This document shows positions 1 through 64,000 of a DNA stretch of 64,000 nucleotides, one piece after another (position 1 is the stretch's first letter; each line of letters begins with the position of its first letter). Both the position numbers and the translations under genes were made by a program. Source of the stretch: Pseudomonadaceae bacterium. GTDB taxonomy: Bacteria; Pseudomonadota; Gammaproteobacteria; Pseudomonadales; Azotimanducaceae. The DNA lies in NCBI GenBank assembly GCA_024743175.1, contig JANSXA010000008.1, positions 1-64,000 of the forward strand. The letters run 5' to 3'. Below the pieces are notes generated by a model. The model was not told the DNA's origin, did not search any database, and was given only the letters and a program-made list of their open reading frames with translations.

Positions 1-148
1 CGATCAGTTTAATCAGTTGATAGGAGGCGTGCTGGATACTGGCATAGAGGTTGATGATCTCAGCTTTCAGGTGTGGGGTATCGTACTGAGATACGCGCGG
101 AGCTGGATTTTGGGGTAGCTCGGGAGACAGTATAGCTGTGCTGTTCAT
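1..148 (-). CDS. HNH endonuclease, DUF222 type, 5' part only
   Basis: The first 49 codons of a gene that runs off the left edge, starting at the ATG at 148-146. The visible protein begins MNSTAILSPELPQ and continues with a helical stretch (KAEIINLYASIQHASYQLIKLI, shown only in part here) that resembles the N-terminus of DUF222/13E12-type HNH endonucleases common in gammaproteobacteria. The HNH motif itself would lie outside the window, so the family call is inference. A LexA box lies 55 bases upstream of the start codon, which suggests damage-inducible expression. It is read away from the island, together with the two following minus-strand genes. Confidence 0.5.
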   Translation of the reverse strand, partial: MNSTAILSPELPQNPAPRVSQYDTPHLKAEIINLYASIQHASYQLIKLI

Positions 149-202
149 GAGACTGGCCTTCACCGCAGACAGGGATTGTTAGTTTATCATAGGATACCCA
201 AT

Positions 203-222
203 AACTGTATATTTATACAGTA
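203..222 (-). promoter_or_regulatory. LexA (SOS) box
   Basis: CTGTATATTTATACAG at 205-220 is an almost perfect palindrome of the CTG-N10-CAG form and differs from the ideal LexA operator core CTGTATATATATACAG at one base. It lies between the divergent flank sequence and the minus-strand HNH gene starting at 148, which it most likely controls. No gene starts to its right on the plus strand nearby. Confidence 0.75.
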
Positions 223-332
223 TTTTTATAATTCTATGTGCCATTGCTGCCGCCACTAGGGCAGGCATTGGCAAAGAAGTAGCCAGCTGCTTATAGGAAG
301 CGGACCACAGCGCTTGTCGAGACGGAGCCGAT

Positions 333-1313
333 CTAGACTGCTCTCACAGCGATACGATCAATGCCATGTTGCCTGATCGTCAGAGCGTCTGCATTTTCTG
401 AGAATTTGGCAAACACCCGGCGGTCTTGTGTCTCAAACTGATTTACTCCAACGGGAAACATTTTGCCGCCATTTTGGCCTGTAACTGAGATGATCAGATG
501 ATCTTGCTCAATTGACACTGCGAGATTGATCGCGGAATCCAGACGGTATTCACCGGCGTACTTAACGAGCTCTGACGTTGGAACCTCAACAACTGTATGG
601 GGCATGTCTTCGATCAGGGGCGTGTTGGGGTCAATTTGCGCTAACGCTAAATCAGAGCAACATTCTGAAAATGCAGAGTTGGAGAGCATAACGACGCCGG
701 TCTTGGCTGCCGCATTGAGCGCAACGAACGATGTTTGACCGAAAGTTTCGCCTCAGTGCCAAACAATTTCCCGGCTACCACGTTGTTGAAGATGCCATCC
801 CAGTCCGAGTGCGAATATGGGCGATTCTCTATAGATAACCGTTCGAGCTTTCTTCATCGCTGAGGCCAGCTCACTTTCGATAAAACCAAGGTTGGCGGAA
901 AGAAAGGTAGCCATATCCCGAGCTGAAGACTTTAAAGCGCCACCAACCCCGAGTATTCCAAGAGAGAAGTGGGGTACCGGTTCCTTGCCATGGTGGCCAG
1001 TTGCGACGTTTTCTGGCCGCGCACTGGTTACCGTTCGAGTGCTATCGAGTTGAAGTGGTGTGCAAATGTGCTTTGTCACCAACTCATCCCAACGTTCGCC
1101 TGTGATCTCTTCTACAAGATGACCCAATACCGCATAGGTCGTTGATCCGATTTCGAAAATTGTATCCGATTCCGGCGAACTCAGTTTATCGAGCGAGTTG
1201 CACCCAAAGGAGAAATACTCAACATGTTCATGCTCGACTTTGGCGAAAACAACCCCCGGCGGGGCTTGCATGTCCACGCGCTTGTTAACCACCTCCGTGA
1301 AGCTAAGGCTCAT
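333..1313 (-). pseudogene. Serine beta-lactamase/esterase family protein, broken
   Basis: Remains of a class C beta-lactamase-like serine hydrolase. Two open stretches (1313-753 and 752-333) are in the same frame, separated by one TGA at 753-755; the reading is WH-stop-GETFGQTSF, where intact relatives have a residue such as glycine. A second lesion is visible: the catalytic SxxK region (FEIGSITK in relatives) is cut after FEIGST and joined directly to TYAVLGHLVEEITGE, which in the family follows some 70-90 residues later. The nucleophile lysine and the segment around it are therefore missing. The C-terminal part keeps the beta-domain typical of these esterases. Either lesion alone should inactivate it. 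Confidence 0.75.
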
Positions 1314-1487
1314 GTTGAAAACTCTTCGATCGTTTGTGGAGATGGATGATAGGGCTTCGTATCCATACTTGCATCGGTGAAGAAGTCATGACTAGACTGG
1401 AGAGTCCCATGTTTCAGGGAGGCGATTATCGTTATCGAACCTGAACCGACTTTGCCTTTCGATTTATCGATGGTATGAGTTACTTAG

Positions 1488-2033
1488 CTAGTCCGAGGTC
1501 TCATCACTTCCAATCACCGTAAGAATGAAGCTGACTCTTTTCTCAACCGGCACGAGCGGTACCTCCACCATCGAGTACCCAGCTTCCGTATAAGTTGAGC
1601 AAATCAGCGCATGAAATTTGCTGTATTCCTCAAACGACATTCCTCGAAATTCGTCCTGCACGAATATTTCTCGCCAAGGGGGTAGTACAAATACTGTACG
1701 ATTGTAGTTGGCCTTCTCCGCTGCTTTAAAAATTGCGGTGGGATCAACTCCAAATCTAATGGCATATGCTGCTACGTCCGGTATGCCTCGATCAAAAAAC
1801 ACATGGTCGGTTGCTGCCTCAGTTTCTTTCAGCGATTGCTGGGACAAATCGAGCATTGCCTGCACAAATAATTGCGGATTTTTTGCAGGGAGAGCTGGCC
1901 CATCAATGGCAAGCTGCTCTTCAAGTACGCGTCTGGTCGGCTCATGGAACACTCTAAAGCCGCGTCGGCTCAACGCGTTGATGAGAGTAGTCTTGCCTGT
2001 GCCAGATGTACCAGTGATTATGTGTCGATTCAA
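1488..2033 (-). CDS. P-loop AAA_28-type ATPase/kinase
   Basis: A 181-residue protein with a Walker A motif GTSGTGKTT at residues 8-16 and a downstream DRGIPD motif typical of AAA_28 (nucleoside or small-molecule kinase-like) proteins. The fold is the whole protein; no DNA-binding or membrane part is seen. The substrate is unknown. The start codon lies 30 bases from the left end of the island, so before the insertion this gene would have stood directly behind the tRNA-Arg gene. This ATG places the Walker A at the expected distance from the N-terminus. Confidence 0.7.
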   Translation of the reverse strand: MNRHIITGTSGTGKTTLINALSRRGFRVFHEPTRRVLEEQLAIDGPALPAKNPQLFVQAMLDLSQQSLKETEAATDHVFFDRGIPDVAAYAIRFGVDPTAIFKAAEKANYNRTVFVLPPWREIFVQDEFRGMSFEEYSKFHALICSTYTEAGYSMVEVPLVPVEKRVSFILTVIGSDETSD

Positions 2034-2061
2034 AGCGGCAGTGCTTCTGAACGAAGAGATA

Positions 2062-2169
2062 ATGGTGCACCTTGAGGGAGAAAGTTCGAACCTCCTTTTC
2101 GAAACACTACAAGAGTGGAACGAAGAGCTAGAGCGCCTGAACGTTAATTTTGAGGAGCCATTGCTATGA
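2062..2169 (+). pseudogene. Detached 3' end of the island integrase gene
   Basis: An open frame of 35 codons (MVHLEGESSNLLFETLQ...) that ends at a TGA overlapping the mobC start codon (ATGA). It starts inside the left att repeat. Aligned on the repeat, codons GTG-CAC are shared with the integrase gene at 35037-35042, so joining the island ends would give an integrase ending ...KKSRVVHLEGES... and stopping at 2169, 533 residues in all. In the integrated state it is either silent or a 35-residue remnant. The tail looks like an amphipathic helix, a plausible end for a large serine recombinase. Confidence 0.65.
2063..2071 (+). repeat. Left attachment-site repeat (att core)
   Basis: TGGTGCACC, identical to 35035-35043 and in the same orientation. 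It falls inside the orphan coding fragment 2062-2169, in the same reading frame as the copy inside the integrase gene. That double coincidence is the reason for taking a 9-bp match seriously. The precise crossover within it cannot be fixed from sequence. Confidence 0.65.
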
Positions 2170-2600
2170 GTGGCTCATCAGATCAGATCACTATTCTGCG
2201 GGCGAAAGAGGCGTTCACCAACGCCAATCTTGCTACTAAACCCGTTAAACCGCAGCTTAAGCCCTTCTCGATGCGTTTGAGCGCTGATGAGCGGGCATTT
2301 CTTGACGAGCGCGCCGGTGGCAAGCCCTGGGCGGCATACATTCGTGAATGCGTCTTTGGCGAGCAGGCAACGCGCAGGCGTACAGTGCGCAAGCCTAAAA
2401 TCGAAGATCAACAGCTTGCGAGTGTGCTTTCAGAGCTCGGCGCTTCAAGGCTTGCCTCAAACGTCAACCAACTCGCTAAATCTGCAAATATGGGCACGAT
2501 TGATGTTTCGGAAGATGTTGAACAACAACTTGAAGATGCTGCTGCGGCCATTCTAGCGATGCGTGACGCGCTCTTCATCGCCTTGGGGCTCAAGCTATGA
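2166..2600 (+). CDS. mobC: Mobilization protein MobC-like
   Basis: A 144-residue relaxosome accessory protein. Residues 32-50 (PFSMRLSADERAFLDERAG) form a ribbon-helix-helix-like DNA-binding segment, and residues about 90-105 (ASRLASNVNQLAKSAN) match the conserved MobC helix (LNQLAK type). It should bind oriT DNA and help the relaxase to nick. Its start overlaps the preceding integrase fragment (ATGA), and its own stop overlaps the relaxase start (ATGA), so the three are translationally coupled. oriT was not identified and is expected nearby, probably within this region or just upstream. Confidence 0.8.
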   Translation: MSGSSDQITILRAKEAFTNANLATKPVKPQLKPFSMRLSADERAFLDERAGGKPWAAYIRECVFGEQATRRRTVRKPKIEDQQLASVLSELGASRLASNVNQLAKSANMGTIDVSEDVEQQLEDAAAAILAMRDALFIALGLKL

Positions 2601-3853
2601 TCCTGCAAGGTAATCAACGCGGCGGCTCTGCAAATCTCGCGCAACATCTTCTCAAGGACGAAAACGATCATGTCGAGCTCTTCGATATGCGCGGTTTTAT
2701 CTCGGATGATTTACATGGTGCGTTTAAGGAAGCTTATGCGGCGAGCCGCGCCACCAAAGCTAAGCAGTTCTTATTTTCGCTAAGCCTCAACCCGCCACCC
2801 AGTGAAAAAGTCCCGACCGAAGTCTTTGAGGAAACAATCGACCGCGTAGAACACGCTCTTGGACTAGCCAAGCAACCACGGGCGATTGTGTTTCACGAAA
2901 AAGAAGGCCGCCGCCATGCGCACGCGGTGTGGTCGCGCATCGATCCCAAGGAAGGCAAAGCTGTGCAGCTCTCCTTTACCAAGCGGAAGCTCATGGATAT
3001 TTCTCGAGAGCTCTTTCTGGAGAACGGCTGGCAGATGCCAAAAGGCTTAGCACGCTCCGAATTGCGCGATCCGCGTAATTTTACCTTGGCACAGTGGCAG
3101 CAAGCCAAACGTGCCAAACACGACCCCAAAGTTCTCAAGGCCATGTTTCAGGAGTGCTGGGCGATCAGTGATACTCAAAAAGCGCTGGCCAATGCCTTAC
3201 TTGAGCGCGGAGTGATTCTAGCGCGCGGTGACCGGCGCGGCTTTGTCGCTATAGATTATAAAGGCGAAGTGTTTGCACTCGCCAAATGGTGTGGCCTAAA
3301 AGCAAAAGACCTGCGCGAAAAAATTGTTGAACCTGATAATTTGCCAAACGTTGATGAGGCCCGCAGTAAAGTCGCAGAAACGATGCAAATGCGGCTCGCA
3401 CAATTACAAACCAACGGGCAGGCAATGATCGATGAACGCTTGTCTGTGCTTGAATCGAAAAAGCAGGCTATGACCAATACGCATCAAAAATTTCGAACCG
3501 AATTGCGCGCACGACAACAAGAACGCTGGCAATCAGAAACGCACGAGCGGCAGAAACGTTTCGCCAAAGGGCTGCGGGGGATATTAGAGCGCGTCAGCGG
3601 TAAACGCTGGCGCATAGAGCGTCAGAATGAGATTGAAACCCTACAAGCCACAAAGCGAGACCAATCGGAGCGCGATAAGCTTATATTCACGCAACTTGAT
3701 GAGCGGCAGTTACTTCAAAGGCGAACTTCAAGACTTCAGAGCTTCGGAATGAGCCGAGAAAAATATTTCAGGGAAGAGCTACGTGATCACCAACGCTTCT
3801 CAAAAAGTAAGACGCTTCCCTCTGCAAGGCCTGGTCGAGGCATTTCACGCTAG
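2597..3853 (+). CDS. Relaxase, MOBP/VirD2 family
   Basis: A 418-residue conjugative relaxase that nicks one strand at oriT and leads it into the recipient. The N-terminal half carries the family features: MILQGNQRGGSANLAQHLL at the start, LFSLSLNPPP in the middle, and the metal-binding motif III FHEKEGRRHAHAVWSRID at about residues 99-116. The C-terminal 150 residues are a long, strongly charged helix rich in R, Q and E. It overlaps mobC by four bases. No primase or helicase domain is fused. It resembles relaxases of mobilizable islands of alphaproteobacteria more than plasmid TraI proteins. Confidence 0.88.
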   Translation: MILQGNQRGGSANLAQHLLKDENDHVELFDMRGFISDDLHGAFKEAYAASRATKAKQFLFSLSLNPPPSEKVPTEVFEETIDRVEHALGLAKQPRAIVFHEKEGRRHAHAVWSRIDPKEGKAVQLSFTKRKLMDISRELFLENGWQMPKGLARSELRDPRNFTLAQWQQAKRAKHDPKVLKAMFQECWAISDTQKALANALLERGVILARGDRRGFVAIDYKGEVFALAKWCGLKAKDLREKIVEPDNLPNVDEARSKVAETMQMRLAQLQTNGQAMIDERLSVLESKKQAMTNTHQKFRTELRARQQERWQSETHERQKRFAKGLRGILERVSGKRWRIERQNEIETLQATKRDQSERDKLIFTQLDERQLLQRRTSRLQSFGMSREKYFREELRDHQRFSKSKTLPSARPGRGISR

Positions 3854-4000
3854 TTGCACCTCGAATTAAAGGCCCAGAAGAGGAGTAGAGAGCGATCTCA
3901 AGAAATCGAGGGCGCGGAAAGAAACCGGACATTAAACCGGCCATAGTGGCAGACAATTATTCTCTTTATATAATCGTAACTCTATGATATATATAGCAAT

Positions 4001-5236
4001 ATGAAGAAATCAGAAGAGGACATAAAACCGGACAAACTTGCGCCTGAAAACCGCAATGAGAGCACCGCCATGATGGAGCCTTTGTTAATTGGCGAGAGCT
4101 CAAAACATCGCGGGACACTTACAGATTTAGTGGTCGATCTCACTGCAAAATCAACTGGACTCAGCAAGAGCCTGGCACCGTCCATCGCCCACGCCTTAGC
4201 GGGGCTCGTGCGTTCAATGAATTGTTACTACTCGAATCTTATCGAGGGGCACGATACCCACCCGGTCGATATCGAACGAGCGCTAAACGAAGATTTTAGC
4301 GCGGACCCCAAGCAGCGCGATCTCCAGCTCGAAGCCAAAGCCCACATAGAAGTGCAGCGCTGGATTGATGAGGGTGGGATCGATGGGCGGGCTGCAAGTG
4401 CTAAGAGTATTCTTGAACTCCATAAACGATTTTGCGATCTATTGCCAAAAGAGCTTCTAAAAGTCACCAATCCTGAGACAGGTGAAGTGCTTGATGTCAT
4501 TCCCGGCGAGTTTCGTCAGCGCGATGTAAAAGTCGCACGTCATGTTCCAATCAGTCCAGGCGCGTTGCCGAGCTTCATGGCCAGATTTGAGACTGTTTAC
4601 TCAAATCTGGGCCGTACAGATCAAATCATCGGCGCTGCATGCGCACACCATCGCCTGCTTTGGGTGCACCCATTCCTCGATGGAAATGGACGCGTAGCGC
4701 GACTTATGTCGCATGCCATGCTGCGTGAGGGTTTGCAGACACAAGGTCTATGGTCAGTGGCGCGCGGCCTCGCCCGCTCTGAGGCAAGCTACAAATCGCA
4801 CCTGAGCAACTGCGATCTGCCGCGTCGTAATGATCTTGATGGACGGGGCAGCCTCAGCGAAGAAGCACTCGCAGAGTTTTGCGAGTTCTTCCTGAAAACC
4901 TGCATTGATCAGGTCGAGTTTATGGAAGGTTTGATGCAGCCTGAACGTCTGCGCAACCGCGTCATGATTTGGGCGGAAGAAGAAATGCGTGCAGGCGCGC
5001 TACCAAAAAATTCTGATGCTGTACTCAGAGCACTTCTTCAAGAGGGAGAGCTCCAACGAGCGATACTCCCAGAGCTATTAAACACCAGCGAGAGAAACGC
5101 CCGGCGCACGACTTCGGCGCTTATTAAACGAGGCGTGGTAAAAGCTGAAAGCACGCGGGCACCAATAAGGCTAACTTTCCCTGCCGAGCTGGCCGAACGC
5201 TGGCTGCCAGGGTTATTCCCTGAAAAGCAGAGCTAA
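4001..5236 (+). CDS. Fic domain protein with N-terminal inhibitory motif
   Basis: A 411-residue Fic protein, expected to transfer AMP (or another nucleotide moiety) from a nucleotide to a hydroxyl side chain of a target. The catalytic loop HPFLDGNGR is at residues 223-231. An (S/T)xxxE(G/N) inhibitory motif, SNLIEG, is in the N-terminal helical part at about residue 78, which makes this a self-inhibited class II Fic protein. A winged-helix segment fills the C-terminal 80 residues. The gene stands alone after the relaxase with an AT-rich leader (TATATAAT near 3966) and no clear ribosome site. It may act as a toxin or regulator; the target is unknown. Confidence 0.85.
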   Translation: MKKSEEDIKPDKLAPENRNESTAMMEPLLIGESSKHRGTLTDLVVDLTAKSTGLSKSLAPSIAHALAGLVRSMNCYYSNLIEGHDTHPVDIERALNEDFSADPKQRDLQLEAKAHIEVQRWIDEGGIDGRAASAKSILELHKRFCDLLPKELLKVTNPETGEVLDVIPGEFRQRDVKVARHVPISPGALPSFMARFETVYSNLGRTDQIIGAACAHHRLLWVHPFLDGNGRVARLMSHAMLREGLQTQGLWSVARGLARSEASYKSHLSNCDLPRRNDLDGRGSLSEEALAEFCEFFLKTCIDQVEFMEGLMQPERLRNRVMIWAEEEMRAGALPKNSDAVLRALLQEGELQRAILPELLNTSERNARRTTSALIKRGVVKAESTRAPIRLTFPAELAERWLPGLFPEKQS

Positions 5237-5451
5237 GACATCCTCAGCCGAGTACCTTGTTTTGCGAGAACACCGTCATGTGGCTTAATCAAATTGGCAG
5301 CAGACAAAGCTCGTTTACCCATACTGATTGTTATCACTCAAAAATATCGGTAGAGGAACGCTAGGCGAACCCGCATACAGCTATGCAGGCGTGTCCAAAC
5401 AAAGACATTTTTTCTTTTCACAGACACAAGAAATGTGCTCTTACTGTTCAA

Positions 5452-6195
5452 ATGGAACGAGAGCCCATAACAAGCAAAGTCAGGAACGAGTTACTCCAGC
5501 TCCGCGAACAAACTGGATGGGGCCCGGATGCTATTTTAAATCGGGACCTTCAGGGCAAGGATAAACTCACCAGGAGGGGATTGAGCGCGAAAGTTATCCA
5601 ATCCTGGATGGATGGAAGCGTTAAAACTGCCGACTCCGGCCTGCTCTCCGCCGTTCTTCGCGCCTACAAGGAGATACCAGAGCATTTCTGGCGGGGTAAC
5701 GTCACTGGTAAGGGGCGAACAGCTTTGAAGTCTGCCTATGAAGATATTACGGAAGGAATGCGAAATGCCCTCCTAGAAGAAAAGCGGCGTACGAATGTTA
5801 CGCCGTTTCAGTTGTTGAAAGGCTCTGTACAGACGCCTGACGGTTTAAACCCGCGCATCATAGATCAATGGCTCAACGGTTTAAAAAAGAAAGCCAAAAA
5901 GCACCACTTGGCTTTCGTGCTTGATGCATATGAAGCCTTACCTGATCGTGATCGGGCGACCGCGCATCAGTTACGTCCCACCAGCGGCAGGCCGGTGCAG
6001 CGATCTGCTGATCGGGTCAAGATTACGGATGAGATGAGAGCGGAAATTAGAAGTATCCACTCAAATTCGCCGATGGGCTATCTAAAGGACCACCCGCACG
6101 GTCTCACGCCTACAAAAATGTGCCATATCGTGAGCGGGCGTAACAAAACAATCGACAGAAATGCTCTTGAGTTTTTGAGAAATATATCCGGATAG
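5452..6195 (+). CDS. Protein of three HTH-like tandem repeats
   Basis: Not a family I can name. The 247 residues hold three degenerate copies of one unit, at about 6-77, 99-164 and 191-245. Each starts with R-x2-L-L-x2-R-x2-T and continues to GLxxxxIxxWLxG...KxAxxxxLxxVLxAYxxLP. The GL...I..WL.G core looks like the recognition-helix part of an Xre-type helix-turn-helix, so multi-site DNA binding is the likely role. The third unit is the most diverged. An in-frame ATG at 5383 would add 23 residues rich in cysteine and histidine that do not fit the repeat; the ATG at 5452 places the first repeat at the N-terminus and is preferred. Neither has a good ribosome site. Confidence 0.6.
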   Translation: MEREPITSKVRNELLQLREQTGWGPDAILNRDLQGKDKLTRRGLSAKVIQSWMDGSVKTADSGLLSAVLRAYKEIPEHFWRGNVTGKGRTALKSAYEDITEGMRNALLEEKRRTNVTPFQLLKGSVQTPDGLNPRIIDQWLNGLKKKAKKHHLAFVLDAYEALPDRDRATAHQLRPTSGRPVQRSADRVKITDEMRAEIRSIHSNSPMGYLKDHPHGLTPTKMCHIVSGRNKTIDRNALEFLRNISG

Positions 6196-6397
6196 TCAGA
6201 CTCACAGCGGGATCCCACCGCTATATCAAGCAACATAAAAATATCGTCAGATACATAGATAGCATTTGCCTCAAATTTGAGACGAATACAATATTATTTA
6301 CATAATAACTTAAGGTTTGAGCTGTAGACTTATAGGCTAAAGAAGATGGGCACTAAAAAATCAGCCCACAAACACGAAGCCCAACAGGGGGGTTCAA

Positions 6398-7216
6398 ATG
6401 ACGCCAGGCGTCGACAGCATAGGTGCGCTTGCATCCGAATTGAAAGCTCAGTTCACCGAAAAGGCTGAATTGCCGCTTTTTGTGCGCGTGGCGCAAGCTC
6501 AAGCGCATCTCAATCATTTACAGGAAAATGAAATCTTGATGGCGCAAATTGGCGGCAACCTTGACGGCCTCATAGATCGTGGCGGTGCTGCATCAGCAAG
6601 AGCCCACCTTGAACGTACACAGAAGGCAGAGGCTGAGAGAAACAGTTCAAGTAATGAATTCATGTTTGTGTACATGCTGCAGCAGATTGAGCGTGCGATT
6701 GCCGATCTAGACCAAAGAATTGAAGATATGGAATCTCGGTTCGAGCAGCTTTACGGAGAGACCTGGCTTGAAGATCTGGCGCATGAAATTCTTGACGAAA
6801 TCCCAGAGCAGCGCGATGGCGAGAGTATGGAAGAATACCAAGAGCGTCTAAAAAAAGTGCTGGCTGCAGAAATGATCGGTGATGATGGAAAAATCAAGGA
6901 TGAGTACAAGAACCATGTCGATCCGCGCATTCGAGACTACGCGCGATGGGCGAAGGACCAATATGATCGAGGCCAATTGGTTAGTACGCGTGATACCTTG
7001 CTTGATCCGGATGCGAGTGATGCTGATAAGGAGACCGCAGTATCAAAATATACGGATATAAATCGTTCTCAAGAAGCCACGCATCTGGCAGCAAAATTCA
7101 ACGACAACACCATCAACCAGGTCGCCGTGCAGAAGGCGCATGATATTGCGAGAGACGCGCTTGCTACGCCCGAAGAGAATACTCATGAGGCATTAGATTT
7201 TGACAGCATCTTTTGA
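6398..7216 (+). CDS. Acidic coiled-coil protein, unknown
   Basis: A 272-residue soluble, acidic protein behind a strong ribosome site (AGGGGGG, 6 bases before the ATG). Residues about 60-115 are predicted coiled coil by eye (heptads around ERNSSSNEFMFVYMLQQIER and the following IADLDQRIEDMESRF). The C-terminal half is rich in D, E and K. No catalytic motif is visible. It stands alone, followed tail-to-tail by the exported-protein gene. Function unknown; island accessory protein. Confidence 0.65.
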   Translation: MTPGVDSIGALASELKAQFTEKAELPLFVRVAQAQAHLNHLQENEILMAQIGGNLDGLIDRGGAASARAHLERTQKAEAERNSSSNEFMFVYMLQQIERAIADLDQRIEDMESRFEQLYGETWLEDLAHEILDEIPEQRDGESMEEYQERLKKVLAAEMIGDDGKIKDEYKNHVDPRIRDYARWAKDQYDRGQLVSTRDTLLDPDASDADKETAVSKYTDINRSQEATHLAAKFNDNTINQVAVQKAHDIARDALATPEENTHEALDFDSIF

Positions 7217-7217
7217 T

Positions 7218-7697
7218 CTATTCATAACCAGCTAGAAGCACAGGGTCATCCGTTTTCGCGTAGCGGGCGACCTCTTCGACAACCTGTTTGATTTTCCCAC
7301 TGACGCGATGAGGACCTTCAGTGCCGCCTCTCACATGAAAGGAAATTAGCGATGCAGAGGCGTCGTTTTGCTCGAAAAAGAATTTGATATTTTCAACGCC
7401 ATGTAATTCCAACCCCTTTGTCAGGACTTGCTGAATTCTATCGTCGCTAGTCAGAGGTTGTAATCCCATACTTACCGAAACAGCAACACCATTGGGATTT
7501 GCCGACGACCAACGGCTTCCATGTGTACTGGCGCAATTACCTGAAACACAGTTTTGGACATAGTTGAGATTTGCATCCGGTGTGAATGAAGCAGGCATAT
7601 TGTCATTGGCGTTTGCAGCACTACCGAAAAGAAGCGGTAGTGAGACAGCCAGCGCCTTGGCCGGATTCGAGAATTTTTCTTTTAATTTCGAAATCAT
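7218..7697 (-). CDS. Small exported protein, unknown
   Basis: Start chosen at the ATG at 7697, preceded by AGAAAGGA; the frame is open further upstream but the extra part has no ribosome site and is implausible. The 159-residue product opens with a clear signal peptide (MISKLKEKFSNPAKALAVSL, then a hydrophobic run ending AANAND), followed by a short mature part with two cysteines close together (CVSGNC) that could form a disulphide in the periplasm. The rest is a small alpha/beta domain with repeated VSV and SFHVRGG strands. The family is not recognised. It is divergent from the resolvase gene. Confidence 0.6.
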   Translation of the reverse strand: MISKLKEKFSNPAKALAVSLPLLFGSAANANDNMPASFTPDANLNYVQNCVSGNCASTHGSRWSSANPNGVAVSVSMGLQPLTSDDRIQQVLTKGLELHGVENIKFFFEQNDASASLISFHVRGGTEGPHRVSGKIKQVVEEVARYAKTDDPVLLAGYE

Positions 7698-7956
7698 CGT
7701 TAAATCCTTTCTCAAAATATCGCGCATAGTCGTAAATCGTTGCGCATAAAGGACGGTTTTTGTTGATTTCATCCACAAAATGGTGTTATGTATTGGGTGA
7801 AATTGTAAGTTGTTGAATTTTCTGGAATTACAACAACAGATTTGGACCCGAAAACAGGCATGTGAAGCCACTTTCAAAAGGGGTCCTTTTTGACGGGATG
7901 ATGGTGTGAGAACGCTCGGCAGGTAGGCCGATGCGGTGCAATGAAAGGATGCCATC

Positions 7957-8529
7957 ATGCCCAGAACCATCGGATATGCCCGGGTTTCGACCGAAGAACA
8001 AGAGCCTGCCCTTCAAATCAATGCCCTTCGCCAAGCGGGATGCTGTCCTATCTTTTGCGATCACGGTGCATCGGGCGCTGATCGAGACCGAGTGGAGCTT
8101 GCAAAGGCTCTGGGAACTCTGGAAACAGGTGACAAGCTTATCGTTTGGAAGCTCGACCGCTTGGCCAGGTCGGTGTCTCATCTCATCCAGCTTCTCGATG
8201 ATTTCGGTCAGCGCGGAATCCAGTTTGAAAGCCTGACTGAAAAAATTGACACGGCATCGGCCTATGGCGAGTTTGTTTTTCACATTCTTGCGGGATTCGC
8301 GCAGATGGAGCGCCGGTTAATCTCTGAGCGAACGAAAGCGGGTATGCTCAATGCGAAGAACAATGGCGTTCTGCTTGGCCGCCGCCGCAAGTTAAGCGGC
8401 GAGCAGATCAGCCTCGCATCGAAACTGCTCGAGGAAGGGTTTTCGATATGCGATATCGCTGACCTGCTCGGTGTGTCCAAATCAACGATATCGCGCCGCG
8501 TGCTACCTGCATGCATAGACGTAGTGTGA
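7957..8529 (+). CDS. Serine resolvase/invertase
   Basis: A 190-residue small serine recombinase of the Tn3 resolvase/Pin type. It begins MPRTIGYARVSTEEQ with the nucleophile Ser11, continues with KLDRLARS (catalytic arginines, about residues 66-73) and ERRLISERTKAGM, and ends in a helix-turn-helix (ISLASKLLEEGFSICDIADL, then GVSKSTISR). A good ribosome site (AAAGGATG) supports the start. It is distinct from the large integrase at the right end and may resolve dimers of the island or invert a segment. Its binding site would be in the 260-bp divergent region 7698-7956, but I see no clear inverted subsites there. It overlaps the ardA 3' end by 27 bases. Confidence 0.88.
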   Translation: MPRTIGYARVSTEEQEPALQINALRQAGCCPIFCDHGASGADRDRVELAKALGTLETGDKLIVWKLDRLARSVSHLIQLLDDFGQRGIQFESLTEKIDTASAYGEFVFHILAGFAQMERRLISERTKAGMLNAKNNGVLLGRRRKLSGEQISLASKLLEEGFSICDIADLLGVSKSTISRRVLPACIDVV

Positions 8530-9009
8530 TCCGGCGACAGTGATTTCTGAGTAGTCGCAGCTTAAATCCCGCGCCAGCGCATCATAATTAAAATAATTCA
8601 GCATCGTGTCTGGAATATCGCCCATCAGCCCTTCATCAACAAAATGCTCGGCGAGCTCCCGCATGGAACTCATAACGTAGAGATCGATATCAAAATCCTG
8701 AGCGCAAGTTTTGCCAGGCTCGTAGCTATATCCGCATTCACCAACGGCGATAATAAGCGAGATTTTCTCCTGCTCGTCGAGGGTCTCTACTAGCTCTAAA
8801 AATGCCGCAAAGCTGCCCTGGTGCAAGCCAAGCGCCTTCGCCAGTTCGCAGTCGATGTCTTCGCCATCAATGAATTGAATTTCAAATTCCTCAACGGGTT
8901 GTCCGTAGTCGTTCAAGAGCTTGTCAGCTTTTGACTGATATTCATCGCTGCTCTCAAAGTAAAAACCGTTTGCTGAGATGTCATAGGGTTGTGCAAATAG
9001 TGTCGTCAT
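8503..9009 (-). CDS. ardA: Antirestriction protein ArdA
   Basis: A 168-residue acidic protein of the ArdA family, which mimics DNA and blocks type I restriction enzymes during entry into a new host. The family signature is clear: YDISANGFYFESSDEYQSKA near the start, EEFEIQFIDGE, ELAKALGLHQ, and a C-terminal DYDALARDLSCDYSEI-like stretch. The charge is strongly negative, as expected for a DNA mimic. It lies behind a long GC-rich leader (9010-9287) that looks like a structured regulatory RNA. The island also encodes its own type I system, so ArdA here probably acts against other hosts or must be shut off after establishment. Confidence 0.88.
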   Translation of the reverse strand: MTTLFAQPYDISANGFYFESSDEYQSKADKLLNDYGQPVEEFEIQFIDGEDIDCELAKALGLHQGSFAAFLELVETLDEQEKISLIIAVGECGYSYEPGKTCAQDFDIDLYVMSSMRELAEHFVDEGLMGDIPDTMLNYFNYDALARDLSCDYSEITVAGSHYVYACR

Positions 9010-9287
9010 AGTTCTCTTTCCTTTCTTCGAATGAACTCAGGCCCGCGCCATGCAGGCCTGCCCTTTGGCGAAAAGCGGGGTGGGCAAAGGCAAGCCGAGG
9101 GGGATCACCCGGCCTGCACAAGGGAAGCGAAGCGATGCGCGGAAGGTTGGGGATACGGCTTGCCCTGCGCCAGGGGCGGCAGACCCTAAGCTCTGTCATC
9201 CGCGAGGGATCGTTACCGTAGGGCCAAGACCATCAGGCTTGGGGAGGCTCATCAGAGCCGAGTAGAGCGCGGCCCCGTCAGGGGTAA
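9010..9287 (-). ncRNA. Structured leader RNA of ardA (radC-motif-like)
   Basis: A 280-base GC-rich stretch between AT-rich DNA and the ardA start, with no open frame that looks coding. On the minus strand it folds into several perfect hairpins: CCCC/GGGG (9281-9284 with 9273-9276), GGCTC/GAGCC around 9246-9259 with an ATCA loop on the plus strand, and CCAAG/CTTGG (9224-9228 with 9238-9242). A further CAGGCC/GGCCTG pairing lies close to the gene. The radC RNA motif is known to precede genes of antirestriction proteins, integrases and RadC in mobile DNA. Position and character fit, but I cannot confirm the match without a covariance model. Confidence 0.5.
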
Positions 9288-9290
9288 GAA

Positions 9291-9375
9291 AAGATACTTA
9301 TATATATCCTTTATTAACCCATAAGATAACTTATATATTTCTTTTATCTTTACAAAAAGATACTTATATATTACC
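9291..9375 (+). repeat. Three AT-rich direct repeats, probable operator
   Basis: The motif AAGATA(A)CTTATATAT occurs at 9291, 9323 and 9357, spaced 32 and 34 bases, that is about three helical turns. It ends 25 bases before the mystery protein A start codon, in the region shared with the ardA leader. Regular spacing on one face of the helix suggests a repressor binding array, most likely for the HTH protein at 9399 acting on its own operon and perhaps on ardA. Confidence 0.55.
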
Positions 9376-9398
9376 TTTGCAAGAGAAAGGTTATAGAT

Positions 9399-9875
9399 AT
9401 GAGCGAACACATGCGATCACAAGAACGAGCAATGGCACGCAAAAACCTTGATAAACGTCTGAACTCGATCAGAGATTCAAACCAGTTTGCACGTCCGCCA
9501 AAGGGGTGGGTTAAGGCTATTCGCGAAGCGCTCGGCATGACCGCCGAGCAATTGGCTGCGCGCATGGGCGTGACAAAACCCAGAATCTATACCCTCGAAA
9601 AAGCCGAAATCGACGGCGCGCTCACGCTGGAATCTTTGCAACGCGCCGCCAATGCGCTTGATTGCGAACTGGTCTATGCGTTGGTGCCGAGACACCCCTT
9701 AGAGACCGTGATCCAGCAGCGCGCGATTCATGAAGCCAAGAAACGCATGCGTAGCACCGCCCACACAATGAGCCTGGAAGATCAAAGCGTCGATGAAGCT
9801 GACCAGCGTAAACAGATTGAAGCGCTCGCCAAGGAGCTTGAGCACTCAGGTTCGGCATTGTGGAGCGATGAATGA
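9399..9875 (+). CDS. Mobile mystery protein A (HTH protein)
   Basis: A 158-residue protein matching the mobile mystery protein A family: an N-terminal DQLDRRL-like segment (ARKNLDKRLNSIRD), then an Xre-type helix-turn-helix at about residues 46-70 (MTAEQLAARMGVTKPRIYTL), then a conserved C-terminal helix ending near residue 125 (RAIHEAKKRM). Its stop overlaps the start of the Fic partner (ATGA). In this pair the HTH protein probably represses the operon and may act as antitoxin. The direct repeats just upstream are its likely operator. Ribosome site AGAGAAAGG. Confidence 0.85.
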   Translation: MSEHMRSQERAMARKNLDKRLNSIRDSNQFARPPKGWVKAIREALGMTAEQLAARMGVTKPRIYTLEKAEIDGALTLESLQRAANALDCELVYALVPRHPLETVIQQRAIHEAKKRMRSTAHTMSLEDQSVDEADQRKQIEALAKELEHSGSALWSDE

Positions 9876-10459
9876 GCGACCCACTAATCCCCGAAGGCGA
9901 TGGACAAACCCCGCTCACCCATGAAGAGCGCGAAGGGCTCATCCCTTCGTACATTACCACCCGCGCCGAGCTAAACGAAGCTGAACAGGCCAATATTACC
10001 TTGGCGCAAACCTGGGCGTATAAACGCAAGAACAAAGTGCTCAGCAGTGATTTTCTCAACGATCTGCATGCCCGCATGTTCGGGCGTGTCTGGAAATGGG
10101 CGGGCAAGTTTCGTCATAGCGGCAAGAATATCGGCATTGATGCGTACAAGATCCCAGTGGAACTCAAAGACCTTTGTGATGACGTTGAATTTTGGATTGA
10201 AAACAAAACCTACGAGCCCGATGAAATTGCCGCGCGGTTTCATCACCGGCTGGTCGCAATCCATCCTTATCCCAATGGCAATGGCCGCCATGCGAGAATG
10301 GCCGCAGACCTCCTACTGAGATCAATGGACCAGGAGCCCTTCAGCTGGGGTCAAAAAAACCTGACCGACGCAAGCGAAACGCGCACTGAATATATCCAGG
10401 CCCTTCAAGCCGCTGACAAGCACGATTACGAAAAACTGTTTAAGTTTGTGCGGAGTTGA
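9872..10459 (+). CDS. Mobile mystery protein B (Fic domain)
   Basis: A 195-residue Fic-domain protein of the mobile mystery protein B family, with the catalytic loop HPYPNGNGRHAR at about residues 130-141. It is expected to modify a protein with AMP or a related group. It overlaps the gene of its HTH partner by four bases and ends tail-to-tail with the CBASS operon (20-base overlap with the E2-like gene). The paired HTH/Fic arrangement and its occurrence in mobile DNA suggest a toxin-antitoxin-like stabilisation module; that function is inference. Confidence 0.85.
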   Translation: MSDPLIPEGDGQTPLTHEEREGLIPSYITTRAELNEAEQANITLAQTWAYKRKNKVLSSDFLNDLHARMFGRVWKWAGKFRHSGKNIGIDAYKIPVELKDLCDDVEFWIENKTYEPDEIAARFHHRLVAIHPYPNGNGRHARMAADLLLRSMDQEPFSWGQKNLTDASETRTEYIQALQAADKHDYEKLFKFVRS

Positions 10460-11144
10460 TCTTTTTTTGCCTTCTTTTTTTATTCGGCTTTTCGATGGGC
10501 TGAAAAGATTTTAAGTGCTCGCGAAACCACCTTCTGCGATCAAGACCGCGCCACTGCGCTACCACGTAGCGGTAGTCGCATCGACCCAGTCGGCGATGAC
10601 ATCCACATGGACATGGGCTTTTGTTAGCTACGCGCTTACGCGATGCAAGCGCCGAAAGCACGCCTAGAACAGCTCGTTTACCAGTGACACCAAACAAACT
10701 TTCATAGTCATGGACTAACCCGGTTTCGCCGTGCGCCAGTTCGCCGTAGGGGAATACCCCATATTTAATCTTGTAGCTGAGTGAGTATAAAAACGGGGTA
10801 AGACATTTCTTGGCAAATGCGCATACGCATTGGTCAGTTCTGAGTATTGACTTCAGCTTTATGTCTGAGCCTAAGCAAAGCGAGCCATTTTCGTTGACAT
10901 GGTGATCATGATTTCGAGGGATTCGTCCACCTGTTTCAACCACCACTGGTAACTTGCTTGGATACCTGTGTGATAAAGTAATCGTTAATTCGAAGGCATC
11001 ACGGACATGTTTAAAACCTTCCATCTGCGCATCAAGCTGATAGATTCCTTTCAACTCGACGATGTCGGCGCTAAGTTTTGAAAGCCGCATGCTCGGATTG
11101 CGGCTAAGAAAGTCCTCCAGCTCTAGTCCAGAAGCCCAGTCCAT
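10440..11144 (-). CDS. CBASS E2-like protein with C-terminal zinc cluster
   Basis: A 234-residue protein with a prokaryotic ubiquitin-conjugating (E2-like) fold. The segment YPSKLPVVVETGG is the usual strand before the active site, HHVNENGSLCLG carries the catalytic Cys90. Short type II CBASS operons have an E2 alone, without E1 or JAB, and that E2 acts on the C-terminus of the CD-NTase. A cysteine cluster CPCGCHRRLGRC (C178, C180, C182, C189) resembles a SEC-C zinc motif and is followed by a basic tail. It is the last gene of the operon, 3 bases after the CD-NTase stop. Confidence 0.72.
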   Translation of the reverse strand: MDWASGLELEDFLSRNPSMRLSKLSADIVELKGIYQLDAQMEGFKHVRDAFELTITLSHRYPSKLPVVVETGGRIPRNHDHHVNENGSLCLGSDIKLKSILRTDQCVCAFAKKCLTPFLYSLSYKIKYGVFPYGELAHGETGLVHDYESLFGVTGKRAVLGVLSALASRKRVANKSPCPCGCHRRLGRCDYRYVVAQWRGLDRRRWFREHLKSFQPIEKPNKKRRQKKINSAQT

Positions 11145-11147
11145 GAA

Positions 11148-12326
11148 TCACTTGCGCCATGGCTGGGGGTCAGTTTTTTTGATTCTGGTGGTGCTCGGTA
11201 CAGCTGCCGGGGAGTAGCCAAGTGCTTGCTGAACGAGGCTTTCCTCCAGCTTAGTATTCAAGCCTCTTTGGGCAGCTTCTAACACAAGGTCTGGCGTCTG
11301 ATGTTTGCAGATTGCGGCAAAGTCGGCCTTTGCTTGAATCAACCAGCGCCGAAAATTCGCCTCTAGGTTAAGGTTAGCCTGATCCGGCGCATCCCATTTG
11401 TCCGCAAAATCTTCCTCCGGATTAACAGGGTTCGCCACACGCGGGGCGACCGGGGAAACATGTCGATCCATTTCATTCAAAATGTTCGTAAGCGCTGAAA
11501 CTAAGTCGCTTTCGCCGTTATACGCACGCGCTGCCAACGTCGTGATAATTATAGATATGGGCTGCATGTCGTGTTCATTTACAAACATCACATCGCGGTG
11601 ATGCTTAAGTAACTGGACTACACCTTGCAGAGGAGTCTTCCAGCGAAAAACTGGTACATCTTCAATGCTGGCGCCAATATCCGCCGCGCGTTTTTCCAAA
11701 AAAAGTCGGCCGAGCTTCATTCTAGCCTCAAACCACTGGGCATACCCTTGTGGGTTGCTGATCCGCCAATCAGATGTAATCTCATTATATTGAGGATCTT
11801 GGTTGTCAGTAATCGAGAGGGCTAATTCCGATACGCTTACTGCCAAGTCTTCTTCAAAATTCGAGCGTTCTATCATTCGCGATTTCAGGACATCTCTTCC
11901 CACATCGTCTTCAGGAATACAGGGCACGACGTCGATATGGAAGGTGAAACCATCCGCATAAATCAAACGCCAACATCTGCGTTTTTCATCGAGCTCTTCT
12001 TTCACTCCATTTGCCAGCCGGTAGCTTTCAAGTTCAGCGCCAACAAGCCTTTTCAATTCTTTTTGCGTATGAGATGACTTGCTCAATCCGACGCTTAGTT
12101 TGCAACCAAGGTCTAAATCATAATGCTGTCCGTTGTTGGCAATACCTAGACGAAATGACCCTTGGGAAAATATCTCGGGATTGAATTGCTGACATGTTGA
12201 TTCCGGTCTGTGGTACCACTGGCCGAGATTTTGATAGCGGTTAATTGCCGTTTCGTACGCGCTCGCTGGGAGCTGTATTTCATCCAGTATCTTTTTGAGC
12301 AGTTGCTCTGCAATTTTATCAGTCAT
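11148..12326 (-). CDS. CD-NTase (cyclic oligonucleotide synthase) of CBASS
   Basis: A 392-residue nucleotidyltransferase of the cGAS/DncV-like type. The motif GSFRLG at residues 56-61 is followed by the metal-binding pair D70 and D72 (YDLDLG) and the third acidic residue D132 (FHIDVVP). On phage infection such enzymes make cyclic di- or trinucleotides that activate the effector next door. Product base identity and clade cannot be told from sequence alone. The C-terminus ends in PQPWRK, without the terminal glycine used for E2-dependent linkage in studied systems. It overlaps the effector gene by ATGA and is followed by the E2-like gene. Confidence 0.87.
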   Translation of the reverse strand: MTDKIAEQLLKKILDEIQLPASAYETAINRYQNLGQWYHRPESTCQQFNPEIFSQGSFRLGIANNGQHYDLDLGCKLSVGLSKSSHTQKELKRLVGAELESYRLANGVKEELDEKRRCWRLIYADGFTFHIDVVPCIPEDDVGRDVLKSRMIERSNFEEDLAVSVSELALSITDNQDPQYNEITSDWRISNPQGYAQWFEARMKLGRLFLEKRAADIGASIEDVPVFRWKTPLQGVVQLLKHHRDVMFVNEHDMQPISIIITTLAARAYNGESDLVSALTNILNEMDRHVSPVAPRVANPVNPEEDFADKWDAPDQANLNLEANFRRWLIQAKADFAAICKHQTPDLVLEAAQRGLNTKLEESLVQQALGYSPAAVPSTTRIKKTDPQPWRK

Positions 12327-13471
12327 TCGTTGCCTCGTATTTCAATGGTTTGATGGAACTCTTGGGTGTTGTAATCGTGATCAAAAAGCACCCAAGGCAT
12401 TTCTGCTTTCGGTATTCTTGCTCTGCCAAATTCGATAGCGCAGGCCGCTGGCATAACCGGAAAAACTCTCAAGGGTGTGTCATTGCCATGTTGATTCTTA
12501 ATTTCGACCATCAGCGCGCGCACGATCTGTCTGAATGAGGAAAGCTGGCTTCTCGATTGCAAGAAGTCGTTGTGCGGGCGCTCTAGTGTGACTTCCCAGA
12601 TGCTGACATCTTGCTCGAGCACGCGGTAAATGCGGTCATGGGTAACGTGATCGCTCAGGGCGAATACCAGTGCCGGCGGTTTCGAAACGTCTTCGGGTTG
12701 GTGGATGATGTATTGTAAATTCTCTAATCCAGACTTCCACACCCAGCCTTTTGGCTCACGATGTGGCTGGTATGTCTCGACTGAGACCTTGTCCGTCAGC
12801 AATGTGCCAAGCTTGATGAGAAGTGGCTGGGGCGCGATTGCAAAGACGGAGAAATGTTTACAATCGTCTTGTTCGATGAGTCCCAGAACTTCCCGTTCGT
12901 ACTTTTGAATAAGTTGCTGCGCTTCTGCCTGCCAGTATTCCGGCTGCTTATCCTTTAACTCGGAGTTCATTGATAGGATCACAGGGCGTTCATTAGCCGG
13001 GTACCAATCTGGAAACATGGCTTTAACGCAATCGTGTAACACGATTGGTGATTTTTCAGTCCCGATATTCGCTCCGTACAGAAGAACATGTGATTTCTTG
13101 TCTGGTTCAATGCCGGTGACAATTTCTACCCTCGTTTCGTGTTCTGATTTCCACGTGACGAGTAAGTCAGCCGGATAGCGACCGCCGTCCTTATGCTGAT
13201 CAATTTTCTTGTGGCACTCATGGCACATGAGCATGAGGTTACTGATGTCGTTGATGCGGTTGCTATGGGTTCGAAACGGCCCCCAGCCCCGAGGTCCTTC
13301 TTCCGAGAACGACCAAATGTGGGCTTGTTGCGCAGCGTTCACGCTCTCCTGAGTTACTGAGGACTTATATAGAAGACGGTTGCAGCCACTGAATTGACAC
13401 CGACCAGCAGCGCGAGCCCAAAGCTCGCGCTGGACGTTCGCTGGTATCGCTCGCTTTACTTGCGCTACCAC
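12323..13471 (-). CDS. cap5: Cap5-type effector: HNH endonuclease-SAVED
   Basis: A 382-residue effector. Residues 1-110 form an HNH nuclease with zinc cysteines (GRCQFSGC and MCHECHKKID) and the AHIW histidine. Residues 170-380 form a SAVED domain that senses the cyclic nucleotide; its end shows the usual pattern (PVMPAACAIEFGRARIPKAE). In CBASS, ligand binding assembles the protein and turns on DNA degradation, killing the infected cell. Start is GTG at 13471, two bases after the stop of the small upstream gene, and its stop overlaps the CD-NTase start, so translation is coupled throughout. Confidence 0.87.
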   Translation of the reverse strand: MVAQVKRAIPANVQRELWARAAGRCQFSGCNRLLYKSSVTQESVNAAQQAHIWSFSEEGPRGWGPFRTHSNRINDISNLMLMCHECHKKIDQHKDGGRYPADLLVTWKSEHETRVEIVTGIEPDKKSHVLLYGANIGTEKSPIVLHDCVKAMFPDWYPANERPVILSMNSELKDKQPEYWQAEAQQLIQKYEREVLGLIEQDDCKHFSVFAIAPQPLLIKLGTLLTDKVSVETYQPHREPKGWVWKSGLENLQYIIHQPEDVSKPPALVFALSDHVTHDRIYRVLEQDVSIWEVTLERPHNDFLQSRSQLSSFRQIVRALMVEIKNQHGNDTPLRVFPVMPAACAIEFGRARIPKAEMPWVLFDHDYNTQEFHQTIEIRGNE

Positions 13472-13473
13472 GC

Positions 13474-13647
13474 TTACTTTTCCTTTCGTACGCCCTTGAA
13501 GGGTTTCTTATCCGAGGTTTTAACGTCCATAAAACGTCCGGTATTTGCATCCCGTTTAACGTAGTTTCCTGAAGGGGTTTTGGTCTGGGAGCGGTCGCGA
13601 ACTGCACCTTTGCGGTGACCATCGCCTTTGGGTGGATTTGTAGCCAT
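13474..13647 (-). CDS. 57-residue basic protein heading the CBASS operon
   Basis: A short gene with a clear ribosome site (AGAGGA before the ATG at 13647), ending two bases before the effector start codon. The product MATNPPKGDGHRKGAVRDR... is basic, rich in G, K and R, with a TGRFMDVKT segment and a C-terminal KPFKGVRKEK. Similar short proteins are common in bacteria as hypotheticals. It is a single unit without a membrane segment or metal site. Its tight linkage suggests a role in or regulation of CBASS, but chance association is possible. Confidence 0.68.
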   Translation of the reverse strand: MATNPPKGDGHRKGAVRDRSQTKTPSGNYVKRDANTGRFMDVKTSDKKPFKGVRKEK

Positions 13648-13765
13648 CTAATTTTCCTCTTTCTGCTTAAATTTATCAGTTTTACCTGAAGTCAAAAAAA
13701 TAGCCTTTCGGCTAATATTCGATTAACAAGTAAGATAACATTTCTATCTGTTTAACACAAGCAGA

Positions 13766-14320
13766 TTAATCAGGCTTTATGGGCGTATAGATAAACTCCA
13801 TCCCGCCCGTATCAGCAGCCTGCTTTGAGCCCATTACAAGACCCAAGGCCATAAGTTTTTTTAGTTTAGCGCTCGCATTTTGAGCCGAGATTTCGAGCGC
13901 CTTAGCCACGCTTGACGTCGTGATTGAGCTTTGCGTCATCACAAGGTCTAGGAGCTCTTTGTTCCCATCACTCAATTCAGCACCGATTGTCTTGTACCCT
14001 GATTCTTCAATCACGATCAGAGACACGTTTTTCGCTTTCGCGGCGTAGTCCCAGTTATCCATTAAGTCTGCGGAACAAAAGCCTTGAAGGTAGAACCCTT
14101 TTTCACCGCTTCGGGATTTAACCAAAGAAACGACACTCTCACGCGGAAATGAGGCATCGGTTCGTGTAACCCCGTGAAGAGATATGCCGACAATTTTGTG
14201 TTGGGGGAGTCCGTCTAACTTGGAAAGGAGTTTTTGGTAGATCTCTCGGCCCTCATCAACTCCGTAAGCGGAATCTTCGCCGATTAGATCTATAAGTTCG
14301 ATAACGGGGTGCTTGCTCAT
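13766..14320 (-). CDS. DUF4325/STAS-like protein with winged helix
   Basis: A 184-residue protein. Residues about 25-75 resemble the DUF4325 STAS-like domain (strand KIVGISLHGVTRTDASFPRE, comparable to the SSF...E pattern of that family). The C-terminal 60 residues form a winged helix (TTSSVAKALEISAQNASAKL). It follows the GHKL/STAS gene by 28 bases, and the two make a natural pair, comparable in logic to anti-sigma factor kinases and their antagonists. Target and signal unknown. It is the last gene of the restriction operon. Confidence 0.65.
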   Translation of the reverse strand: MSKHPVIELIDLIGEDSAYGVDEGREIYQKLLSKLDGLPQHKIVGISLHGVTRTDASFPRESVVSLVKSRSGEKGFYLQGFCSADLMDNWDYAAKAKNVSLIVIEESGYKTIGAELSDGNKELLDLVMTQSSITTSSVAKALEISAQNASAKLKKLMALGLVMGSKQAADTGGMEFIYTPIKPD

Positions 14321-14348
14321 CTCCTTAAGTTAATCTGATTTTTCTGCA

Positions 14349-15425
14349 TCAGTCAACGAAGAAGTCAAAGCACAAGTGCGTGCCTCTTATTGTTGGGAGG
14401 TCATTTGCGATGCGAATGTCCTTCACTATGCCGCCGATATATTGGAGATCAATTGAAAAATTAGTCTGCCTCACTGAAAGCCGCGCATTAAACTTACCTG
14501 CCTGTTTGCGGGTGCTCTTAAAACCCAACCCCCGACCCGATCCAAAGCGGCTTATCTCTCCTTGCGTGAGTACGGCTGTCACAACCTGCTGTGCGTAATC
14601 TGCTTGGTTGTGTAGCGAAAAAAGTTTTGGATGATGCGCTTCAATCGATGGTAGAAGCGTGGCAAAAATTCCCAAGCCGCTATCACTGACTACTGTCTGG
14701 ATATGCTTTCTGTGCCCAGCATATTTTTGAAGTGCTGCAAAACCTTCGAGTTTGGACTCGCTATGGTCCTTAACATTGCGGATGAATTCTCCGAATACCG
14801 TAGACGCAGCCGCCTCAAAGCGTTCGTCAGACTGCTGCACAAAACGATCTGTTAACTGGTTGATAAGTTCTTTATTGCCTGAGCTTGGGTCGACCGAACC
14901 AAACTCCACTACGGCATCGCTGTTACCTTTGTAGGTTGCCGCTTTTGATACATTGGGACGGTTTGGCATTACTGTGACCCTCTCATCAAGGTGATCGAAG
15001 AAACCGATCCGGTCAAAGTAGTGCATAGTCGTTTTACACTCACTAAAGTCAATGATCGTCGCTTTGCCATCATCAGCGAGCTGATTGCAAAGCGCTAGAA
15101 AACGGGCCGCAGCATCAAGAAGAATCTTACATTTCTTTTGCAGTACAAAGTTCACACAAGCACATGGTGCATCCAAAGGTGATCCAGCGTGCTTCAATGA
15201 AGCTTCAAAGGAATCGCAGTCAACCCACTGATCTCCTTCAAATGTAATCTCCATGGCAGGCGGAGTAATCAGGCGCCAACAATACGCATCGTCCTGAACG
15301 AAGTGCTCAGCGTTCGCATGCAAAAAAGCATTCACCGCTTTTCTGTCTTCGCCAATTTCTTTGGCGATTTCTCGCCCTTTGAGATTTGGCGATTCCGTAA
15401 GTAGAGTTTTGATCCGCTGCAACAT
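14349..15425 (-). CDS. GHKL ATPase with winged helix and STAS-like segment
   Basis: A 358-residue protein in three parts. Residues 1-55 are a winged helix (LKGREIAKEIGEDRKAVNAF). Residues about 90-160 are STAS-like (ATIIDFSECKTTMHYF). The C-terminal 170 residues are a HATPase (GHKL) domain with N box (FGEFIRNVKDHSES), DSGLG (G1) and GSGRGLG (G2). No histidine phosphoacceptor or membrane segment is present, so it resembles a serine-kinase or conformational ATPase rather than a sensor kinase. It is 21 bases after hsdR and 28 before the DUF4325 gene, and belongs to the same transcription unit. Confidence 0.7.
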   Translation of the reverse strand: MLQRIKTLLTESPNLKGREIAKEIGEDRKAVNAFLHANAEHFVQDDAYCWRLITPPAMEITFEGDQWVDCDSFEASLKHAGSPLDAPCACVNFVLQKKCKILLDAAARFLALCNQLADDGKATIIDFSECKTTMHYFDRIGFFDHLDERVTVMPNRPNVSKAATYKGNSDAVVEFGSVDPSSGNKELINQLTDRFVQQSDERFEAAASTVFGEFIRNVKDHSESKLEGFAALQKYAGHRKHIQTVVSDSGLGIFATLLPSIEAHHPKLFSLHNQADYAQQVVTAVLTQGEISRFGSGRGLGFKSTRKQAGKFNARLSVRQTNFSIDLQYIGGIVKDIRIANDLPTIRGTHLCFDFFVD

Positions 15426-15446
15426 TTTTGCGCTTTCGATTACTAA

Positions 15447-18400
15447 TTACGGACCTATAATCCGTTGCATACTCTGCATGAGCGCCCCCTTAAATGCCTC
15501 GTCACTTGCAAACAATTTGTAAAACTCTAAATCGTCTTTGCGTCGTTTGAGCATGATCTCTTTGAATAACTTTTCGAAGGCCAGGTTTTGATTGTGAGGA
15601 TCTGGATTGTTCTTGTACTTATCCTGAAAATCGGGGTGGGCCTTGATAGAGTCAGCCATACTGAGCAATCTGATGCGTTGTTCTTCAGGTGTAGCGCTCC
15701 ATCCTTGGAACCATCGCTCATTAAATGTTTGGACTATCTGGTCTAACGGATCGGTTTCTTTGTCACCGCCGTGAGCCCCGCGAGGATTAGGATTTTGAGG
15801 GTCGAGATCTGTATCAGATTCATCTAGACCAATTGCATGGTTTAGTTTAACTCGCTGCAATCCATACGAACTAAGATCCACTGAATCGAGCAATTCATCG
15901 AGCAAGCCAGCATCTGGATCAATGACTTTAAGCTTGGGAATGAGAAACTTCAAAAACCAGAACAATTTCTCCCAGACGATCATCTCGTAGGGCATGATCG
16001 CGGCCATTTGGCCGTATATCTTCACGAACTGCTTTGCTTTGATTTTGAAATCCGCTTTATCTTCATTCTCAAGTTCAAGATCGCTGTTAAATCGAGCTGC
16101 AGCGATATCAATTATTGGGCTCAGGGTTTGCGCATCCTCTTCAGCGAAGTAGCGTTTTACAAACTCTTCCACCTCGGTCCATTCGTAGACTCCGACTTCG
16201 TCCATTTGGTCTTTTAGCTCATGGAGGACATTTATGTCGGTCGCCTCAGACAGTGAGGTGGCTGTGTAAAATGGGTCAAAGGCAGCCTTTACATCATCAA
16301 TCGTGTTGAAGAAGTCTAGAATAAAGAGGTCTTCGGTTTTTTTGCCCAGCTTCGGTGCTGACCTATTGAGTCTCGAAAGCGCTTGAACACACAAAACACC
16401 AGCCAGTTTCTTATCGACATATATACAAGATAGTTTTGGTTGATCAAAGCCCGTCAAATACTTGTTGGCTACCACAAGTAAGCGGCACTCATCCTCATTC
16501 ACGCCTTTTGGCTTTGTCTCACCGATGTAGTTTTTATCGAACATTTCACTGGTATCGTTATCCGAGAATCCGTTGATCTCGGCTTCGGTATATTCGATGC
16601 CATCCACTTCTTTGGTTCCTGAAAACGCGACGAGCGCCTTAAAAGGGTTGCCGTGAGCTTGAAGAATCCGTTCGATGGCTTTGTGGTAACGAATAGCAGT
16701 TTCAATGTTTTGAGTAACGATCATTCCCTTGGCCTTGCCACGCAGCTTCTTAGCATTCACGACCTGAGGTATGAAGTGCTCCAGCATAATTTCTGCTTTT
16801 GTGTCGATGGTCTGCTGTGAGCGCTCTACGAAAGCTCTAAGTTTTTTCTGCGCCTTTTTAGTATCGAACTCGGGGTTTTCGGCGATTGATTTTTCAATCT
16901 CATAGTAGCTTTTGTATGTTGTGTAGTTAGATAACACGTCAAGAATGAATCCTTCCTCGATCGCTTGTTTCATCGAGTACAGATGAAACGGCTTAAAGGA
17001 GCCATCATTCTGGCGCTCGCCAAACTTCTCCAGGGTATTATTCTTAGGAGTAGCAGTGAAAGCTAAGTATGATGCATTGCCGCGCATTTTGCGTGATCTC
17101 ATCGCCTCAAGGATTTTGTCTTGGGTATCTTCTTCCTCTTCGTCGTTTTTACCCATTGCGCGGTTCATGTTGTCGTGCGCTGTACCGGATTGCGAGCTGT
17201 GCGCCTCGTCGATGAGAACAGCAAAGCGTTTTTCGCTCAGGTCTGATATTCCATCAATAATGAAGGGGAACTTCTGAATTGTAGTGATAATTATCTTCTT
17301 GCCGTTCTCCAGAGCCGATTTTAGCTCGGAAGACTTTTGCGCAGCCGTAACAATGTTTTTAACTTCAGAAAAATCTCTAATATTGTCGCGAAGCTGCCGG
17401 TCGAGAAGACGCCTGTCCGTCACGACAATCACCGAATCGAATAGAGGTTGATCAATTCCTTTGCTGCCGGGAACTTTATCAGAGGCTGGATAGGTCTCGA
17501 TAAGCTGATAAGCAGCCCAGGTGATCGAGTTCGACTTGCCCGAGCCTGCTGAATGTTGAATGAGATAGGTCTGGCCAACCCCATTTTCTGAGGCATGGGA
17601 AACGATACCTCTAACCGCATCCATTTGGTGGTAGCGAGGAAAAAACAAAGTACGCTTGTTAAGTTGGTCTTTGCTTGTACCGTCAAGCCGTACAAAGTGC
17701 TGAACAATGTTTGCGAGACTTTCCCTGGCAAATACTTCCTGCCAAAGATAAGCAGTTTTGTGCCCATTCGGGTTCGGAGGATTACCCTGCCCGTTGTTAT
17801 TGCCTTTGTTAAAAGGCAGGAAGAACGTGCTTTTCCCTGACAATTTGGTAGTCATATAGACTTCGTCTGTATCGACCGCCATGTGGACGAGGCAACGGCT
17901 AAAGTTCAGCAATGGCTGGTTTGCGTCTCGATCTTCTCGATATTGTTTTTGTCCATGATAACGAGCTGTTTGGCCGGTCCACGCGTTTTTGAGTTCAATG
18001 GTTATTAATGGCAACCCGTTAACAAATAGAACCATATCGATTTCTTGCAAGGGGTTCGCAAGCGAGTAGCGAACCTGCCGCGTGCAGCTAAATATGTTGT
18101 GTTCGAAATTCTGTTTTACCTTTTCACTGCTGCTCGCAAGAGGTGCGGGATACATCAAGGAAAGATGTGCATCGTCAACGCTTAGTCCCTTCTTCAGCAA
18201 GTGAAGAATACCGTGCTTCTTAATCAGACGATCAAACCGCTCCAATATCTTTCGCTACCAGTCATTCGGACTGTTACGCTTAATCTTATTTAACTCTTCT
18301 TCATGAGTTTCTTCGAGGTAGTTCCAAAAAAGGCGCTCATCAATCGCATATTGCATGTTGAAGTCGGTTGCAGCGCCTATTTCAAATCCTAGACCTTGAG

Positions 18401-18500
18401 TAACTGGCTTCTCACCGGCCGTCAAATCCTCAGAGCTGATGCCTGCGAGACATTTCTCAATCGCGGCTTCTAATGCTTGCTCATTTGTTTGACTAACCAT
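15447..18500 (-). pseudogene. hsdR: Type I restriction subunit HsdR, interrupted by amber codon
   Basis: Restriction/translocase subunit of a type I system. The gene starts at 18500 (MVSQTNEQALEAAIEK), but codon 82 is TAG at 18252-18254 (reading NDW-stop-RKILERFDRL). Both halves are in the same frame. Relatives have DWQ at this place, so one C-to-T change of CAG explains the stop. The remaining 932 codons (18245-15447) are intact: nuclease motif EIDMVLF...ITIELKN, helicase Walker A QHSAGSGKSNS, DEAH box (LIDEAHSSQS). Restart at the TTG at 18245 would give a protein without the first 84 residues; activity is doubtful. Confidence 0.85.
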
Positions 18501-18513
18501 GTCAATCCATCCC

Positions 18514-19677
18514 TTATGCGAAATTCTGCTTTTTCAGTGCTTCAGACGCTTGTTGCAATGGTTCTTTAAACGCCTTCTCAAACTTAGTCATTTGCGCCAG
18601 GTGCCATTCGACCCATGCAGACCACTGTTCTTTGTTAAAACCATCGGCCTTGCAAGTGAACTGAATTCGGCTAGATTTTTTGTCATCGAGTCTCAACCAT
18701 TCCAATTGTTCACCAAAACTCTCTTCAATTGTTTCCTGCTTCTGCTTGAGAAAGTCAAACGTGAACTTGTTTTCCTCGGTTGAGCTTCGCGCTAAAGAGA
18801 GTTCAACTCGCAGCTCTTTTTGTAGAAAAATAAGGGCGTAGGGGCAACCGCTCACACCAGAGCCGGCCGCAAGCCAATGGTCTTTGCTTGGTCTGATATT
18901 GTTGTATAGCGTGCAGTCACTATTCTGAAATACTTCTAACGCATGCTCCCAGTATGCACGCCGGACAGTGTGGCGATTTTTTAACACGACCTCTGTGGTC
19001 TTTTCTTCCGCTTCCTTGGCGCTGATTCCAATCATCAATTCCTTGGCCTCGGGTGTGGGGATAATTTGGTCAATGTTAATAAGTAGCTGCTCGCCAAGTG
19101 CGTGAGGCGTAACTTTGAAACACTGAATACTAATGCCTTGCCCAAGCAACCAAAGAGCCGTGCTTGTTACCTCTTTTCGAAAATAGGCCGCCACCATCAT
19201 CAAGCGTTGGCTATTACCAAGATTGAGCTTTACCTCATCAAGGTCTGGGGCTTCGAGGAACTCGCAAATCTGTGAAGAGGCATCAGCCATATCCTGCAGT
19301 GTGGGTTCTGCCTTGGATTTGTACCCATATCGGTTAAGGTACTGCTGAAATATCTCAACAATTTGAAGCTTTGTTAGGCTTGCGCAGTAAGATGCATATT
19401 TGAGAGCTTGCCATACAACGTCGCGGCCACTGTCGTCGAGTTTATTCTCGATGATGACCAGGTTCCCATCTTTATCCAGTGCGAGTAAATCAAGTCGTTC
19501 TCGAGTGTCATCAAACCCATCGAACTCCTTTTGAATAATTAGAAGCTCTTCCCCCAAGGCAGAGGGTTCATGCGCTAACCATTCCTGTAAGTGCTTTCGC
19601 TCTGTAAACCCTAACTCACCAAAACTCTTCGTTTTAATCGGCGTTATGCGGTTAGTTTGATCGTTAACGGTGAACAT
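18514..19677 (-). CDS. DUF4268 protein with nuclease-like N-terminus
   Basis: A 387-residue protein often embedded in type I restriction operons. The N-terminal half has a PD-(D/E)XK-like pattern (RLDLLALDKDGNLVIIENKL, at about residues 61-80), and the C-terminal 150 residues match DUF4268 in layout (RRAYWEHALEVF and later IRPSKDHWLAAG). It lies between hsdS and hsdR with 12-13 base gaps. A role in modulating restriction or an independent nuclease are both possible; the sequence does not decide. Confidence 0.7.
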   Translation of the reverse strand: MFTVNDQTNRITPIKTKSFGELGFTERKHLQEWLAHEPSALGEELLIIQKEFDGFDDTRERLDLLALDKDGNLVIIENKLDDSGRDVVWQALKYASYCASLTKLQIVEIFQQYLNRYGYKSKAEPTLQDMADASSQICEFLEAPDLDEVKLNLGNSQRLMMVAAYFRKEVTSTALWLLGQGISIQCFKVTPHALGEQLLINIDQIIPTPEAKELMIGISAKEAEEKTTEVVLKNRHTVRRAYWEHALEVFQNSDCTLYNNIRPSKDHWLAAGSGVSGCPYALIFLQKELRVELSLARSSTEENKFTFDFLKQKQETIEESFGEQLEWLRLDDKKSSRIQFTCKADGFNKEQWSAWVEWHLAQMTKFEKAFKEPLQQASEALKKQNFA

Positions 19678-19689
19678 GACGCCTCCTTG

Positions 19690-20988
19690 CTATGTCACTT
19701 TGATTTTGCCGGTAACAGCGCTGTTGATTAGCGTAGTTTTGTATTCTTTTAGTTTTTCGATTTGTTCAATTTGTAACTCAATCGAAGCATCAATTTTGGC
19801 TGACATATCTTCTAAGTATTCGAAGATCTGAATCTGCTCATCTACTTTGGGAAGAACAACTAGGAGATTCTTCAAGAGTTCCTGACTTAACGAAGCACGT
19901 ATTACCAAATTCATTTCTTTTACAAAATACTCCCTCATCATCGGGGCGTTGAAGTAATACTTTGAAAATTCTTTCGTCAACTTATCGCTTGTAGGCCGAA
20001 AGCGAATGAGAAACCCTGCGAATGTTGCCTTCTCTATAGGCTTGAAGCAGATGGATGCAAATCCAATTTCATCAATTGTCTCGGAAGTTCGAGTAAAGAA
20101 TACGTCTCCAGATCGAACCGAATATGACACTTGATCGAAAAACGACGATTTCGCTAGTCCATCAACTATCATAGGAAGCTGACGATTTTTGTAAACGTCA
20201 CCATAACTAACAAACGGATACCCTTCGCCAAAGTATTCAGCACCAGCGCTAACTCCATTTTGGGTTCTACCTAGATATCTAAGCTTCTTTACTTCCCAGT
20301 GTTGCGGTATTTGGCCGATCCAGTCCACACCTGAATCTTTCAGTGGTGCATTGGGATTTAAACCTTGGGTAACTGCTTTTTGGATGATGATTTGCTTGCG
20401 CTCTTTGAGCAGGGTGATTTGTTTTTCTTTTATGGCGATTGCTTCATCAATTTGACCAGTTTTTTCATCGAGAAATTGGGCAATTGCAATTTGTTCTGCT
20501 TTTGGAGGGAAAACAAGCAAGCTATTGGCTATATGATTGAAGCTAATAGTCTGTCTCACACCAGAACCGAGTAACTTCATGTATGCGACATCGTATCTAT
20601 GAAAAAAATAGTTGAAATAGTCTCTACTAATTCCCACTTTTTCTTTTAAAACTATATATCCGGCGCTTACTACTACATTGATCTTGGAAAGTGCTATTCG
20701 TAGGCTAATTAAGTCGAAATTGAGGTTTAGAGGATTTATTAAAAATTCTCCAGTTAGTACTTCTTGGTAAGAGGCTTTTGTGGATAGTGGAACTTTCTCA
20801 TCATCTTTTCTGACCACTTTCCCGAAACTGATTGATCCGCAATTTAGGGTCATATTTTGTGTGTGTTTCTTCTCGTAGAACAAATGCTTTAACTTTTCTA
20901 TTTCCCAATGCTCCGGAATATCAGAAATCCAATCTTCGCCTGAGCTTTTGTATGCATCATATTTTGGCATTTGAACTAGAGATTGCAT
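19690..20988 (-). CDS. hsdS: Type I restriction specificity subunit HsdS
   Basis: A 432-residue DNA recognition subunit with two target-recognition domains separated by conserved helical spacers. The two halves both start with an SGVDWIG/IPQHWEVKKL-type segment (SSGEDWISDIPEHWEIEKLK at residue 15, and DSGVDWIGQIPQHWEVKKLR in the middle), and both end in a coiled coil (KEKQITLLKERKQ; EQIEKLKEYKTTLINSAVTG). The ATG overlaps the hsdM stop by one base. The recognised sequence cannot be read from the protein. Confidence 0.9.
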   Translation of the reverse strand: MQSLVQMPKYDAYKSSGEDWISDIPEHWEIEKLKHLFYEKKHTQNMTLNCGSISFGKVVRKDDEKVPLSTKASYQEVLTGEFLINPLNLNFDLISLRIALSKINVVVSAGYIVLKEKVGISRDYFNYFFHRYDVAYMKLLGSGVRQTISFNHIANSLLVFPPKAEQIAIAQFLDEKTGQIDEAIAIKEKQITLLKERKQIIIQKAVTQGLNPNAPLKDSGVDWIGQIPQHWEVKKLRYLGRTQNGVSAGAEYFGEGYPFVSYGDVYKNRQLPMIVDGLAKSSFFDQVSYSVRSGDVFFTRTSETIDEIGFASICFKPIEKATFAGFLIRFRPTSDKLTKEFSKYYFNAPMMREYFVKEMNLVIRASLSQELLKNLLVVLPKVDEQIQIFEYLEDMSAKIDASIELQIEQIEKLKEYKTTLINSAVTGKIKVT

Positions 20989-23375
20989 TAGCCTTCTCCC
21001 TGAACTTCTGCCACATCGACACTAAGTATTTGCGCGATCAGACCTTCTGCCTTTTTTTCCAACTCAAGTATGTCGTTAGCCACTTCTTCGGGCGAACGTA
21101 GAGGCTTGTGCTGGTAGAAGTATTTCGTGAAAGAGAGCTCGTATCCAATTTTTGTACTATCTAAGTTGATCCAAGCTTCTTCGACATGCGGTTTGACTTC
21201 GGTGTGGAAATACTGATGTATCTCTTTGTTAAAAGGCACTGACTCTGCATCCCGCAGATCACTACTTGGCTCATAGGTTATGTACTCACTTGGATTATCC
21301 GTTGAGTAATAACCATAGTCCGGCAATTGATCCTCCGTACAATCCAAATGTTCAAGTAAAGAGGCAAGCTTGTCGTCTGAAAGCTTGATGTTTTTTTTGA
21401 GCACTTTAGCAGCGCTTTCGTCATACCAACTTACGGCATTTAAAATCAAATTCTTCTCCGGCGCTGAAAGCTTGATTTTCTGAGCTTTAAGCACGTCATC
21501 AACTCTATTATTAAAGACATTGAAGTCGCCAAACTCTTGGTCACCGATCTCGGTCATTAGAAGATTGGCAGCCTCAAAAATAGCCCGATGTTTCAGCCAG
21601 TGTTTTTCATCAAGAAGTTTCGATTTTGATTTGGCGTTTACACTAAAATGCTTGTCGTCACACCATTCGAGAATTTCCTTACTCAGCGCCTTTAAATAGC
21701 CTTTTTCGTAGACTTCATCGCCATGCTCGGTGAATAGATGCTCCATCACGTCAGTGAGTGACTTGTCAAATCGCAACCGGGCGATCGCATCCGGTGTAAA
21801 TTTGGCTTTTCGCCGATCTGGACGTTCAATATTTACCTTGTAGTATCCAAAATCACTATTGCTGAATACTTGGCTGGCGATGCCGACAGGATCGTGGTTT
21901 GCATTTAGTTCACGATCTATTGATGCGCACTCAAGATAAGTTTGCGTGATTTCTTCGATATGCTTAGGAGTAAATTCGCAGTTCTTTTCACCAAGGTTTT
22001 TGCGTAGCTTTTTGAATAGCAAGTTAGCGTCAATTAGCTGGATCTTTCCCTTTCGTGACGAGGGTTTATTGTTATTGAGCAGCCAGATGTAGGTGGTGAT
22101 CCCTGTGTTGTAGAAAAGATTGTTGGGTAGCTGAACAATAGCTTCGAGCATGTCGTTCTCAATGATGTAGCGACGGATATTGCTTGCGCCGCCACCGGCA
22201 TCACCCGTAAACAGGCTAGAGCCGTTGTGAACTGAAGCTATCCTGCTGCCCATTGGACTCGATGATGGTGATTTCATCTTGCTCACCATCTCCATCAGAA
22301 AAAGAAGCTGTCCATCACTAGAGGAAGGGGTAGCGTCAACCGTTTCCTTGTTACCCCAATAGTCCGTAAGTTCGACCTTAAAGCGAGAGTCGATTACGTC
22401 TTTCCCATCTTTGATATTCTTTGCTTCCGATGCCCAACTTTTGCCATATGGCGGATTGGAAAGCATGAAGTCGAAGCGATCTGATGCGAACTCATCGGTC
22501 GAAAGTGTGGAGCCAACCTTAATGTTTGCCGGATTGTTACCCTTAATCATCATGTCAGACTTACAGATCGCATAAGTCTCATCGTTGATCTCTTTGCCGT
22601 AAAGATGGATGTCGCGATTTGCTGCAGGGTATTTTTCTTCGATAAAGTTCTGTGATTCTGTGAGCATCCCACCACTACCACACGCGGGATCGTAGACAGT
22701 AATTGTAAGCGGGAGGTCGTCCTTGATAGGATCAAAGACCAAATGCGTCATCAGTTCAATCACTTCCCGCGGCGTAAAGTGCTCTCCGGCCTCTTCGTTA
22801 TTCTCTTCATTGAATTTACGAATTAGCTCTTCAAACACATAGCCCATACCCAGATTGGTGAGCGCCGGCAATTTGTTGCCGTCGGGGTCTTCCCGTTCGT
22901 TGGGCGTAAGATTGATATAGGGAGAAACAAATTTCTCCAGCGTATCAAGCAGAACATCTTTGCCCGCCATGTGTCGTATTTGCGTCTGCAGATTAAAGCG
23001 CTCGACGATTTCCTTAACATTCGCGCTAAATCCATTGAGGTATTCCTCAAAGTTGGCGAGCAATATCTGTTGGTTATTAGTGGCGGTACTGAACAGGCTC
23101 TTAAGCGTCCATTTGGACGTATTATAGAAAACGTAGCCCGAAGCTTCCTTAAGCGGCTCTTCGTCGAGCTCGATGGCCTTCATTTCCTTTTTTTGGAACT
23201 CAACTTCCTCTAGAACGGCTTCCTTATTCTCTTCTAGCAAAGTATCTAGGCGTCGCAACACCACCATTGGCAAAATGACGTCGCGGTACTTTCCGCGCAC
23301 ATAGACATCGCGCAGGCAGTCATCAGCTATGTTCCAGATAAACGAAACGAGTTTGTTGTGTACGGAATGATCCAT
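20988..23375 (-). CDS. hsdM: Type I restriction methyltransferase HsdM
   Basis: A 795-residue adenine methyltransferase, longer than the usual 500-550 residues because of a C-terminal helical extension. The SAM motif YDPACGSGGML and the catalytic NPPY motif (SNPPYGKSW) are both present, and the N-terminal helical domain (VHNKLVSFIWNIADDCLRD) is typical. With HsdS it protects host DNA. It is the first gene of the operon and has an AT-rich stretch upstream that may contain the promoter. With hsdR broken this pair may act as methylation only. Confidence 0.9.
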   Translation of the reverse strand: MDHSVHNKLVSFIWNIADDCLRDVYVRGKYRDVILPMVVLRRLDTLLEENKEAVLEEVEFQKKEMKAIELDEEPLKEASGYVFYNTSKWTLKSLFSTATNNQQILLANFEEYLNGFSANVKEIVERFNLQTQIRHMAGKDVLLDTLEKFVSPYINLTPNEREDPDGNKLPALTNLGMGYVFEELIRKFNEENNEEAGEHFTPREVIELMTHLVFDPIKDDLPLTITVYDPACGSGGMLTESQNFIEEKYPAANRDIHLYGKEINDETYAICKSDMMIKGNNPANIKVGSTLSTDEFASDRFDFMLSNPPYGKSWASEAKNIKDGKDVIDSRFKVELTDYWGNKETVDATPSSSDGQLLFLMEMVSKMKSPSSSPMGSRIASVHNGSSLFTGDAGGGASNIRRYIIENDMLEAIVQLPNNLFYNTGITTYIWLLNNNKPSSRKGKIQLIDANLLFKKLRKNLGEKNCEFTPKHIEEITQTYLECASIDRELNANHDPVGIASQVFSNSDFGYYKVNIERPDRRKAKFTPDAIARLRFDKSLTDVMEHLFTEHGDEVYEKGYLKALSKEILEWCDDKHFSVNAKSKSKLLDEKHWLKHRAIFEAANLLMTEIGDQEFGDFNVFNNRVDDVLKAQKIKLSAPEKNLILNAVSWYDESAAKVLKKNIKLSDDKLASLLEHLDCTEDQLPDYGYYSTDNPSEYITYEPSSDLRDAESVPFNKEIHQYFHTEVKPHVEEAWINLDSTKIGYELSFTKYFYQHKPLRSPEEVANDILELEKKAEGLIAQILSVDVAEVQGEG

Positions 23376-23616
23376 TAAGTACCCTTAGTATTCTTTTTCC
23401 TATTGCCCGAATGGCTGATGCATTGCCCAGGTGACAGCAGCTACCAGCAAGCGTGCTATATCGCAACGCAAGGCCTCTGGCTAGTTCGTATTTAATCAGA
23501 CATAGCACATAAGGTCTTCATAACTAAAGAAATTTTGAGAATAAGTAAGGCTAAACGTTTCTGTTTTGCTCTGAATCAAGAAAATTGTGGCAAGAGGCCT
23601 GGCGTTAAGTGGTGCT

Positions 23617-24000
23617 CAAGCGGCAATCCGCTTGGCGATGGGGTCCAGGGGAGAGCTGAAATCTCCCTTGGCGCGCATCCAATCCGCGCAGGGTTGGTCT
23701 CGATGAAATCGTCATGGGGGTCTTGGGGGTAGCGCAGAATGCTCCCCCAAGTGGTGGTGCAGCGGCCAAACGTTTGCTCGCGATGAACCGGCGATACGGG
23801 TTCAATGGCACACCGAGGCTCAATGCCGAGGAGTGTGCCAGGCGAGAGGGATGCAACGGGAGAGCGCCAGCGTCTCCCTTGCCAAGCTAGGCGTTGGACT
23901 AGGAGCGCAGCTCCGGCAAATCGAAGATTTGTAGTACAACGCACAGCTTGCGTGCAACGCGAAACAAGTTTCGCTGGGTGTATTACACAGTGGATGTGTA
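23617..24000. ncRNA. GC-rich array of nine hairpins, candidate structured RNA
   Basis: About 380 bases with no plausible reading frame but a dense run of perfect hairpins. Stems are at 23618-23623/23628-23633, 23649-23654/23662-23667, 23722-23729/23744-23751, 23807-23813/23833-23839, 23858-23863/23873-23878, 23902-23906/23910-23914, 23917-23922/23926-23931, 23959-23965/23968-23974 and 23984-23989/23995-24000. A closing stem GCGTTG/CAACGC (23891-23896 with 23937-23942) encloses two of them, as in a multibranched RNA. The strand cannot be decided. It lies between hsdM's upstream side and the 3' end of the STAND operon. Identity is unknown; an ORF-less omega-type RNA is one possibility. Confidence 0.5.
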
Positions 24001-24011
24001 CTGCGCTTGGT

Positions 24012-24569
24012 CTAGTTTTCTTCGGACATTCCTTTCGTAGCTTCAACAGCTGCGCCTAATAGATCTAAGGCTTCTTCGTGAAGATCCATAGCCCATTGCT
24101 CGATATCTTTAGGACCCTTGTGCTCCACGCCAGACCTAATTGTTTCTTCTCTGATCCACTGATAGCCCGCAATGAGCACTGCACGAGCAATTGTCATGTC
24201 TGGGACAGCATCGGGAAGGCTGAAGGGGTCGATATGAGCAACAACCTTGTCGCGAAAATTGCGAAGCTGTAACCAGTATTCTGACCACTGCTGCTCAGTG
24301 ATGCCTGCAGCCTGAAGAACATGTGAGCGGAACGCTGGAACTTCTTTCACCAGCTTCTTCCAGTGCACTTCATTGCTGTCGGTCCCGAATAATTTAGTCC
24401 ATTCGATCACGAAAATGCGTATGTACTGTGCACGAGTGTGAAGCCAAAGTTTGGATTCTCCAGCACCTACTTCCAACAACGCTCGGTGATATGTCAGGGA
24501 ACGCAGAGCATCATACATGGTCGTAAAGGCATCATGAGCTCGTTTTAAATCAGGCGGGAGATCAGGCAC
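24012..24569 (-). CDS. HEPN-like protein
   Basis: A 185-residue all-helical protein starting at GTG 24569. The signature RNFRDKVVAH ends in R106-x5-H112, which fits the R-x4-6-H motif of HEPN RNases, and the preceding helix carries conserved-looking W and Y residues. It is the last gene of the STAND/TPR operon, 23 bases after the TPR gene, in the place where a toxin or effector would be expected. The motif is short, and a non-catalytic HEPN-like fold is possible. Confidence 0.55.
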   Translation of the reverse strand: MPDLPPDLKRAHDAFTTMYDALRSLTYHRALLEVGAGESKLWLHTRAQYIRIFVIEWTKLFGTDSNEVHWKKLVKEVPAFRSHVLQAAGITEQQWSEYWLQLRNFRDKVVAHIDPFSLPDAVPDMTIARAVLIAGYQWIREETIRSGVEHKGPKDIEQWAMDLHEEALDLLGAAVEATKGMSEEN

Positions 24570-24592
24570 TTATCCCTTCATTGTTCAGTTTG

Positions 24593-25549
24593 TTAATGTT
24601 CGAGTACTTCCAATTGTTCGCGTATTCTGTGTTGATAGAAAAGGTTCGTCCGCTGAGTTTCCAGATCGAGCCCTGCTGAAAACACTTGGACCGCTGCTTC
24701 CTTCTTTGCCAGTTCAAGCAAACAAGAGCCTGCAAACAGAAAATCACGCGCGCTTTCCTGTGTTTTGTGGACAAGGCTCGCGCGAAACTTGTCCGTAGGC
24801 CCCCAAGCCTCAAGTACCTCCACTTCCAAAAATTCTGCAAATTGCCCAAGAGCTTTAGAATGTTGTCCCGACACCATCGACAAACAAGCTTGCATGGAGC
24901 CTAGTTTGTTCTCAACTGCTGCGACTTTGTGCTTGTCTTTCGCGTTCAAACCAGCCTGCGTCGTCTCGTCTTCCCGCACCTGAGAATATCTGCGTAAAGC
25001 GTCTTCATAATCTCCGAGTTCTATCGAGGTTTCGAACAATCTACCTTTGATGTTGTAAACAAAACTTTTTGCCAAGCCGTTTTCCGGGAACTCCTTGGAG
25101 AGATGTTCCATCTTCGCAAGATGTTCGGTCATCAGGCTTTTAGCCTTCTCGAAATCAAGCTCCCGAGAAAAAACCGCGTTGTGTGTGCACCGAAAATTGG
25201 CTACTTCAACGCCGACCGAGTTTGCGCCTAGCTGAGCGTGTTTTGCACTCCGTTGGAAGTGCTTCGTAGACGCATCAAAGTTACCGCTCATGAACTCTAC
25301 AAATCCTTGTTCATATTCGAGCATGTCGATATCTCGGTGTGTGATCTCATCATCGAGTTTTTCGTGGTAGAGCGTGAGCAGTTTTAGATTTTCCCGCGAA
25401 GCATCGTCCAAAAAACCGTCGTCCCTGTATCTAGAACGGATGGTGCCCGCGTAGTCCTTAAGGTCTTCAATACTCAACTTGTATAGGTCTGAAGAATCAA
25501 TATCGAGGGCTCGTCGATCATTGATCGACACTGAGTTATCTGTGTTCAA
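24593..25549 (-). CDS. TPR-repeat protein of the STAND operon
   Basis: A 318-residue helical protein with tetratricopeptide-like repeats (EYEQGFVEFMSGNFDASTKH, LFETSIELGDYEDALRRY, LLELAKKEAAVQVFSAGLDL). The start is TTG at 25549, overlapping the stop of the upstream NTPase (TTGA), so translation is coupled. In Avs-type STAND proteins the TPR sensor is fused to the NTPase; here it is a separate polypeptide and may be the sensor or a scaffold between NTPase and effector. That role is inference. Confidence 0.65.
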   Translation of the reverse strand: MNTDNSVSINDRRALDIDSSDLYKLSIEDLKDYAGTIRSRYRDDGFLDDASRENLKLLTLYHEKLDDEITHRDIDMLEYEQGFVEFMSGNFDASTKHFQRSAKHAQLGANSVGVEVANFRCTHNAVFSRELDFEKAKSLMTEHLAKMEHLSKEFPENGLAKSFVYNIKGRLFETSIELGDYEDALRRYSQVREDETTQAGLNAKDKHKVAAVENKLGSMQACLSMVSGQHSKALGQFAEFLEVEVLEAWGPTDKFRASLVHKTQESARDFLFAGSCLLELAKKEAAVQVFSAGLDLETQRTNLFYQHRIREQLEVLEH

Positions 25550-27528
25550 GTTTTAAGCCTGGGTACTCTGGATAGCATATAGTGTGCCAGAAATCCGGTG
25601 CCATTGAGCACGCCGTTTGTTTGCATATCTGCAAGTGGAATGAGTGGGTTTTCGCGAGGGGTAATTCTGCGATTGAAGTCATCAACAAATTCGCTCGCCC
25701 GTCCATCTTCTCCAGTGGCCTTCCAGTACGCATAGGTTTCAGCCAGTGCGCGAAAAAATTTTGGGCTACGTCTGCCGTCGAGTTTAATGACTTCTTCCAC
25801 AAATAAGGGGCTCGTCAGGAGGTCTGTGATTTCGCTGTAGCGCCCCGTTGCAGCAGGTAGATGGAACAGCAAGGCGAGTTCTTCGAGCTTCGAACCTTCG
25901 TTTCTCGAATCCCACATGAACGTTGCATTCGACCTTGAAAAATCGAAATTCACCTGATCTAACATGCGGGAAAGTTCCTGCGTGTGTTCGGCGCTGTGAA
26001 GTTCTGCGGCCATATATGAAGCAGATCGATCACTCAGGAGAACAAAGAATGTGTCGTGGCAAACTTTTAGGCGGGGATAGCCTTGTTCATCGAAGTATTT
26101 TGTTATAAGTCTGTTTGAGTACGCAGTATCAAGATGGTGCTCAAGATCATCGGTACTCAGCTTTGTGTATCGCAGAATCGTTTCAAGTGAACAGCGGTCA
26201 CCGAACTCCCGCAAGCAGCGCAGAACTGATTTGACAGTCTTTCGAGTTTCACGCTCAGTGGTGAGAGCGCGCTCGTACTCTCGCTCATACAAAGCTTCCA
26301 TGCCAGGCGGCGGCGTGTTTGGATCGAATTCCTCGATGTTCTGGAATAGGTGTTTGAGGTATACGAATTGATGCTGGCTCGCCTGAATCAGTGACTCTCT
26401 GAGATTTTCAGGATCACCGCTCCATCCTTTTGATTTGAGCGCTTTGATGATTGAAGGGTCGTCTAGCTTTTGATCAATGTAGAAGTAAATGTCGTCTGTT
26501 TGATAATCGCCATCTTCGGAGAGTTCAATATGGAGCGCGTTTGGCGGAGTACTTTCCTTTTGGAATGAACGCGAGGAAACGATGAGGAAAACATCAGCCG
26601 GTAGGTAAGACGGGAGAAAGAGTGTGTTGAGAGACGGCGGGGCAGAAGGATCATCCTTAGCTATCTCGTCCAGCGCATCGATGATGAAGACGAGCGGTCG
26701 TTTCGCGAATTGACCCGATGAAGCCAGATAATCGAGAAGGTGACGAGCAAAATCAGGCGAGCCAATCTCTTCCCGCTCGGAAGCGGGATATCCTTCAAGG
26801 TCGTATATGCTATCAAGTTGAGAGAGCAGCACACGATGAAATTGTGGGGTCGTACTTGCATCCGTCTCGTTAAAGTACCAGCCAAGACAAACATCTTTGG
26901 AAACGAGATCGGGAATGCTCTGGACGCACTGCGAAGTAATCCAGCTCTTGCCCGTTCCGGTGATACCCGATAAGGCCACGTAGCCAGAGTCCGAGTCTTC
27001 TATATAGTCGGCTATTGCTCTGAATAGACCCTCACGGGGCGCTACATCTTCATCGTCAAGAGCTGCTAGGCGTGCATTGCCGTGATGGTGCACTCGTCCA
27101 CGCAAGCCATAGCGGGCTAATAGCTCATCAATCTGATCAGAGTACTCGGAGAATGAAGGCTCCCAACCGAATTCCGCGCGATGGATGAACCACTTGTTCA
27201 AAAAGACTGCGAGATGCTCAAGTGGAGCGCGATTATCACAAAGTTCTGCACAGGCTAAGAAGAGTGTTCTGGGTACTTCTGTATCCGGGCCAAAACCCTT
27301 GCTATACCTATCGAATTTACCCCAGCTAATCTCATCGTACCCATTGTAAAGATTACCGAGTCCAGTTCCGCGATACGGAGGCTCGACTCGCGCGAACTCT
27401 ACAAAGAATTCGAAATACTTGGATGAAGTAACGCCTTCTTCGATATAGGGTTTGTAACGTGTAAGTCGGAGTACTCGTTCTAAGAGCGGACGATATTTAG
27501 GAGGAATGTTTTGGATAGAAGGCTGCAT
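25546..27528 (-). CDS. STAND/NACHT-like NTPase
   Basis: A 660-residue signal-transduction NTPase. Walker A GITGTGKS is at residues 188-195 and Walker B FIIDALDE at 281-288, followed by an R-containing sensor (SSRSFQKE). The C-terminal part is helical with a winged-helix-like segment (CSLETILRYTKLSTDDLEHHL) as in NACHT/AP-ATPases. The N-terminal 150 residues are unrecognised and may be an effector or adaptor. It is the second gene of the operon, after the small basic protein, and overlaps the TPR gene. Antiphage function is inferred from family and setting. Confidence 0.75.
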   Translation of the reverse strand: MQPSIQNIPPKYRPLLERVLRLTRYKPYIEEGVTSSKYFEFFVEFARVEPPYRGTGLGNLYNGYDEISWGKFDRYSKGFGPDTEVPRTLFLACAELCDNRAPLEHLAVFLNKWFIHRAEFGWEPSFSEYSDQIDELLARYGLRGRVHHHGNARLAALDDEDVAPREGLFRAIADYIEDSDSGYVALSGITGTGKSWITSQCVQSIPDLVSKDVCLGWYFNETDASTTPQFHRVLLSQLDSIYDLEGYPASEREEIGSPDFARHLLDYLASSGQFAKRPLVFIIDALDEIAKDDPSAPPSLNTLFLPSYLPADVFLIVSSRSFQKESTPPNALHIELSEDGDYQTDDIYFYIDQKLDDPSIIKALKSKGWSGDPENLRESLIQASQHQFVYLKHLFQNIEEFDPNTPPPGMEALYEREYERALTTERETRKTVKSVLRCLREFGDRCSLETILRYTKLSTDDLEHHLDTAYSNRLITKYFDEQGYPRLKVCHDTFFVLLSDRSASYMAAELHSAEHTQELSRMLDQVNFDFSRSNATFMWDSRNEGSKLEELALLFHLPAATGRYSEITDLLTSPLFVEEVIKLDGRRSPKFFRALAETYAYWKATGEDGRASEFVDDFNRRITPRENPLIPLADMQTNGVLNGTGFLAHYMLSRVPRLKT

Positions 27529-27543
27529 TGCAGCCTGATCTTA

Positions 27544-27795
27544 TCATTCTGGCTCGTTGGTTGGTGGTGCAGTAGTATGAGATTTCTCTGCAAGATAGCG
27601 TCTTGCGGAACTCATTTCCGAGTCAAATGATGGCCCGCAGATTTCGCGCATTCTTAGTTCCATAAGTTCGCTTAATACTCTACCTGGTCGATCACCATGA
27701 TTGCGAGCATAGGTACTAAAAAGCCACCAGAGAGCTGGGTCTACGTCTTCCTGATAGAAAGACATTGTCATACGCGGTTTCTTTTTACTCGCCAT
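27544..27795 (-). CDS. Small basic protein heading the STAND operon
   Basis: An 83-residue protein with a basic N-terminus (MASKKKPRMTMSFYQEDVD) and a helical middle (GRVLSELMELRMREIC). It lies 15 bases before the NTPase and has the same strand. No helix-turn-helix is clear. It could be a regulator or antitoxin-like partner of the operon. Similarity unknown. Confidence 0.55.
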   Translation of the reverse strand: MASKKKPRMTMSFYQEDVDPALWWLFSTYARNHGDRPGRVLSELMELRMREICGPSFDSEMSSARRYLAEKSHTTAPPTNEPE

Positions 27796-27998
27796 GCAAA
27801 TTCCCTTTCGCTTGGCGGTTGAACAATCCCCATATCAGTAGCAATCGCCCCCAAAAGGGTCAAGAAAAACCTCTAAGGCGCTGAATTGGCTAGGGGAATT
27901 ATTCGCTTGGAAAATCAGCGTTTGGGGGAAACGTTCCCCTTCAGGGCGAGGCCAACCGAAACTAGAGTTTTCACGAGTTCAGCAAACAGGCAGAAATC

Positions 27999-28202
27999 GT
28001 GGAAAAAAGTAACCAGGAAAACTCAGTCCCGAGCAAAGAGAATCTTTCTTGGTCTGAGTGGAATCAGAACGGAAAGGTCATACAGTGCGGGCAAGTATTC
28101 GATAGGATTTCAGGGCGGACCACCGTCACGAAACACGGACCCAAAAACAGCTCTATTGTAACATACCACGCGAACGGATTCATTTCTGTGGATCGTTACT
28201 GA
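27999..28202 (+). CDS. Small hypothetical protein before the membrane gene
   Basis: A 67-residue frame from GTG 27999 to TGA 28202, ending one base before the next start codon. The product (MEKSNQENSVPSKENLSWSE...) is polar with a beta-rich C-terminus (GRTTVTKHGPKNSSIVTYHA). No ribosome site is obvious and no family is recognised. It is kept because of the tight junction with the next gene. Confidence 0.4.
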   Translation: MEKSNQENSVPSKENLSWSEWNQNGKVIQCGQVFDRISGRTTVTKHGPKNSSIVTYHANGFISVDRY

Positions 28203-28203
28203 G

Positions 28204-29484
28204 ATGGGTAGCTACGACTCCATCATTTCCAAAGCCATCGGCGGGCTGAAGATTGACGGCGAGCTCTACGACCTCCGGGCTCGCCACGATTCCGAATTGG
28301 CGGCCCAGCAGGAAAAGCTGTTTGCCAAGAAACATGATGCAGAAGAGTTCGCCCGTGCGGCTCGCTCATCAAGTCTTGCGCTAACAGATACATATTCCGG
28401 CTTTGATACCAGCGTGGCTGCACTGCGCGGAGCATTTGATGATCATGCAGTATTGATTGAGCGCCTCGATTGTGAAGTCGAGGCCTACCGGATGCGCCAT
28501 GGCTTAACCAGCGAACCCGCGCAAATCTCGCCTGTCGAGGGAGCGATGGCGATTGGGTTCATTACGATGCTGGAATCCGTTCTCAATGCCGGGTTTTTCA
28601 TGACTGCGCATCTCAGCGCAGGTCCCATTGCCGCGCTCCTAACCAGCACTTTGATTTCAGTTACGAACATGAGCGTTTCTGTAGCTGGTGGTTACTTCGC
28701 AGGGCGCGGCTGGAACTACGGGGCTCATGCTCCCGATGCGGATGATGCCGAGTTCGTGAAAGTGCGCAAAGCATCGCGAATTGGCAGTGCGATTACCTGG
28801 GCTGCACTGGGGCTTTTTCATCTCAGCGTTGGCTGCGTCCGCGCGCAAGAAACCTTCGACGTAACGCATGGAATTAGCGAGTACCTAGATGTGCTGGCCA
28901 CACCAGAATCCCTGTTTCTTGTGCTCATTGGTCTAGTGATGTCCGCATTCGGCTGGCACAAAGGTCGCACAGCGTTAGGTGAAAAATACCTTGGCTATGG
29001 CGAGCGGGCACGTGCGCTCAGCGCAGCGAAAGAAGCGATTTACGATGAGCTCGATGCGGGATGCTATGAAATCGAGCGGCTTGAAACCGAAGCGCTGGAA
29101 ACGCTCGACGATACGAAAGATGAAATCACAAGTACGGTCACGGCCTCTAACCAGGCAGTACATGAATACATGGCTGAAGATCGCGCGATGCGCCGCGCGA
29201 TCCAAAACGCACACAGCGCGATGACAGTTGGGATCGCTCAAATTTGCTCGACTCATCAGATGGGTCGAAAAGGCAAAACCAAAAACCGCGAATTGCCTAC
29301 GGAAACGCTGCGGGGGCTGACAGATTTTGATGCTTACCTGCCCGGCAATCCGCCTGCTTACTTTGATGCTCCCGATTTATCCCGTGCTCAAATTTCGATT
29401 AGCGAGGCCAAGAGCCGGGCGATGGAAAGCTTAAGCGAAGCATTCAACAGGGCGCGCAATGCCGCGCGAGGAGATGACAAATGA
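28204..29484 (+). CDS. Membrane protein with coiled coils, transfer-linked
   Basis: A 426-residue protein with an N-terminal coiled coil (about 20-95), four hydrophobic segments between about 115 and 260 (IGFITMLESVLNAGFF; LLTSTLISVTNMSVSVAGG; SAITWAALGLFHLSV; LFLVLIGLVMSAFG), and a long C-terminal coiled-coil or charged region. It overlaps the next gene (ATGA) and heads the module that ends with the coupling protein. Known conjugation families do not match on sight. A role in anchoring the coupling protein or the relaxosome at the membrane is inference. Confidence 0.65.
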   Translation: MGSYDSIISKAIGGLKIDGELYDLRARHDSELAAQQEKLFAKKHDAEEFARAARSSSLALTDTYSGFDTSVAALRGAFDDHAVLIERLDCEVEAYRMRHGLTSEPAQISPVEGAMAIGFITMLESVLNAGFFMTAHLSAGPIAALLTSTLISVTNMSVSVAGGYFAGRGWNYGAHAPDADDAEFVKVRKASRIGSAITWAALGLFHLSVGCVRAQETFDVTHGISEYLDVLATPESLFLVLIGLVMSAFGWHKGRTALGEKYLGYGERARALSAAKEAIYDELDAGCYEIERLETEALETLDDTKDEITSTVTASNQAVHEYMAEDRAMRRAIQNAHSAMTVGIAQICSTHQMGRKGKTKNRELPTETLRGLTDFDAYLPGNPPAYFDAPDLSRAQISISEAKSRAMESLSEAFNRARNAARGDDK

Positions 29485-30362
29485 AGAAACGAAAAACACA
29501 TGCACGCCGTAGGAGTGCCGCAAATACAAAGACACTTGTAACCTATGGAGTTGGTATCGTTGTATTTGGTGGCGGGCTCGTATTCGCGGCGCTTGATCAA
29601 ATCGGTAAACCTGTTGCCAATGAAATTGGCTGTTACACGGAAATTGATGGGGCAAAAACTGTCGCGCTTGTTGATGCGAGCGACCCACGCTGGTCTCTCG
29701 AGCAAGCCAGATCTCTGCATAACTACTTTGACGGACTGTGGAATGATCTGGACTTCAATGAACGTTTAAGCGTCTATACCAGCGAAGGCGATCAAATTGG
29801 TTCGGTACCACGACCTCGATTTGGGGTGTGCGGACAAGCGAGATCGTCAGAAGAGCTGGAAGATATTGGCGCATCCTCGGCGACGGCAGGATATTTGGCA
29901 AAACAAAAGCAGCGGCTCTACGAAAAACACCTCGCACCTGAACTTGATGAGATGCTGGCAATTGATCCTGACCAGTCTCGACGCCAAAGCACCCAATCTC
30001 CGCTGTTAGAACTAATTGCTGATTTATCCCGCTCTGCAAATCTGCAAAATGGCTCCCACATGGTGGTAGTGAGCGATCTGCTCCAGAATTCTGACAGTGT
30101 GTCCTTCTGCCGCGTTCAAAATGATATGCCTCCCTTTAGTGCGTTTTCAAAAAGAGCAATCTACAAAAACCGACTTCAGCCGAATTCGCTTGAAGGTGTG
30201 AGCGTTGATCTTCTAATGATCCAGCGTCCTGGCTATGGGCGAGGCGGCTTACGATTTTGCGCAAGCGAGGACGAACTCGCACAATTCTGGCTTGACTATT
30301 TTGATGCGAATGGCGCAAGCGCCCGGATTATCCGTATCCGTCACGGCATCGTTGGGGGCTAG
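29481..30362 (+). CDS. Membrane-anchored protein with VWA-like domain, unknown
   Basis: A 293-residue protein with a basic N-terminus, one membrane anchor (residues 18-42, TLVTYGVGIVVFGGGLVFAA) and an exported domain. The strand VALVDASDPRW and the later VVVSDLLQNS look like the first and fourth strands of a von Willebrand A-like fold, but the full MIDAS is not shown. Cysteines are scattered. Overlaps the preceding gene by four bases and is 2 bases from the coupling-protein gene. Role in transfer unknown. Confidence 0.6.
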   Translation: MKKRKTHARRRSAANTKTLVTYGVGIVVFGGGLVFAALDQIGKPVANEIGCYTEIDGAKTVALVDASDPRWSLEQARSLHNYFDGLWNDLDFNERLSVYTSEGDQIGSVPRPRFGVCGQARSSEELEDIGASSATAGYLAKQKQRLYEKHLAPELDEMLAIDPDQSRRQSTQSPLLELIADLSRSANLQNGSHMVVVSDLLQNSDSVSFCRVQNDMPPFSAFSKRAIYKNRLQPNSLEGVSVDLLMIQRPGYGRGGLRFCASEDELAQFWLDYFDANGASARIIRIRHGIVGG

Positions 30363-30364
30363 GC

Positions 30365-32101
30365 ATGAACATCCAACGACGTCGTCACACACACGAGTTT
30401 TGTAGCGCTTTGGTGTTTGCAGTGCTGGCCGGGTGGATTGCCACCCAGCTAGGGCCGCTCTTCGTTTACGGCCAAGTACAAACATGGCCTGCAATCGTAT
30501 ACGGATTTGCAGCGATTTGCGCTCTGAGTGCGATCCAAAACGGTTTCGAGATAATCGCCCACGGAGTTGATTGGTTTGGCGCGCGCAGCGCAACGGGAAA
30601 AAGCGGTACAGCGCGCTGGGCTAAATTCAAGGACCTAAAAGGAGAAATGTTGCGAAAAGGTAGTGGTCCGTTTTGGGGGCTGATTGCAAAAACGAGGAAG
30701 GCTTTGTTCATCGATTTTTCGTCTAATGCCATGTGCGTGGGGCCAGCGGGCTCAGGTAAGGGAATCAATTCCGTTGTTCCCAGCGCAATGGGCATCAAAT
30801 CCTCCAAGGTCATTGCTGACTTTAAAGGTGAGCTTGTTTGTATGCTCAAGAAGCCGCTGGAAAAGCGCGGCGAGACTGTGCGTGTTCTCAATCCAGGCGG
30901 GCTATGGAAGGACACAATTGGGCAAAGTGACGCTCTCAATCCGCTCGATATCATTGTTGATGACCTAAAGCGCGCCGAGGGTCTGCGCGACGTCTTTGAT
31001 GATCTGCGCGAACAAACAGCGCAAATTCTGCCAGAGCCGAGCGAGCAGGATGGTGAAAACACTTACTTCCGTGAAGGTTCCCGCCGTCTTATAGCTGACG
31101 CCATGCTCATGGAAGCGATGGTCGAAGAATATGATGCCACGCTTTCGAGCGCCGCATTACTCATTGAGGATCGCGATGCTCTTGAACGCAATGCTCGCTG
31201 GATTATAGGTGTCGACCTTGAAGGGAAGCCACTACCGGCAGGTCCAATGCCAATAGAGCAGACACTGTGGGCAGTCAATCACAGCGAACACGATGTTGAA
31301 GAATTCTCTAAGCTCGTTCGGGCACGTGCCCGCAATCTACTGGCGCTCATGACGGGTGAAGATAATCGCACTTTTGAGAGTTTTATTAGCGGCGCACAAC
31401 AAGCTCTCGCACCATTCGCATTCGGACGGCTGGCTCCAGCAATGGGGCGCAGCACTTTTAGCCCCGACGAGCTCAAAGATGGTATCACCGCGTTATTCAT
31501 TGTTGCAGACGCCAGCCGCATGGAAGCCTACAAACCATTCCTAGGTTTGGCGCAATGGTGTGTGCTCACGATGCTCAAGAGACACAAGAAGAAGGAAGCG
31601 TCTGTTTATTTCCTCCTTGATGAAAGTACGAACTACAAGATTCATGGCTTAGCACCTTCGTTACTAACTTGGGGAAGGTCCTACGGGATTCGCCTTTTAC
31701 TTTGGCTACAAGATTTACAGGCATTTGAAACGATATACGGCAAGACAGCGCTTGATACGTTGTTGTCGGAAACTGAGATCAAGCTCTTTCTACCCGGACA
31801 GAGAAACCCGAAGACATTAGACCTCCTGCAAAAAATGCTGGGCGATCAAAGTGTCATGGCATCCAGCGTTTCACAAAAAGATGAGCTAGGACTGAATGAA
31901 AATTTTTCTGAGTCGTCGCGGCCATTGATGTACGCGAATGAAATACGTCAGAGCCATAAGGGTTTGCTCTTTGTGCGGCGGGCACCTCCAATTTTGGTTG
32001 AGCCTGTGAGCTACGCCGAAATTCATCCCTGGCGCAAGCAAGTGGGCATTAATCCCTTTCACGGAAAACCATTTATCAAGAAAACCAAAATGAGAGTGTA
32101 G
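30365..32101 (+). CDS. Type IV coupling protein (VirD4/TraG family)
   Basis: A 578-residue conjugative coupling ATPase. Two N-terminal membrane segments (residues about 15-60) are followed by Walker A GPAGSGKG at about 125-132 and Walker B VYFLLDES at about 415. The end is a typical TraG tail. It brings the relaxase-DNA complex to a secretion channel. No secretion-channel genes occur in the island, so a helper's channel is needed. It is followed at once by a small membrane gene. Confidence 0.88.
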   Translation: MNIQRRRHTHEFCSALVFAVLAGWIATQLGPLFVYGQVQTWPAIVYGFAAICALSAIQNGFEIIAHGVDWFGARSATGKSGTARWAKFKDLKGEMLRKGSGPFWGLIAKTRKALFIDFSSNAMCVGPAGSGKGINSVVPSAMGIKSSKVIADFKGELVCMLKKPLEKRGETVRVLNPGGLWKDTIGQSDALNPLDIIVDDLKRAEGLRDVFDDLREQTAQILPEPSEQDGENTYFREGSRRLIADAMLMEAMVEEYDATLSSAALLIEDRDALERNARWIIGVDLEGKPLPAGPMPIEQTLWAVNHSEHDVEEFSKLVRARARNLLALMTGEDNRTFESFISGAQQALAPFAFGRLAPAMGRSTFSPDELKDGITALFIVADASRMEAYKPFLGLAQWCVLTMLKRHKKKEASVYFLLDESTNYKIHGLAPSLLTWGRSYGIRLLLWLQDLQAFETIYGKTALDTLLSETEIKLFLPGQRNPKTLDLLQKMLGDQSVMASSVSQKDELGLNENFSESSRPLMYANEIRQSHKGLLFVRRAPPILVEPVSYAEIHPWRKQVGINPFHGKPFIKKTKMRV

Positions 32102-32110
32102 GTGAAGAAA

Positions 32111-32395
32111 ATGAACAGACCTTATCATCACAAAAAATTCAGGGCGTCGCGGATCCTCGCTGGTTTATTTCGCGGGCTCGCGAAACTAATTATGCGCTGG
32201 CCGCTGATTTTGTTGGTTGTCGTTGTGGTCTCGCCAATCGGGCCACACCTACGGATTGAATACCGTTATCACGGTGATCAATACAGCAAACAAATCATCG
32301 ACTGCATGCTCTTAGGCACGCGCGGATATATATACCGCATCGGTCACGAACACTGCTCGTTGGTTTCTATAGTGGATACCAGAAACGAGAACTAA
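32111..32395 (+). CDS. Small membrane protein after the coupling protein
   Basis: A 94-residue protein from the ATG at 32111 (a GTG at 32102 is also in frame). It has a basic N-terminus, one strongly hydrophobic segment (WPLILLVVVVVSPIG) and a short periplasmic part with two cysteines (CMLLGTRGYIYRIGHEHC). It starts 10 bases after the coupling-protein stop. The family is unknown; similar short proteins often follow TraG-like genes in islands, as I recall. Confidence 0.55.
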   Translation: MNRPYHHKKFRASRILAGLFRGLAKLIMRWPLILLVVVVVSPIGPHLRIEYRYHGDQYSKQIIDCMLLGTRGYIYRIGHEHCSLVSIVDTRNEN

Positions 32396-32449
32396 AAACG
32401 TCGGAAGGTCCTGCTTCCGATCAATTGAAACTTAGTAAGAGGATTAGAT

Positions 32450-32722
32450 ATGAGTGAATCAACCAAGAGCGGGCGGAAGCCTGACTTTGTAGCCTATAGC
32501 GTGAAAGAGTCACATGACGGTGCCGGTTACTGGAACAAAGTTGGCGCTGCCTGGGAGCACAAAGACGGCAAAGGCGTTGAGATCAATCTGGACAGCGTCC
32601 CCATTGATGGCCGGATCACACTGAGAGAGATGCGTGAACAACACCGTGAAGACTACGAAAAAGCAAAGGAAGAGTTATCACCAGCAGAAACGGCGCAGCG
32701 GTCTCGTGGCCGATCTCGATAA
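32450..32722 (+). CDS. Small conserved protein of mobile islands
   Basis: A 90-residue protein with the sequence VAYSVKESHDGAGYWNKVGA followed by a HKDGKG and PIDGRI stretch. Many alphaproteobacterial plasmids and islands carry proteins with this pattern. Function unknown. A GGAT-type ribosome site is weak (AAGAGGATTAG, 6 bases before the ATG). Confidence 0.6.
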   Translation: MSESTKSGRKPDFVAYSVKESHDGAGYWNKVGAAWEHKDGKGVEINLDSVPIDGRITLREMREQHREDYEKAKEELSPAETAQRSRGRSR

Positions 32723-32741
32723 CGCGCGCGACAAAGGCAGA

Positions 32742-33116
32742 ATGAGTTACGCCAACAACCATCCGGATTTGCGCAAAGGTATGCCAGATCAGCATCGCAT
32801 GCAAAACCCGCTGCGCCAACGCTTCGATGAGGTGCGCGATCCGTTGATAGCGCGCCAAATCGCTGGCATGAAAAAGACGGAAGCGCAGCGGAGAGACGAA
32901 AGCAGCGGGTCGGGCATGGTGGCAAGCGACAAACCTTTCCCGGAATTGAAGCCAAAACATGCGAAGACAGTAAAAAGCCAGAGTTTTAACCAAGCTTGGT
33001 TGCGGGAACATCGGACTGCCGTGATGGCGCACTATCAGGCGCAAAGCGAGCAAATTGCGAGCGCATCTACGAAGAAATCCCGAACGCGCGGTGTGAGCAG
33101 AGGGTTTAATCGATAG
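32742..33116 (+). CDS. Small basic protein, unknown
   Basis: A 124-residue basic protein from ATG 32742, chosen because the longer frame (start 32634) overlaps the previous gene by 89 bases. The sequence is low in hydrophobic residues and rich in K, R, Q and M (MSYANNHPDLRKGMPDQHRM...). It is probably disordered or nucleic-acid binding. Nothing further can be said. Confidence 0.45.
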   Translation: MSYANNHPDLRKGMPDQHRMQNPLRQRFDEVRDPLIARQIAGMKKTEAQRRDESSGSGMVASDKPFPELKPKHAKTVKSQSFNQAWLREHRTAVMAHYQAQSEQIASASTKKSRTRGVSRGFNR

Positions 33117-33170
33117 GCGGGATAAAAAGAATTATTTTCTTGGATTCTCGGCAAAAACTTGCTACATGTT

Positions 33171-33193
33171 CTTGTTATGTTCTAACTAACAAG
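33171..33193 (+). promoter_or_regulatory. Inverted repeat before the integrase operon
   Basis: CTTGTTA at 33171-33177 and TAACAAG at 33187-33193 form a perfect 7-bp inverted repeat with a 9-base centre, about 50 bases before the small gene that precedes the integrase. It may be an operator for the integrase operon. A repressor has not been identified. Confidence 0.4.
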
Positions 33194-33240
33194 GAGATGA
33201 ACGTATAGAAAAATAGAGCGGAATAGAAAGGAGACGTGTT

Positions 33241-33543
33241 ATGAGTCAACATGACCGAGCTGTCAAAAGCGAAAGCGGAGCGAGAGCGAGTCCAGCACCA
33301 AAGCTGGAAGTCGAAGACTACCGAGATCACTTGGTTGAATTTGAGTTTACTGCGAAAGAAGAGCGAGAACTGTTAGAAACGCTTTGGGGCATCATGCAAA
33401 CCATGGTCGATATTGGCTTCGGACTAGATGCAGTTCAACAGGTGATCCCCGCATTTGTAGGATCTGTCTCGCCTAGTACAGAAGAAATTACACAGGCATT
33501 TAATGACAATGTGAGTCACGATCAAAAAGGAGCCAAGCTATGA
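33241..33543 (+). CDS. Small protein coupled to the integrase
   Basis: A 100-residue protein that ends in an ATGA overlap with the integrase start, so the two are co-translated. The middle is helical (KEERELLETLWGIMQTMVD) and there is no known DNA-binding motif. It may be an accessory protein of the recombinase or a regulator. Ribosome site AAAGGAGACG before the ATG. Confidence 0.6.
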   Translation: MSQHDRAVKSESGARASPAPKLEVEDYRDHLVEFEFTAKEERELLETLWGIMQTMVDIGFGLDAVQQVIPAFVGSVSPSTEEITQAFNDNVSHDQKGAKL

Positions 33544-35189
33544 CCAAAGCTGTGATCTATTGCCGCGTATCAAACGCGAAACAACGGACGGAGGGGCAAG
33601 GCTTAGATAGTCAAGAGCATCGTTGTCGAGAGTACGCGAAGTCACGCGGATACAATGTTGTCGCCGTCTTTCCGGATGACGTTTCGGGCGGCGGGGACTT
33701 TATGAACCGGCCAGGCATGGTGGGGTTGATCAATCATTTAGCGGCCGAACCACAATCAGACTATGTTGTGATTTTTGATGATCTGAAACGTTTTGCCCGC
33801 GATACGCGCTTTCATTTGATCTTAAGAGAAACGCTCGCAGGGTTTGGGGCGCGTGTCGAATGTTTGAACTTCATCTTCGAAGACACGCCTGAGGGTGAAT
33901 TTTTTGAGATTCTTAATGCCGCTCAGGGTGAGCTTGAGCGAAAACAGAACCGACGACAAACTCTGCAAAAGATGGGTGTGCATCTTGCGCATGGGCGCTG
34001 GCAATGGGCAGTGCCTGCGGGGTATCGCTGGGACAAAGTTCAAGGACGAAGCCATGTTGTGATTGACGAGACTAACGCGTCGGCGATAGTCGAAGCCTTA
34101 GAGGGCTATGCGTCAGGAAGATTAGACTCACAGGCCGAGGTGAAGCGCTTTTTGAATGTGCGGCCTGAATTCACTGGAAAAAGACGTTTCACTAATCAGC
34201 GTGCGAAAGACATATTGAGCAATATGTTCTATGCGGGTTACTACGAATTTCCAAAGTGGGATATACCGCTTACAAAAGGCGAGCATCCTGCGCTGATATC
34301 GTTCGAGACGCACAATAAAATTCAAGCGCGCCTCAAGGGGAAAGCCTATGGGCCATCGCGAAAGGACCTCAGCGTAGATTTTCCATTGCGCGGGTTCGTC
34401 GGCTGCGCCGAATGCGGCCACGGACTAACGGCGTCCTGGTCCAAGGGCAGAAACAAACACCACCCCTACTATATGTGCTTTCAAAAAGACTGTACCAGCT
34501 ACCGAAAATCTATTAGACGGGACGTTATTGAAGGGGAGTTCGAGGCGATGCTCGGAGATCTGAAACCGAGCGCCGCGATCTTTGCTATCGCAAAATCGAT
34601 GTTTACAAAGCTCTGGGCATTTCGGGAAGAAGATCAGCAAAAACAAAGCCACGTTTTCAAGAGTGAAGTGGTTAAACTCGACAAGGAAGTCGAGGGGCTT
34701 CTAGATCGCATCGTGAGTGCATCAAGTCCTGCGGTAATAGCCCGCTACGAAGACCGTATTGATGAAATCGAGAAACGAAAGATTGTTTGCGAAGAACGGG
34801 CTGCGCAATCGGGCAAACCTTACCAGGGGTTTGAGGAGTCTTTTCGAACCGCCATGGACTATCTCGGAAACCCGCAAAAACTCTGGGCTTCCGAGCATAT
34901 AGAGCACAAGCGAGCAGTGTTGAAAATGACATTTTCGGATAGATTGACTTACCTGCGTGGAGAGGGATTTCGAACCCCAAAAACCACCTTACCTTTCAAG
35001 GTGTTAGGGGGTTTTCAGGCAAAAAAGTCTAGAGTGGTGCACCCGACAGGATTCGAACCTGTAATCCCCGGTTTCGTAGACCGGTGCCTTATCCAGTTTG
35101 GCCACGGGTGCAAGAGGGCGCGTATTATCTGGAAGAACGGCCCTGACCTCAACCCTTTATCGTGTCGGTTTTGCCACTTGCTTCTCTAG
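33540..35189 (+). CDS. Large serine integrase, 3' end replaced by tRNA antisense
   Basis: A large serine recombinase that integrates and excises the island. The resolvase domain starts MTKAVIYCRVSNAK with Ser11, then a recombinase domain, a zinc-ribbon (GCAECGHGLTAS ... MCFQKDC) and a C-terminal coiled coil. The normal end is after ...KTTLPFKVLGGFQAKKSR at about codon 498. Beyond it, codons 501 to 549 (HPTGFEPVIPGFVD...) are antisense tRNA-Arg and the chromosome beyond it. The true 3' end is at 2072-2169. The integrated form is likely still translated to 35189, perhaps still active. Confidence 0.85.
   Translation: MTKAVIYCRVSNAKQRTEGQGLDSQEHRCREYAKSRGYNVVAVFPDDVSGGGDFMNRPGMVGLINHLAAEPQSDYVVIFDDLKRFARDTRFHLILRETLAGFGARVECLNFIFEDTPEGEFFEILNAAQGELERKQNRRQTLQKMGVHLAHGRWQWAVPAGYRWDKVQGRSHVVIDETNASAIVEALEGYASGRLDSQAEVKRFLNVRPEFTGKRRFTNQRAKDILSNMFYAGYYEFPKWDIPLTKGEHPALISFETHNKIQARLKGKAYGPSRKDLSVDFPLRGFVGCAECGHGLTASWSKGRNKHHPYYMCFQKDCTSYRKSIRRDVIEGEFEAMLGDLKPSAAIFAIAKSMFTKLWAFREEDQQKQSHVFKSEVVKLDKEVEGLLDRIVSASSPAVIARYEDRIDEIEKRKIVCEERAAQSGKPYQGFEESFRTAMDYLGNPQKLWASEHIEHKRAVLKMTFSDRLTYLRGEGFRTPKTTLPFKVLGGFQAKKSRVVHPTGFEPVIPGFVDRCLIQFGHGCKRARIIWKNGPDLNPLSCRFCHLLL
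35035..35043 (+). repeat. Right attachment-site repeat (att core)
   Basis: TGGTGCACC, the complement of the tRNA-Arg 3' end GGTGCACCA. It is identical to 2063-2071 in the same orientation. The island end inside it is inferred from the reading frame of the integrase. Confidence 0.65.
35035..35111 (-). tRNA. tRNA-Arg(ACG)
   Basis: A 77-base tRNA on the minus strand, starting GCACCCGTGGCC and ending with an encoded CCA (35037-35035). The anticodon loop CTACGAA carries ACG (read as inosine), with the CCGGT/ACCGG stem. T-stem/loop CAGG-TTCGAAT-CCTG and the acceptor GCACCCG/CGGGTGC pair fully. Its 3' end is the island's integration site and is kept intact by the insertion. Confidence 0.95.
35124..35152 (-). 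promoter_or_regulatory. Sigma-70 promoter of tRNA-Arg
   Basis: On the minus strand TTGAGG (35152-35147) and GATAAT (35129-35124) are separated by 17 bases and followed by a GC-rich discriminator (ACGCGCCC), as is usual for stable-RNA promoters under stringent control. It lies 13 bases before the tRNA start. Confidence 0.65.
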
Positions 35190-35199
35190 CGGTACCGTC

Positions 35200-36579
35200 T
35201 CAGGTGGTTTTGGTCACAATCATCTTGTCGATCTGCATATCATCAATGGTGTATGGAATCCCTCCCACGCCCAGCCCGGAGTGTCGCAGACCTGCAAAAG
35301 GCATGATGTCATCTCGAAAAGCAGTGTGCTCATTGATCATGATTGCTGAACCGTTCAGTGCTGCGGCAATCTCATGAGCACGGTTAATATCCTGGCTGAA
35401 CACTGCAGCCTGGAAGGCAACAGGTAAATCATTGGCTTGTTCAATAGCGTCTTCAACCTGGTCAAAAGAGTAGACACACACAACCGGGCCAAAAATTTCA
35501 GCCTGGCTCACTTTGCTCTGCGTGCCAGGGTTAACCAATACTGTAGGCGCATACACACGATCATTGATGCGGCTGCCACCACACGCAAGTGCGGCACCTT
35601 CCTGCACAGCCTCGTTTACCCAATTTTCCACCCGATCAACTTCGCCAGGTCTGATCAAGGGTCCCACTTCCGTATCCGCGTCCATGGGATCGCCAACAGT
35701 CAGTCCTTTAACACCCGTCACCAGTTCTGCAACAAACTCATCCAGCATTGCGGTGGGGACATAAACCCGCTGAACAGACACGCAAACCTGTCCGGCGTGA
35801 TAAAAGCCGCCTTTCAGAACCGCGGGTACCAGTTTTTTCAGATCCGCATCTTGGCAGGCGATTAAAGGTGCGCAGCCGCCATGTTCCAGCGCACAACGCA
35901 CGCCCGGGGCGAGTTGCGCGCGCAGCTGCCAGCCCACACGGGCGCTGCCGATAAAAGAAAAGAAGCCGAGACGCGAGTCGGTCACCAGGCTTTCTGCTAC
36001 ATCGTTGTCTGCGATTAAAGTCTGGCACCATCCGTCCGGCAAGCCCGCTTCTTTGAGCAGATCCACCAGTGCCAATGCGCTTAAAGGTGTGTCCTGTGCG
36101 GGTTTGATGATGACCGGGCAACCAGCGGCAATGGCGGGACCGACCTGGTGCACAATGAGGTTCAAAGGGTGATTGAAAGCGCTGATCGCCGCCACAACCC
36201 CAATAGGCTCTTTGAAAGTGCGTGCATGGTGGCCCTGGGTCAGCGGAGAAATTCCCAAGGCAATGGTGCGTCCTACATCTGCGCGAATGTGGTCTGCACA
36301 CATCTGCAGACCTTCGGCGGCGCGCCTGGCTTCAACACGGGCATCCTGCAATGGTTTTGCGCCTTCTCTGGCAATCAACTCAGCAAAATCAGCAGAGCGT
36401 GTTTGCAGTAACTGTGAAGCATTGGACAGAATATCCATGCGGGTTTGCACATCCATCCATCGGGAGCGGTCTCTATGCAGTGCATGCGCTTGAGCGAGCA
36501 TTGTCTGCAGGTCTGCCTGGCTTTGAGTTTCGATTTTGCGGATGATTTCTCCGGTATAAGGAGAGACAACTTCAAGCAT
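35200..36579 (-). CDS. Aldehyde dehydrogenase family protein
   Basis: A 459-residue NAD(P)-dependent aldehyde dehydrogenase. The catalytic cysteine is in GQVCVSVQRVYV, the general base in EHGGCAP, and the NAD-binding stretch GSARVGWQL is clear. The start ATG at 36579 has AAGGA 7 bases upstream; an upstream in-frame start at 36639 lacks one. The protein resembles phosphonoacetaldehyde/lactaldehyde-type members. It is divergent from oadG. Substrate not known. Confidence 0.85.
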   Translation of the reverse strand: MLEVVSPYTGEIIRKIETQSQADLQTMLAQAHALHRDRSRWMDVQTRMDILSNASQLLQTRSADFAELIAREGAKPLQDARVEARRAAEGLQMCADHIRADVGRTIALGISPLTQGHHARTFKEPIGVVAAISAFNHPLNLIVHQVGPAIAAGCPVIIKPAQDTPLSALALVDLLKEAGLPDGWCQTLIADNDVAESLVTDSRLGFFSFIGSARVGWQLRAQLAPGVRCALEHGGCAPLIACQDADLKKLVPAVLKGGFYHAGQVCVSVQRVYVPTAMLDEFVAELVTGVKGLTVGDPMDADTEVGPLIRPGEVDRVENWVNEAVQEGAALACGGSRINDRVYAPTVLVNPGTQSKVSQAEIFGPVVCVYSFDQVEDAIEQANDLPVAFQAAVFSQDINRAHEIAAALNGSAIMINEHTAFRDDIMPFAGLRHSGLGVGGIPYTIDDMQIDKMIVTKTT

Positions 36580-36683
36580 GGGTGTTCCTTGGTTAGTTGG
36601 GCGCAATATAACGTTTTGCACAGTGGGTGTGCTAGACACGCGCTCTGGTAGGATAGGGGCGTTCTCAGCTCACAGGTAAGTAG

Positions 36684-36935
36684 ATGGACCCAATTTTCTC
36701 AGCAGGGTTAGAACTTATGTTGATTGGCATGGGCACTGTGTTTGTGTTTCTGACGGTGCTTGTGGTGGCAACCAAAACCATGTCGGTGATTGTGCAGAGA
36801 TTCGCACCATTACCGCTGAAACTGGTGCCGCAAACCGCGACGGACACTTCAGCGCCATCCACTGAAGAGGTTGCTGCCATCACTGCTGCCTTGCACCAGC
36901 ACCGCACAATCCGCAACGAACAAGGAAGCCAATGA
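36684..36935 (+). CDS. oadG: Oxaloacetate decarboxylase gamma subunit
   Basis: An 83-residue protein with one N-terminal membrane segment ([20 protein letters not shown]), a typical OadG. It anchors the alpha subunit and helps bind zinc. It overlaps oadA (ATGA at 36932). First gene of the oadGAB operon. Confidence 0.9.
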
Positions 36936-38722
36936 ACAAAGCGCCCCTCGGCATCACCGATGTCATTTTACGCGACGCGCACCAGAGCCTGCTGGCTACA
37001 CGAATGCGCATTGACGACATGTTGCCGATTGCAGAAAAACTCGACTCGGTAGGGTTCTGGTCGCTGGAATCCTGGGGTGGCGCAACGTTTGATGCGTGTA
37101 TTCGCTATCTCGGCGAGGATCCGTGGGAGCGTATTCGCTTGCTGAAACAGGCGATGCCAAAAACACCCCAACAGATGCTTTTACGTGGTCAGAATATTCT
37201 TGGTTACCGTCACTACGCGGACGATGTGGTTGCTAAATTTGTTGAGCGGGCGGCGATAAACGGCGTTGACGTGTTTCGCATTTTCGATGCCATGAATGAT
37301 CCCCGCAATCTCCGCAAAGCCATTGAAGCCACGCTGGCGGTTAACAAACATGCGCAAGGCACGATTTCTTACACGGTTAGTCCGGTGCATACGGTGGATC
37401 TGTGGGTAGGCCTGTCAAAAAAGATCGAAGATATGGGTGCCCACAGTCTGTGTATCAAAGATATGGCGGGGTTGTTGAAACCCATGGTTGCATTTGAGTT
37501 GATTTCCCGACTCAAAGCAGAACTGGATATCCCTATTCATATGCAGTGTCATGCCACCACAGGCATGTCCACGGCCACATACCTGAAGGCGGTTGAAGCG
37601 GGTATCGATAACGTTGATACGTCAATTTCATCAATGAGTATGACTTACGGCCATACCGCTACAGAATCTATGGTCGCGATTCTGCAGGACACCGAGCGGG
37701 ATACCGGCCTCGACATCACCCTGCTGGAAGAAATATCGGCGTACTTTCGTAAAATACGGAAAAAGTATGCGCAGTTTGAAGGCAGCTTGCGTGGCATCGA
37801 TTCGCGCATTCTGGTTGCCCAGGTACCGGGCGGCATGCTGACGAACCTGGAGAATCAACTGCGCGAACAACAGGCTACCGATCGTCTCGACGAGGTGCTC
37901 AGCGAAATCCCAAAAGTGCGCAAAGAGCTGGGATATATCGCGCTGGTAACGCCGACTTCACAAATTGTTGGTTCCCAGTCTGTGATAAACGTATTGATGG
38001 GCGAGAGATACAAAAACATTACGGCAGAAACCGCCGGCGTATTGAAGGGTGAATATGGTGCAACACCGGCGCCCCTCGATGCAGATCTGCAGGAAAAGGT
38101 ACTCGACGGCGCAGCTCCAATCACCTGTCGTCCAGCAGATTTACTGTCTCCTGAGCTCGAATCCCTGACGCTTGAACTGCAGAAGCAGGTGGCGGAAGAG
38201 GGGTTTGAGTTGTCCCAGGACAGCATCGACGACGTGCTGACTTATGCCTTGTTTCCTCAGGTAGGGCTGAGATTTCTCAAGAACAGAGGTAATGCAGATG
38301 CGTTTGAGCCTGCACCCGGTGTGGAACAGGCGCCTGCAACACCTGCTCCTCCTGAACCACAGGCTGCAGCAGGTGGGCCAGCTGTTTACAACGTACGTGT
38401 CAACAACAAGTCGTTCACGGTTGAAGTCTCGGCTTCAGGGGATGTCAGAGCAGTAAATGCGGGGGATCAGGGTGGCTCTCAAAAGGACGCCTCAACCTCT
38501 AACGAGGCGGCACAGGCTGTGCCAGCGGCTCTTGCAGGTACAGTGGTGAAAGTTCTGGTCCAGGCTGGGCAATCGGTCACCCAGGGGCAGCCTCTGGTTG
38601 TGCTGGAAGCGATGAAAATGGAGACGGATATCAGCGCACCTTCGGCTGGCGTGATTGGCGAGGTGCTGGTTGCTGCAGGTGATGCTGTTGTTGTCGGCAC
38701 ACCACTAGTGACGCTGGCTTAG
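36932..38722 (+). CDS. oadA: Oxaloacetate decarboxylase alpha subunit
   Basis: A 596-residue protein with the carboxyltransferase domain (begins [19 protein letters not shown]) and a C-terminal biotinyl domain. The biotin attachment site is EAMKMET near residue 566, after a proline/alanine-rich linker at about 465-480. It transfers carboxylate from oxaloacetate to biotin; OadB then decarboxylates it and pumps sodium out. Overlaps oadG by four bases. Confidence 0.95.
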
Positions 38723-38727
38723 CAGCA

Positions 38728-39864
38728 GTGGAGTTACTCACTCAACTCTGGCAGGCCTCCGGTCTCTATCAGATAGCCCCGGGGCAGTTGGTGATGATCG
38801 GCATCTGCCTGCTGCTGCTTTTTTTAGCCATAGCCAAAAAATTTGAGCCGTTGTTACTGGTCACCATCGGCTTTGGCGGCCTGCTGAGCAATATCCCCGG
38901 TGTTGACATAGCCACTGGTGACGGTTTGCTACACCTGGTCTATCTGGTAGGCATTGAAACCGGCGTGTTTCCATTGATTATATTTATGGGCGTCGGTGCG
39001 ATGACGGATTTTGGTCCCTTACTTGCCAATCCAAAGACCCTTTTCCTTGGCGCAGCAGCACAGTTCGGCATCTTTGCGACGCTGCTGGGCGCATTGGGAT
39101 TGACCTCGCTGGGCATTATGGATTTCAGTCTCCGCGAAGCCGCTGCGATAGGAATTATTGGTGGTGCGGATGGGCCAACTGCGATCTATGTCGCCGGTGC
39201 GTTAGCACCGCAGTTATTGGGCGCAATAGCGGTCGCAGCATACTCTTATATGGCTCTGGTACCGATTATCCAGCCACCTATCATGCGGGCGCTGACGACC
39301 CAGGAAGAGCGCAAAATTGAAATGGTCCAGCTTCGCGAAGTTGCGCAGCTGGAAAAAATAATTTTTCCACTGCTGCTGCTACTGCTGGTCGCTCTGCTGC
39401 TGCCTTCAGCTGCACCCCTATTGGGTATGTTTGCGTTTGGTAACCTCATGAAAGAATGTGGCGTGGTAGATCGGTTGTCAGAAACCACGCAAAACGCGTT
39501 GATAAACATAGTCACCATTTTTCTTGGTCTCGCTGTCGGATCGAAACTACAGGCAGAAGTTTTTCTGACAGCCAGTACGCTGGGTATTCTGTTGCTGGGC
39601 ATGGTTGCATTTGCGGTAGGCACCGCCAGTGGTGTGCTGATGGCAAAGCTTATGAATCGTTTGAGCAGAACACCCATTAATCCGCTCATTGGAGCCGCTG
39701 GGGTCTCTGCAGTTCCTATGGCTTCTCGGGTAGTGAACAAAGTAGGCCTGGAAGCAAACCCGCAGAATTTCCTGCTGATGCATGCAATGGGGCCGAATGT
39801 GGCCGGTGTAATTGGCTCAGCAGTGGCTGCGGGTATCATGATTCTTTTTGCGTCGGCCGCCTGA
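38728..39864 (+). CDS. oadB: Oxaloacetate decarboxylase beta subunit (Na+ pump)
   Basis: A 378-residue membrane protein with many hydrophobic segments and conserved motifs [13 protein letters not shown] and [18 protein letters not shown]. It couples decarboxylation of carboxybiotin to sodium export. Start is GTG at 38728, 5 bases after oadA. It completes the oadGAB operon. Confidence 0.95.
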
Positions 39865-39971
39865 GCGTTAAAAATACATTGAGTTCAAAGGCTTAGCACA
39901 CGCTCTTCGTAGTTTTCGCAGCTCGACGCTGCTACCATACAGGCTCAGCCAGCCTGCCGGATCATTTCACC

Positions 39972-42941
39972 TTGCACTTGCGACCGCATCTCTCAGCGCT
40001 TTTGCTCAGCTGTTCAATTGTCGTTTCTGCGTCAGCAGAAACCCATTTCTGGGTGTCTGTAGCCAGCTATGAAGTTGAAAGCACCGCGGCCTCTTATCGA
40101 ACCACGGCTGAAGCTGTTGTTGGCCAACCTTTTGAAGTTATCGGTTTTGTCACCGATAAAGGCTATTACTACCGTCTGGTAACCGGCCCGTATCTCACAC
40201 AAGAACTGGCTCAAGACCTGGTTGAAGTCGCTTCCCGGAACGGCTTTGCGAGTGCCTGGTACTGGCCCGAGAAGGATGCTTCAAGGCCGGGTGTGGCGGT
40301 TTTAGCGGACGATTCGAAGAGCAATACATCAGCTACCGATGCGGCTGAAAAAACTCAGGTAGAACCGCAAAAAACACCTAAGCAAAAATTTGATGGCAAG
40401 GTAGTCGAGGAAGCGCCCCAGGGTTATCAGTTACACAAGTTGCGGCGAGATGCAGCCCTTCAGGCTCAGCCGCAGACAACCACAGCTAAGGGATTGGTCG
40501 GTTTTGTGCCCGATGTCTTAACGCACAACAGGTTTGGGTCTGCCGGGTTGGGTTGGGCTGCGGCAACAGTGACAGCTGCGCCGAGCAGCGAAACATCAAC
40601 TGCGGATCTGGCCGCCGAGCCGCCGAATGAACTGCTCCTGGCCAGTCCCGCTGGTGCGCCGATCACTCTGCCTAAGTATCGGGAGGCGGACATTGATATG
40701 CAGATTGATGGCGATCTGAACGAGCCTGTCTGGCAGGCATTTCCAGGCGTGGATACCTTTCGTGTTGTAGATCCAGATACTGGCGAGCAGCCACGACACG
40801 CGACGATGGTGAAGATGTTTTATACCGAGCGTGGGCTTTATGCGTCGTTCAAAATGGAGCAGCCGCCGGAAACTCTGGTCAGAGTGTTTTCCGGTCGCGA
40901 TGACGGGCGTTTGAATCGGGATAACGTCGGCGTGACCATCGACACCTCCGGTGAAGGGCGTTATGGCTACTGGGTGAATCTTGCCCTGGGTGGTAATCAG
41001 GTTGATGGCACAGTACTGCCCGAACGTCAGTTCAGTCGCGATTGGGACGGTGCCTGGTACGGTGGTACCAAAGTTACCGCTACCGGCTGGGATGCAGAGA
41101 TTTTCCTACCCTGGTCGCAGGTGGCAATGCCGAAAGAAGCTGGCCAAAGAACAGTCAATGCATACGCCTCGCGGAAAGTCGCCTATATGGATCAGCGTTA
41201 TGCTGTGCCGGCACTGCCTTTCACCCAACCTCTGTTCATGTCCGCGCTGCAACCTCTGATCCTGGACCAGGTGGACCCTCAGCAGCAGCTCAGTTTTTTC
41301 CCGTATTTTTCCGTTACCCAGGACAAAGTGGAAAATATCACCCAAACCAAAGCAGGTGCGGACATATTCTGGCGACCGTCAACCAATTTGCAGCTGACGA
41401 CGACGTTGAATCCAGATTTCGGCAATGTCGAAAGTGATGATGTTGTTGTAAATCTTTCGGCGTTTGAGGTGTTTTTTCCTGAGCGTCGATTATTTTTCCA
41501 GGAAGGTACGGAAATTTTTGACACCACTCCGAGGGCCAATGGCGGTGAACCGACCACGGTTGTGAACACCCGCCGAATTGGTGGTCAGGCACGGGCACCC
41601 GATGTGCCTGACGATGTTGATATTCCCTCTCGAGAAACAGGCCAGCCTGTTGAGCTTTTTGGTGCTGTGAAAGCGGTAGGTCAGTTTGGTCAGGTGCGCT
41701 ATGGGCTGCTGGCAGCTGCCGAAAACGAAGTAAAGTTTGATGTCGATGAAATAAATTACTATCAGGAGGGCAGTGACTACGGCATTGCCCGCTTTCTGTA
41801 TGAAGATAAAACCTCTACAGGCGCTTATCGTGCGCTCGGCACAATCACCACGCTGGTGACCCATCCCGAAGAAGATGCGTTAGTTAACGGCATCGATTAT
41901 CACTACCTGACATCGGGCGGAAAGTGGAAATTGGATGGCCAGTTTCTGCACTCGGAAACTGATGACGGGGGTTCCGGCAATGGCGCCTTTGTTGATGTCG
42001 GCTATACGATTCGTCGCGGCCTTAATTTGCGCTGGGGTTTCTCTCATTTCGATGACAAATTTGAACTCAATGATCTGGGCTTCACGCGACGCAACGACGC
42101 GACTGCAACAAATCTGAATCTGGATTATGAAAGCTCGGACCTGCCCTGGTTTCGTAAAGCATCAGCGGACAGTTTCCTGCAATACGAGGTCAATGGAGAG
42201 GGAGAGACGACGCGGGTTGGGTTTGGTACTAACCTGGGTCTGGATCTGCGCAGTCAGGATCAGATTCGCACTGGTCTTGCATATTTTCCATCCCGCGCAG
42301 AAGATCGCAACAGTCGTGATAACGGCACTTTTGAGGTGGAGGGCCGGCACAATTTCTACGCTGATTATTTCACCGATACGGCTCAACGAATCAGTTACCG
42401 CTTTGGTATGGAGCACGGCGGTGAGGAACTTGGTGGCAACCGCATCGTAGGCCGGGTGGGTTTTACCTGGCGTCCAATCGATCAGATAAATGTTGGCGCG
42501 CTGGCCCAGTACCAGCGCCGACGGGGCTGGTTGCTGTGGCAGGAAGATCGCAACTTTACGACGTTTGACAGTACAGAATGGCGTCCCCGCGTTAATCTGG
42601 ATTATTTCTTAACTGCAAAACAACAGCTGCGTTTTTCCGCTCAATGGGTGGGCATCCGTGCGAAAGAGCAGGCGTTTTATCTGGTGCCGGAGCAGGTTGG
42701 AGACCTGATCGAAATTGCTAAGCCTGACCCGGAAACCGATGATTTTGCGATTTCCCGCGTGAACGTACAGCTGCGCTATCGCTGGGAAATTGCGCCGCTG
42801 TCAGAGTTATCAGTGGTGTACACCTTGAGCGGCTCCCAGTCCGAAGAAAGGGGTGGTTTTCAGGATCTGCTTCAGGACGCCTACGACGATCCGATTGGTG
42901 AGCAGTTCATCATCAAACTGCGCTACAGATTAGGCTCTTAA
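39972..42941 (+). CDS. Outer-membrane protein: SPOR-like, CBM9-like and DUF5916
   Basis: A 989-residue exported protein, TTG start with a signal peptide ending VSASAE. Residues about 25-100 look SPOR-like (WVSVASYEV...YYRLVTGPYLT). A CBM9-like sugar-binding domain follows (IDGDLNEPVWQAFPGVDTF at about 245), then a DUF5916-type beta-barrel with many amphipathic strands (VFFPERRLFFQEGTEIF at about 500) to a C-terminal LRYRL. It probably binds cell-wall or polysaccharide ligands at the outer membrane. The SPOR-like part is an uncommon addition. Confidence 0.75.
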   Translation: MHLRPHLSALLLSCSIVVSASAETHFWVSVASYEVESTAASYRTTAEAVVGQPFEVIGFVTDKGYYYRLVTGPYLTQELAQDLVEVASRNGFASAWYWPEKDASRPGVAVLADDSKSNTSATDAAEKTQVEPQKTPKQKFDGKVVEEAPQGYQLHKLRRDAALQAQPQTTTAKGLVGFVPDVLTHNRFGSAGLGWAAATVTAAPSSETSTADLAAEPPNELLLASPAGAPITLPKYREADIDMQIDGDLNEPVWQAFPGVDTFRVVDPDTGEQPRHATMVKMFYTERGLYASFKMEQPPETLVRVFSGRDDGRLNRDNVGVTIDTSGEGRYGYWVNLALGGNQVDGTVLPERQFSRDWDGAWYGGTKVTATGWDAEIFLPWSQVAMPKEAGQRTVNAYASRKVAYMDQRYAVPALPFTQPLFMSALQPLILDQVDPQQQLSFFPYFSVTQDKVENITQTKAGADIFWRPSTNLQLTTTLNPDFGNVESDDVVVNLSAFEVFFPERRLFFQEGTEIFDTTPRANGGEPTTVVNTRRIGGQARAPDVPDDVDIPSRETGQPVELFGAVKAVGQFGQVRYGLLAAAENEVKFDVDEINYYQEGSDYGIARFLYEDKTSTGAYRALGTITTLVTHPEEDALVNGIDYHYLTSGGKWKLDGQFLHSETDDGGSGNGAFVDVGYTIRRGLNLRWGFSHFDDKFELNDLGFTRRNDATATNLNLDYESSDLPWFRKASADSFLQYEVNGEGETTRVGFGTNLGLDLRSQDQIRTGLAYFPSRAEDRNSRDNGTFEVEGRHNFYADYFTDTAQRISYRFGMEHGGEELGGNRIVGRVGFTWRPIDQINVGALAQYQRRRGWLLWQEDRNFTTFDSTEWRPRVNLDYFLTAKQQLRFSAQWVGIRAKEQAFYLVPEQVGDLIEIAKPDPETDDFAISRVNVQLRYRWEIAPLSELSVVYTLSGSQSEERGGFQDLLQDAYDDPIGEQFIIKLRYRLGS

Positions 42942-43030
42942 AACACAAGTAACTTACGTTTATCGAACAACTGTGCACCCTCACGTTGGCATACTTAACT
43001 CCGGGATTCACACTATATGGGAGATAAACG

Positions 43031-43243
43031 GTGCACAAATGTCCTTTTCACGAGCAGAGTAGCGGCGCCATCGAAGGTGGGGAAATAAACTCAATTCATT
43101 GCCCGGACTGTGGTGACTACCGCATTTCAGAAGTGGCCCTGCAGCAGATATCCAACCTGCAGAACCCGCCACGAGGATGGTTTGATGTGGTTGCTCGCGG
43201 CCAGCTTATCTCAACGCGGATGACGCGAGAGTTATTCGCCTGA
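43031..43243 (+). CDS. Small zinc-ribbon-like protein
   Basis: A 70-residue protein (GTG start) with the N-terminal pair MHKCPFHEQ and the HCPDCGDY motif, likely a zinc site. The second half is helical (SEVALQQISNL). Ribosome site AGGAGATAAACG-like upstream is moderate. Function unknown. Confidence 0.6.
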   Translation: MHKCPFHEQSSGAIEGGEINSIHCPDCGDYRISEVALQQISNLQNPPRGWFDVVARGQLISTRMTRELFA

Positions 43244-43333
43244 AGTAGACAGCCGGTTGCGCAGCAACTGGCATGGAAAATCCTGCGCTGATTGCATACC
43301 CTGCCTGGCCAGTCAGCCAGTAGTTTGTAGCGC

Positions 43334-45574
43334 ATGAGATATAAAACAGCCACCCAGTGGGGTGTCTTTGACGTCACCGTTTCTGATGGTGTTATCCAAC
43401 GTGTCGATGGTATCCATCAGGACCCGGACCCTGCGGCCATCGGGCAGACGCTGGTTGACGGCATTCAACACGATTCCCGCATACAACGACCTTCTATCCG
43501 TAAAGGCTGGCTCGCAGCACCTGATCGACAGCGCAAGTTGCGCGGTGAAGACAGTTTTGTTGAGGTGCCCTGGGATGAAGCTCTGGATATCGCAGCACAG
43601 GAAATCGCACGGGTTATTGCAGAGAAAGGCAACACCTCGATTTACGCGGGATCTTACGGCTGGGCAAGCGCCGGGCGCTTCCATCATGCTCAGTCTCAAC
43701 TGCACAGGTTTATTAACCTTCTGGGCGGCTCAACCCGCGCGATGAACTCCTACAGCACGGCTGCTGCACAGGTTATTCTGCCACACGTGGTCGCACCCTG
43801 GTCAGAGATTGAACTGCAGCAGACAAGTTGGGATGAGATTGCTTCGGGTGCTGAGTTGATGATCGCTTTTGGGGGTATACCGCTGCGTAACACTCAGGTT
43901 GCCTACGGTGGAATCACCGAACATCAGAGCCAGGGTGGTCTACGCGGTGCTCTGGCAGCTGGTATTAAACTGGTTAATGTTTCGCCCGTCTCTCACGATA
44001 TGCCCGACTGGTCAGATGCTCAGTGGGTGGCTGCCCGTCCGGGCACGGACGTTGCGCTGATGCTGGGTCTGGCTCATGTATTAGAGGTGGAAAACCTGCT
44101 TGATCGTCGCTTTCTTGATACCCATTGCCACGGATATGCCTTGTTTCAGCGCTATCTGCTCGGTGAAGCGGATGACATTGCAAAAACCCCGGCGTGGGCA
44201 GCTCAAATCTGTGGTGTAGACGCAGAGGTCATCGAGCAGCTTGCCCGGGAAATGGCGAGTAAAAAAACCTTTGTCACCGCTGCCTGGTCACTGCAGCGGG
44301 CACACCATGGAGAGCAGCCCTATTGGATGCTGGTTGCGTTGGCCGCCATGTTAGGTCAGATTGGCTTGCCCGGCTGTGGCTTTGGGTTTGGTTACGGCGC
44401 TGAAGGTTTTATTGGCTCTAACTGGCGTCGATTCAATTGGGCCACATTCAGTAAAGGTATGAATCCGACGCGGTTTGCGATTCCTGTGGCACGGATCACA
44501 GACATGTTGCTGAACCCGGGCGTTGAAGTCGATTACGACGGCCGGAAGATAACTTACCCGGATATCGATCTGATCTACTGGGCGGGTGGCAATCCGTTCC
44601 ATCATCATCAGGATCTTAATCGTCTGGTTGAGGGTTGGCGCAAACCCAGTACCGTTATAGTCAACGAACCCTGGTGGACCCCCACAGCGCAATGGGCAGA
44701 CATCGTGTTTCCCGCGACAACAGCACTGGAACGAGAGGATATATGCGCATCAAGCCACGACCCTTACGCGCATGCCATGCAACAGGCGTTGCCAGAGCAA
44801 CATGAAGCTCGTTCGGACCATCAAATATTTGCCGGGCTCGCGGCTCGACTTGAAATTGGGGATGACTTTTCGGAAGGACGCAGTGAGCAGGACTGGCTAC
44901 GCCATATGTGGGAAATGTCTGACCAGAAAGCGCGCAAAGAAGGGTTTGATCTACCTGACTTCGATACCTTCTGGCGCGAAGGCGTGTATAAAATTCCTCA
45001 ACAACCCGTGCGCAAAACCTGGCTTGCAGACTTTCGAGCAGATCCGGTTAACAACCCCTTGCACACGCCTAGTGGTAAAATCGAAATATTTTCCGATGTG
45101 ATTGATGAGTTTGGCTATGACAATTGTCCTGGTCACCCAACCTGGCTCGAGCCATTTGAGCGGTTAGATGGGAACACTGCGGCGAGGTATGGTCTTCATC
45201 TGCTGACACCGCAGCCGGAGAAACGGCTGCACAGTCAGATGGACCCCAGTGCGCATAGCCACAGTGGAAAAGTGGATGGCAGGGAAGTGCTGCTGATGCA
45301 TCCCGATGCTGCGGCGGCGCGTGGGTTACGCGAAGGTGATGTGGTACGTATATTCAACGACCGTGGCGCTTGTCTTGCTGCAGTAGGACTCGACGACAAA
45401 CGACTGAGTGACGTGGTGTCACTGCCGACGGGTAGCTGGTTCAAGCGTCTGGATGCTTTCACAGATGCAAACGGTAACCCGAACGTGTTAACCGCAGATA
45501 TAGGCACGTCAAAACTTGCCCAGGGACCGAGCGCAAACACGTGTCTGGTTGAAGTTGAGGCGTACACACCCTAA
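43334..45574 (+). CDS. bisC: Molybdopterin oxidoreductase, BisC/TorA-like
   Basis: A 746-residue molybdenum enzyme of the DMSO-reductase family, closest in layout to biotin sulfoxide/TMAO reductases. The active-site serine region is YGWASAGRFHHAQSQLHRF at about residues 112-130. No Tat signal and no N-terminal iron-sulphur motif, so a cytoplasmic BisC-type enzyme is likely. No membrane or chaperone partner gene is adjacent. Gene name is by family likeness only. Confidence 0.8.
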   Translation: MRYKTATQWGVFDVTVSDGVIQRVDGIHQDPDPAAIGQTLVDGIQHDSRIQRPSIRKGWLAAPDRQRKLRGEDSFVEVPWDEALDIAAQEIARVIAEKGNTSIYAGSYGWASAGRFHHAQSQLHRFINLLGGSTRAMNSYSTAAAQVILPHVVAPWSEIELQQTSWDEIASGAELMIAFGGIPLRNTQVAYGGITEHQSQGGLRGALAAGIKLVNVSPVSHDMPDWSDAQWVAARPGTDVALMLGLAHVLEVENLLDRRFLDTHCHGYALFQRYLLGEADDIAKTPAWAAQICGVDAEVIEQLAREMASKKTFVTAAWSLQRAHHGEQPYWMLVALAAMLGQIGLPGCGFGFGYGAEGFIGSNWRRFNWATFSKGMNPTRFAIPVARITDMLLNPGVEVDYDGRKITYPDIDLIYWAGGNPFHHHQDLNRLVEGWRKPSTVIVNEPWWTPTAQWADIVFPATTALEREDICASSHDPYAHAMQQALPEQHEARSDHQIFAGLAARLEIGDDFSEGRSEQDWLRHMWEMSDQKARKEGFDLPDFDTFWREGVYKIPQQPVRKTWLADFRADPVNNPLHTPSGKIEIFSDVIDEFGYDNCPGHPTWLEPFERLDGNTAARYGLHLLTPQPEKRLHSQMDPSAHSHSGKVDGREVLLMHPDAAAARGLREGDVVRIFNDRGACLAAVGLDDKRLSDVVSLPTGSWFKRLDAFTDANGNPNVLTADIGTSKLAQGPSANTCLVEVEAYTP

Positions 45575-45587
45575 GGTTCGCGCTGCT

Positions 45588-45662
45588 GGCCTCGTAGTTC
45601 AATGGATAGAACGACCGCCTCCTAAGCGGTAGATGCAGGTTCGATTCCTGCCGGGGCTACCA
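45588..45662 (+). tRNA. tRNA-Arg(CCT)
   Basis: A 75-base tRNA with anticodon loop CTCCTAA (anticodon CCT) in a CCGC/GCGG stem, T-arm GCAGG-TTCGATT-CCTGC and encoded CCA. It follows the molybdoenzyme stop by 13 bases and starts with GGCCTCG. Confidence 0.95.
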
Positions 45663-45678
45663 GGTCGGGGTCTTTCCT

Positions 45679-46713
45679 CTATTCGCCCTTTCGCAGTTTT
45701 TCGACCAGCTCATTGACAGCGTCAATCACTATCTGCGGCTGTTCGAGCTGAATAACATGGCCACTTTCGGTAGCAATGTGGCGCTGCCCCCGGCTCGAAA
45801 GTTGAGTGAGTTCACTCTGCAACTCGTTCCAGATTTCAGCCATTTCCCGCGCCTGCTCCACAGGCACGCCAAATTCGTTGTCTTCTCCGGGCACCTTGCC
45901 CTGAGACACTACAATCAGCGGTAGATCGCCAAGTGATGCTGGTGGTTCGAGATCAAAAACTTCCCGATTGAATCCCTCTGACTCTCGCAACATAGCAGCA
46001 CACGTGTGATTCTGGTTGACGCTTGCGGTTAACAACTGCTGTTCTTTTTTCGGGAGCTGAAAACGCTCAAGCAGACTGTCCATAACGCCGAGCGCACGTA
46101 CAATTCCGAGTGGTTGCACCCAGCTGCACAGCGTCAAAACGGAGCTCAACTCTGAAGTTCCGCCAATACTGGGTAGTCGGTTACCCTGCTGCTCGTGAGA
46201 AGAGTCCACCAGCACCATACCGACAATCTGTTGCGGATAGCGTGAATAGAACTCGCGGACAAAAACACCGCCCGCAGACATGCCCAGCAGGATAAACGGG
46301 CCGTCCAGATTGGCCAGTTCAATCAGTTGGTGTAAACGATTGGCAACGCGTTCTGCACTCAGTGGCTCCCGGGTTCGTTCGCTCCAGTCCAGGCCGGGTC
46401 TGTCGTACGCGCATACGCGCGTTTGCTGGGCAAGGGCGTCATGTACAATCCCCCATGACGTCGAGCCGAACGTGAGGCCTGCTTCCAGCAGCACTGTGGG
46501 TACGCCCTGACCCCTGCAATCCAGGTGAATGTTTAATCCATCAACTGAATAGAGTGTTCCCGGGGGTGGAAAGTTTTTTCTGTCTGCTTTTGCTGCAAAC
46601 CACTGATAGCCAAAGCCTGCGACAGCCATGATCACAAGTAACACAAGCGCGTACTTTAATGCCTGGACAATTATGCTCATGATCATAGACTCTACACGGT
46701 ATTTGCTGAGCAT
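45679..46713 (-). CDS. Alpha/beta hydrolase, membrane-anchored
   Basis: A 344-residue hydrolase with one N-terminal membrane segment (ALKYALVLLVIMAVAGFGY), the nucleophile motif GMSAGG at about residue 144, and the oxyanion-type region LEAGLTFGS. The later histidine is in ATESGHVIQLE, so the triad looks complete. Start codons at 46713, 46686 and 46680 are possible; none has a strong ribosome site. Substrate unknown. Confidence 0.78.
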   Translation of the reverse strand: MLSKYRVESMIMSIIVQALKYALVLLVIMAVAGFGYQWFAAKADRKNFPPPGTLYSVDGLNIHLDCRGQGVPTVLLEAGLTFGSTSWGIVHDALAQQTRVCAYDRPGLDWSERTREPLSAERVANRLHQLIELANLDGPFILLGMSAGGVFVREFYSRYPQQIVGMVLVDSSHEQQGNRLPSIGGTSELSSVLTLCSWVQPLGIVRALGVMDSLLERFQLPKKEQQLLTASVNQNHTCAAMLRESEGFNREVFDLEPPASLGDLPLIVVSQGKVPGEDNEFGVPVEQAREMAEIWNELQSELTQLSSRGQRHIATESGHVIQLEQPQIVIDAVNELVEKLRKGE

Positions 46714-46736
46714 AACGGGTAAACCAGTCTTTCGTC

Positions 46737-47726
46737 ATGGTCCTTCTTAAAGATGTTCTGTTTGGTGTGCCTGCGGTAGATCACCAGCAGTGGGCGGTGT
46801 TAAGCGGGTTTACCAGATGGTTGATTGCTACTCGAGCATCAGTCCTTCCACTCACGCTTTTTGCGGTTACTTTCGCTTTGTGTTTAGCGCAGCCAGACTC
46901 GCTGTATCAGTGGAGTCTCGCAGGTGCCAGCACTTTGGCCTTGACCCTTGCCCACGCAACCAACAATTTGATCAATGATTATATCGATCATAGAACAGGA
47001 CTTGATCGAGATAATTATTTCCGCGTGCAGTACGGTGTGCACGTCCTCGAAAGCGGTCTTGTTACCCCTCGACAATTTTTAAGGTACATCATTGGTACGG
47101 GTACTTCGGCGCTGGTGATGGGCCTTGCCGTGTGCTGGTTTGCAGGTGGCCTTACGCCCTGGTTTGCACTTGCTGGTGCTTTTTTTGTGTTGTTTTACAC
47201 GTATCCATTGAAACACTTCGCCCTGGGCGAGTTGGCAGTGTTCCTCGTTTGGGGGCCGCTAATGGTTGTGGGCACCTACATGGTTGTGAACGGCTCTGCT
47301 GACTTTGCGGTAATATCTGCAAGTTTCGTTTATGGGCTTGGTCCAACGATTGTGATCCTTGCCAAGCACACGGACAAAGCCGCCCATGACCGGGAAAAGG
47401 AGATACTTACGTTGCCTGTGGTGCTTGGGTCGTGGGCCAGACCTGTAATAGCTGCCGCGGTTATAGCTCAAGTTTTACTGGCGGTTGCAGTGGCTATTGA
47501 GTTTGGTCTGTATGGCATGGCTGGGATTGTGATCGCTGTGCCGGCTGCGTTGCGATGTCTGAAAGTATTGCGGGAAAAGACGCCGGTTGCGTGCCCGCCA
47601 GAGTACCCGGTTCAGGCCTGGCCGCTCTGGTACACAACTTTTGCCTTCCGCTATGCCCGTGACGCCGGATTAGGTCTAACCCTGGGCGTATTGGTGCAGA
47701 ACATTTTGCTGCCCGTTTCAGGCTGA
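46737..47726 (+). CDS. UbiA-family prenyltransferase
   Basis: A 329-residue integral membrane protein with the first aspartate motif NDYIDHRTGLD at about residues 80-90 and a second KHTDKAAHDREKE at about 209-221. It is like MenA/UbiA family enzymes that prenylate aromatic rings. Substrate not decided. Divergent from the hydrolase gene. Confidence 0.78.
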   Translation: MVLLKDVLFGVPAVDHQQWAVLSGFTRWLIATRASVLPLTLFAVTFALCLAQPDSLYQWSLAGASTLALTLAHATNNLINDYIDHRTGLDRDNYFRVQYGVHVLESGLVTPRQFLRYIIGTGTSALVMGLAVCWFAGGLTPWFALAGAFFVLFYTYPLKHFALGELAVFLVWGPLMVVGTYMVVNGSADFAVISASFVYGLGPTIVILAKHTDKAAHDREKEILTLPVVLGSWARPVIAAAVIAQVLLAVAVAIEFGLYGMAGIVIAVPAALRCLKVLREKTPVACPPEYPVQAWPLWYTTFAFRYARDAGLGLTLGVLVQNILLPVSG

Positions 47727-47767
47727 AACACAGTTGAATAACCTGTCACGCGCCAAGAATAAATCGT

Positions 47768-47796
47768 TTGACAGGGATTAGGCTTTGGCGTAAATT
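47768..47796 (+). promoter_or_regulatory. Sigma-70 promoter of the RRM gene
   Basis: TTGACA (47768-47773) and TAAATT (47791-47796) with a 17-base gap. Start of transcription is predicted near 47803, giving a leader of about 168 bases before the ATG at 47971. Confidence 0.65.
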
Positions 47797-47943
47797 CGTG
47801 GCCAGTAGATTCCTGCCCGATGTTCTTTTTCGAGTTTTCTCTCTTAGGTTTATCGATTCGCTTCTATGACGTTCACAGGACATGGTGTTTTGTGACGATT
47901 ACTTTGTGCACAGCAGATACAGCGGGTGTGCACACCTTTGAAA

Positions 47944-47959
47944 ACCTGGTTTTCCAGGT
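47944..47959 (+). promoter_or_regulatory. Hairpin in the leader of the RRM gene
   Basis: ACCTGG-TTTT-CCAGGT, a perfect six-base-pair hairpin ending 11 bases before the start codon and close to the ribosome site (CGGAG). It may sequester or expose the site; a role in temperature control is possible. Confidence 0.45.
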
Positions 47960-47970
47960 ACGGAGAAAAT

Positions 47971-48234
47971 ATGAAATTGTATGTTGGCAACCTCCCTTGG
48001 AGCACAACCGATTCTGATCTTGAAAGCATGTTTGGTGAGTACGGTGCGGTTCAATCTGCATCTGTTATTACCGATCGCGAAACTGGCCGTTCACGCGGTT
48101 TTGGTTTTGTTGAAATGGGTGACGGTGAAGAGTGCAAGCGCGCTATGAACGAACTCAATGGTCATCAGATTGAATCCCGCGCGTTGAAAGTCAACGAAGC
48201 GAATGACAAGCCGAAGCGATCTTCTAACTACTAA
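47971..48234 (+). CDS. RNA-binding protein with one RRM domain
   Basis: An 87-residue RNA-binding protein. RNP2 (LYVGNL) and RNP1 (RGFGFVEM) are both present, with linker and helix as in small cold-induced RNA-binding proteins. Start ATG at 47971 with GGAG upstream; a longer in-frame start is not needed. The long leader, hairpin and terminator behind it (48253-48280) define one transcription unit. It likely stabilises RNA in stress. Confidence 0.93.
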   Translation: MKLYVGNLPWSTTDSDLESMFGEYGAVQSASVITDRETGRSRGFGFVEMGDGEECKRAMNELNGHQIESRALKVNEANDKPKRSSNY

Positions 48235-48252
48235 GATCAGTAGCTAGTCTTG

Positions 48253-48280
48253 AAAACCCGCCGTCAGGCGGGTTTTTTTT
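48253..48280 (+). terminator. Intrinsic terminator after the RRM gene
   Basis: CCCGCC-GTCA-GGCGGG (48257-48272) followed by eight T. It closes the RRM unit and precedes the ACR3 gene. Confidence 0.9.
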
Positions 48281-48337
48281 GTGCACAAATTGTTGATGCT
48301 ACCCTGAACTCCGATCAGTCGATGAGTAGAGATAAGT

Positions 48338-49372
48338 ATGGGTTTGTTTGAACGTTTTCTGTCGATATGGGTTGCGCTGTGTATTGCGGCCGGCGTAGTC
48401 CTCGGTAGTGTTACTCCCGGCGCGTTTGCTGTGATTGCCGGCCTTGAAGTGGCCAATGTGAACCTCGTTGTAGCGCTGTTCATCTGGATAATGATCTATC
48501 CGATGATGATTAATGTAGATTTCAGCAGCCTGAAAAAAGTCGGGCAGAAACCTAAAGGCCTGTGTATTACGCTTGTGGTTAACTGGCTGATCAAGCCTTT
48601 CACTATGGCAGCGCTAGGCGTTTTGTTTTTTGAGTATGTGTTTGCTGATCTGGTAGAGCCGGATACGGCAAAAGAGTACATAGCCGGCATGATATTGCTG
48701 GGTGTTGCGCCGTGTACTGCGATGGTTTTCGTCTGGAGTCAGCTGGTCAAAGGTGATGCCAACTACACGCTGGTCCAGGTATCAGTAAACGACATTATCA
48801 TGGTGTTTGCGTTTGCACCCATCGCAGCGATGTTGCTCGGCGTTACTGACATTGTTGTGCCCTGGGAAACTTTGCTGCTATCGGTTGTGCTGTATGTTGT
48901 TGTGCCATTGATTGCAGGTTACGTTACGCGGGTTACGCTTCTGAAGGACGGAGAAAGCAGGGTAGAGGGGTTTACCGCGGGTATAAAACCCTTTTCGGTG
49001 CTCGGGTTGCTGGCAACTGTTGTGCTTCTGTTCGGGTTTCAGGCTCAAACTATCATTTCAGACCCTCTGGTGATCGCATTGATTGCAGTACCCTTACTGA
49101 TTCAGGGGTATGGGATTTTTGCCATAGCTTTTCTCTGGGCGTACCTATGGCGTGTCCCTTTTGCTACTGCGGCTCCGGCTGCGCTAATTGGTACGTCGAA
49201 TTTTTTTGAACTGGCTGTGGCTGTTGCCATCAGCTTGTTTGGTTTGAACTCAGGCGCAGCTCTGGCCACTGTTGTGGGTGTACTGGTGGAAGTACCGATG
49301 ATGTTATCACTGGTGGCTATTGCCAATCGTTCTCGGAAGCACTTTGTAACAGCCGCTGAACCCGCAGGTTAG
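48338..49372 (+). CDS. ACR3-family arsenite efflux transporter
   Basis: A 344-residue membrane protein with ten hydrophobic segments and the essential cysteine motif [15 protein letters not shown]3 proteins export arsenite. No arsR or arsC is adjacent in the window, though two TIGR0428x arsenosugar-linked genes occur at 59-60 kb. Symbol omitted because arsB is used for two families. Confidence 0.88.
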
Positions 49373-49392
49373 CGGCTGCCCGATGGTCTGGT

Positions 49393-50367
49393 TCAGTCCT
49401 CGGGTTGGTCCAGATACTCGCTGAGACCGTAGCCAACCCGCTCACCGTCGAGGGTGTATTGCGTCATACCTTCACCCACGTGTGTATGTGTACCTTTGCG
49501 TCGGTTGCGTAGTGGGATGTAGCCCATCACGCGGCCCTCAAGTTGCCGCACGCGACCGTCTTCCAGTGTCAGTTCGGCTGATAGCGCGGTATGGTAGTTA
49601 CTGTCATCGGCGTACTCGGTGTGCAGTTTTGTTTCGGTGATGCGCACCAGTTTCTGTCCTTCGTGGAAAAGACCGCCGCCCTCACCAGCAGCATTGGTGC
49701 GCACGATCATGCCGAGATCATCTCCGAAATTGCCGGTTATCCAGCGATAGGAGGGAGTTGCTTGCCAGTAGCGGGGTCCCCAGGAGTGGTCGCGCAGTCC
49801 CCAGCCGGAAAATGCCACAGGCGCTTCGTCACCCATCTGAATTTCGCCACTGATACGTGAGTGCTGCTCAGTATGCGCGCGGGCAAACTGGTTGCCGTCA
49901 TCGGGATCACCAACATGGCCGTACATGGGTCCTACGGCATCATGCAGCAGATTGATACGCAGCCGCTGATGGGGATTGTTTTTGAAAGCTTTACCCGGAT
50001 CAGCCATGGCTTTGGGGTCCGTTAGAAAAACTGCGCTGCCATCATAGGTAGTGCGGACGGATTCTGCCGGTGTGAGCACATCTATTTTCAAGCCACCAGC
50101 GTCCCATGCATCATTGTGGGTGATGGCAGGCTTGGCATAATTGAACAACGCGGAGCCATCCGGATTCCAGACAATGACTGTCATTTCCGCATAACCTTCG
50201 TTAGGCCGATTGCCGATGCGCACAAATCCGCCGCGGTTCTGTTTCGGGTCGAAGAAGTTGAAATAGACCGACTCGTTGAAGTTTTCCTCAGGTCCCAGTT
50301 CGTGGGTAAAATCGTCTTCTGCTTTGAGGTTGCCGTAGATGGCGATGCCATTGGCCGTTGTCTGCAT
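49393..50367 (-). CDS. Lipocalin-like protein (CrtC/AttH type)
   Basis: A 324-residue soluble beta-rich protein with no signal peptide. The repeated GWGLRDHSWGPR motif at about residue 189 and the NDAWDAGG/RWITGNF segments are typical of the CrtC/AttH fold, which binds or hydrates hydrophobic ligands. It is downstream of the PQQ-type dehydrogenase gene, with 5 bases between them, so they probably form an operon. Function unknown. Confidence 0.7.
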   Translation of the reverse strand: MQTTANGIAIYGNLKAEDDFTHELGPEENFNESVYFNFFDPKQNRGGFVRIGNRPNEGYAEMTVIVWNPDGSALFNYAKPAITHNDAWDAGGLKIDVLTPAESVRTTYDGSAVFLTDPKAMADPGKAFKNNPHQRLRINLLHDAVGPMYGHVGDPDDGNQFARAHTEQHSRISGEIQMGDEAPVAFSGWGLRDHSWGPRYWQATPSYRWITGNFGDDLGMIVRTNAAGEGGGLFHEGQKLVRITETKLHTEYADDSNYHTALSAELTLEDGRVRQLEGRVMGYIPLRNRRKGTHTHVGEGMTQYTLDGERVGYGLSEYLDQPED

Positions 50368-50372
50368 TGTCT

Positions 50373-51518
50373 TTACTCCTGGTTTGTTGATACGCGGATG
50401 ACGCTACCACCTTCACCATCCGTCAGCACATAAATACTCCCGTCCGGCGCTTGCCGTATATCGCGGATCCGTTCGCTGATCTCACCGAAAGCGACAGTTT
50501 CTTCAACGACCTCCCGATTGTCCATTTGCAGGTGACGCACTTCAGCGTCAACGAGAGCACCAACAAACAGGTCTCCCCGCCATTGCGGGAACATTGAACC
50601 TTCGTAGATCATCAGTCCCGAAGGTGCGATTGAGGGCACCCATACTTTGATGGGTTGCTGCATACCGGCAAACTCGGTAAACGGAGATACGTAGGCGCCG
50701 TTGTAATCCACGCCGTAAGTGATGGCCGGCCAGCCATAGTTGTTGCCCGGCTCGATAATATTGACTTCATCACCACCCTGGGGGCCATGTTCGTGCTGGA
50801 AAACAACGCCGCTGTTGCTCACCGCCAGACCCTGCGGATTTCGGTGACCATAACTCCAGACATATGGGGCGTTGCTGAAAGGGTTGTCTGCCGGTGCTGT
50901 TCCATCTCGAGACAGCCGAATAGTTTTGCCGAAGTGTGTTTCCAGATTCTGGGCCTGCTCGCGAAAATCGAAGCCGTCTCCAGTGGTCAGAAGCAGTGTT
51001 TCATCCGGCAGCCAGGCCAGGCGACCACCGTAGTGCAGAGGCGCATATTTCTTTGGCGCCGAGGAAAACAGCACTTCAGTCCCTTCGAGGTTGTTGCCGC
51101 TAAGCCGCGCACTGGCCACCACCGTGCTGTTTTGTTCCGCATCCCCGGCTGCATAAGACAGATAGATTTTCCTGTTTTGAGAAAAATCCGGATCCAGGAC
51201 CACGTCAAAGAGGCCACCCTGGCTGGCGCGATAAACCACTGGCACGCCTTCAATCGCAACGGTTGAGCTTCCATCTGCAGAAATGCGCAGCAGATTGCCA
51301 CCGAGCTCAGTCACCAGGTGATCTCCGTTGGGCAGAAAGGCAATGCTCCATGGAAAGTTCAGATTGTCAGCTATGGTGGTCAGCTGATAATCGTTACTGC
51401 TGGCGTATGTTGCTGCAGAATGACCGAATGTGCAGATGAGCAATAGTGGTAACCAGCGGCGGCATTTTTGTTGCGTCTGATATTCAGCAGCGGACGTCAC
51501 GGAGGTAGCAGTGAACAT
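50373..51518 (-). CDS. PQQ-dependent sugar dehydrogenase-like (YliI/GdhB type)
   Basis: A 381-residue exported beta-propeller. The N-terminal signal peptide (RRWLPLLLICTFGHSAATYA) is clear, and the repeated NFPWSIAFLP, YGHRNPQGLA, HEHGPQGGDEVN motifs match soluble aldose sugar dehydrogenases. The cofactor and donor cannot be fixed. It ends 5 bases before the lipocalin-like gene, same strand. Confidence 0.82.
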   Translation of the reverse strand: MFTATSVTSAAEYQTQQKCRRWLPLLLICTFGHSAATYASSNDYQLTTIADNLNFPWSIAFLPNGDHLVTELGGNLLRISADGSSTVAIEGVPVVYRASQGGLFDVVLDPDFSQNRKIYLSYAAGDAEQNSTVVASARLSGNNLEGTEVLFSSAPKKYAPLHYGGRLAWLPDETLLLTTGDGFDFREQAQNLETHFGKTIRLSRDGTAPADNPFSNAPYVWSYGHRNPQGLAVSNSGVVFQHEHGPQGGDEVNIIEPGNNYGWPAITYGVDYNGAYVSPFTEFAGMQQPIKVWVPSIAPSGLMIYEGSMFPQWRGDLFVGALVDAEVRHLQMDNREVVEETVAFGEISERIRDIRQAPDGSIYVLTDGEGGSVIRVSTNQE

Positions 51519-51610
51519 ATTTGTATTCTTATAAAAGGCGTCGATAATGCTATGGTAACCCGTTGTGTAGATTGACCCAAAGCGCTACCGACTTTGGCTA
51601 AGGAATCATT

Positions 51611-52045
51611 TTGAAAATCGTTCTGGCTTATATTGCAGCTGTTGTGACAGCGTATGTCGCGGCAGTGCTCGCCTATACCCAGTTGAATCTGGCCAACGTT
51701 GTGGAGATGGGGCTGCCGGTCAGCTTCAAGGACCGTATTGGCGCAGCTGGCCACGACCTGATTGGCATGGCCAGCCTTTATTTACCGATCATCGCTGTGG
51801 CATTGCTGCTGGCGTTCGGATTTACCGCTATTGTGCTTCGATGGGTTCCCCAGCTGCGGACGTTGGGTTACCTGCTGGCCGGATTTGTCGGCATCTTTGT
51901 TGTTGACTATACGCTGGGTGCGTTGTTAACCGGAGGCACACATCCGCTTGCTGTCACACGCACCACCATTGGTCTGCTTTCACAGTGTCTTGCAGGCGCA
52001 CTGGGTGGTTATGTATTTATTCTACTCTCGCGCAAGCCGGAGTAA
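51611..52045 (+). CDS. Small membrane protein, four helices
   Basis: A 144-residue membrane protein, TTG start with AAGGA upstream, hydrophobic segments at about 2-22, 52-75, 80-105 and 115-140. No known family on sight. It lies tail-to-tail with aroA (both stop codons adjoin at 52045/52046). Confidence 0.6.
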   Translation: MKIVLAYIAAVVTAYVAAVLAYTQLNLANVVEMGLPVSFKDRIGAAGHDLIGMASLYLPIIAVALLLAFGFTAIVLRWVPQLRTLGYLLAGFVGIFVVDYTLGALLTGGTHPLAVTRTTIGLLSQCLAGALGGYVFILLSRKPE

Positions 52046-53371
52046 CTACGGGTCCTGTAGCAAACCGCCCACGGCGGCATAGTCAGACCAGTAATGCGGA
52101 TAGGTCTTGCCGACCACCTGCCGGTCATCGACGCCAAGTGTACCGCTGACGCTGCCCAGCAGTGAAAAGGCCATAGCCATGCGGTGATCGTGATAGGTCC
52201 GCAGGGTGTGCGGGCGCATGGTCTGATTGCCCAACGGTTCAATACGAATACTGTCTTGTGTGGTTTGTGCACTGATGCCCAGATCTGCAAATTCTGATGC
52301 TGGACAGTTCAGGCGATCACATTCTTTATGATGCAGCGAGCTTAATCCGTGGATAGTCAGGGTCGCGGGCAGCAGTGGTGCCATGGCGATCAGAGTCAAC
52401 GCCGCGTCCGGCATGGTTGTCATGTCGATCACATTTAAAGTCGATAGCTCGCTGGGTCCTTCGATGAGGGTTTGTTCTGGTTTGCGCTCTACATGTGCAC
52501 CCAGCTGCTCCATGATACTGAAGAACTGATAGTCACCCTGGACGGTGCTGTTGCCGAGATTGTCCAGCGTCAGGCGACCGCCATGCAGCGTGGTGAGGGC
52601 GGCAAAATAAGTTGCTGCTGTTGCGTCACCCTCTATCTGGATCTCACCAGCCTGGTAACTGCCGTGTGCCACTTCCAGTGTCTGCTCATCAACCCAGTGG
52701 CTATGCACGCCACGCTTTCTCATCTCATTCAGGGTGATGTCGATATAGGGACGGGAGACCACATCTCCCTTAATCTGGATGCGCTGGGCTGGGTGATCGT
52801 CAATGGCATCATCTGAACAATAGGGTGCACACAGTAGCAGCGCGGTGACGTACTGGCTCGACAGGCTGGCGTCTATGTGCATCACATCCGCTGGACGCAG
52901 TGGCCCTGTAATTGTCACAGGTAAACCACCCGTTGCGGACTCCACCTGACAGCCCTGCTGTCGTAACACATCGTAAAGTGGTGCGTTTGTGCGCGCTCTC
53001 AGGGAGCTGTGCCCGTCGATACGGGTGCGGCCACTGCGCAGGGCTGCGATACCAATAAGCAGGCGCGTTGATGCACCGCTCATCCTGGCATCCAGAGCGA
53101 TGTCTTTGTGCCTATCAATCGGACCGGTGACAAGGATCTGCTTACCGTCGATGGACACGTCAGCGCCAAGCGCTGCAATACACTCGAGCATGGCATCTGC
53201 GTCGTCACAGTCAGGCACACCTGTAATTGTACTTGTACCCTGGGCTAAGGCAGCCATGGCCAGTTGTCGCAGTGCGATGGATTTGCTGCCAGGCAGCGTC
53301 AAGTGAGCATCATCCACAATGCGGGTGATACGCGGGACAACAAAGGGAGGTGTCTGGCTCTCGGGATTCAC
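52046..53371 (-). CDS. aroA: 3-phosphoshikimate 1-carboxyvinyltransferase
   Basis: A 441-residue EPSP synthase for aromatic amino-acid synthesis. Motifs LPGSKSIALRQL at residue 26, GASTRLL at about 98, VSRPYIDIT and HDHRMAMAFSL are present. The spacing of PGSKSI and the later GASTR differs slightly from E. coli, as in many class II AroA. Upstream on the same strand a terminator at 53453-53482 isolates it from earlier transcription. Confidence 0.92.
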   Translation of the reverse strand: MNPESQTPPFVVPRITRIVDDAHLTLPGSKSIALRQLAMAALAQGTSTITGVPDCDDADAMLECIAALGADVSIDGKQILVTGPIDRHKDIALDARMSGASTRLLIGIAALRSGRTRIDGHSSLRARTNAPLYDVLRQQGCQVESATGGLPVTITGPLRPADVMHIDASLSSQYVTALLLCAPYCSDDAIDDHPAQRIQIKGDVVSRPYIDITLNEMRKRGVHSHWVDEQTLEVAHGSYQAGEIQIEGDATAATYFAALTTLHGGRLTLDNLGNSTVQGDYQFFSIMEQLGAHVERKPEQTLIEGPSELSTLNVIDMTTMPDAALTLIAMAPLLPATLTIHGLSSLHHKECDRLNCPASEFADLGISAQTTQDSIRIEPLGNQTMRPHTLRTYHDHRMAMAFSLLGSVSGTLGVDDRQVVGKTYPHYWSDYAAVGGLLQDP

Positions 53372-53452
53372 AGTTGGTATTGATGTGCGGTTGAGTAGAT
53401 TGGAACGCGCTATTCTGGGGTATCAGACCTTCTCGAGCAAAGAAAAAGCCTG

Positions 53453-53482
53453 GGAAAGAAAAAGCCGCCTTGCGGCGGCTTG
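53453..53482 (-). terminator. Intrinsic terminator, minus strand, orphan
   Basis: AAGCCGCC-GCAA-GGCGGCTT on the minus strand (53481-53462) followed by TTTTTCTTT. It lies between aroA and the malonyl-CoA synthetase gene, but no minus-strand gene ends there. The 390-bp gap 53372-53759 otherwise shows no good reading frame. Confidence 0.65.
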
Positions 53483-53759
53483 AAAATATCCCATTTTTTA
53501 TTGTTTTCTGGGAATCTAGAGTAACTATGTGAGAGGTTTAGTCTCTTTGCGTCGGCTTCACTGTTGTCAGCCGTTAAGAGCTGATTTCGGTTAAAACTGT
53601 ACGCGTGCCGTTCCCCGGACCCGGCAGGGCATAATCTATGCGCGCACGGTAACAAACTGAAACAAGTAGAGCAACCCTGTTTGTGCGCTAAATCAAGTAG
53701 TTAAGGCCTATATCTCTAATGGCCCACGGAACTATACTGGTGGCAGGCGGGAGACAGAA

Positions 53760-55271
53760 ATGCAGAACCTTTATACACAGTTAGATGCGGTTATCGCCGC
53801 ACACAGCGAGCAACCTTGTTTGATTCTGGATGATCATAAGGTCTGGAAATTCAAAGACTTACAGCGGGTAGTTGCTGCTGCAGCTGGCAGGTTGAAGGCG
53901 CTTGGCGTGACGCCAGGTGACAGGGTAGTGGTGCAGGTCGAAAAATCTCCACACAATCTGGCCCTCTATCTGGCGACTTTGTGTGTCGGGGGCGTTTATG
54001 TACCGCTTAACACAGCCTATACGGAGGCTGAACTGCAGTACTTTGTGCAGGATGCCAGTCCTGCACTATTTGTCGGTGGTGGCGATCGAACTGATGTAAC
54101 CAGCGCCACTATGGATGTGCGCGGGGAAGGTTCTTTTTTTGCAGATACTCTCGCTGACGGAATCGACAAGCTCGACGAAATGGCGGCTGCTTTGTCGATA
54201 ACACCACGCCAGGGAGAAGACCTTGCCGCTATCCTGTACACATCAGGTACAACAGGCCGTTCCAAGGGCGCCATGCTCAGCCATGCCAACTTAAGCACAA
54301 ATGCGCAGGCGCTCTCGACTGCCTGGGGTTGGCAGGCAGACGATGTTCTGCTTCATGCGCTGCCTATTTTTCATGTCCACGGGCTGTTTATCGCCAGTCA
54401 TTGCGCGCTGCTCAACGGGACGCCTATGCGTTGGATGGATAAGTTTGATGCCGCTAAAGTGCAGCAGGCTCTAGCAGATTGCACGGTCATGATGGGGGTA
54501 CCTACCTTTTATACGCGACTTCTGGCGCTGAAGGATTTCCCTGCGGTAAATCTGGATCACATGCGCTTGTTCGTGTGTGGTTCCGCGCCGCTCACGGAAC
54601 AGGTTTTTGAACAGTGGCAGTCCCGCACCGGGCATACCATTCTTGAACGCTACGGTATGAGTGAAACCATCATTAATACCAGTAACCCATTGCATGGAGA
54701 GCGCTTGCCAGCGACTGTCGGGTTCCCGCTGCCGGGGTTGGAACTGCGCATTGCTGATGATGATGGCAATCCGCTACCAACCGGGGAGGTAGGCACCATC
54801 GAAGTGAAAGGCCCCAGCGTTTTCAGCGGCTACTGGCAGATGCCCGAAAAGACCGCCAGTGAATTTCGCAAGGATGGATTTTTCATCACCGGAGATCTGG
54901 GCACGGTCGATGTTCACGGGCGCTTATCTATCGTCGGACGAGCAAAAGATCTAGTAATTTCAGGTGGTTATAACATTTATCCCAAAGAAGTCGAACGTGC
55001 TCTTGATGAAATGCCGGAGGTTTTAGAAAGTGCGGTTATCGGTGTTCCGCACCCGGATTTTGGTGAAGCGGTGGTCGCTGTCATTGTGCCGGTCAACGAG
55101 CCGGTTACCCTGACCCAGGTCGACGCTGCGTTAGGCAGTCAGCTGGCTCGTTTCAAACAGCCTAAGCAAATTGTGAATGTGGACTCGCTGCCGCGCAATA
55201 CCATGGGGAAAGTGCAGAAGAACGCCTTGCGGGCAACGTATCAAGACGTCGTCGACCAAGCGGTAACGTGA
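53760..55271 (+). CDS. Malonyl-CoA synthetase-like AMP-forming ligase (MatB)
   Basis: A 503-residue adenylate-forming enzyme, best matched by MatB. AMP-binding motif YTSGTTGRSKG at about 161-171, core motif ERYGMSE, and hinge/lysine GKVQKNALR. It makes malonyl-CoA from malonate or a similar short dicarboxylate. Ribosome site GGGAG. The stop is followed at once by the tRNA relic. Confidence 0.85.
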   Translation: MQNLYTQLDAVIAAHSEQPCLILDDHKVWKFKDLQRVVAAAAGRLKALGVTPGDRVVVQVEKSPHNLALYLATLCVGGVYVPLNTAYTEAELQYFVQDASPALFVGGGDRTDVTSATMDVRGEGSFFADTLADGIDKLDEMAAALSITPRQGEDLAAILYTSGTTGRSKGAMLSHANLSTNAQALSTAWGWQADDVLLHALPIFHVHGLFIASHCALLNGTPMRWMDKFDAAKVQQALADCTVMMGVPTFYTRLLALKDFPAVNLDHMRLFVCGSAPLTEQVFEQWQSRTGHTILERYGMSETIINTSNPLHGERLPATVGFPLPGLELRIADDDGNPLPTGEVGTIEVKGPSVFSGYWQMPEKTASEFRKDGFFITGDLGTVDVHGRLSIVGRAKDLVISGGYNIYPKEVERALDEMPEVLESAVIGVPHPDFGEAVVAVIVPVNEPVTLTQVDAALGSQLARFKQPKQIVNVDSLPRNTMGKVQKNALRATYQDVVDQAVT

Positions 55272-55272
55272 A

Positions 55273-55321
55273 TGGTCTCCGAAGTCAGGGTTCGCAGGTT
55301 TGAATCCTGTAGGGCCTGTCA
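55273..55321 (+). pseudogene. 3' half of tRNA-Arg(CCG), relic
   Basis: The sequence TCTCCGAAGTCAGG (anticodon-loop type CTCCGAA) is followed by GCAGG-TTTGAAT-CCTG and an acceptor-like AGGGCCT ending GTCA. It corresponds to the 3' half of a tRNA-Arg(CCG). No 5' half exists upstream, where matB is coding. It looks like a leftover attachment site from a past insertion or deletion. Confidence 0.55.
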
Positions 55322-55480
55322 ATCTGTTCCTAAGAAGGCCGCTCGAACGTCTGCTTTAAGGAAATCGCGACTGTTTCTGAACGGCCAAATGCTGTCGAAA
55401 CGGCAGCTTACTAATATGGTTGCAGACGATCGATCACTCATTTTCTGATGGTAAAAATCGGAAGTTTCGGCCACCAACGG

Positions 55481-56149
55481 TCACACATCAGGGATTTCAT
55501 GCAGTGCGATTTCTTTGCAATCTCCGCATATCCCATGGGTCACGGTGTTCATTCTGGCAACGTAGTCATGCAGCGGCTCCCAAAGAACTTCATCCGGCTC
55601 GTTTCCTTCAATGCGTACTTTGCGGCACCACGCACACATCGGAACTATGCCGGCCAGGGCTCTTAAATCTTCCGCCGAGCGTCGTAGCTCGATTTGAGCG
55701 ACAACTGCATCGCGCAGCACTTCCAATGCCTCACACTGCGATTTGTTCAATTTACGCGGTTTTCGATCAATTACGCACAAAGTCCCTAAGGAGGTGCCAT
55801 TCGCAAGCGTTAACGGCGCTCCAGCGTAGAATCGTATGTATGGGTCCCCGGTAACCAACTCGTTGTCTAAAAACCGTTGATCCTTGTGAGCGTCTTCCAC
55901 AATCAAAAGCTCAGATTGCTCGATCGCATGCGCGCAAAATGCCTGGTCAACAGGTGTTTCCCTGACCTCAAGTCCATGGTGCGATTTGAACCACTGGCGT
56001 TGCGTATCGACAAGACTGACTAGGCTGATCGGGGTATCGCAGATCACTGCTGCCAGGCGGGTTAGATCATCGAACGCCTTTTCGGATGCGCTATCTAGCA
56101 AGTCGTATAGATGCAGAGTGCGAATGCGGTTCGCTTTGCGGTTGCTCAC
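55481..56149 (-). CDS. GAF-domain protein with cysteine-rich end
   Basis: A 222-residue protein. Residues about 20-165 form a GAF domain (LVDTQRQWFKSHHGLEVRET, FCAHAI, GAPLTLANGTSLGTLCVID). The tail carries CAWCRKVR and HGICGDCK, likely a metal or redox cluster. GAF domains with this tail occur in signalling proteins without an output domain. Function unknown. It is monocistronic. Confidence 0.8.
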   Translation of the reverse strand: MSNRKANRIRTLHLYDLLDSASEKAFDDLTRLAAVICDTPISLVSLVDTQRQWFKSHHGLEVRETPVDQAFCAHAIEQSELLIVEDAHKDQRFLDNELVTGDPYIRFYAGAPLTLANGTSLGTLCVIDRKPRKLNKSQCEALEVLRDAVVAQIELRRSAEDLRALAGIVPMCAWCRKVRIEGNEPDEVLWEPLHDYVARMNTVTHGICGDCKEIALHEIPDV

Positions 56150-56290
56150 TTTACCCGTCCCGTCGATTCAGAGGCATTACTATACAATGTGCAGACTGTG
56201 TACGCGCAGGGTCGATTTGAGTCTGTCGAGTCAGCGCCGCGAGCGCGGCGCCGTTGATGCTTCAAGTACTGTTGGGACCTGCAATCAGAA

Positions 56291-58012
56291 CTAAGAGGCT
56301 TGATCCAATGCCAGAGACTCACGCAGCTCACGCTTAAGGAACTTTCCCGATGCGTTCCTGGGTAACGCCTCATCGGTGAACCAGATATAGCGGGGTATCT
56401 TGGGTGCTGCGATCAAAACTCGCAGGTGTTTTCTCAGTTCGTCTGCGCTGGCTGTGGCGCCGTCTTTCAGATGTACAGCAACACCCACTTCTTCGCCCAG
56501 ACGATCATCCGGTACGCCGAAAACGGAACATTCCGCAATAGCAGGATGCTCGAACAGCGCGGCCTCAACTTCCGCGCAGTAGATGTTCTCACCGCCCCGC
56601 AGAACCATATCTTTCAGTCGGTCAACGATAAACAGGAAGCCGTGTTCATCCACGCGTGCGACGTCACCGGTGTGCAGCCAGCCTTCTTCTATGGTTTCTC
56701 GGGTTGCATCGGGTCGGTTCAGGTAGCCACGAATCACCTGAGCGCCGCGCACCAGTAGCTCCCCGGGTTGTCCGGGTGCAACTTCATTGCCGTCCGCATC
56801 AACAATCTTTGTCTCAAAGCAGGGCATTGCAGGACCGCAACTTGCGGGTTTATCGACAAAATAGTCTCCACCAATCGAGGTGATGATGCCGCAGGTTTCG
56901 GTCATGCCGTAACCTGTATTTGGGCGCGCTGTGCTGACGCTCGATTCAATTTTTGCCACCAGATCAGGTTGCAGTTGTGCGCCGCCGCCACCCAGACTCA
57001 GCAGACTGGATGTGTCAGTTTCAGCGAATTTGGGGTGTGCTATGACTTCCCGCGCCATTACCGGTACACCACTCATGGCGCTGATTTTCTCACGTTCGAT
57101 CAAATCCAGAGCTTCACCGGCATCCCATTTGTACATGTGTACCAGCTTGCCGCCAGCCAAAGTCGTGCCCTGCGCAACACAGTTGTTAGCGGTAACGTGG
57201 AAAAGTGGTGTTGTGATCAGCGCGGAAGGCGTTGGCGCGGGTGCATCGGGTTCTACCAGACCGCTGCGCTCCGCAATGGTTCGCAGCAGAGCCCCTGCAA
57301 ACAACATGGAATAGATGTTACTGACACAGCCGCGGTGGGTAAGCTGTGCTCCCTTGGGGTGGCCGGTAGTACCAGAAGTATAAAAAATGCACGAATCACT
57401 ATCTGGATCGATGTCTACCAGCGGAACATCCGCATCACCTGTTAACAAGTCTTCCCACGGGACAACGCCTGCAGGCATATCAGCCATGCGAACACCCACC
57501 AGTTTGATCTGTTCAATTTCTTTTTCATGGCCGACAAGACGATCGAAACGTTCCTGGTCAAGGATGACTACTTTCGGTTTGCTGTCATTCAGCGCAAACA
57601 TCATTTCGGGACCAGTCCACCAGGCGTTCATGCCGACGACGGTGGCGCCGATGTAAAGCGTAGCCCAGTAAGCCTGCAGCCATTCAGGATAGTTGCGCAT
57701 GGCGATGGCAACATGATCGCCGGGTTGCACACCCTGTTCGACAAGCCAGCTGGCTATCTGCTTAACGCGAGTGTGTGTCTCGGCGTAGGTCAGGCGTTCG
57801 TCGTTGTAAACCAGGTAATCATTGTCACCAAACTGTTCGGAACTTAAGAAAATGTCGCGCATGTTGCCGGGGGCGTTTGCGTAGATTCGCGTGGGATTAC
57901 CGCGAATTTCTTTCACTGCAATTTCGAAGTCCGCACCGGGTGCAATCAGACTCTGCCAGACGTTTTGATACTCTTCGTACAAGGTTTCTCCCTCAATTCT
58001 CTCCAGATTCAA
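56291..58012 (-). CDS. Acyl-CoA synthetase, AMP-forming
   Basis: A 573-residue ligase that activates a carboxylic acid to acyl-CoA. ATP/AMP motif YTSGTTGHPKGAQ at about 211-223, GYGMTETCG, GDVARVDEHGFLFIVDR and the lysine near the C-terminus (NASGKFLKREL). Acyl specificity unknown. It is opposite in strand to the LLM oxidoreductase. Confidence 0.9.
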   Translation of the reverse strand: MNLERIEGETLYEEYQNVWQSLIAPGADFEIAVKEIRGNPTRIYANAPGNMRDIFLSSEQFGDNDYLVYNDERLTYAETHTRVKQIASWLVEQGVQPGDHVAIAMRNYPEWLQAYWATLYIGATVVGMNAWWTGPEMMFALNDSKPKVVILDQERFDRLVGHEKEIEQIKLVGVRMADMPAGVVPWEDLLTGDADVPLVDIDPDSDSCIFYTSGTTGHPKGAQLTHRGCVSNIYSMLFAGALLRTIAERSGLVEPDAPAPTPSALITTPLFHVTANNCVAQGTTLAGGKLVHMYKWDAGEALDLIEREKISAMSGVPVMAREVIAHPKFAETDTSSLLSLGGGGAQLQPDLVAKIESSVSTARPNTGYGMTETCGIITSIGGDYFVDKPASCGPAMPCFETKIVDADGNEVAPGQPGELLVRGAQVIRGYLNRPDATRETIEEGWLHTGDVARVDEHGFLFIVDRLKDMVLRGGENIYCAEVEAALFEHPAIAECSVFGVPDDRLGEEVGVAVHLKDGATASADELRKHLRVLIAAPKIPRYIWFTDEALPRNASGKFLKRELRESLALDQAS

Positions 58013-58150
58013 GCGGCAAAAGTTAACACGTATTCCACCTGGGTGGGCAACCTTTTGCGCGCCTGCACGGCTATTTCCGGGTTTCTAATCTGCAGATGAA
58101 ACGTGCACAATCCTTTTTCTAAAAGAAAAGTTAGCGCAGAGGGCAGGAAC

Positions 58151-58999
58151 ATGAAAATCGGCATAATACCGGTCAATATTGGAGTGAGTTCCGTTGATCA
58201 GATGACGGGTCTTGCGCAACTGGCGGAAGGCCTGGGCTTCGAATCAGTCTGGACCTTTGAACACGTCATAGTGCCACTGGATTATCAGTCCAAGTATCCA
58301 TACAACCCAAGCGGCAAGATGGGCGCTGCGCCGGAAACCAATTTCATTGATCCGCTGATTGCCTTGTCTCATATCGCGGCGGCCACAAAAACGCTTAAAT
58401 TAGGCACGGGGGTCAACATTCTGCCTCAGGCTAATCCGTTGTATCTGGCCAAACAGGCAGCCAGTCTCGACTTTGTTTCGCAAGGCAGACTGCTGCTGGG
58501 TTTAGGCATCGGTTGGCTGCGCGAAGAATTTGAAGCGCTTGGTGTACCTTTTGAAAAGCGTGGTGCTCGATTCGATGATTATCTCGAAGCCATGCAGAAA
58601 CTCTGGCAGGGTGATGCGGTAGATCACCAGAGTGAGTTGTTGAACTGGCGGGGTTTTAAAAGTTTTCCCAGTGCGCCGGAATTGGCTGTTGTCATTGGTG
58701 GTAACAAGGGTAAAGCCTTTGATCGAGTTGCAAAGTATGGGCAGGGTTGGTTTGCCCCGACAACGGATGCCGGTGAACTCAGCGTTGATATGGAAAAACT
58801 CAAAGCGTCGTGCGATACACATGATCGGAATGCCGCTGAGATTGAAATTACCTGTATGTGGACAGGCCAGGGTGGTGAAGAAGCGATACAGGCGCTGGCT
58901 GATGCAGGCGCGCATCGCTTACTTGTTCCCCTGCAGGCCCTCGGCGGTGATCCTGTTGCTGGCATGCAGGCGCTTGCAGAAGAAGTGATATCAGCATAG
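58151..58999 (+). CDS. LLM-class F420-type oxidoreductase
   Basis: A 282-residue luciferase-like monooxygenase-family protein. Start at ATG 58151 with AGGA upstream, giving MKIGIIPVNIG; the upstream GTG adds a useless tail. Motifs LAEGLGFESVWTFEHVIVP and LLLGLGIGWLREEFEALGV are typical of the F420-dependent group. In a gammaproteobacterium F420 is unusual, so FMN use is also possible. Substrate unknown. Confidence 0.85.
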   Translation: MKIGIIPVNIGVSSVDQMTGLAQLAEGLGFESVWTFEHVIVPLDYQSKYPYNPSGKMGAAPETNFIDPLIALSHIAAATKTLKLGTGVNILPQANPLYLAKQAASLDFVSQGRLLLGLGIGWLREEFEALGVPFEKRGARFDDYLEAMQKLWQGDAVDHQSELLNWRGFKSFPSAPELAVVIGGNKGKAFDRVAKYGQGWFAPTTDAGELSVDMEKLKASCDTHDRNAAEIEITCMWTGQGGEEAIQALADAGAHRLLVPLQALGGDPVAGMQALAEEVISA

Positions 59000-59046
59000 A
59001 TGGGTCGTTAGAACGGGCCGGCTCTTGCCGGCACCTTCGGGTTATA

Positions 59047-59694
59047 GTGCCGGTACTCGGCGACGATGCTCATCTTGAGGTCCTATTGCGCTGGCTTGAG
59101 CGGCAGCACCTGGCGGCCATAGTTGTAGATGGCGCGGCCAGTGAAGTAACGCAACTACTGGTGACAGCGCCACACGAATACAAAGCACACCAACCCGGCC
59201 GGGGTATGCAGATCGCTGCGGGCATAAGCGCTTCCACGGCGCCCTGGATATGGATTCTGCATGCTGATGGGCTACCCAGCGGTGCCGCGGTAGATCAACT
59301 GCGTGAACTGATACAGGCGCAACAGCCACGGTGGGGTCGTTTCAATGTGAAAATTGAAGGGCTTGCGCTTATTGCATACATGATGAACCTGCGATCCCGC
59401 TGGAGCAGAATCTGCACGGGGGACCAGGGTATGTTTTTTCATGCGGACCTGCTCGAATCAGTTGGAGGGTTTCCACAACAACCACTGATGGAAGATATTG
59501 AAATCAGCAGGCGTCTCAAAGCCGCTGCACCAGCCGCGTTTGTTGCCTCGAATGCTGTTGTTGAAACCTCACCTCGCCGCTGGCGCAAGGCTGGCGTCCT
59601 GCGAACCGTATTAATGATGTGGATCTATCGTTGCCGCTATTTTCTTGGCGCAGACCCTGCCGCTCTGGCCGAGGCCTATTATCGTGACGGATGA
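59047..59694 (+). CDS. Glycosyltransferase-like protein, TIGR04283 type
   Basis: A 215-residue member of a family often found next to TIGR04282 proteins. The usual N-terminal SIIIPVLNE stretch is shortened to MPVLGDDAHLE with GTG start. HADGLPS and GDQGMFFHADLLESVGG are the DxD-like and later motifs. It may act on a sugar in arsenosugar-type synthesis, as the family name suggests; not proven. It overlaps the next gene by 11 bases. Confidence 0.78.
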   Translation: MPVLGDDAHLEVLLRWLERQHLAAIVVDGAASEVTQLLVTAPHEYKAHQPGRGMQIAAGISASTAPWIWILHADGLPSGAAVDQLRELIQAQQPRWGRFNVKIEGLALIAYMMNLRSRWSRICTGDQGMFFHADLLESVGGFPQQPLMEDIEISRRLKAAAPAAFVASNAVVETSPRRWRKAGVLRTVLMMWIYRCRYFLGADPAALAEAYYRDG

Positions 59695-60313
59695 ATGCTC
59701 ACAAGCGTTGGCTGTGTTTACCCGCACACCGTTATCAGGCAAAACAAAAACCCGCCTGGCAAAATCGTTGGGAGATGCGCAGGCCCTGGCAGCTCATGTC
59801 GAATTGGTGCAGGGCTGTCTTGGCAGATTGCAGTTGCAGGCAGATACTCGCTGCGAATTGTGGGTCACAGACCCTGCGCCAATTGTCACCCAGTGGGCTG
59901 ATCAGTATCAGTTCACCCTGCAGTATCAGAGTCAGGGTGATCTTGGTGAGCGCATGTATCATTGTCTGCAGCAGATGATGGGCTCAAATGTGTGCGCCGC
60001 TGTGTTAGTCGGTACAGACTGTCCATCTATTGATGCTGAGTATGTTCAGGAAGCCTTCATTGCATTGCAGAACAGCGATCTCGTGTTTGGCCCTGCGGAA
60101 GATGGTGGTTACGGTCTGGTAGGATTGCGCCGTTCCGCCTTGCCCGTGTCCGCGGCTGTATTTCAGGAGATCCGCTGGGGTAGTTCAACAGTACTGATGC
60201 AGAGTTTAGAACGTGCTGCGTCCAGCGGGTTGTCCATTGTCAAGCTACCTATGATCTGGGATGTTGATGAAATAGCCGATTGGCACCGCTATCAGCACCA
60301 GGATGGAGGTTAA
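59684..60313 (+). CDS. TIGR04282/DUF2064 nucleotidyl-type transferase
   Basis: A 209-residue protein with the N-terminal FTRTPLSGKTKTRLAKSLG pattern, GTDCPSID and AEDGGYGLVGL, all typical for this GT-A-like family. GTG start at 59684 with GAGG upstream preferred; TTG at 59645 is further inside the neighbour. Pair with the preceding gene is common in bacteria. Role is unknown. Confidence 0.8.
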   Translation: MTDECSQALAVFTRTPLSGKTKTRLAKSLGDAQALAAHVELVQGCLGRLQLQADTRCELWVTDPAPIVTQWADQYQFTLQYQSQGDLGERMYHCLQQMMGSNVCAAVLVGTDCPSIDAEYVQEAFIALQNSDLVFGPAEDGGYGLVGLRRSALPVSAAVFQEIRWGSSTVLMQSLERAASSGLSIVKLPMIWDVDEIADWHRYQHQDGG

Positions 60314-61044
60314 GCTGACGCAGCGTTCTTCGATATGGTTTGGATGAAGTGTTCGAGGCGGCGTCTGTCGGTGACATGCATTTTTGTCAGCTCTATGCCG
60401 CAGACCAATTTCTGGCTGTGTTTATTCTCATGGAAATGGCGGATGACAGCCTGACCGTGCAGCTCCAGCAGTTTCGGAATCGTAATGGCACAGTTGTCGA
60501 AACAGTCGTCGTTTTTCACCGGCCACGGTGCCGGCAGATCAAATTCAGCACGACAGCCGCCTGCTGATATATCAATTATGCGGCCCGTAATTTCCTGCTC
60601 ACTGAAGAAGCTGATACGTGCGCCGCTGGCGCTTACCCGCAGTGGTAAGCGAAATCGAGCTGCTCGCCGCCTTTGTTGCGACAGGATAGAGGTTGGTAGC
60701 TTGAGTTCAAAATAGGGTATGCCGCGCTCGGCATCCATTTTCAGCAGTTTGGTTTTTTCAATGAACACAAACATGCCCTCGGCGCGTGCGGACAGGCTCA
60801 GGCGTTTACTCTGTCTGATCGCCGTAATACCGCTTCGAGGTTGGACATCTTCAATCAGAAAGCTGTTCTCTCCAACATCGAGGAGTTTGCATTGATAGGT
60901 TTCTTCACTCTGATCAATTCGAATAGACAGGTTCGAACGGCGGTCGCGAAGCTGTTTCAGGCAGCTGACGATGTCATCAACATTGCGCAGGTAACGACTG
61001 TCAGCAGGTAAAACTGCACCCAGAGTGGCTTGGGGTTCAGACAT
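60310..61044 (-). CDS. ycgR: Flagellar brake protein YcgR (PilZ)
   Basis: A 244-residue protein with N-terminal YcgR domain and C-terminal PilZ domain. The c-di-GMP binding residues are in QRRRAARFRLPL and DISAGGCRAEF. It slows the flagellar motor when c-di-GMP is high. It follows flgN in the flagellar region. Confidence 0.9.
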   Translation of the reverse strand: MSEPQATLGAVLPADSRYLRNVDDIVSCLKQLRDRRSNLSIRIDQSEETYQCKLLDVGENSFLIEDVQPRSGITAIRQSKRLSLSARAEGMFVFIEKTKLLKMDAERGIPYFELKLPTSILSQQRRRAARFRLPLRVSASGARISFFSEQEITGRIIDISAGGCRAEFDLPAPWPVKNDDCFDNCAITIPKLLELHGQAVIRHFHENKHSQKLVCGIELTKMHVTDRRRLEHFIQTISKNAASA

Positions 61045-61070
61045 GACCCTGGACCCAGCCGAGGCATTGC

Positions 61071-61559
61071 TCAGGCTTGAATAAAAGCGCCGCTGTTCGC
61101 GAAGGCTTTGGCGTCCTGCTGTCCGGATTGTCCGTATAAACCGTCAATGGACTGTCCACTCATAATTCCCAAAATCTCTCTAACTGATTGTTGCGAACGA
61201 TGCAGGATTTTTCCGTTAACCAGGTTGTAATCTCGGGCCTGAGTGGCCAATTGCGCTAGTAAAACGTGATTAGGATCTAACTCTGGTTCTGCTGCAGTCT
61301 GCGCGGCGGCAGCCTGGGCAATTTTTTTGCCCAGAGTTGGTGATGCCTCCAGCGCATCGCTGATGTGATTGCAGACTTCCAGTTTTTGCTCGGAAAGGCT
61401 TTCGAGACGCGCGCCATCGTGATGAATGAGCGCGTCCCGCTCTTCATTGAGCAGTGCAATCAGTGTCTCGAACAGCGTCTCAAGCGTGCTTGTGGCTGCA
61501 CTGTTGCTGACGTCATTGACGTTCACGCTGCTGTTCTCGGAATTACTCACAATTGTCAT
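61071..61559 (-). CDS. flgN: Flagellar hook-filament junction chaperone FlgN
   Basis: A 162-residue helical protein (LNEERDALIHHDGARLESLSEQK) downstream of flgM. It chaperones FlgK and FlgL before export. Call rests on helical pattern, size and position. Confidence 0.82.
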   Translation of the reverse strand: MTIVSNSENSSVNVNDVSNSAATSTLETLFETLIALLNEERDALIHHDGARLESLSEQKLEVCNHISDALEASPTLGKKIAQAAAAQTAAEPELDPNHVLLAQLATQARDYNLVNGKILHRSQQSVREILGIMSGQSIDGLYGQSGQQDAKAFANSGAFIQA

Positions 61560-61571
61560 TGTAACTCGTTG

Positions 61572-61883
61572 TTAAAGCTTAGATTCTAGTTTCAGAAAAT
61601 TTTCAGCAAGGCGCTGATTATCGATCGGATACTGACCTTGCTCGATCGCCTGTCGAATCTCCTTTACCCGGGCTTCATCAAAACTCTCCTGGCGTTCCAG
61701 GCGCGCTTGCATAGCCTTCAGCGCGGCAGCATCATCGCTGATTTTTACCGAGTCCTGCGCTTTTGCGTCCTGCTGGCGAGCAGCATCCGAGCGTTGCGCC
61801 TTCGCGTCGTCGCGGGTGCGCTCAGCAGCGTTTGGGTTGGTTTGCGCGAGTCCGCCAAACCGATTGTTGATATCAATAGCCAT
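61572..61883 (-). CDS. flgM: Anti-sigma-28 factor FlgM
   Basis: A 103-residue protein with the C-terminal sigma-binding helices (RVKEIRQAIEQGQYPIDNQRLAENFLKLE). It holds FliA inactive until hook completion. Upstream lies a sigma-28 promoter (61920-61946), so its own expression feeds back. Confidence 0.9.
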   Translation of the reverse strand: MAIDINNRFGGLAQTNPNAAERTRDDAKAQRSDAARQQDAKAQDSVKISDDAAALKAMQARLERQESFDEARVKEIRQAIEQGQYPIDNQRLAENFLKLESKL

Positions 61884-61919
61884 GATTTTCGTTCTTCAAC
61901 TTAAACTTACCTATAGTCG

Positions 61920-61946
61920 ATATCGACCGATATTGAGTTAACTTTA
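61920..61946 (-). promoter_or_regulatory. Sigma-28 (FliA) promoter of flgM
   Basis: TAAAGTTA (61946-61939) and GTCGATAT (61927-61920) with an 11-base gap, near the FliA consensus TAAAGTTT-N11-GCCGATAA. It is 36 bases before the flgM start. Confidence 0.8.
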
Positions 61947-62011
61947 GTAGAAATATGGGAAAAGTTTGCCAGTAGGCCTCTTTTATAGGCAAAAGGTATA
62001 CGCAAAAGGTA

Positions 62012-62737
62012 TCAACCTTTGAAATCTGGAGCTGATGTACCCACTTTACCGGGCCCGATTACCCAGGGCCTGATGATGCGTGCCGAGCTGTCATTACGCA
62101 CCTGAATCTGCTCTCCAATGCGACCGCTGCCCATAGCCGTGCCGTAAGACGTAATGCTGACACGTCCGCTGTTGGCAATGATGCGTACACGTTCACCCTT
62201 ATCAACCGCCATCGGTGCTTCAAGGTGGTTGCTGTTCAACACCATGTCAGCTCTCAAAGCGCGGCGGGCAACTTTACCCACCGCTGCATCGATATCTGCA
62301 ATATGGTTGCGTCTGGATTGCTGCAGCCATTGTGTTTTTACCGCGAGGTCGCCGGCCAAGATCATCTCGCCACGACTGATTGCGCGACGGGTGGTGATCA
62401 CCTTGATGGCAACCTTTACCTCAGCGCTGGCATAAAGAGACCAGTTAGCGGGTCCCAGGCAGCGCACATGCACAGGTACTCGCCCAACAAGGACCTTGGT
62501 TTTGATCTCGGTGGCAAAGGAGTCACAGGGTTTCAGGTGTAGAGCTGACCGAACGGGTAAAACGGAGTATTCATAATTGCCCAGGGGGTAGGTCTCAGCC
62601 AGCTGCGCCTCTAACGCAACGCTGACTTGTTCCTCTATAACGCTGGCTGTCGCGACCGCACTGTGAAACAGGTATGTACACAATAGCGCCAGGGTAAGGG
62701 CTGATTTTTGCAGGGTTCTTATCTTCATTGCAGACAA
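62012..62737 (-). CDS. flgA: Flagellar P-ring chaperone FlgA
   Basis: A 241-residue exported protein with signal peptide (SALTLALLCTYLFHSAVATA) and SAF domain (ARRAISRGEMILAGDLAVK, GERVRIIANSGRVSITSYG). It helps to build the P ring in the periplasm. The downstream flgM has its own promoter; ATG at 62728 is an alternative start. Confidence 0.9.
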   Translation of the reverse strand: MSAMKIRTLQKSALTLALLCTYLFHSAVATASVIEEQVSVALEAQLAETYPLGNYEYSVLPVRSALHLKPCDSFATEIKTKVLVGRVPVHVRCLGPANWSLYASAEVKVAIKVITTRRAISRGEMILAGDLAVKTQWLQQSRRNHIADIDAAVGKVARRALRADMVLNSNHLEAPMAVDKGERVRIIANSGRVSITSYGTAMGSGRIGEQIQVRNDSSARIIRPWVIGPGKVGTSAPDFKG

Positions 62738-62931
62738 CTCATCAGGTGACGTCGAAGTAATAGCACATTCGCGTCAAATCACCGGCGCCTGCCGGTAATA
62801 AACCCAATGCGGTCTGAGATGGAACGTTTTTCGGCCAGGATTTGCCGTTCCGGCCGGCAAAGGCTTGCCGGAAAGCGTCGCATCAGCAGCTCATTTCTCA
62901 AAATACTCAGCTTGCATCGGTTTAATCGAAT

Positions 62932-62946
62932 TGGCACGGAGTTTGC
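62932..62946 (+). promoter_or_regulatory. Sigma-54 promoter of the flgB operon
   Basis: TGGCACGGAGTTTGC matches the -24/-12 RpoN consensus TGGCAC-N5-TTGC. It lies about 75 bases before the flgB start. A hairpin CCGGCAA/TTGCCGG at 62854-62871 is upstream and may belong to an activator site. Confidence 0.85.
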
Positions 62947-63024
62947 TTTGTTGAGCACATCAAAGTTATTTGCTCGCGCAATTCCTTACGGAGGCGTGCT
63001 TGCAGTCTGAGGCAGGAGCAACAG

Positions 63025-63435
63025 ATGACCATCAGTATTGATAACGCACTGGGTGTACATGCCAAGGCGTTGGAGCTCAGGGCCGAACGCACCGAAGTGC
63101 TGGCGCGAAACATCGCGAACGCCGACACGCCAGGGTACAAAGCTCGGGATATTGATTTCAACTCGATTCTGCAGGCGCATCAAGCAGGCATGAGTGAACC
63201 TCGGGGCGCGCGAGTGATGCGCACGGACAACCGCCATATGGCGGTGGATCAGGGTCCTGGTGTCGATGTCTCGCTGCAATACCGGAATCCGATAATGCCT
63301 TCTTTAGATGGCAACACGGTTGATACCCAGCTGGAACAGGCTGAGTTTGCCAAGAACAACCTGCAGTTTCAGGCCAGCTTCCGTTTTTTGAACGGCAAGT
63401 TCAAAGGCATGATCACCGCGCTGAAAGGAGAGTAG
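63025..63435 (+). CDS. flgB: Flagellar basal-body rod protein FlgB
   Basis: A 136-residue proximal rod protein with the N-terminal rod motif NIANADTPGYKARDIDF and a helical C-terminus. First gene of the flgBCD operon, ribosome site AGGCAGGAG. Confidence 0.95.
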   Translation: MTISIDNALGVHAKALELRAERTEVLARNIANADTPGYKARDIDFNSILQAHQAGMSEPRGARVMRTDNRHMAVDQGPGVDVSLQYRNPIMPSLDGNTVDTQLEQAEFAKNNLQFQASFRFLNGKFKGMITALKGE

Positions 63436-63440
63436 ATCCG

Positions 63441-63857
63441 ATGGCTATTGTGGACGTATTTAATGTTTCAGGCAGCGGGATGGCAGCACAATCGCTGCGT
63501 TTAAACACCACTGCCAGCAACATCGCCAATGCTGAGAGTGTCTCAGCAGACCCGGCGGATACTTATCGTGCTCGTTACCCCGTCTTTCAGGCAAGTCTCA
63601 ACAATGCCATGGACGCTCAGGAAGCCAGCACTGCTGTCACTGTGCCTGGCATCATCGAATCTGACAAGCCGCTCAACATGCGCTATGAACCTGACCATCC
63701 GTATGCTGACGATAAAGGTTATGTCGCGTATCCCAACGTCAGCGTAGTGGAGGAGATGGCCAATATGATTTCGGCCAGTCGTTCTTTTCAGGTGAACGTA
63801 GAAGTAATGAACACCGCCAAAACCCTGTCTGAGCGTTTGCTCACGCTGGGTCAATAA
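63441..63857 (+). CDS. flgC: Flagellar basal-body rod protein FlgC
   Basis: A 138-residue rod protein with N-terminal NTTASNIANAESV and C-terminal FQVNVEVMNTAKTLSERLL. Five bases after flgB. Confidence 0.95.
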   Translation: MAIVDVFNVSGSGMAAQSLRLNTTASNIANAESVSADPADTYRARYPVFQASLNNAMDAQEASTAVTVPGIIESDKPLNMRYEPDHPYADDKGYVAYPNVSVVEEMANMISASRSFQVNVEVMNTAKTLSERLLTLGQ

Positions 63858-63875
63858 AGTTTTTAGGAAAATACT

Positions 63876-64000
63876 ATGAGTTTAGAGCTGTCTTCGGTCC
63901 GCACCGTAAGTGACCTCAACGCCAGTGCCACGGCGCCTGGAAACAAAGAAGAGGAGCTGGGCAAAACAGCATTTCTGGAGCTGATGATCGCGCAGGTGCA
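63876..64000 (+). CDS. flgD: Flagellar hook-assembly protein FlgD, 5' part
   Basis: Starts MSLELSSVRTVSDLNASATA and reaches FLELMIAQVQ, the FlgD FLxLLxAQLQ motif, at the window edge. Runs on beyond 64000. Confidence 0.85.
   Translation, partial: MSLELSSVRTVSDLNASATAPGNKEEELGKTAFLELMIAQV

What the first reader, a model, noticed from the sequence alone, without database searches (positions are those of the whole stretch)
33540..35189. Integrase gene is cut by its own integration; its true 3' end is 33 kb away
The integrase reads through the tRNA-Arg gene in antisense, so its last 49 codons are chromosomal. The other island end has an in-frame fragment (2062-2169) that shares TGGTGCACC with the same codon phase and ends in an ATGA overlap with mobC. 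Joining the ends gives a 533-codon integrase. The system would thus have two C-termini: one with the integrated tail and one with the native tail in the circle, which might alter activity or direction of recombination. Serine integrase proteins with odd HPTGFEPV-type tails in databases may be the same artefact.
Basis: partly seen in the sequence, partly recalled or inferred. Interest (0 to 1): 0.9.

Follow-up and report, generated by a model that had tools for sequence, protein, structure and literature searches.

The report
Integrase whose tail swaps on integration
A mobile DNA island inserts itself into the end of a tRNA gene by cutting off the tail of its own integrase gene, and dozens of relatives do the same in ten kinds of tRNA gene, so the enzyme gene should have one ending while integrated and another, conserved ending while the island is a free circle.

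Summary
The large serine integrase gene at 33540 runs antisense into tRNA-Arg at codon 499. Its native last 34 codons lie 33 kb away (2065-2166), in the same phase, and overlap mobC by ATGA. Of 61 right ends examined, 56 run into a tRNA gene (ten isotypes), 51 in the same codon phase. Of 46 regions upstream of relaxases, 39 carry a native tail before mobC; its codons beyond the att site show protein-level selection (pN/pS 0.47). In G890 two elements lie in tandem at tRNA-Thr. Their inner junction joins integrase directly to native tail (60/60 bases match attR on one side, 97/100 attL on the other), although that integrase copy has a 1-nt frameshift. The core is TGG, the complement of the tRNA CCA end. 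The attP half copies the target's T-loop 5 bp further out, the shift known for serine integrase attP versus attB. The circle should link int, mobC and mobA in one operon. Whether the tail changes activity or direction is untested. Passages seen say serine integrases are not known to use tRNA genes, and that self-disrupting recombinases are exclusively archaeal. New variant of a known kind.

The parts
33540..35189 (+). Large serine integrase gene as it stands in the integrated island (549 codons); body 1-498, last codons read antisense through tRNA-Arg
   Evidence: Pfam Resolvase, Recombinase, Zn_ribbon_recom; AF2 model with residues 491-549 at pLDDT below 50; Foldseek to serine integrase structures
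35035..35111 (-). tRNA-Arg(acg), integration target; right island junction (attR) at 35035
   Evidence: ARAGORN; same tRNA next to a homologous aldehyde dehydrogenase gene in two congeners
35035..35043 (+). Shared core TGGTGCACC at the right end (TGG = complement of tRNA CCA)
2063..2071 (+). Shared core TGGTGCACC at the left end (attL)
   Evidence: information jump exactly here in 34 left ends
2062..2169 (+). Displaced native 3' end of the integrase gene (VHLEGESSNLLFETLQEWNEELERLNVNFEEPLL and stop); the A at 2062 is chromosomal
   Evidence: conserved in relatives, pN/pS 0.47 beyond the att part
2085..2092 (+). TTCGAACC, copy of the tRNA T-loop in the attP-derived half, 22 nt from the core start (17 nt in the tRNA)
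35052..35059 (+). TTCGAACC, antisense T-loop of tRNA-Arg in the attB-derived half
2166..2600 (+). mobC-like gene, start overlaps the tail stop (ATGA)
   Evidence: Pfam NikA-like 2.1e-5 and MobC 1.1e-4, both just under the curated cut-off; same position behind 39 tails
2597..3853 (+). MobA/VirD2-type relaxase
   Evidence: Pfam Relaxase 2.4e-16; relatives in 31 of 36 genomes searched
33241..33543 (+). Small gene directly upstream, ATGA overlap with int; possible directionality factor or regulator (inference)
   Evidence: motif upstream of int in 22 of 30 relatives examined; no Pfam or NCBIfam hit
30365..32101 (+). VirD4/TraG-type coupling protein of the island
   Evidence: Pfam T4SS-DNA_transf 1.1e-34
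2063..35034 (+). Whole integrated island, 32,972 bp
   Evidence: ends defined by cores and family boundary; exact analogue in the tandem array of G890

Best explanation
The island is an integrative, probably mobilizable element whose large serine integrase recombines attP on the circle with attB at the 3' end of a tRNA gene. Its attP is embedded in the integrase gene: the core (TGG, the complement of the tRNA CCA end) falls in codons 499/500. Integration therefore cuts off the native C-terminal tail (34 codons) and replaces it with whatever the tRNA and flank encode in antisense. The tail fragment stays at the other end, directly upstream of mobC and mobA with an ATGA overlap. Excision restores the full gene and would place int, mobC and mobA in one translationally coupled operon, so relaxase expression is probably tied to the excised state. 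The attP half inside the tail carries a copy of the target's T-loop 5 bp further from the core than in the tRNA, as expected if the zinc domain binds attP and attB in shifted registers. Shown: anatomy, codon phase, conserved tail, shift, many tRNA targets, natural contiguous junctions. Inferred: recombination activity, operon expression, any effect of the tail on the enzyme.
For: Right ends: 56 of 61 have a tRNA at the integrase 3' end, all 56 overlap it, 51 in codon phase 1 and 5 in phase 2; isotypes Thr 13, Arg 10, Leu 9, Ser 6, Met 6, Ala 6, Lys 2, Tyr 2, Val 1, Phe 1. Tails: 39 of 46 relaxase-upstream regions (window, 37 other left ends, inner junction L086); 24 of the 39 overlap mobC as ATGA, 3 as TAATG/TGATG, 2 as GTGA/TTGA, 10 otherwise. 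The phase-2 integrases L121 and L126 pair with phase-2 tails L070 and L090. 18 paired islands: core positions 0-2, 4 and 5 identical in 18 of 18, position 3 in 17; the T-loop copy matches best at +5 alone in 15, tied in 2, elsewhere in 1; mean identity 0.58 at +5 against 0.16-0.33 at other shifts. Boundary: information 0.19 to 1.94 bits at the first core base over 34 left ends. Tail codons beyond the att part: pN/pS 0.47 in frame, 0.97 and 2.06 in the other frames, over 27 tails. Tandem array in G890: inner junction 60/60 identical to attR on the int side and 97/100 to attL on the tail side. Further contiguous in-frame junctions L086, L188, L189 (each followed by mobC) and L220. ZD motifs of Listeria integrase differ by 5 bp between attP and attB in PMC3783163 (passages).
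Against: No intact full-length joined ORF was found: G890 copy A has a 1-nt indel, and in the other junctions the integrase part is truncated or broken. The one circular-looking contig (L190, 3,443 bp, end overlap seen by eye) joins the parts out of frame. No clean empty site with both flanks was found, and in the two congeners with the same tRNA neighbourhood the contigs end just past the tRNA. L055/L115 does not show +5 as best. Five of 61 right ends have no ARAGORN tRNA, and 7 of 46 relaxase-upstream regions show no recognised tail. The inverted symmetry expected of att half-sites was not clear. Nothing here shows activity or expression.
Confidence: 0.93

Rival explanations
1. The tail is a passenger: attP happens to overlap the 3' end of int, and the apparent conservation of the tail is only conservation of attP DNA.
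For: The first part of the tail (positions 2-28) is constrained at DNA level (pS 0.41, pN/pS 0.88) and codes for the T-loop copy.
Against: Beyond the att part, codon positions 1 and 2 are conserved and position 3 is freer (0.89, 1.23, 0.34 bits) and pN/pS is 0.47 in the int frame against 0.97 and 2.06 in the others; the core lies exactly 50 nt upstream of the x-W codon in 27 of 35 cases (my count; core choice partly used spacing).
Confidence: 0.12
2. The tail swap is a direction switch: the native-tail enzyme integrates, the tail-swapped enzyme favours excision or is inactive until another copy or factor appears.
For: The tail is conserved yet lost on integration; archaeal suicidal integrases and mycobacteriophage integration-dependent repressors show that placing attP inside a gene can act as a state switch (abstract, passages).
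Against: The body is predicted with confidence to about residue 490 and matches whole serine integrases, integrated forms with only 3 antisense codons exist, and a small conserved upstream gene could be the directionality factor. No activity data.
Confidence: 0.3
3. The main function of the arrangement is regulatory: integration cuts mobC-mobA from the int promoter and excision reconnects them, as known for the conjugation genes of Tn916; the tail itself has only a minor role.
For: The 39 tails overlap or abut mobC; no sigma-70-like promoter match at 1900-2700; Tn916 precedent (passages).
Against: The promoter scan is uninformative on its own (shuffles give 0.4 matches on average); the chromosomal flank could drive mobC; the tail's protein-level conservation needs a reason of its own.
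Confidence: 0.45
4. The fragment at 2062-2169 is an unrelated leader peptide of the mob operon and the 9-bp repeat is chance.
For: In the window alone the repeat is only 9 bp.
Against: Paired phases, the +5 motif and the tandem array with contiguous int and tail.
Confidence: 0.01

Closest known systems
Dehalococcoides ssrA genomic islands with serine recombinase DsiB (PMC3146451, passages read)
   Same: Serine recombinase gene overlaps the att site at its 3' end at a tRNA-like gene; authors suggest it may be fully functional only on the circle or beside an adjacent island
   Different: Target there is ssrA (tmRNA); authors relate it to CcrB with a partner DsiA; no native tail, T-loop copy, tandem junction or mob operon appears in the passages seen
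Archaeal suicidal tyrosine integrases (SSV1, pTN3, pT26-2; PMC8371274, passages read)
   Same: attP lies inside the integrase gene and integration splits it
   Different: Tyrosine recombinases; the catalytic domain is on the Int(C) part. Here a serine recombinase keeps its catalytic body and loses only a C-terminal tail. The review calls self-disrupting recombinases exclusively archaeal
Mycobacteriophage integration-dependent immunity (BPs, PMC4557955, abstract; PMC8092301, passages)
   Same: attP inside a gene, so integration changes the protein's C-terminus
   Different: The split gene is the repressor; the lost part includes an ssrA-like degradation tag
Listeria (A118-family) LI integrase and other large serine integrases (PMC3783163, passages)
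   Same: Domain plan; ZD motif 5 bp further out in attP than in attB
   Different: A118 does not target a tRNA gene and I know of no attP inside its int (both recalled)
Tn916 (PMC11658703, passages)
   Same: Transfer genes are connected to their promoter only after circularisation
   Different: Tn916 is a conjugative element driven by Porf7; no gene is split by its ends in the passages seen

Membership tests
Large serine recombinase (serine integrase) | Resolvase catalytic domain, Recombinase domain and zinc ribbon domain | tested here: met
   Pfam, all three above cut-off; invariant YCRVS in 29 aligned sequences; Foldseek matches 9dxf, 9iu2, 4kis
Large serine recombinase (serine integrase) | attP and attB zinc-domain motifs shifted by 5 bp | tested here: met
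   15 of 18 pairs best only at +5, 2 tied, 1 not; that the motif is the zinc-domain site is inference
Large serine recombinase (serine integrase) | Recombination activity between att sites | not testable with these tools
   no bench data
Integrative and mobilizable element | Own integrase plus relaxase/mobilization genes | tested here: met
   integrase and relaxase by Pfam, coupling protein
Integrative and mobilizable element | No complete mating-pore apparatus of its own | tested here: inconclusive
   19 island proteins short ones gave no mating-pore hit beyond the coupling protein, but not every ORF was scanned
Suicidal integrase (archaeal type) | attP inside the integrase gene | tested here: met
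Suicidal integrase (archaeal type) | Tyrosine recombinase whose catalytic part is separated by integration | tested here: not met
   serine recombinase, catalytic domain stays with the 5' part
Dehalococcoides ssrA island (DsiB) family | Target is ssrA | tested here: not met
   ten tRNA isotypes; no tmRNA among the 45 loci scanned for both; sequence kinship to DsiB itself not tested
Integration-dependent immunity | attP inside a phage repressor gene | tested here: not met
   the split gene is the integrase

The most novel reading that the evidence does not exclude
A bacterial integrase family senses its own integration state by gene rearrangement. The conserved tail is present only when attP exists, so the protein made from the circle and that made from the chromosome differ in direction or efficiency. 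The same cut switches the mob operon off and on, and a coded T-loop mimic lets the family move among tRNA targets. Tandem arrays then restore the native-tail enzyme from the inner copy.
Probability: 0.3. Interest if true: 0.92.

Novelty: new variant of a known kind. Interest (0 to 1): 0.82.

Why it matters
It gives a family of serine integrases with sites readable from sequence (attP from the gene's own end, attB from tRNA genes of ten isotypes). [quoted passage not shown] The att register shift is visible in nature in 17 of 18 element pairs (15 alone, 2 tied). The arrangement makes it directly testable whether a protein tail that exists only on the circle controls integration direction. It also explains integrases with antisense-tRNA tails (GFEP, IELPTS-like), which should be trimmed at the core before analysis.

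Tried and rejected
Leads that led nowhere or were weak. Empty sites: joined flanks of two islands were searched in 22 genomes (genus of G126) and 5 genomes (genus of G113); no genome matched both flanks across the junction, though tRNA-side matches often began at query position 299-301, the core. Window locus: the same tRNA-Arg and aldehyde dehydrogenase pair is in G030 and G026, but the contigs end there. Inverted symmetry of half-sites: no clear centre. The exchange point is only narrowed to TGG by L073 (mismatch at position 3) and to position 5 or before by L092, both possibly mutated since. Viral contigs: one integrase relative (L157), no joined form. Phages: no match. Plasmids: 5 records matched the tail-bearing query, none over 80% of it; the integrase itself matched 57 records, all under 60% identity. 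Antisense terminator inside int as a replacement tRNA terminator: present in the window, at least 5 of 6 pairs (wobble allowed) in 27 of 59 rows, but confounded by the LPFKVL coding sequence; not claimed.

Rows dropped. Right ends: 60 of the 79 matches were taken; the 19 not taken were mostly partial, weak or with stops. Tails: 39 of 46 regions; 35 had a core assigned. Pairs: of 21 tried, three were left out (L085 no core found, L080 no tail found at a contig start, L086 an inner junction); one of the 18 kept, L051/L103, has no ARAGORN tRNA. Where a left end had several TGGYG candidates I took the one in phase and near the conserved spacing, so phase and spacing counts on the left side are not fully independent. 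pN/pS used 27 of 39 tails (chosen for ungapped spacing and phase 1). The tree counts 'partial' tRNA as one of its eight labels and reads in-frame stops as X. The permutation test (3 of 20000) ignores relatedness. In some searches only the best 12-13 candidates of a genome were scored. G1127, G1017 and G870 looked like joined forms but are cut forms on reading; G1110 is ambiguous.

Full report
The observation. The ORF at 33540-35189 is an integrase with Resolvase, Recombinase and zinc-ribbon domains. ARAGORN places tRNA-Arg(acg) at 35035-35111 on the other strand. TGGTGCACC occurs at 35035 and again at 2063, in the same codon phase. From there the frame runs for 34 whole codons (2065-2166) and stops in an ATGA overlap with the mobC-like gene at 2166. 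The relaxase gene follows at 2597. The island is therefore 2063-35034. By Pfam it also carries a VirD4-type coupling protein, a Fic protein, a DncV-like nucleotidyltransferase with a SAVED-HNH protein, and type I restriction R and M genes, and by NCBIfam matches below cut-off a small serine recombinase.

Relatives, right end. A scan of genome contigs with the integrase gave 38 loci, by their titles mostly Alphaproteobacteria; identity was 40-69%, in 35 of 38 between 44 and 53%. I examined 61 right ends: the window and 60 of the 79 integrase matches. Of these, 56 have a tRNA gene at the integrase 3' end and in all 56 the integrase frame runs into it; 51 are in codon phase 1 and 5 in phase 2. 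The tRNAs are Thr 13, Arg 10, Leu 9, Ser 6, Met 6, Ala 6, Lys 2, Tyr 2, Val 1 and Phe 1. The five without a tRNA call are L103, L138, L146, L151 and L152; four of them still end in GFEP- or GIEP-like peptides, so the tRNA is probably partial. The antisense part varies from 3 to at least 166 codons (two frames ran off the stretch), so it is unlikely to carry a shared function. The AlphaFold model has pLDDT below 50 from residue 491 to 549 and is otherwise mostly above 70.

Relatives, left end. The window's relaxase has relatives in 31 of 36 genomes searched, all of which hold an integrase relative. Of 46 regions upstream of relaxases, 39 have a tail before mobC: the window, 37 other left ends and the inner junction L086. 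The usual pattern is a short acidic stretch, S/L-N-x-L-F/L, then L-x-x-W. In 24 of 39 the stop overlaps the mobC start as ATGA, in 3 as TAATG or TGATG, in 2 as GTGA or TTGA; the other 10 mostly show a longer overlap with an ATG inside the tail. Over 34 left ends the information per base rises from 0.19 to 1.94 bits at the first base of TGG, and closely similar tails have unrelated left flanks (for example 0.93 against 0.31 identity). The phase-2 integrases L121 and L126 pair with phase-2 tails L070 and L090.

The att sites. In 18 islands with both ends on one contig, core positions 0-2, 4 and 5 are identical in 18 of 18 and position 3 in 17. In the tRNA the T-loop motif starts about 17 nt from the core start; in the tail the same motif starts about 22 nt away. 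+5 is the sole best shift in 15 pairs, tied in 2, and not best in 1 (L055/L115). Mean identity is 0.58 at +5 and 0.16-0.33 elsewhere. The four pairs in tRNA-Thr carry TTGAACTC-like copies and code for LNSL[FL]. Of the 14 others, 12 carry TCGAAC (two have TAGAAC), and 10 code for SN.LF. Own-target matching beats permuted pairing (3 of 20000 as high), with the caveat that elements of one target are often related. In PMC3783163 (passages) the ZD motif of Listeria integrase is shifted 5 bp towards the centre in attB relative to attP; the pattern here fits that model. One natural cross-target case, L092 in tRNA-Ala, keeps a Met-type attP half. On a tree of 36 integrases the target label changes at least 15 times (eight labels, one of them 'partial'), including Met/Ala mixing inside one well-supported clade.

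Two layers of constraint. In 27 tails, codons within the att part have few synonymous differences (pS 0.41, pN/pS 0.88), as for a DNA site. Codons beyond it have pN/pS 0.47 in the integrase frame against 0.97 and 2.06 in the other two frames. The tail thus appears to be kept as protein, although it is cut off in single integrated copies.

Natural joined forms. In G890 two elements of 30,378 and 30,928 bp lie in tandem at tRNA-Thr. A 7.3-kb repeat of the integrase side (94.8%) ends within 20 bp after the cores, and a 4.1-kb repeat of the mob side (79.2%) begins at the cores. At the inner junction the 60 bases left of the core equal those at attR, and 97 of 100 bases to the right equal those at attL. 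Integrase A therefore reads into the native tail, followed by mobC and relaxase, apart from one 1-nt indel earlier in integrase A. The outer copy reads into tRNA-Thr. So one genome holds two near-identical copies of the gene with the two C-terminal forms. The different mob-side divergence suggests two insertions, with attR serving as the second site; this is inference. Further in-frame junctions with truncated or broken integrase parts are L086, L188 and L189, each followed by mobC, and L220, with no recognisable mobC behind it. L190 is a contig whose ends overlap by eye and which joins the parts out of frame. Searches for tail-bearing C-termini in 292, 385 and 348 genomes gave matches in 72, 25 and 69 genomes; nearly all matches end at about the core, and a few are tails alone. 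No intact full-length joined gene was found.

Mechanism. The best reading is a mobile element with attP coded inside its integrase gene. Integration exchanges tails, and excision restores the gene and links int, mobC and mobA. Expression coupling is inferred from gene order and from Tn916, where transfer genes are transcribed only after circularisation (passages); a promoter scan of 1900-2700 found no match but would find few by chance either. A small gene with ATGA overlap upstream of int shares a motif in 22 of 30 relatives and may be the directionality factor; this is inference. Whether the tail affects direction is open.

Prior art. Dehalococcoides DsiB overlaps att at ssrA, and its authors raised the idea of function on the circle or beside an adjacent island (passages). 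[quoted passage not shown] In two Mycobacterium prophage papers the tRNA attB sites mentioned belong to tyrosine integrases (passages). The IME review says the serine IMEs studied disrupt dispensable genes (passages). Suicidal integrases are called exclusively archaeal (passages). My ten paper searches (35 and 73 asked about other points) showed no description of this family in their listings, but the library holds open-licence papers only and I opened 11 of them in part, so this is not proof of absence.

Noticed in passing
window 10440-13471 (-): CBASS-like set: DncV-like nucleotidyltransferase and HNH-SAVED protein, with a gene without Pfam hit beside it.
   Followed up: no
window 15447-23375 (-): Type I restriction R and M genes with a DUF4268 gene between them; the ORF at 19690-20988 was not scanned and may be the S subunit.
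   Followed up: no
window 33241-33543 (+): Small gene overlapping int by ATGA; motif L-W-x-I...F-V-D/E-L-G-F...H-P-V-Q upstream of int in 22 of 30 relatives; candidate directionality factor.
   Followed up: partly
window 34985-35003 (-): Terminator-like hairpin with T run on the tRNA strand inside the int coding sequence; might replace the tRNA terminator displaced by integration.
   Followed up: partly
L190 (G119:C60), 3,443 bp: Contig with overlapping ends (by eye) holding an N-truncated integrase, a tail and a mobC start: possibly a circular mini-element or an assembly artefact.
   Followed up: partly
G119 (L086, L188, L190 and others): One metagenome-assembled genome gave 11-12 integrase-end matches of this family, with several inner junctions and remnants, as if elements pile up at tRNA genes.
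   Followed up: partly
L092/L116 (G108:C49): Element in tRNA-Ala whose attP half still looks like the tRNA-Met type: a natural cross-target insertion.
   Followed up: partly
L041/L077 (G008:C22): Same-genus genome with integrase and relaxase of this family in opposite orientation, unlike the paired islands.
   Followed up: no
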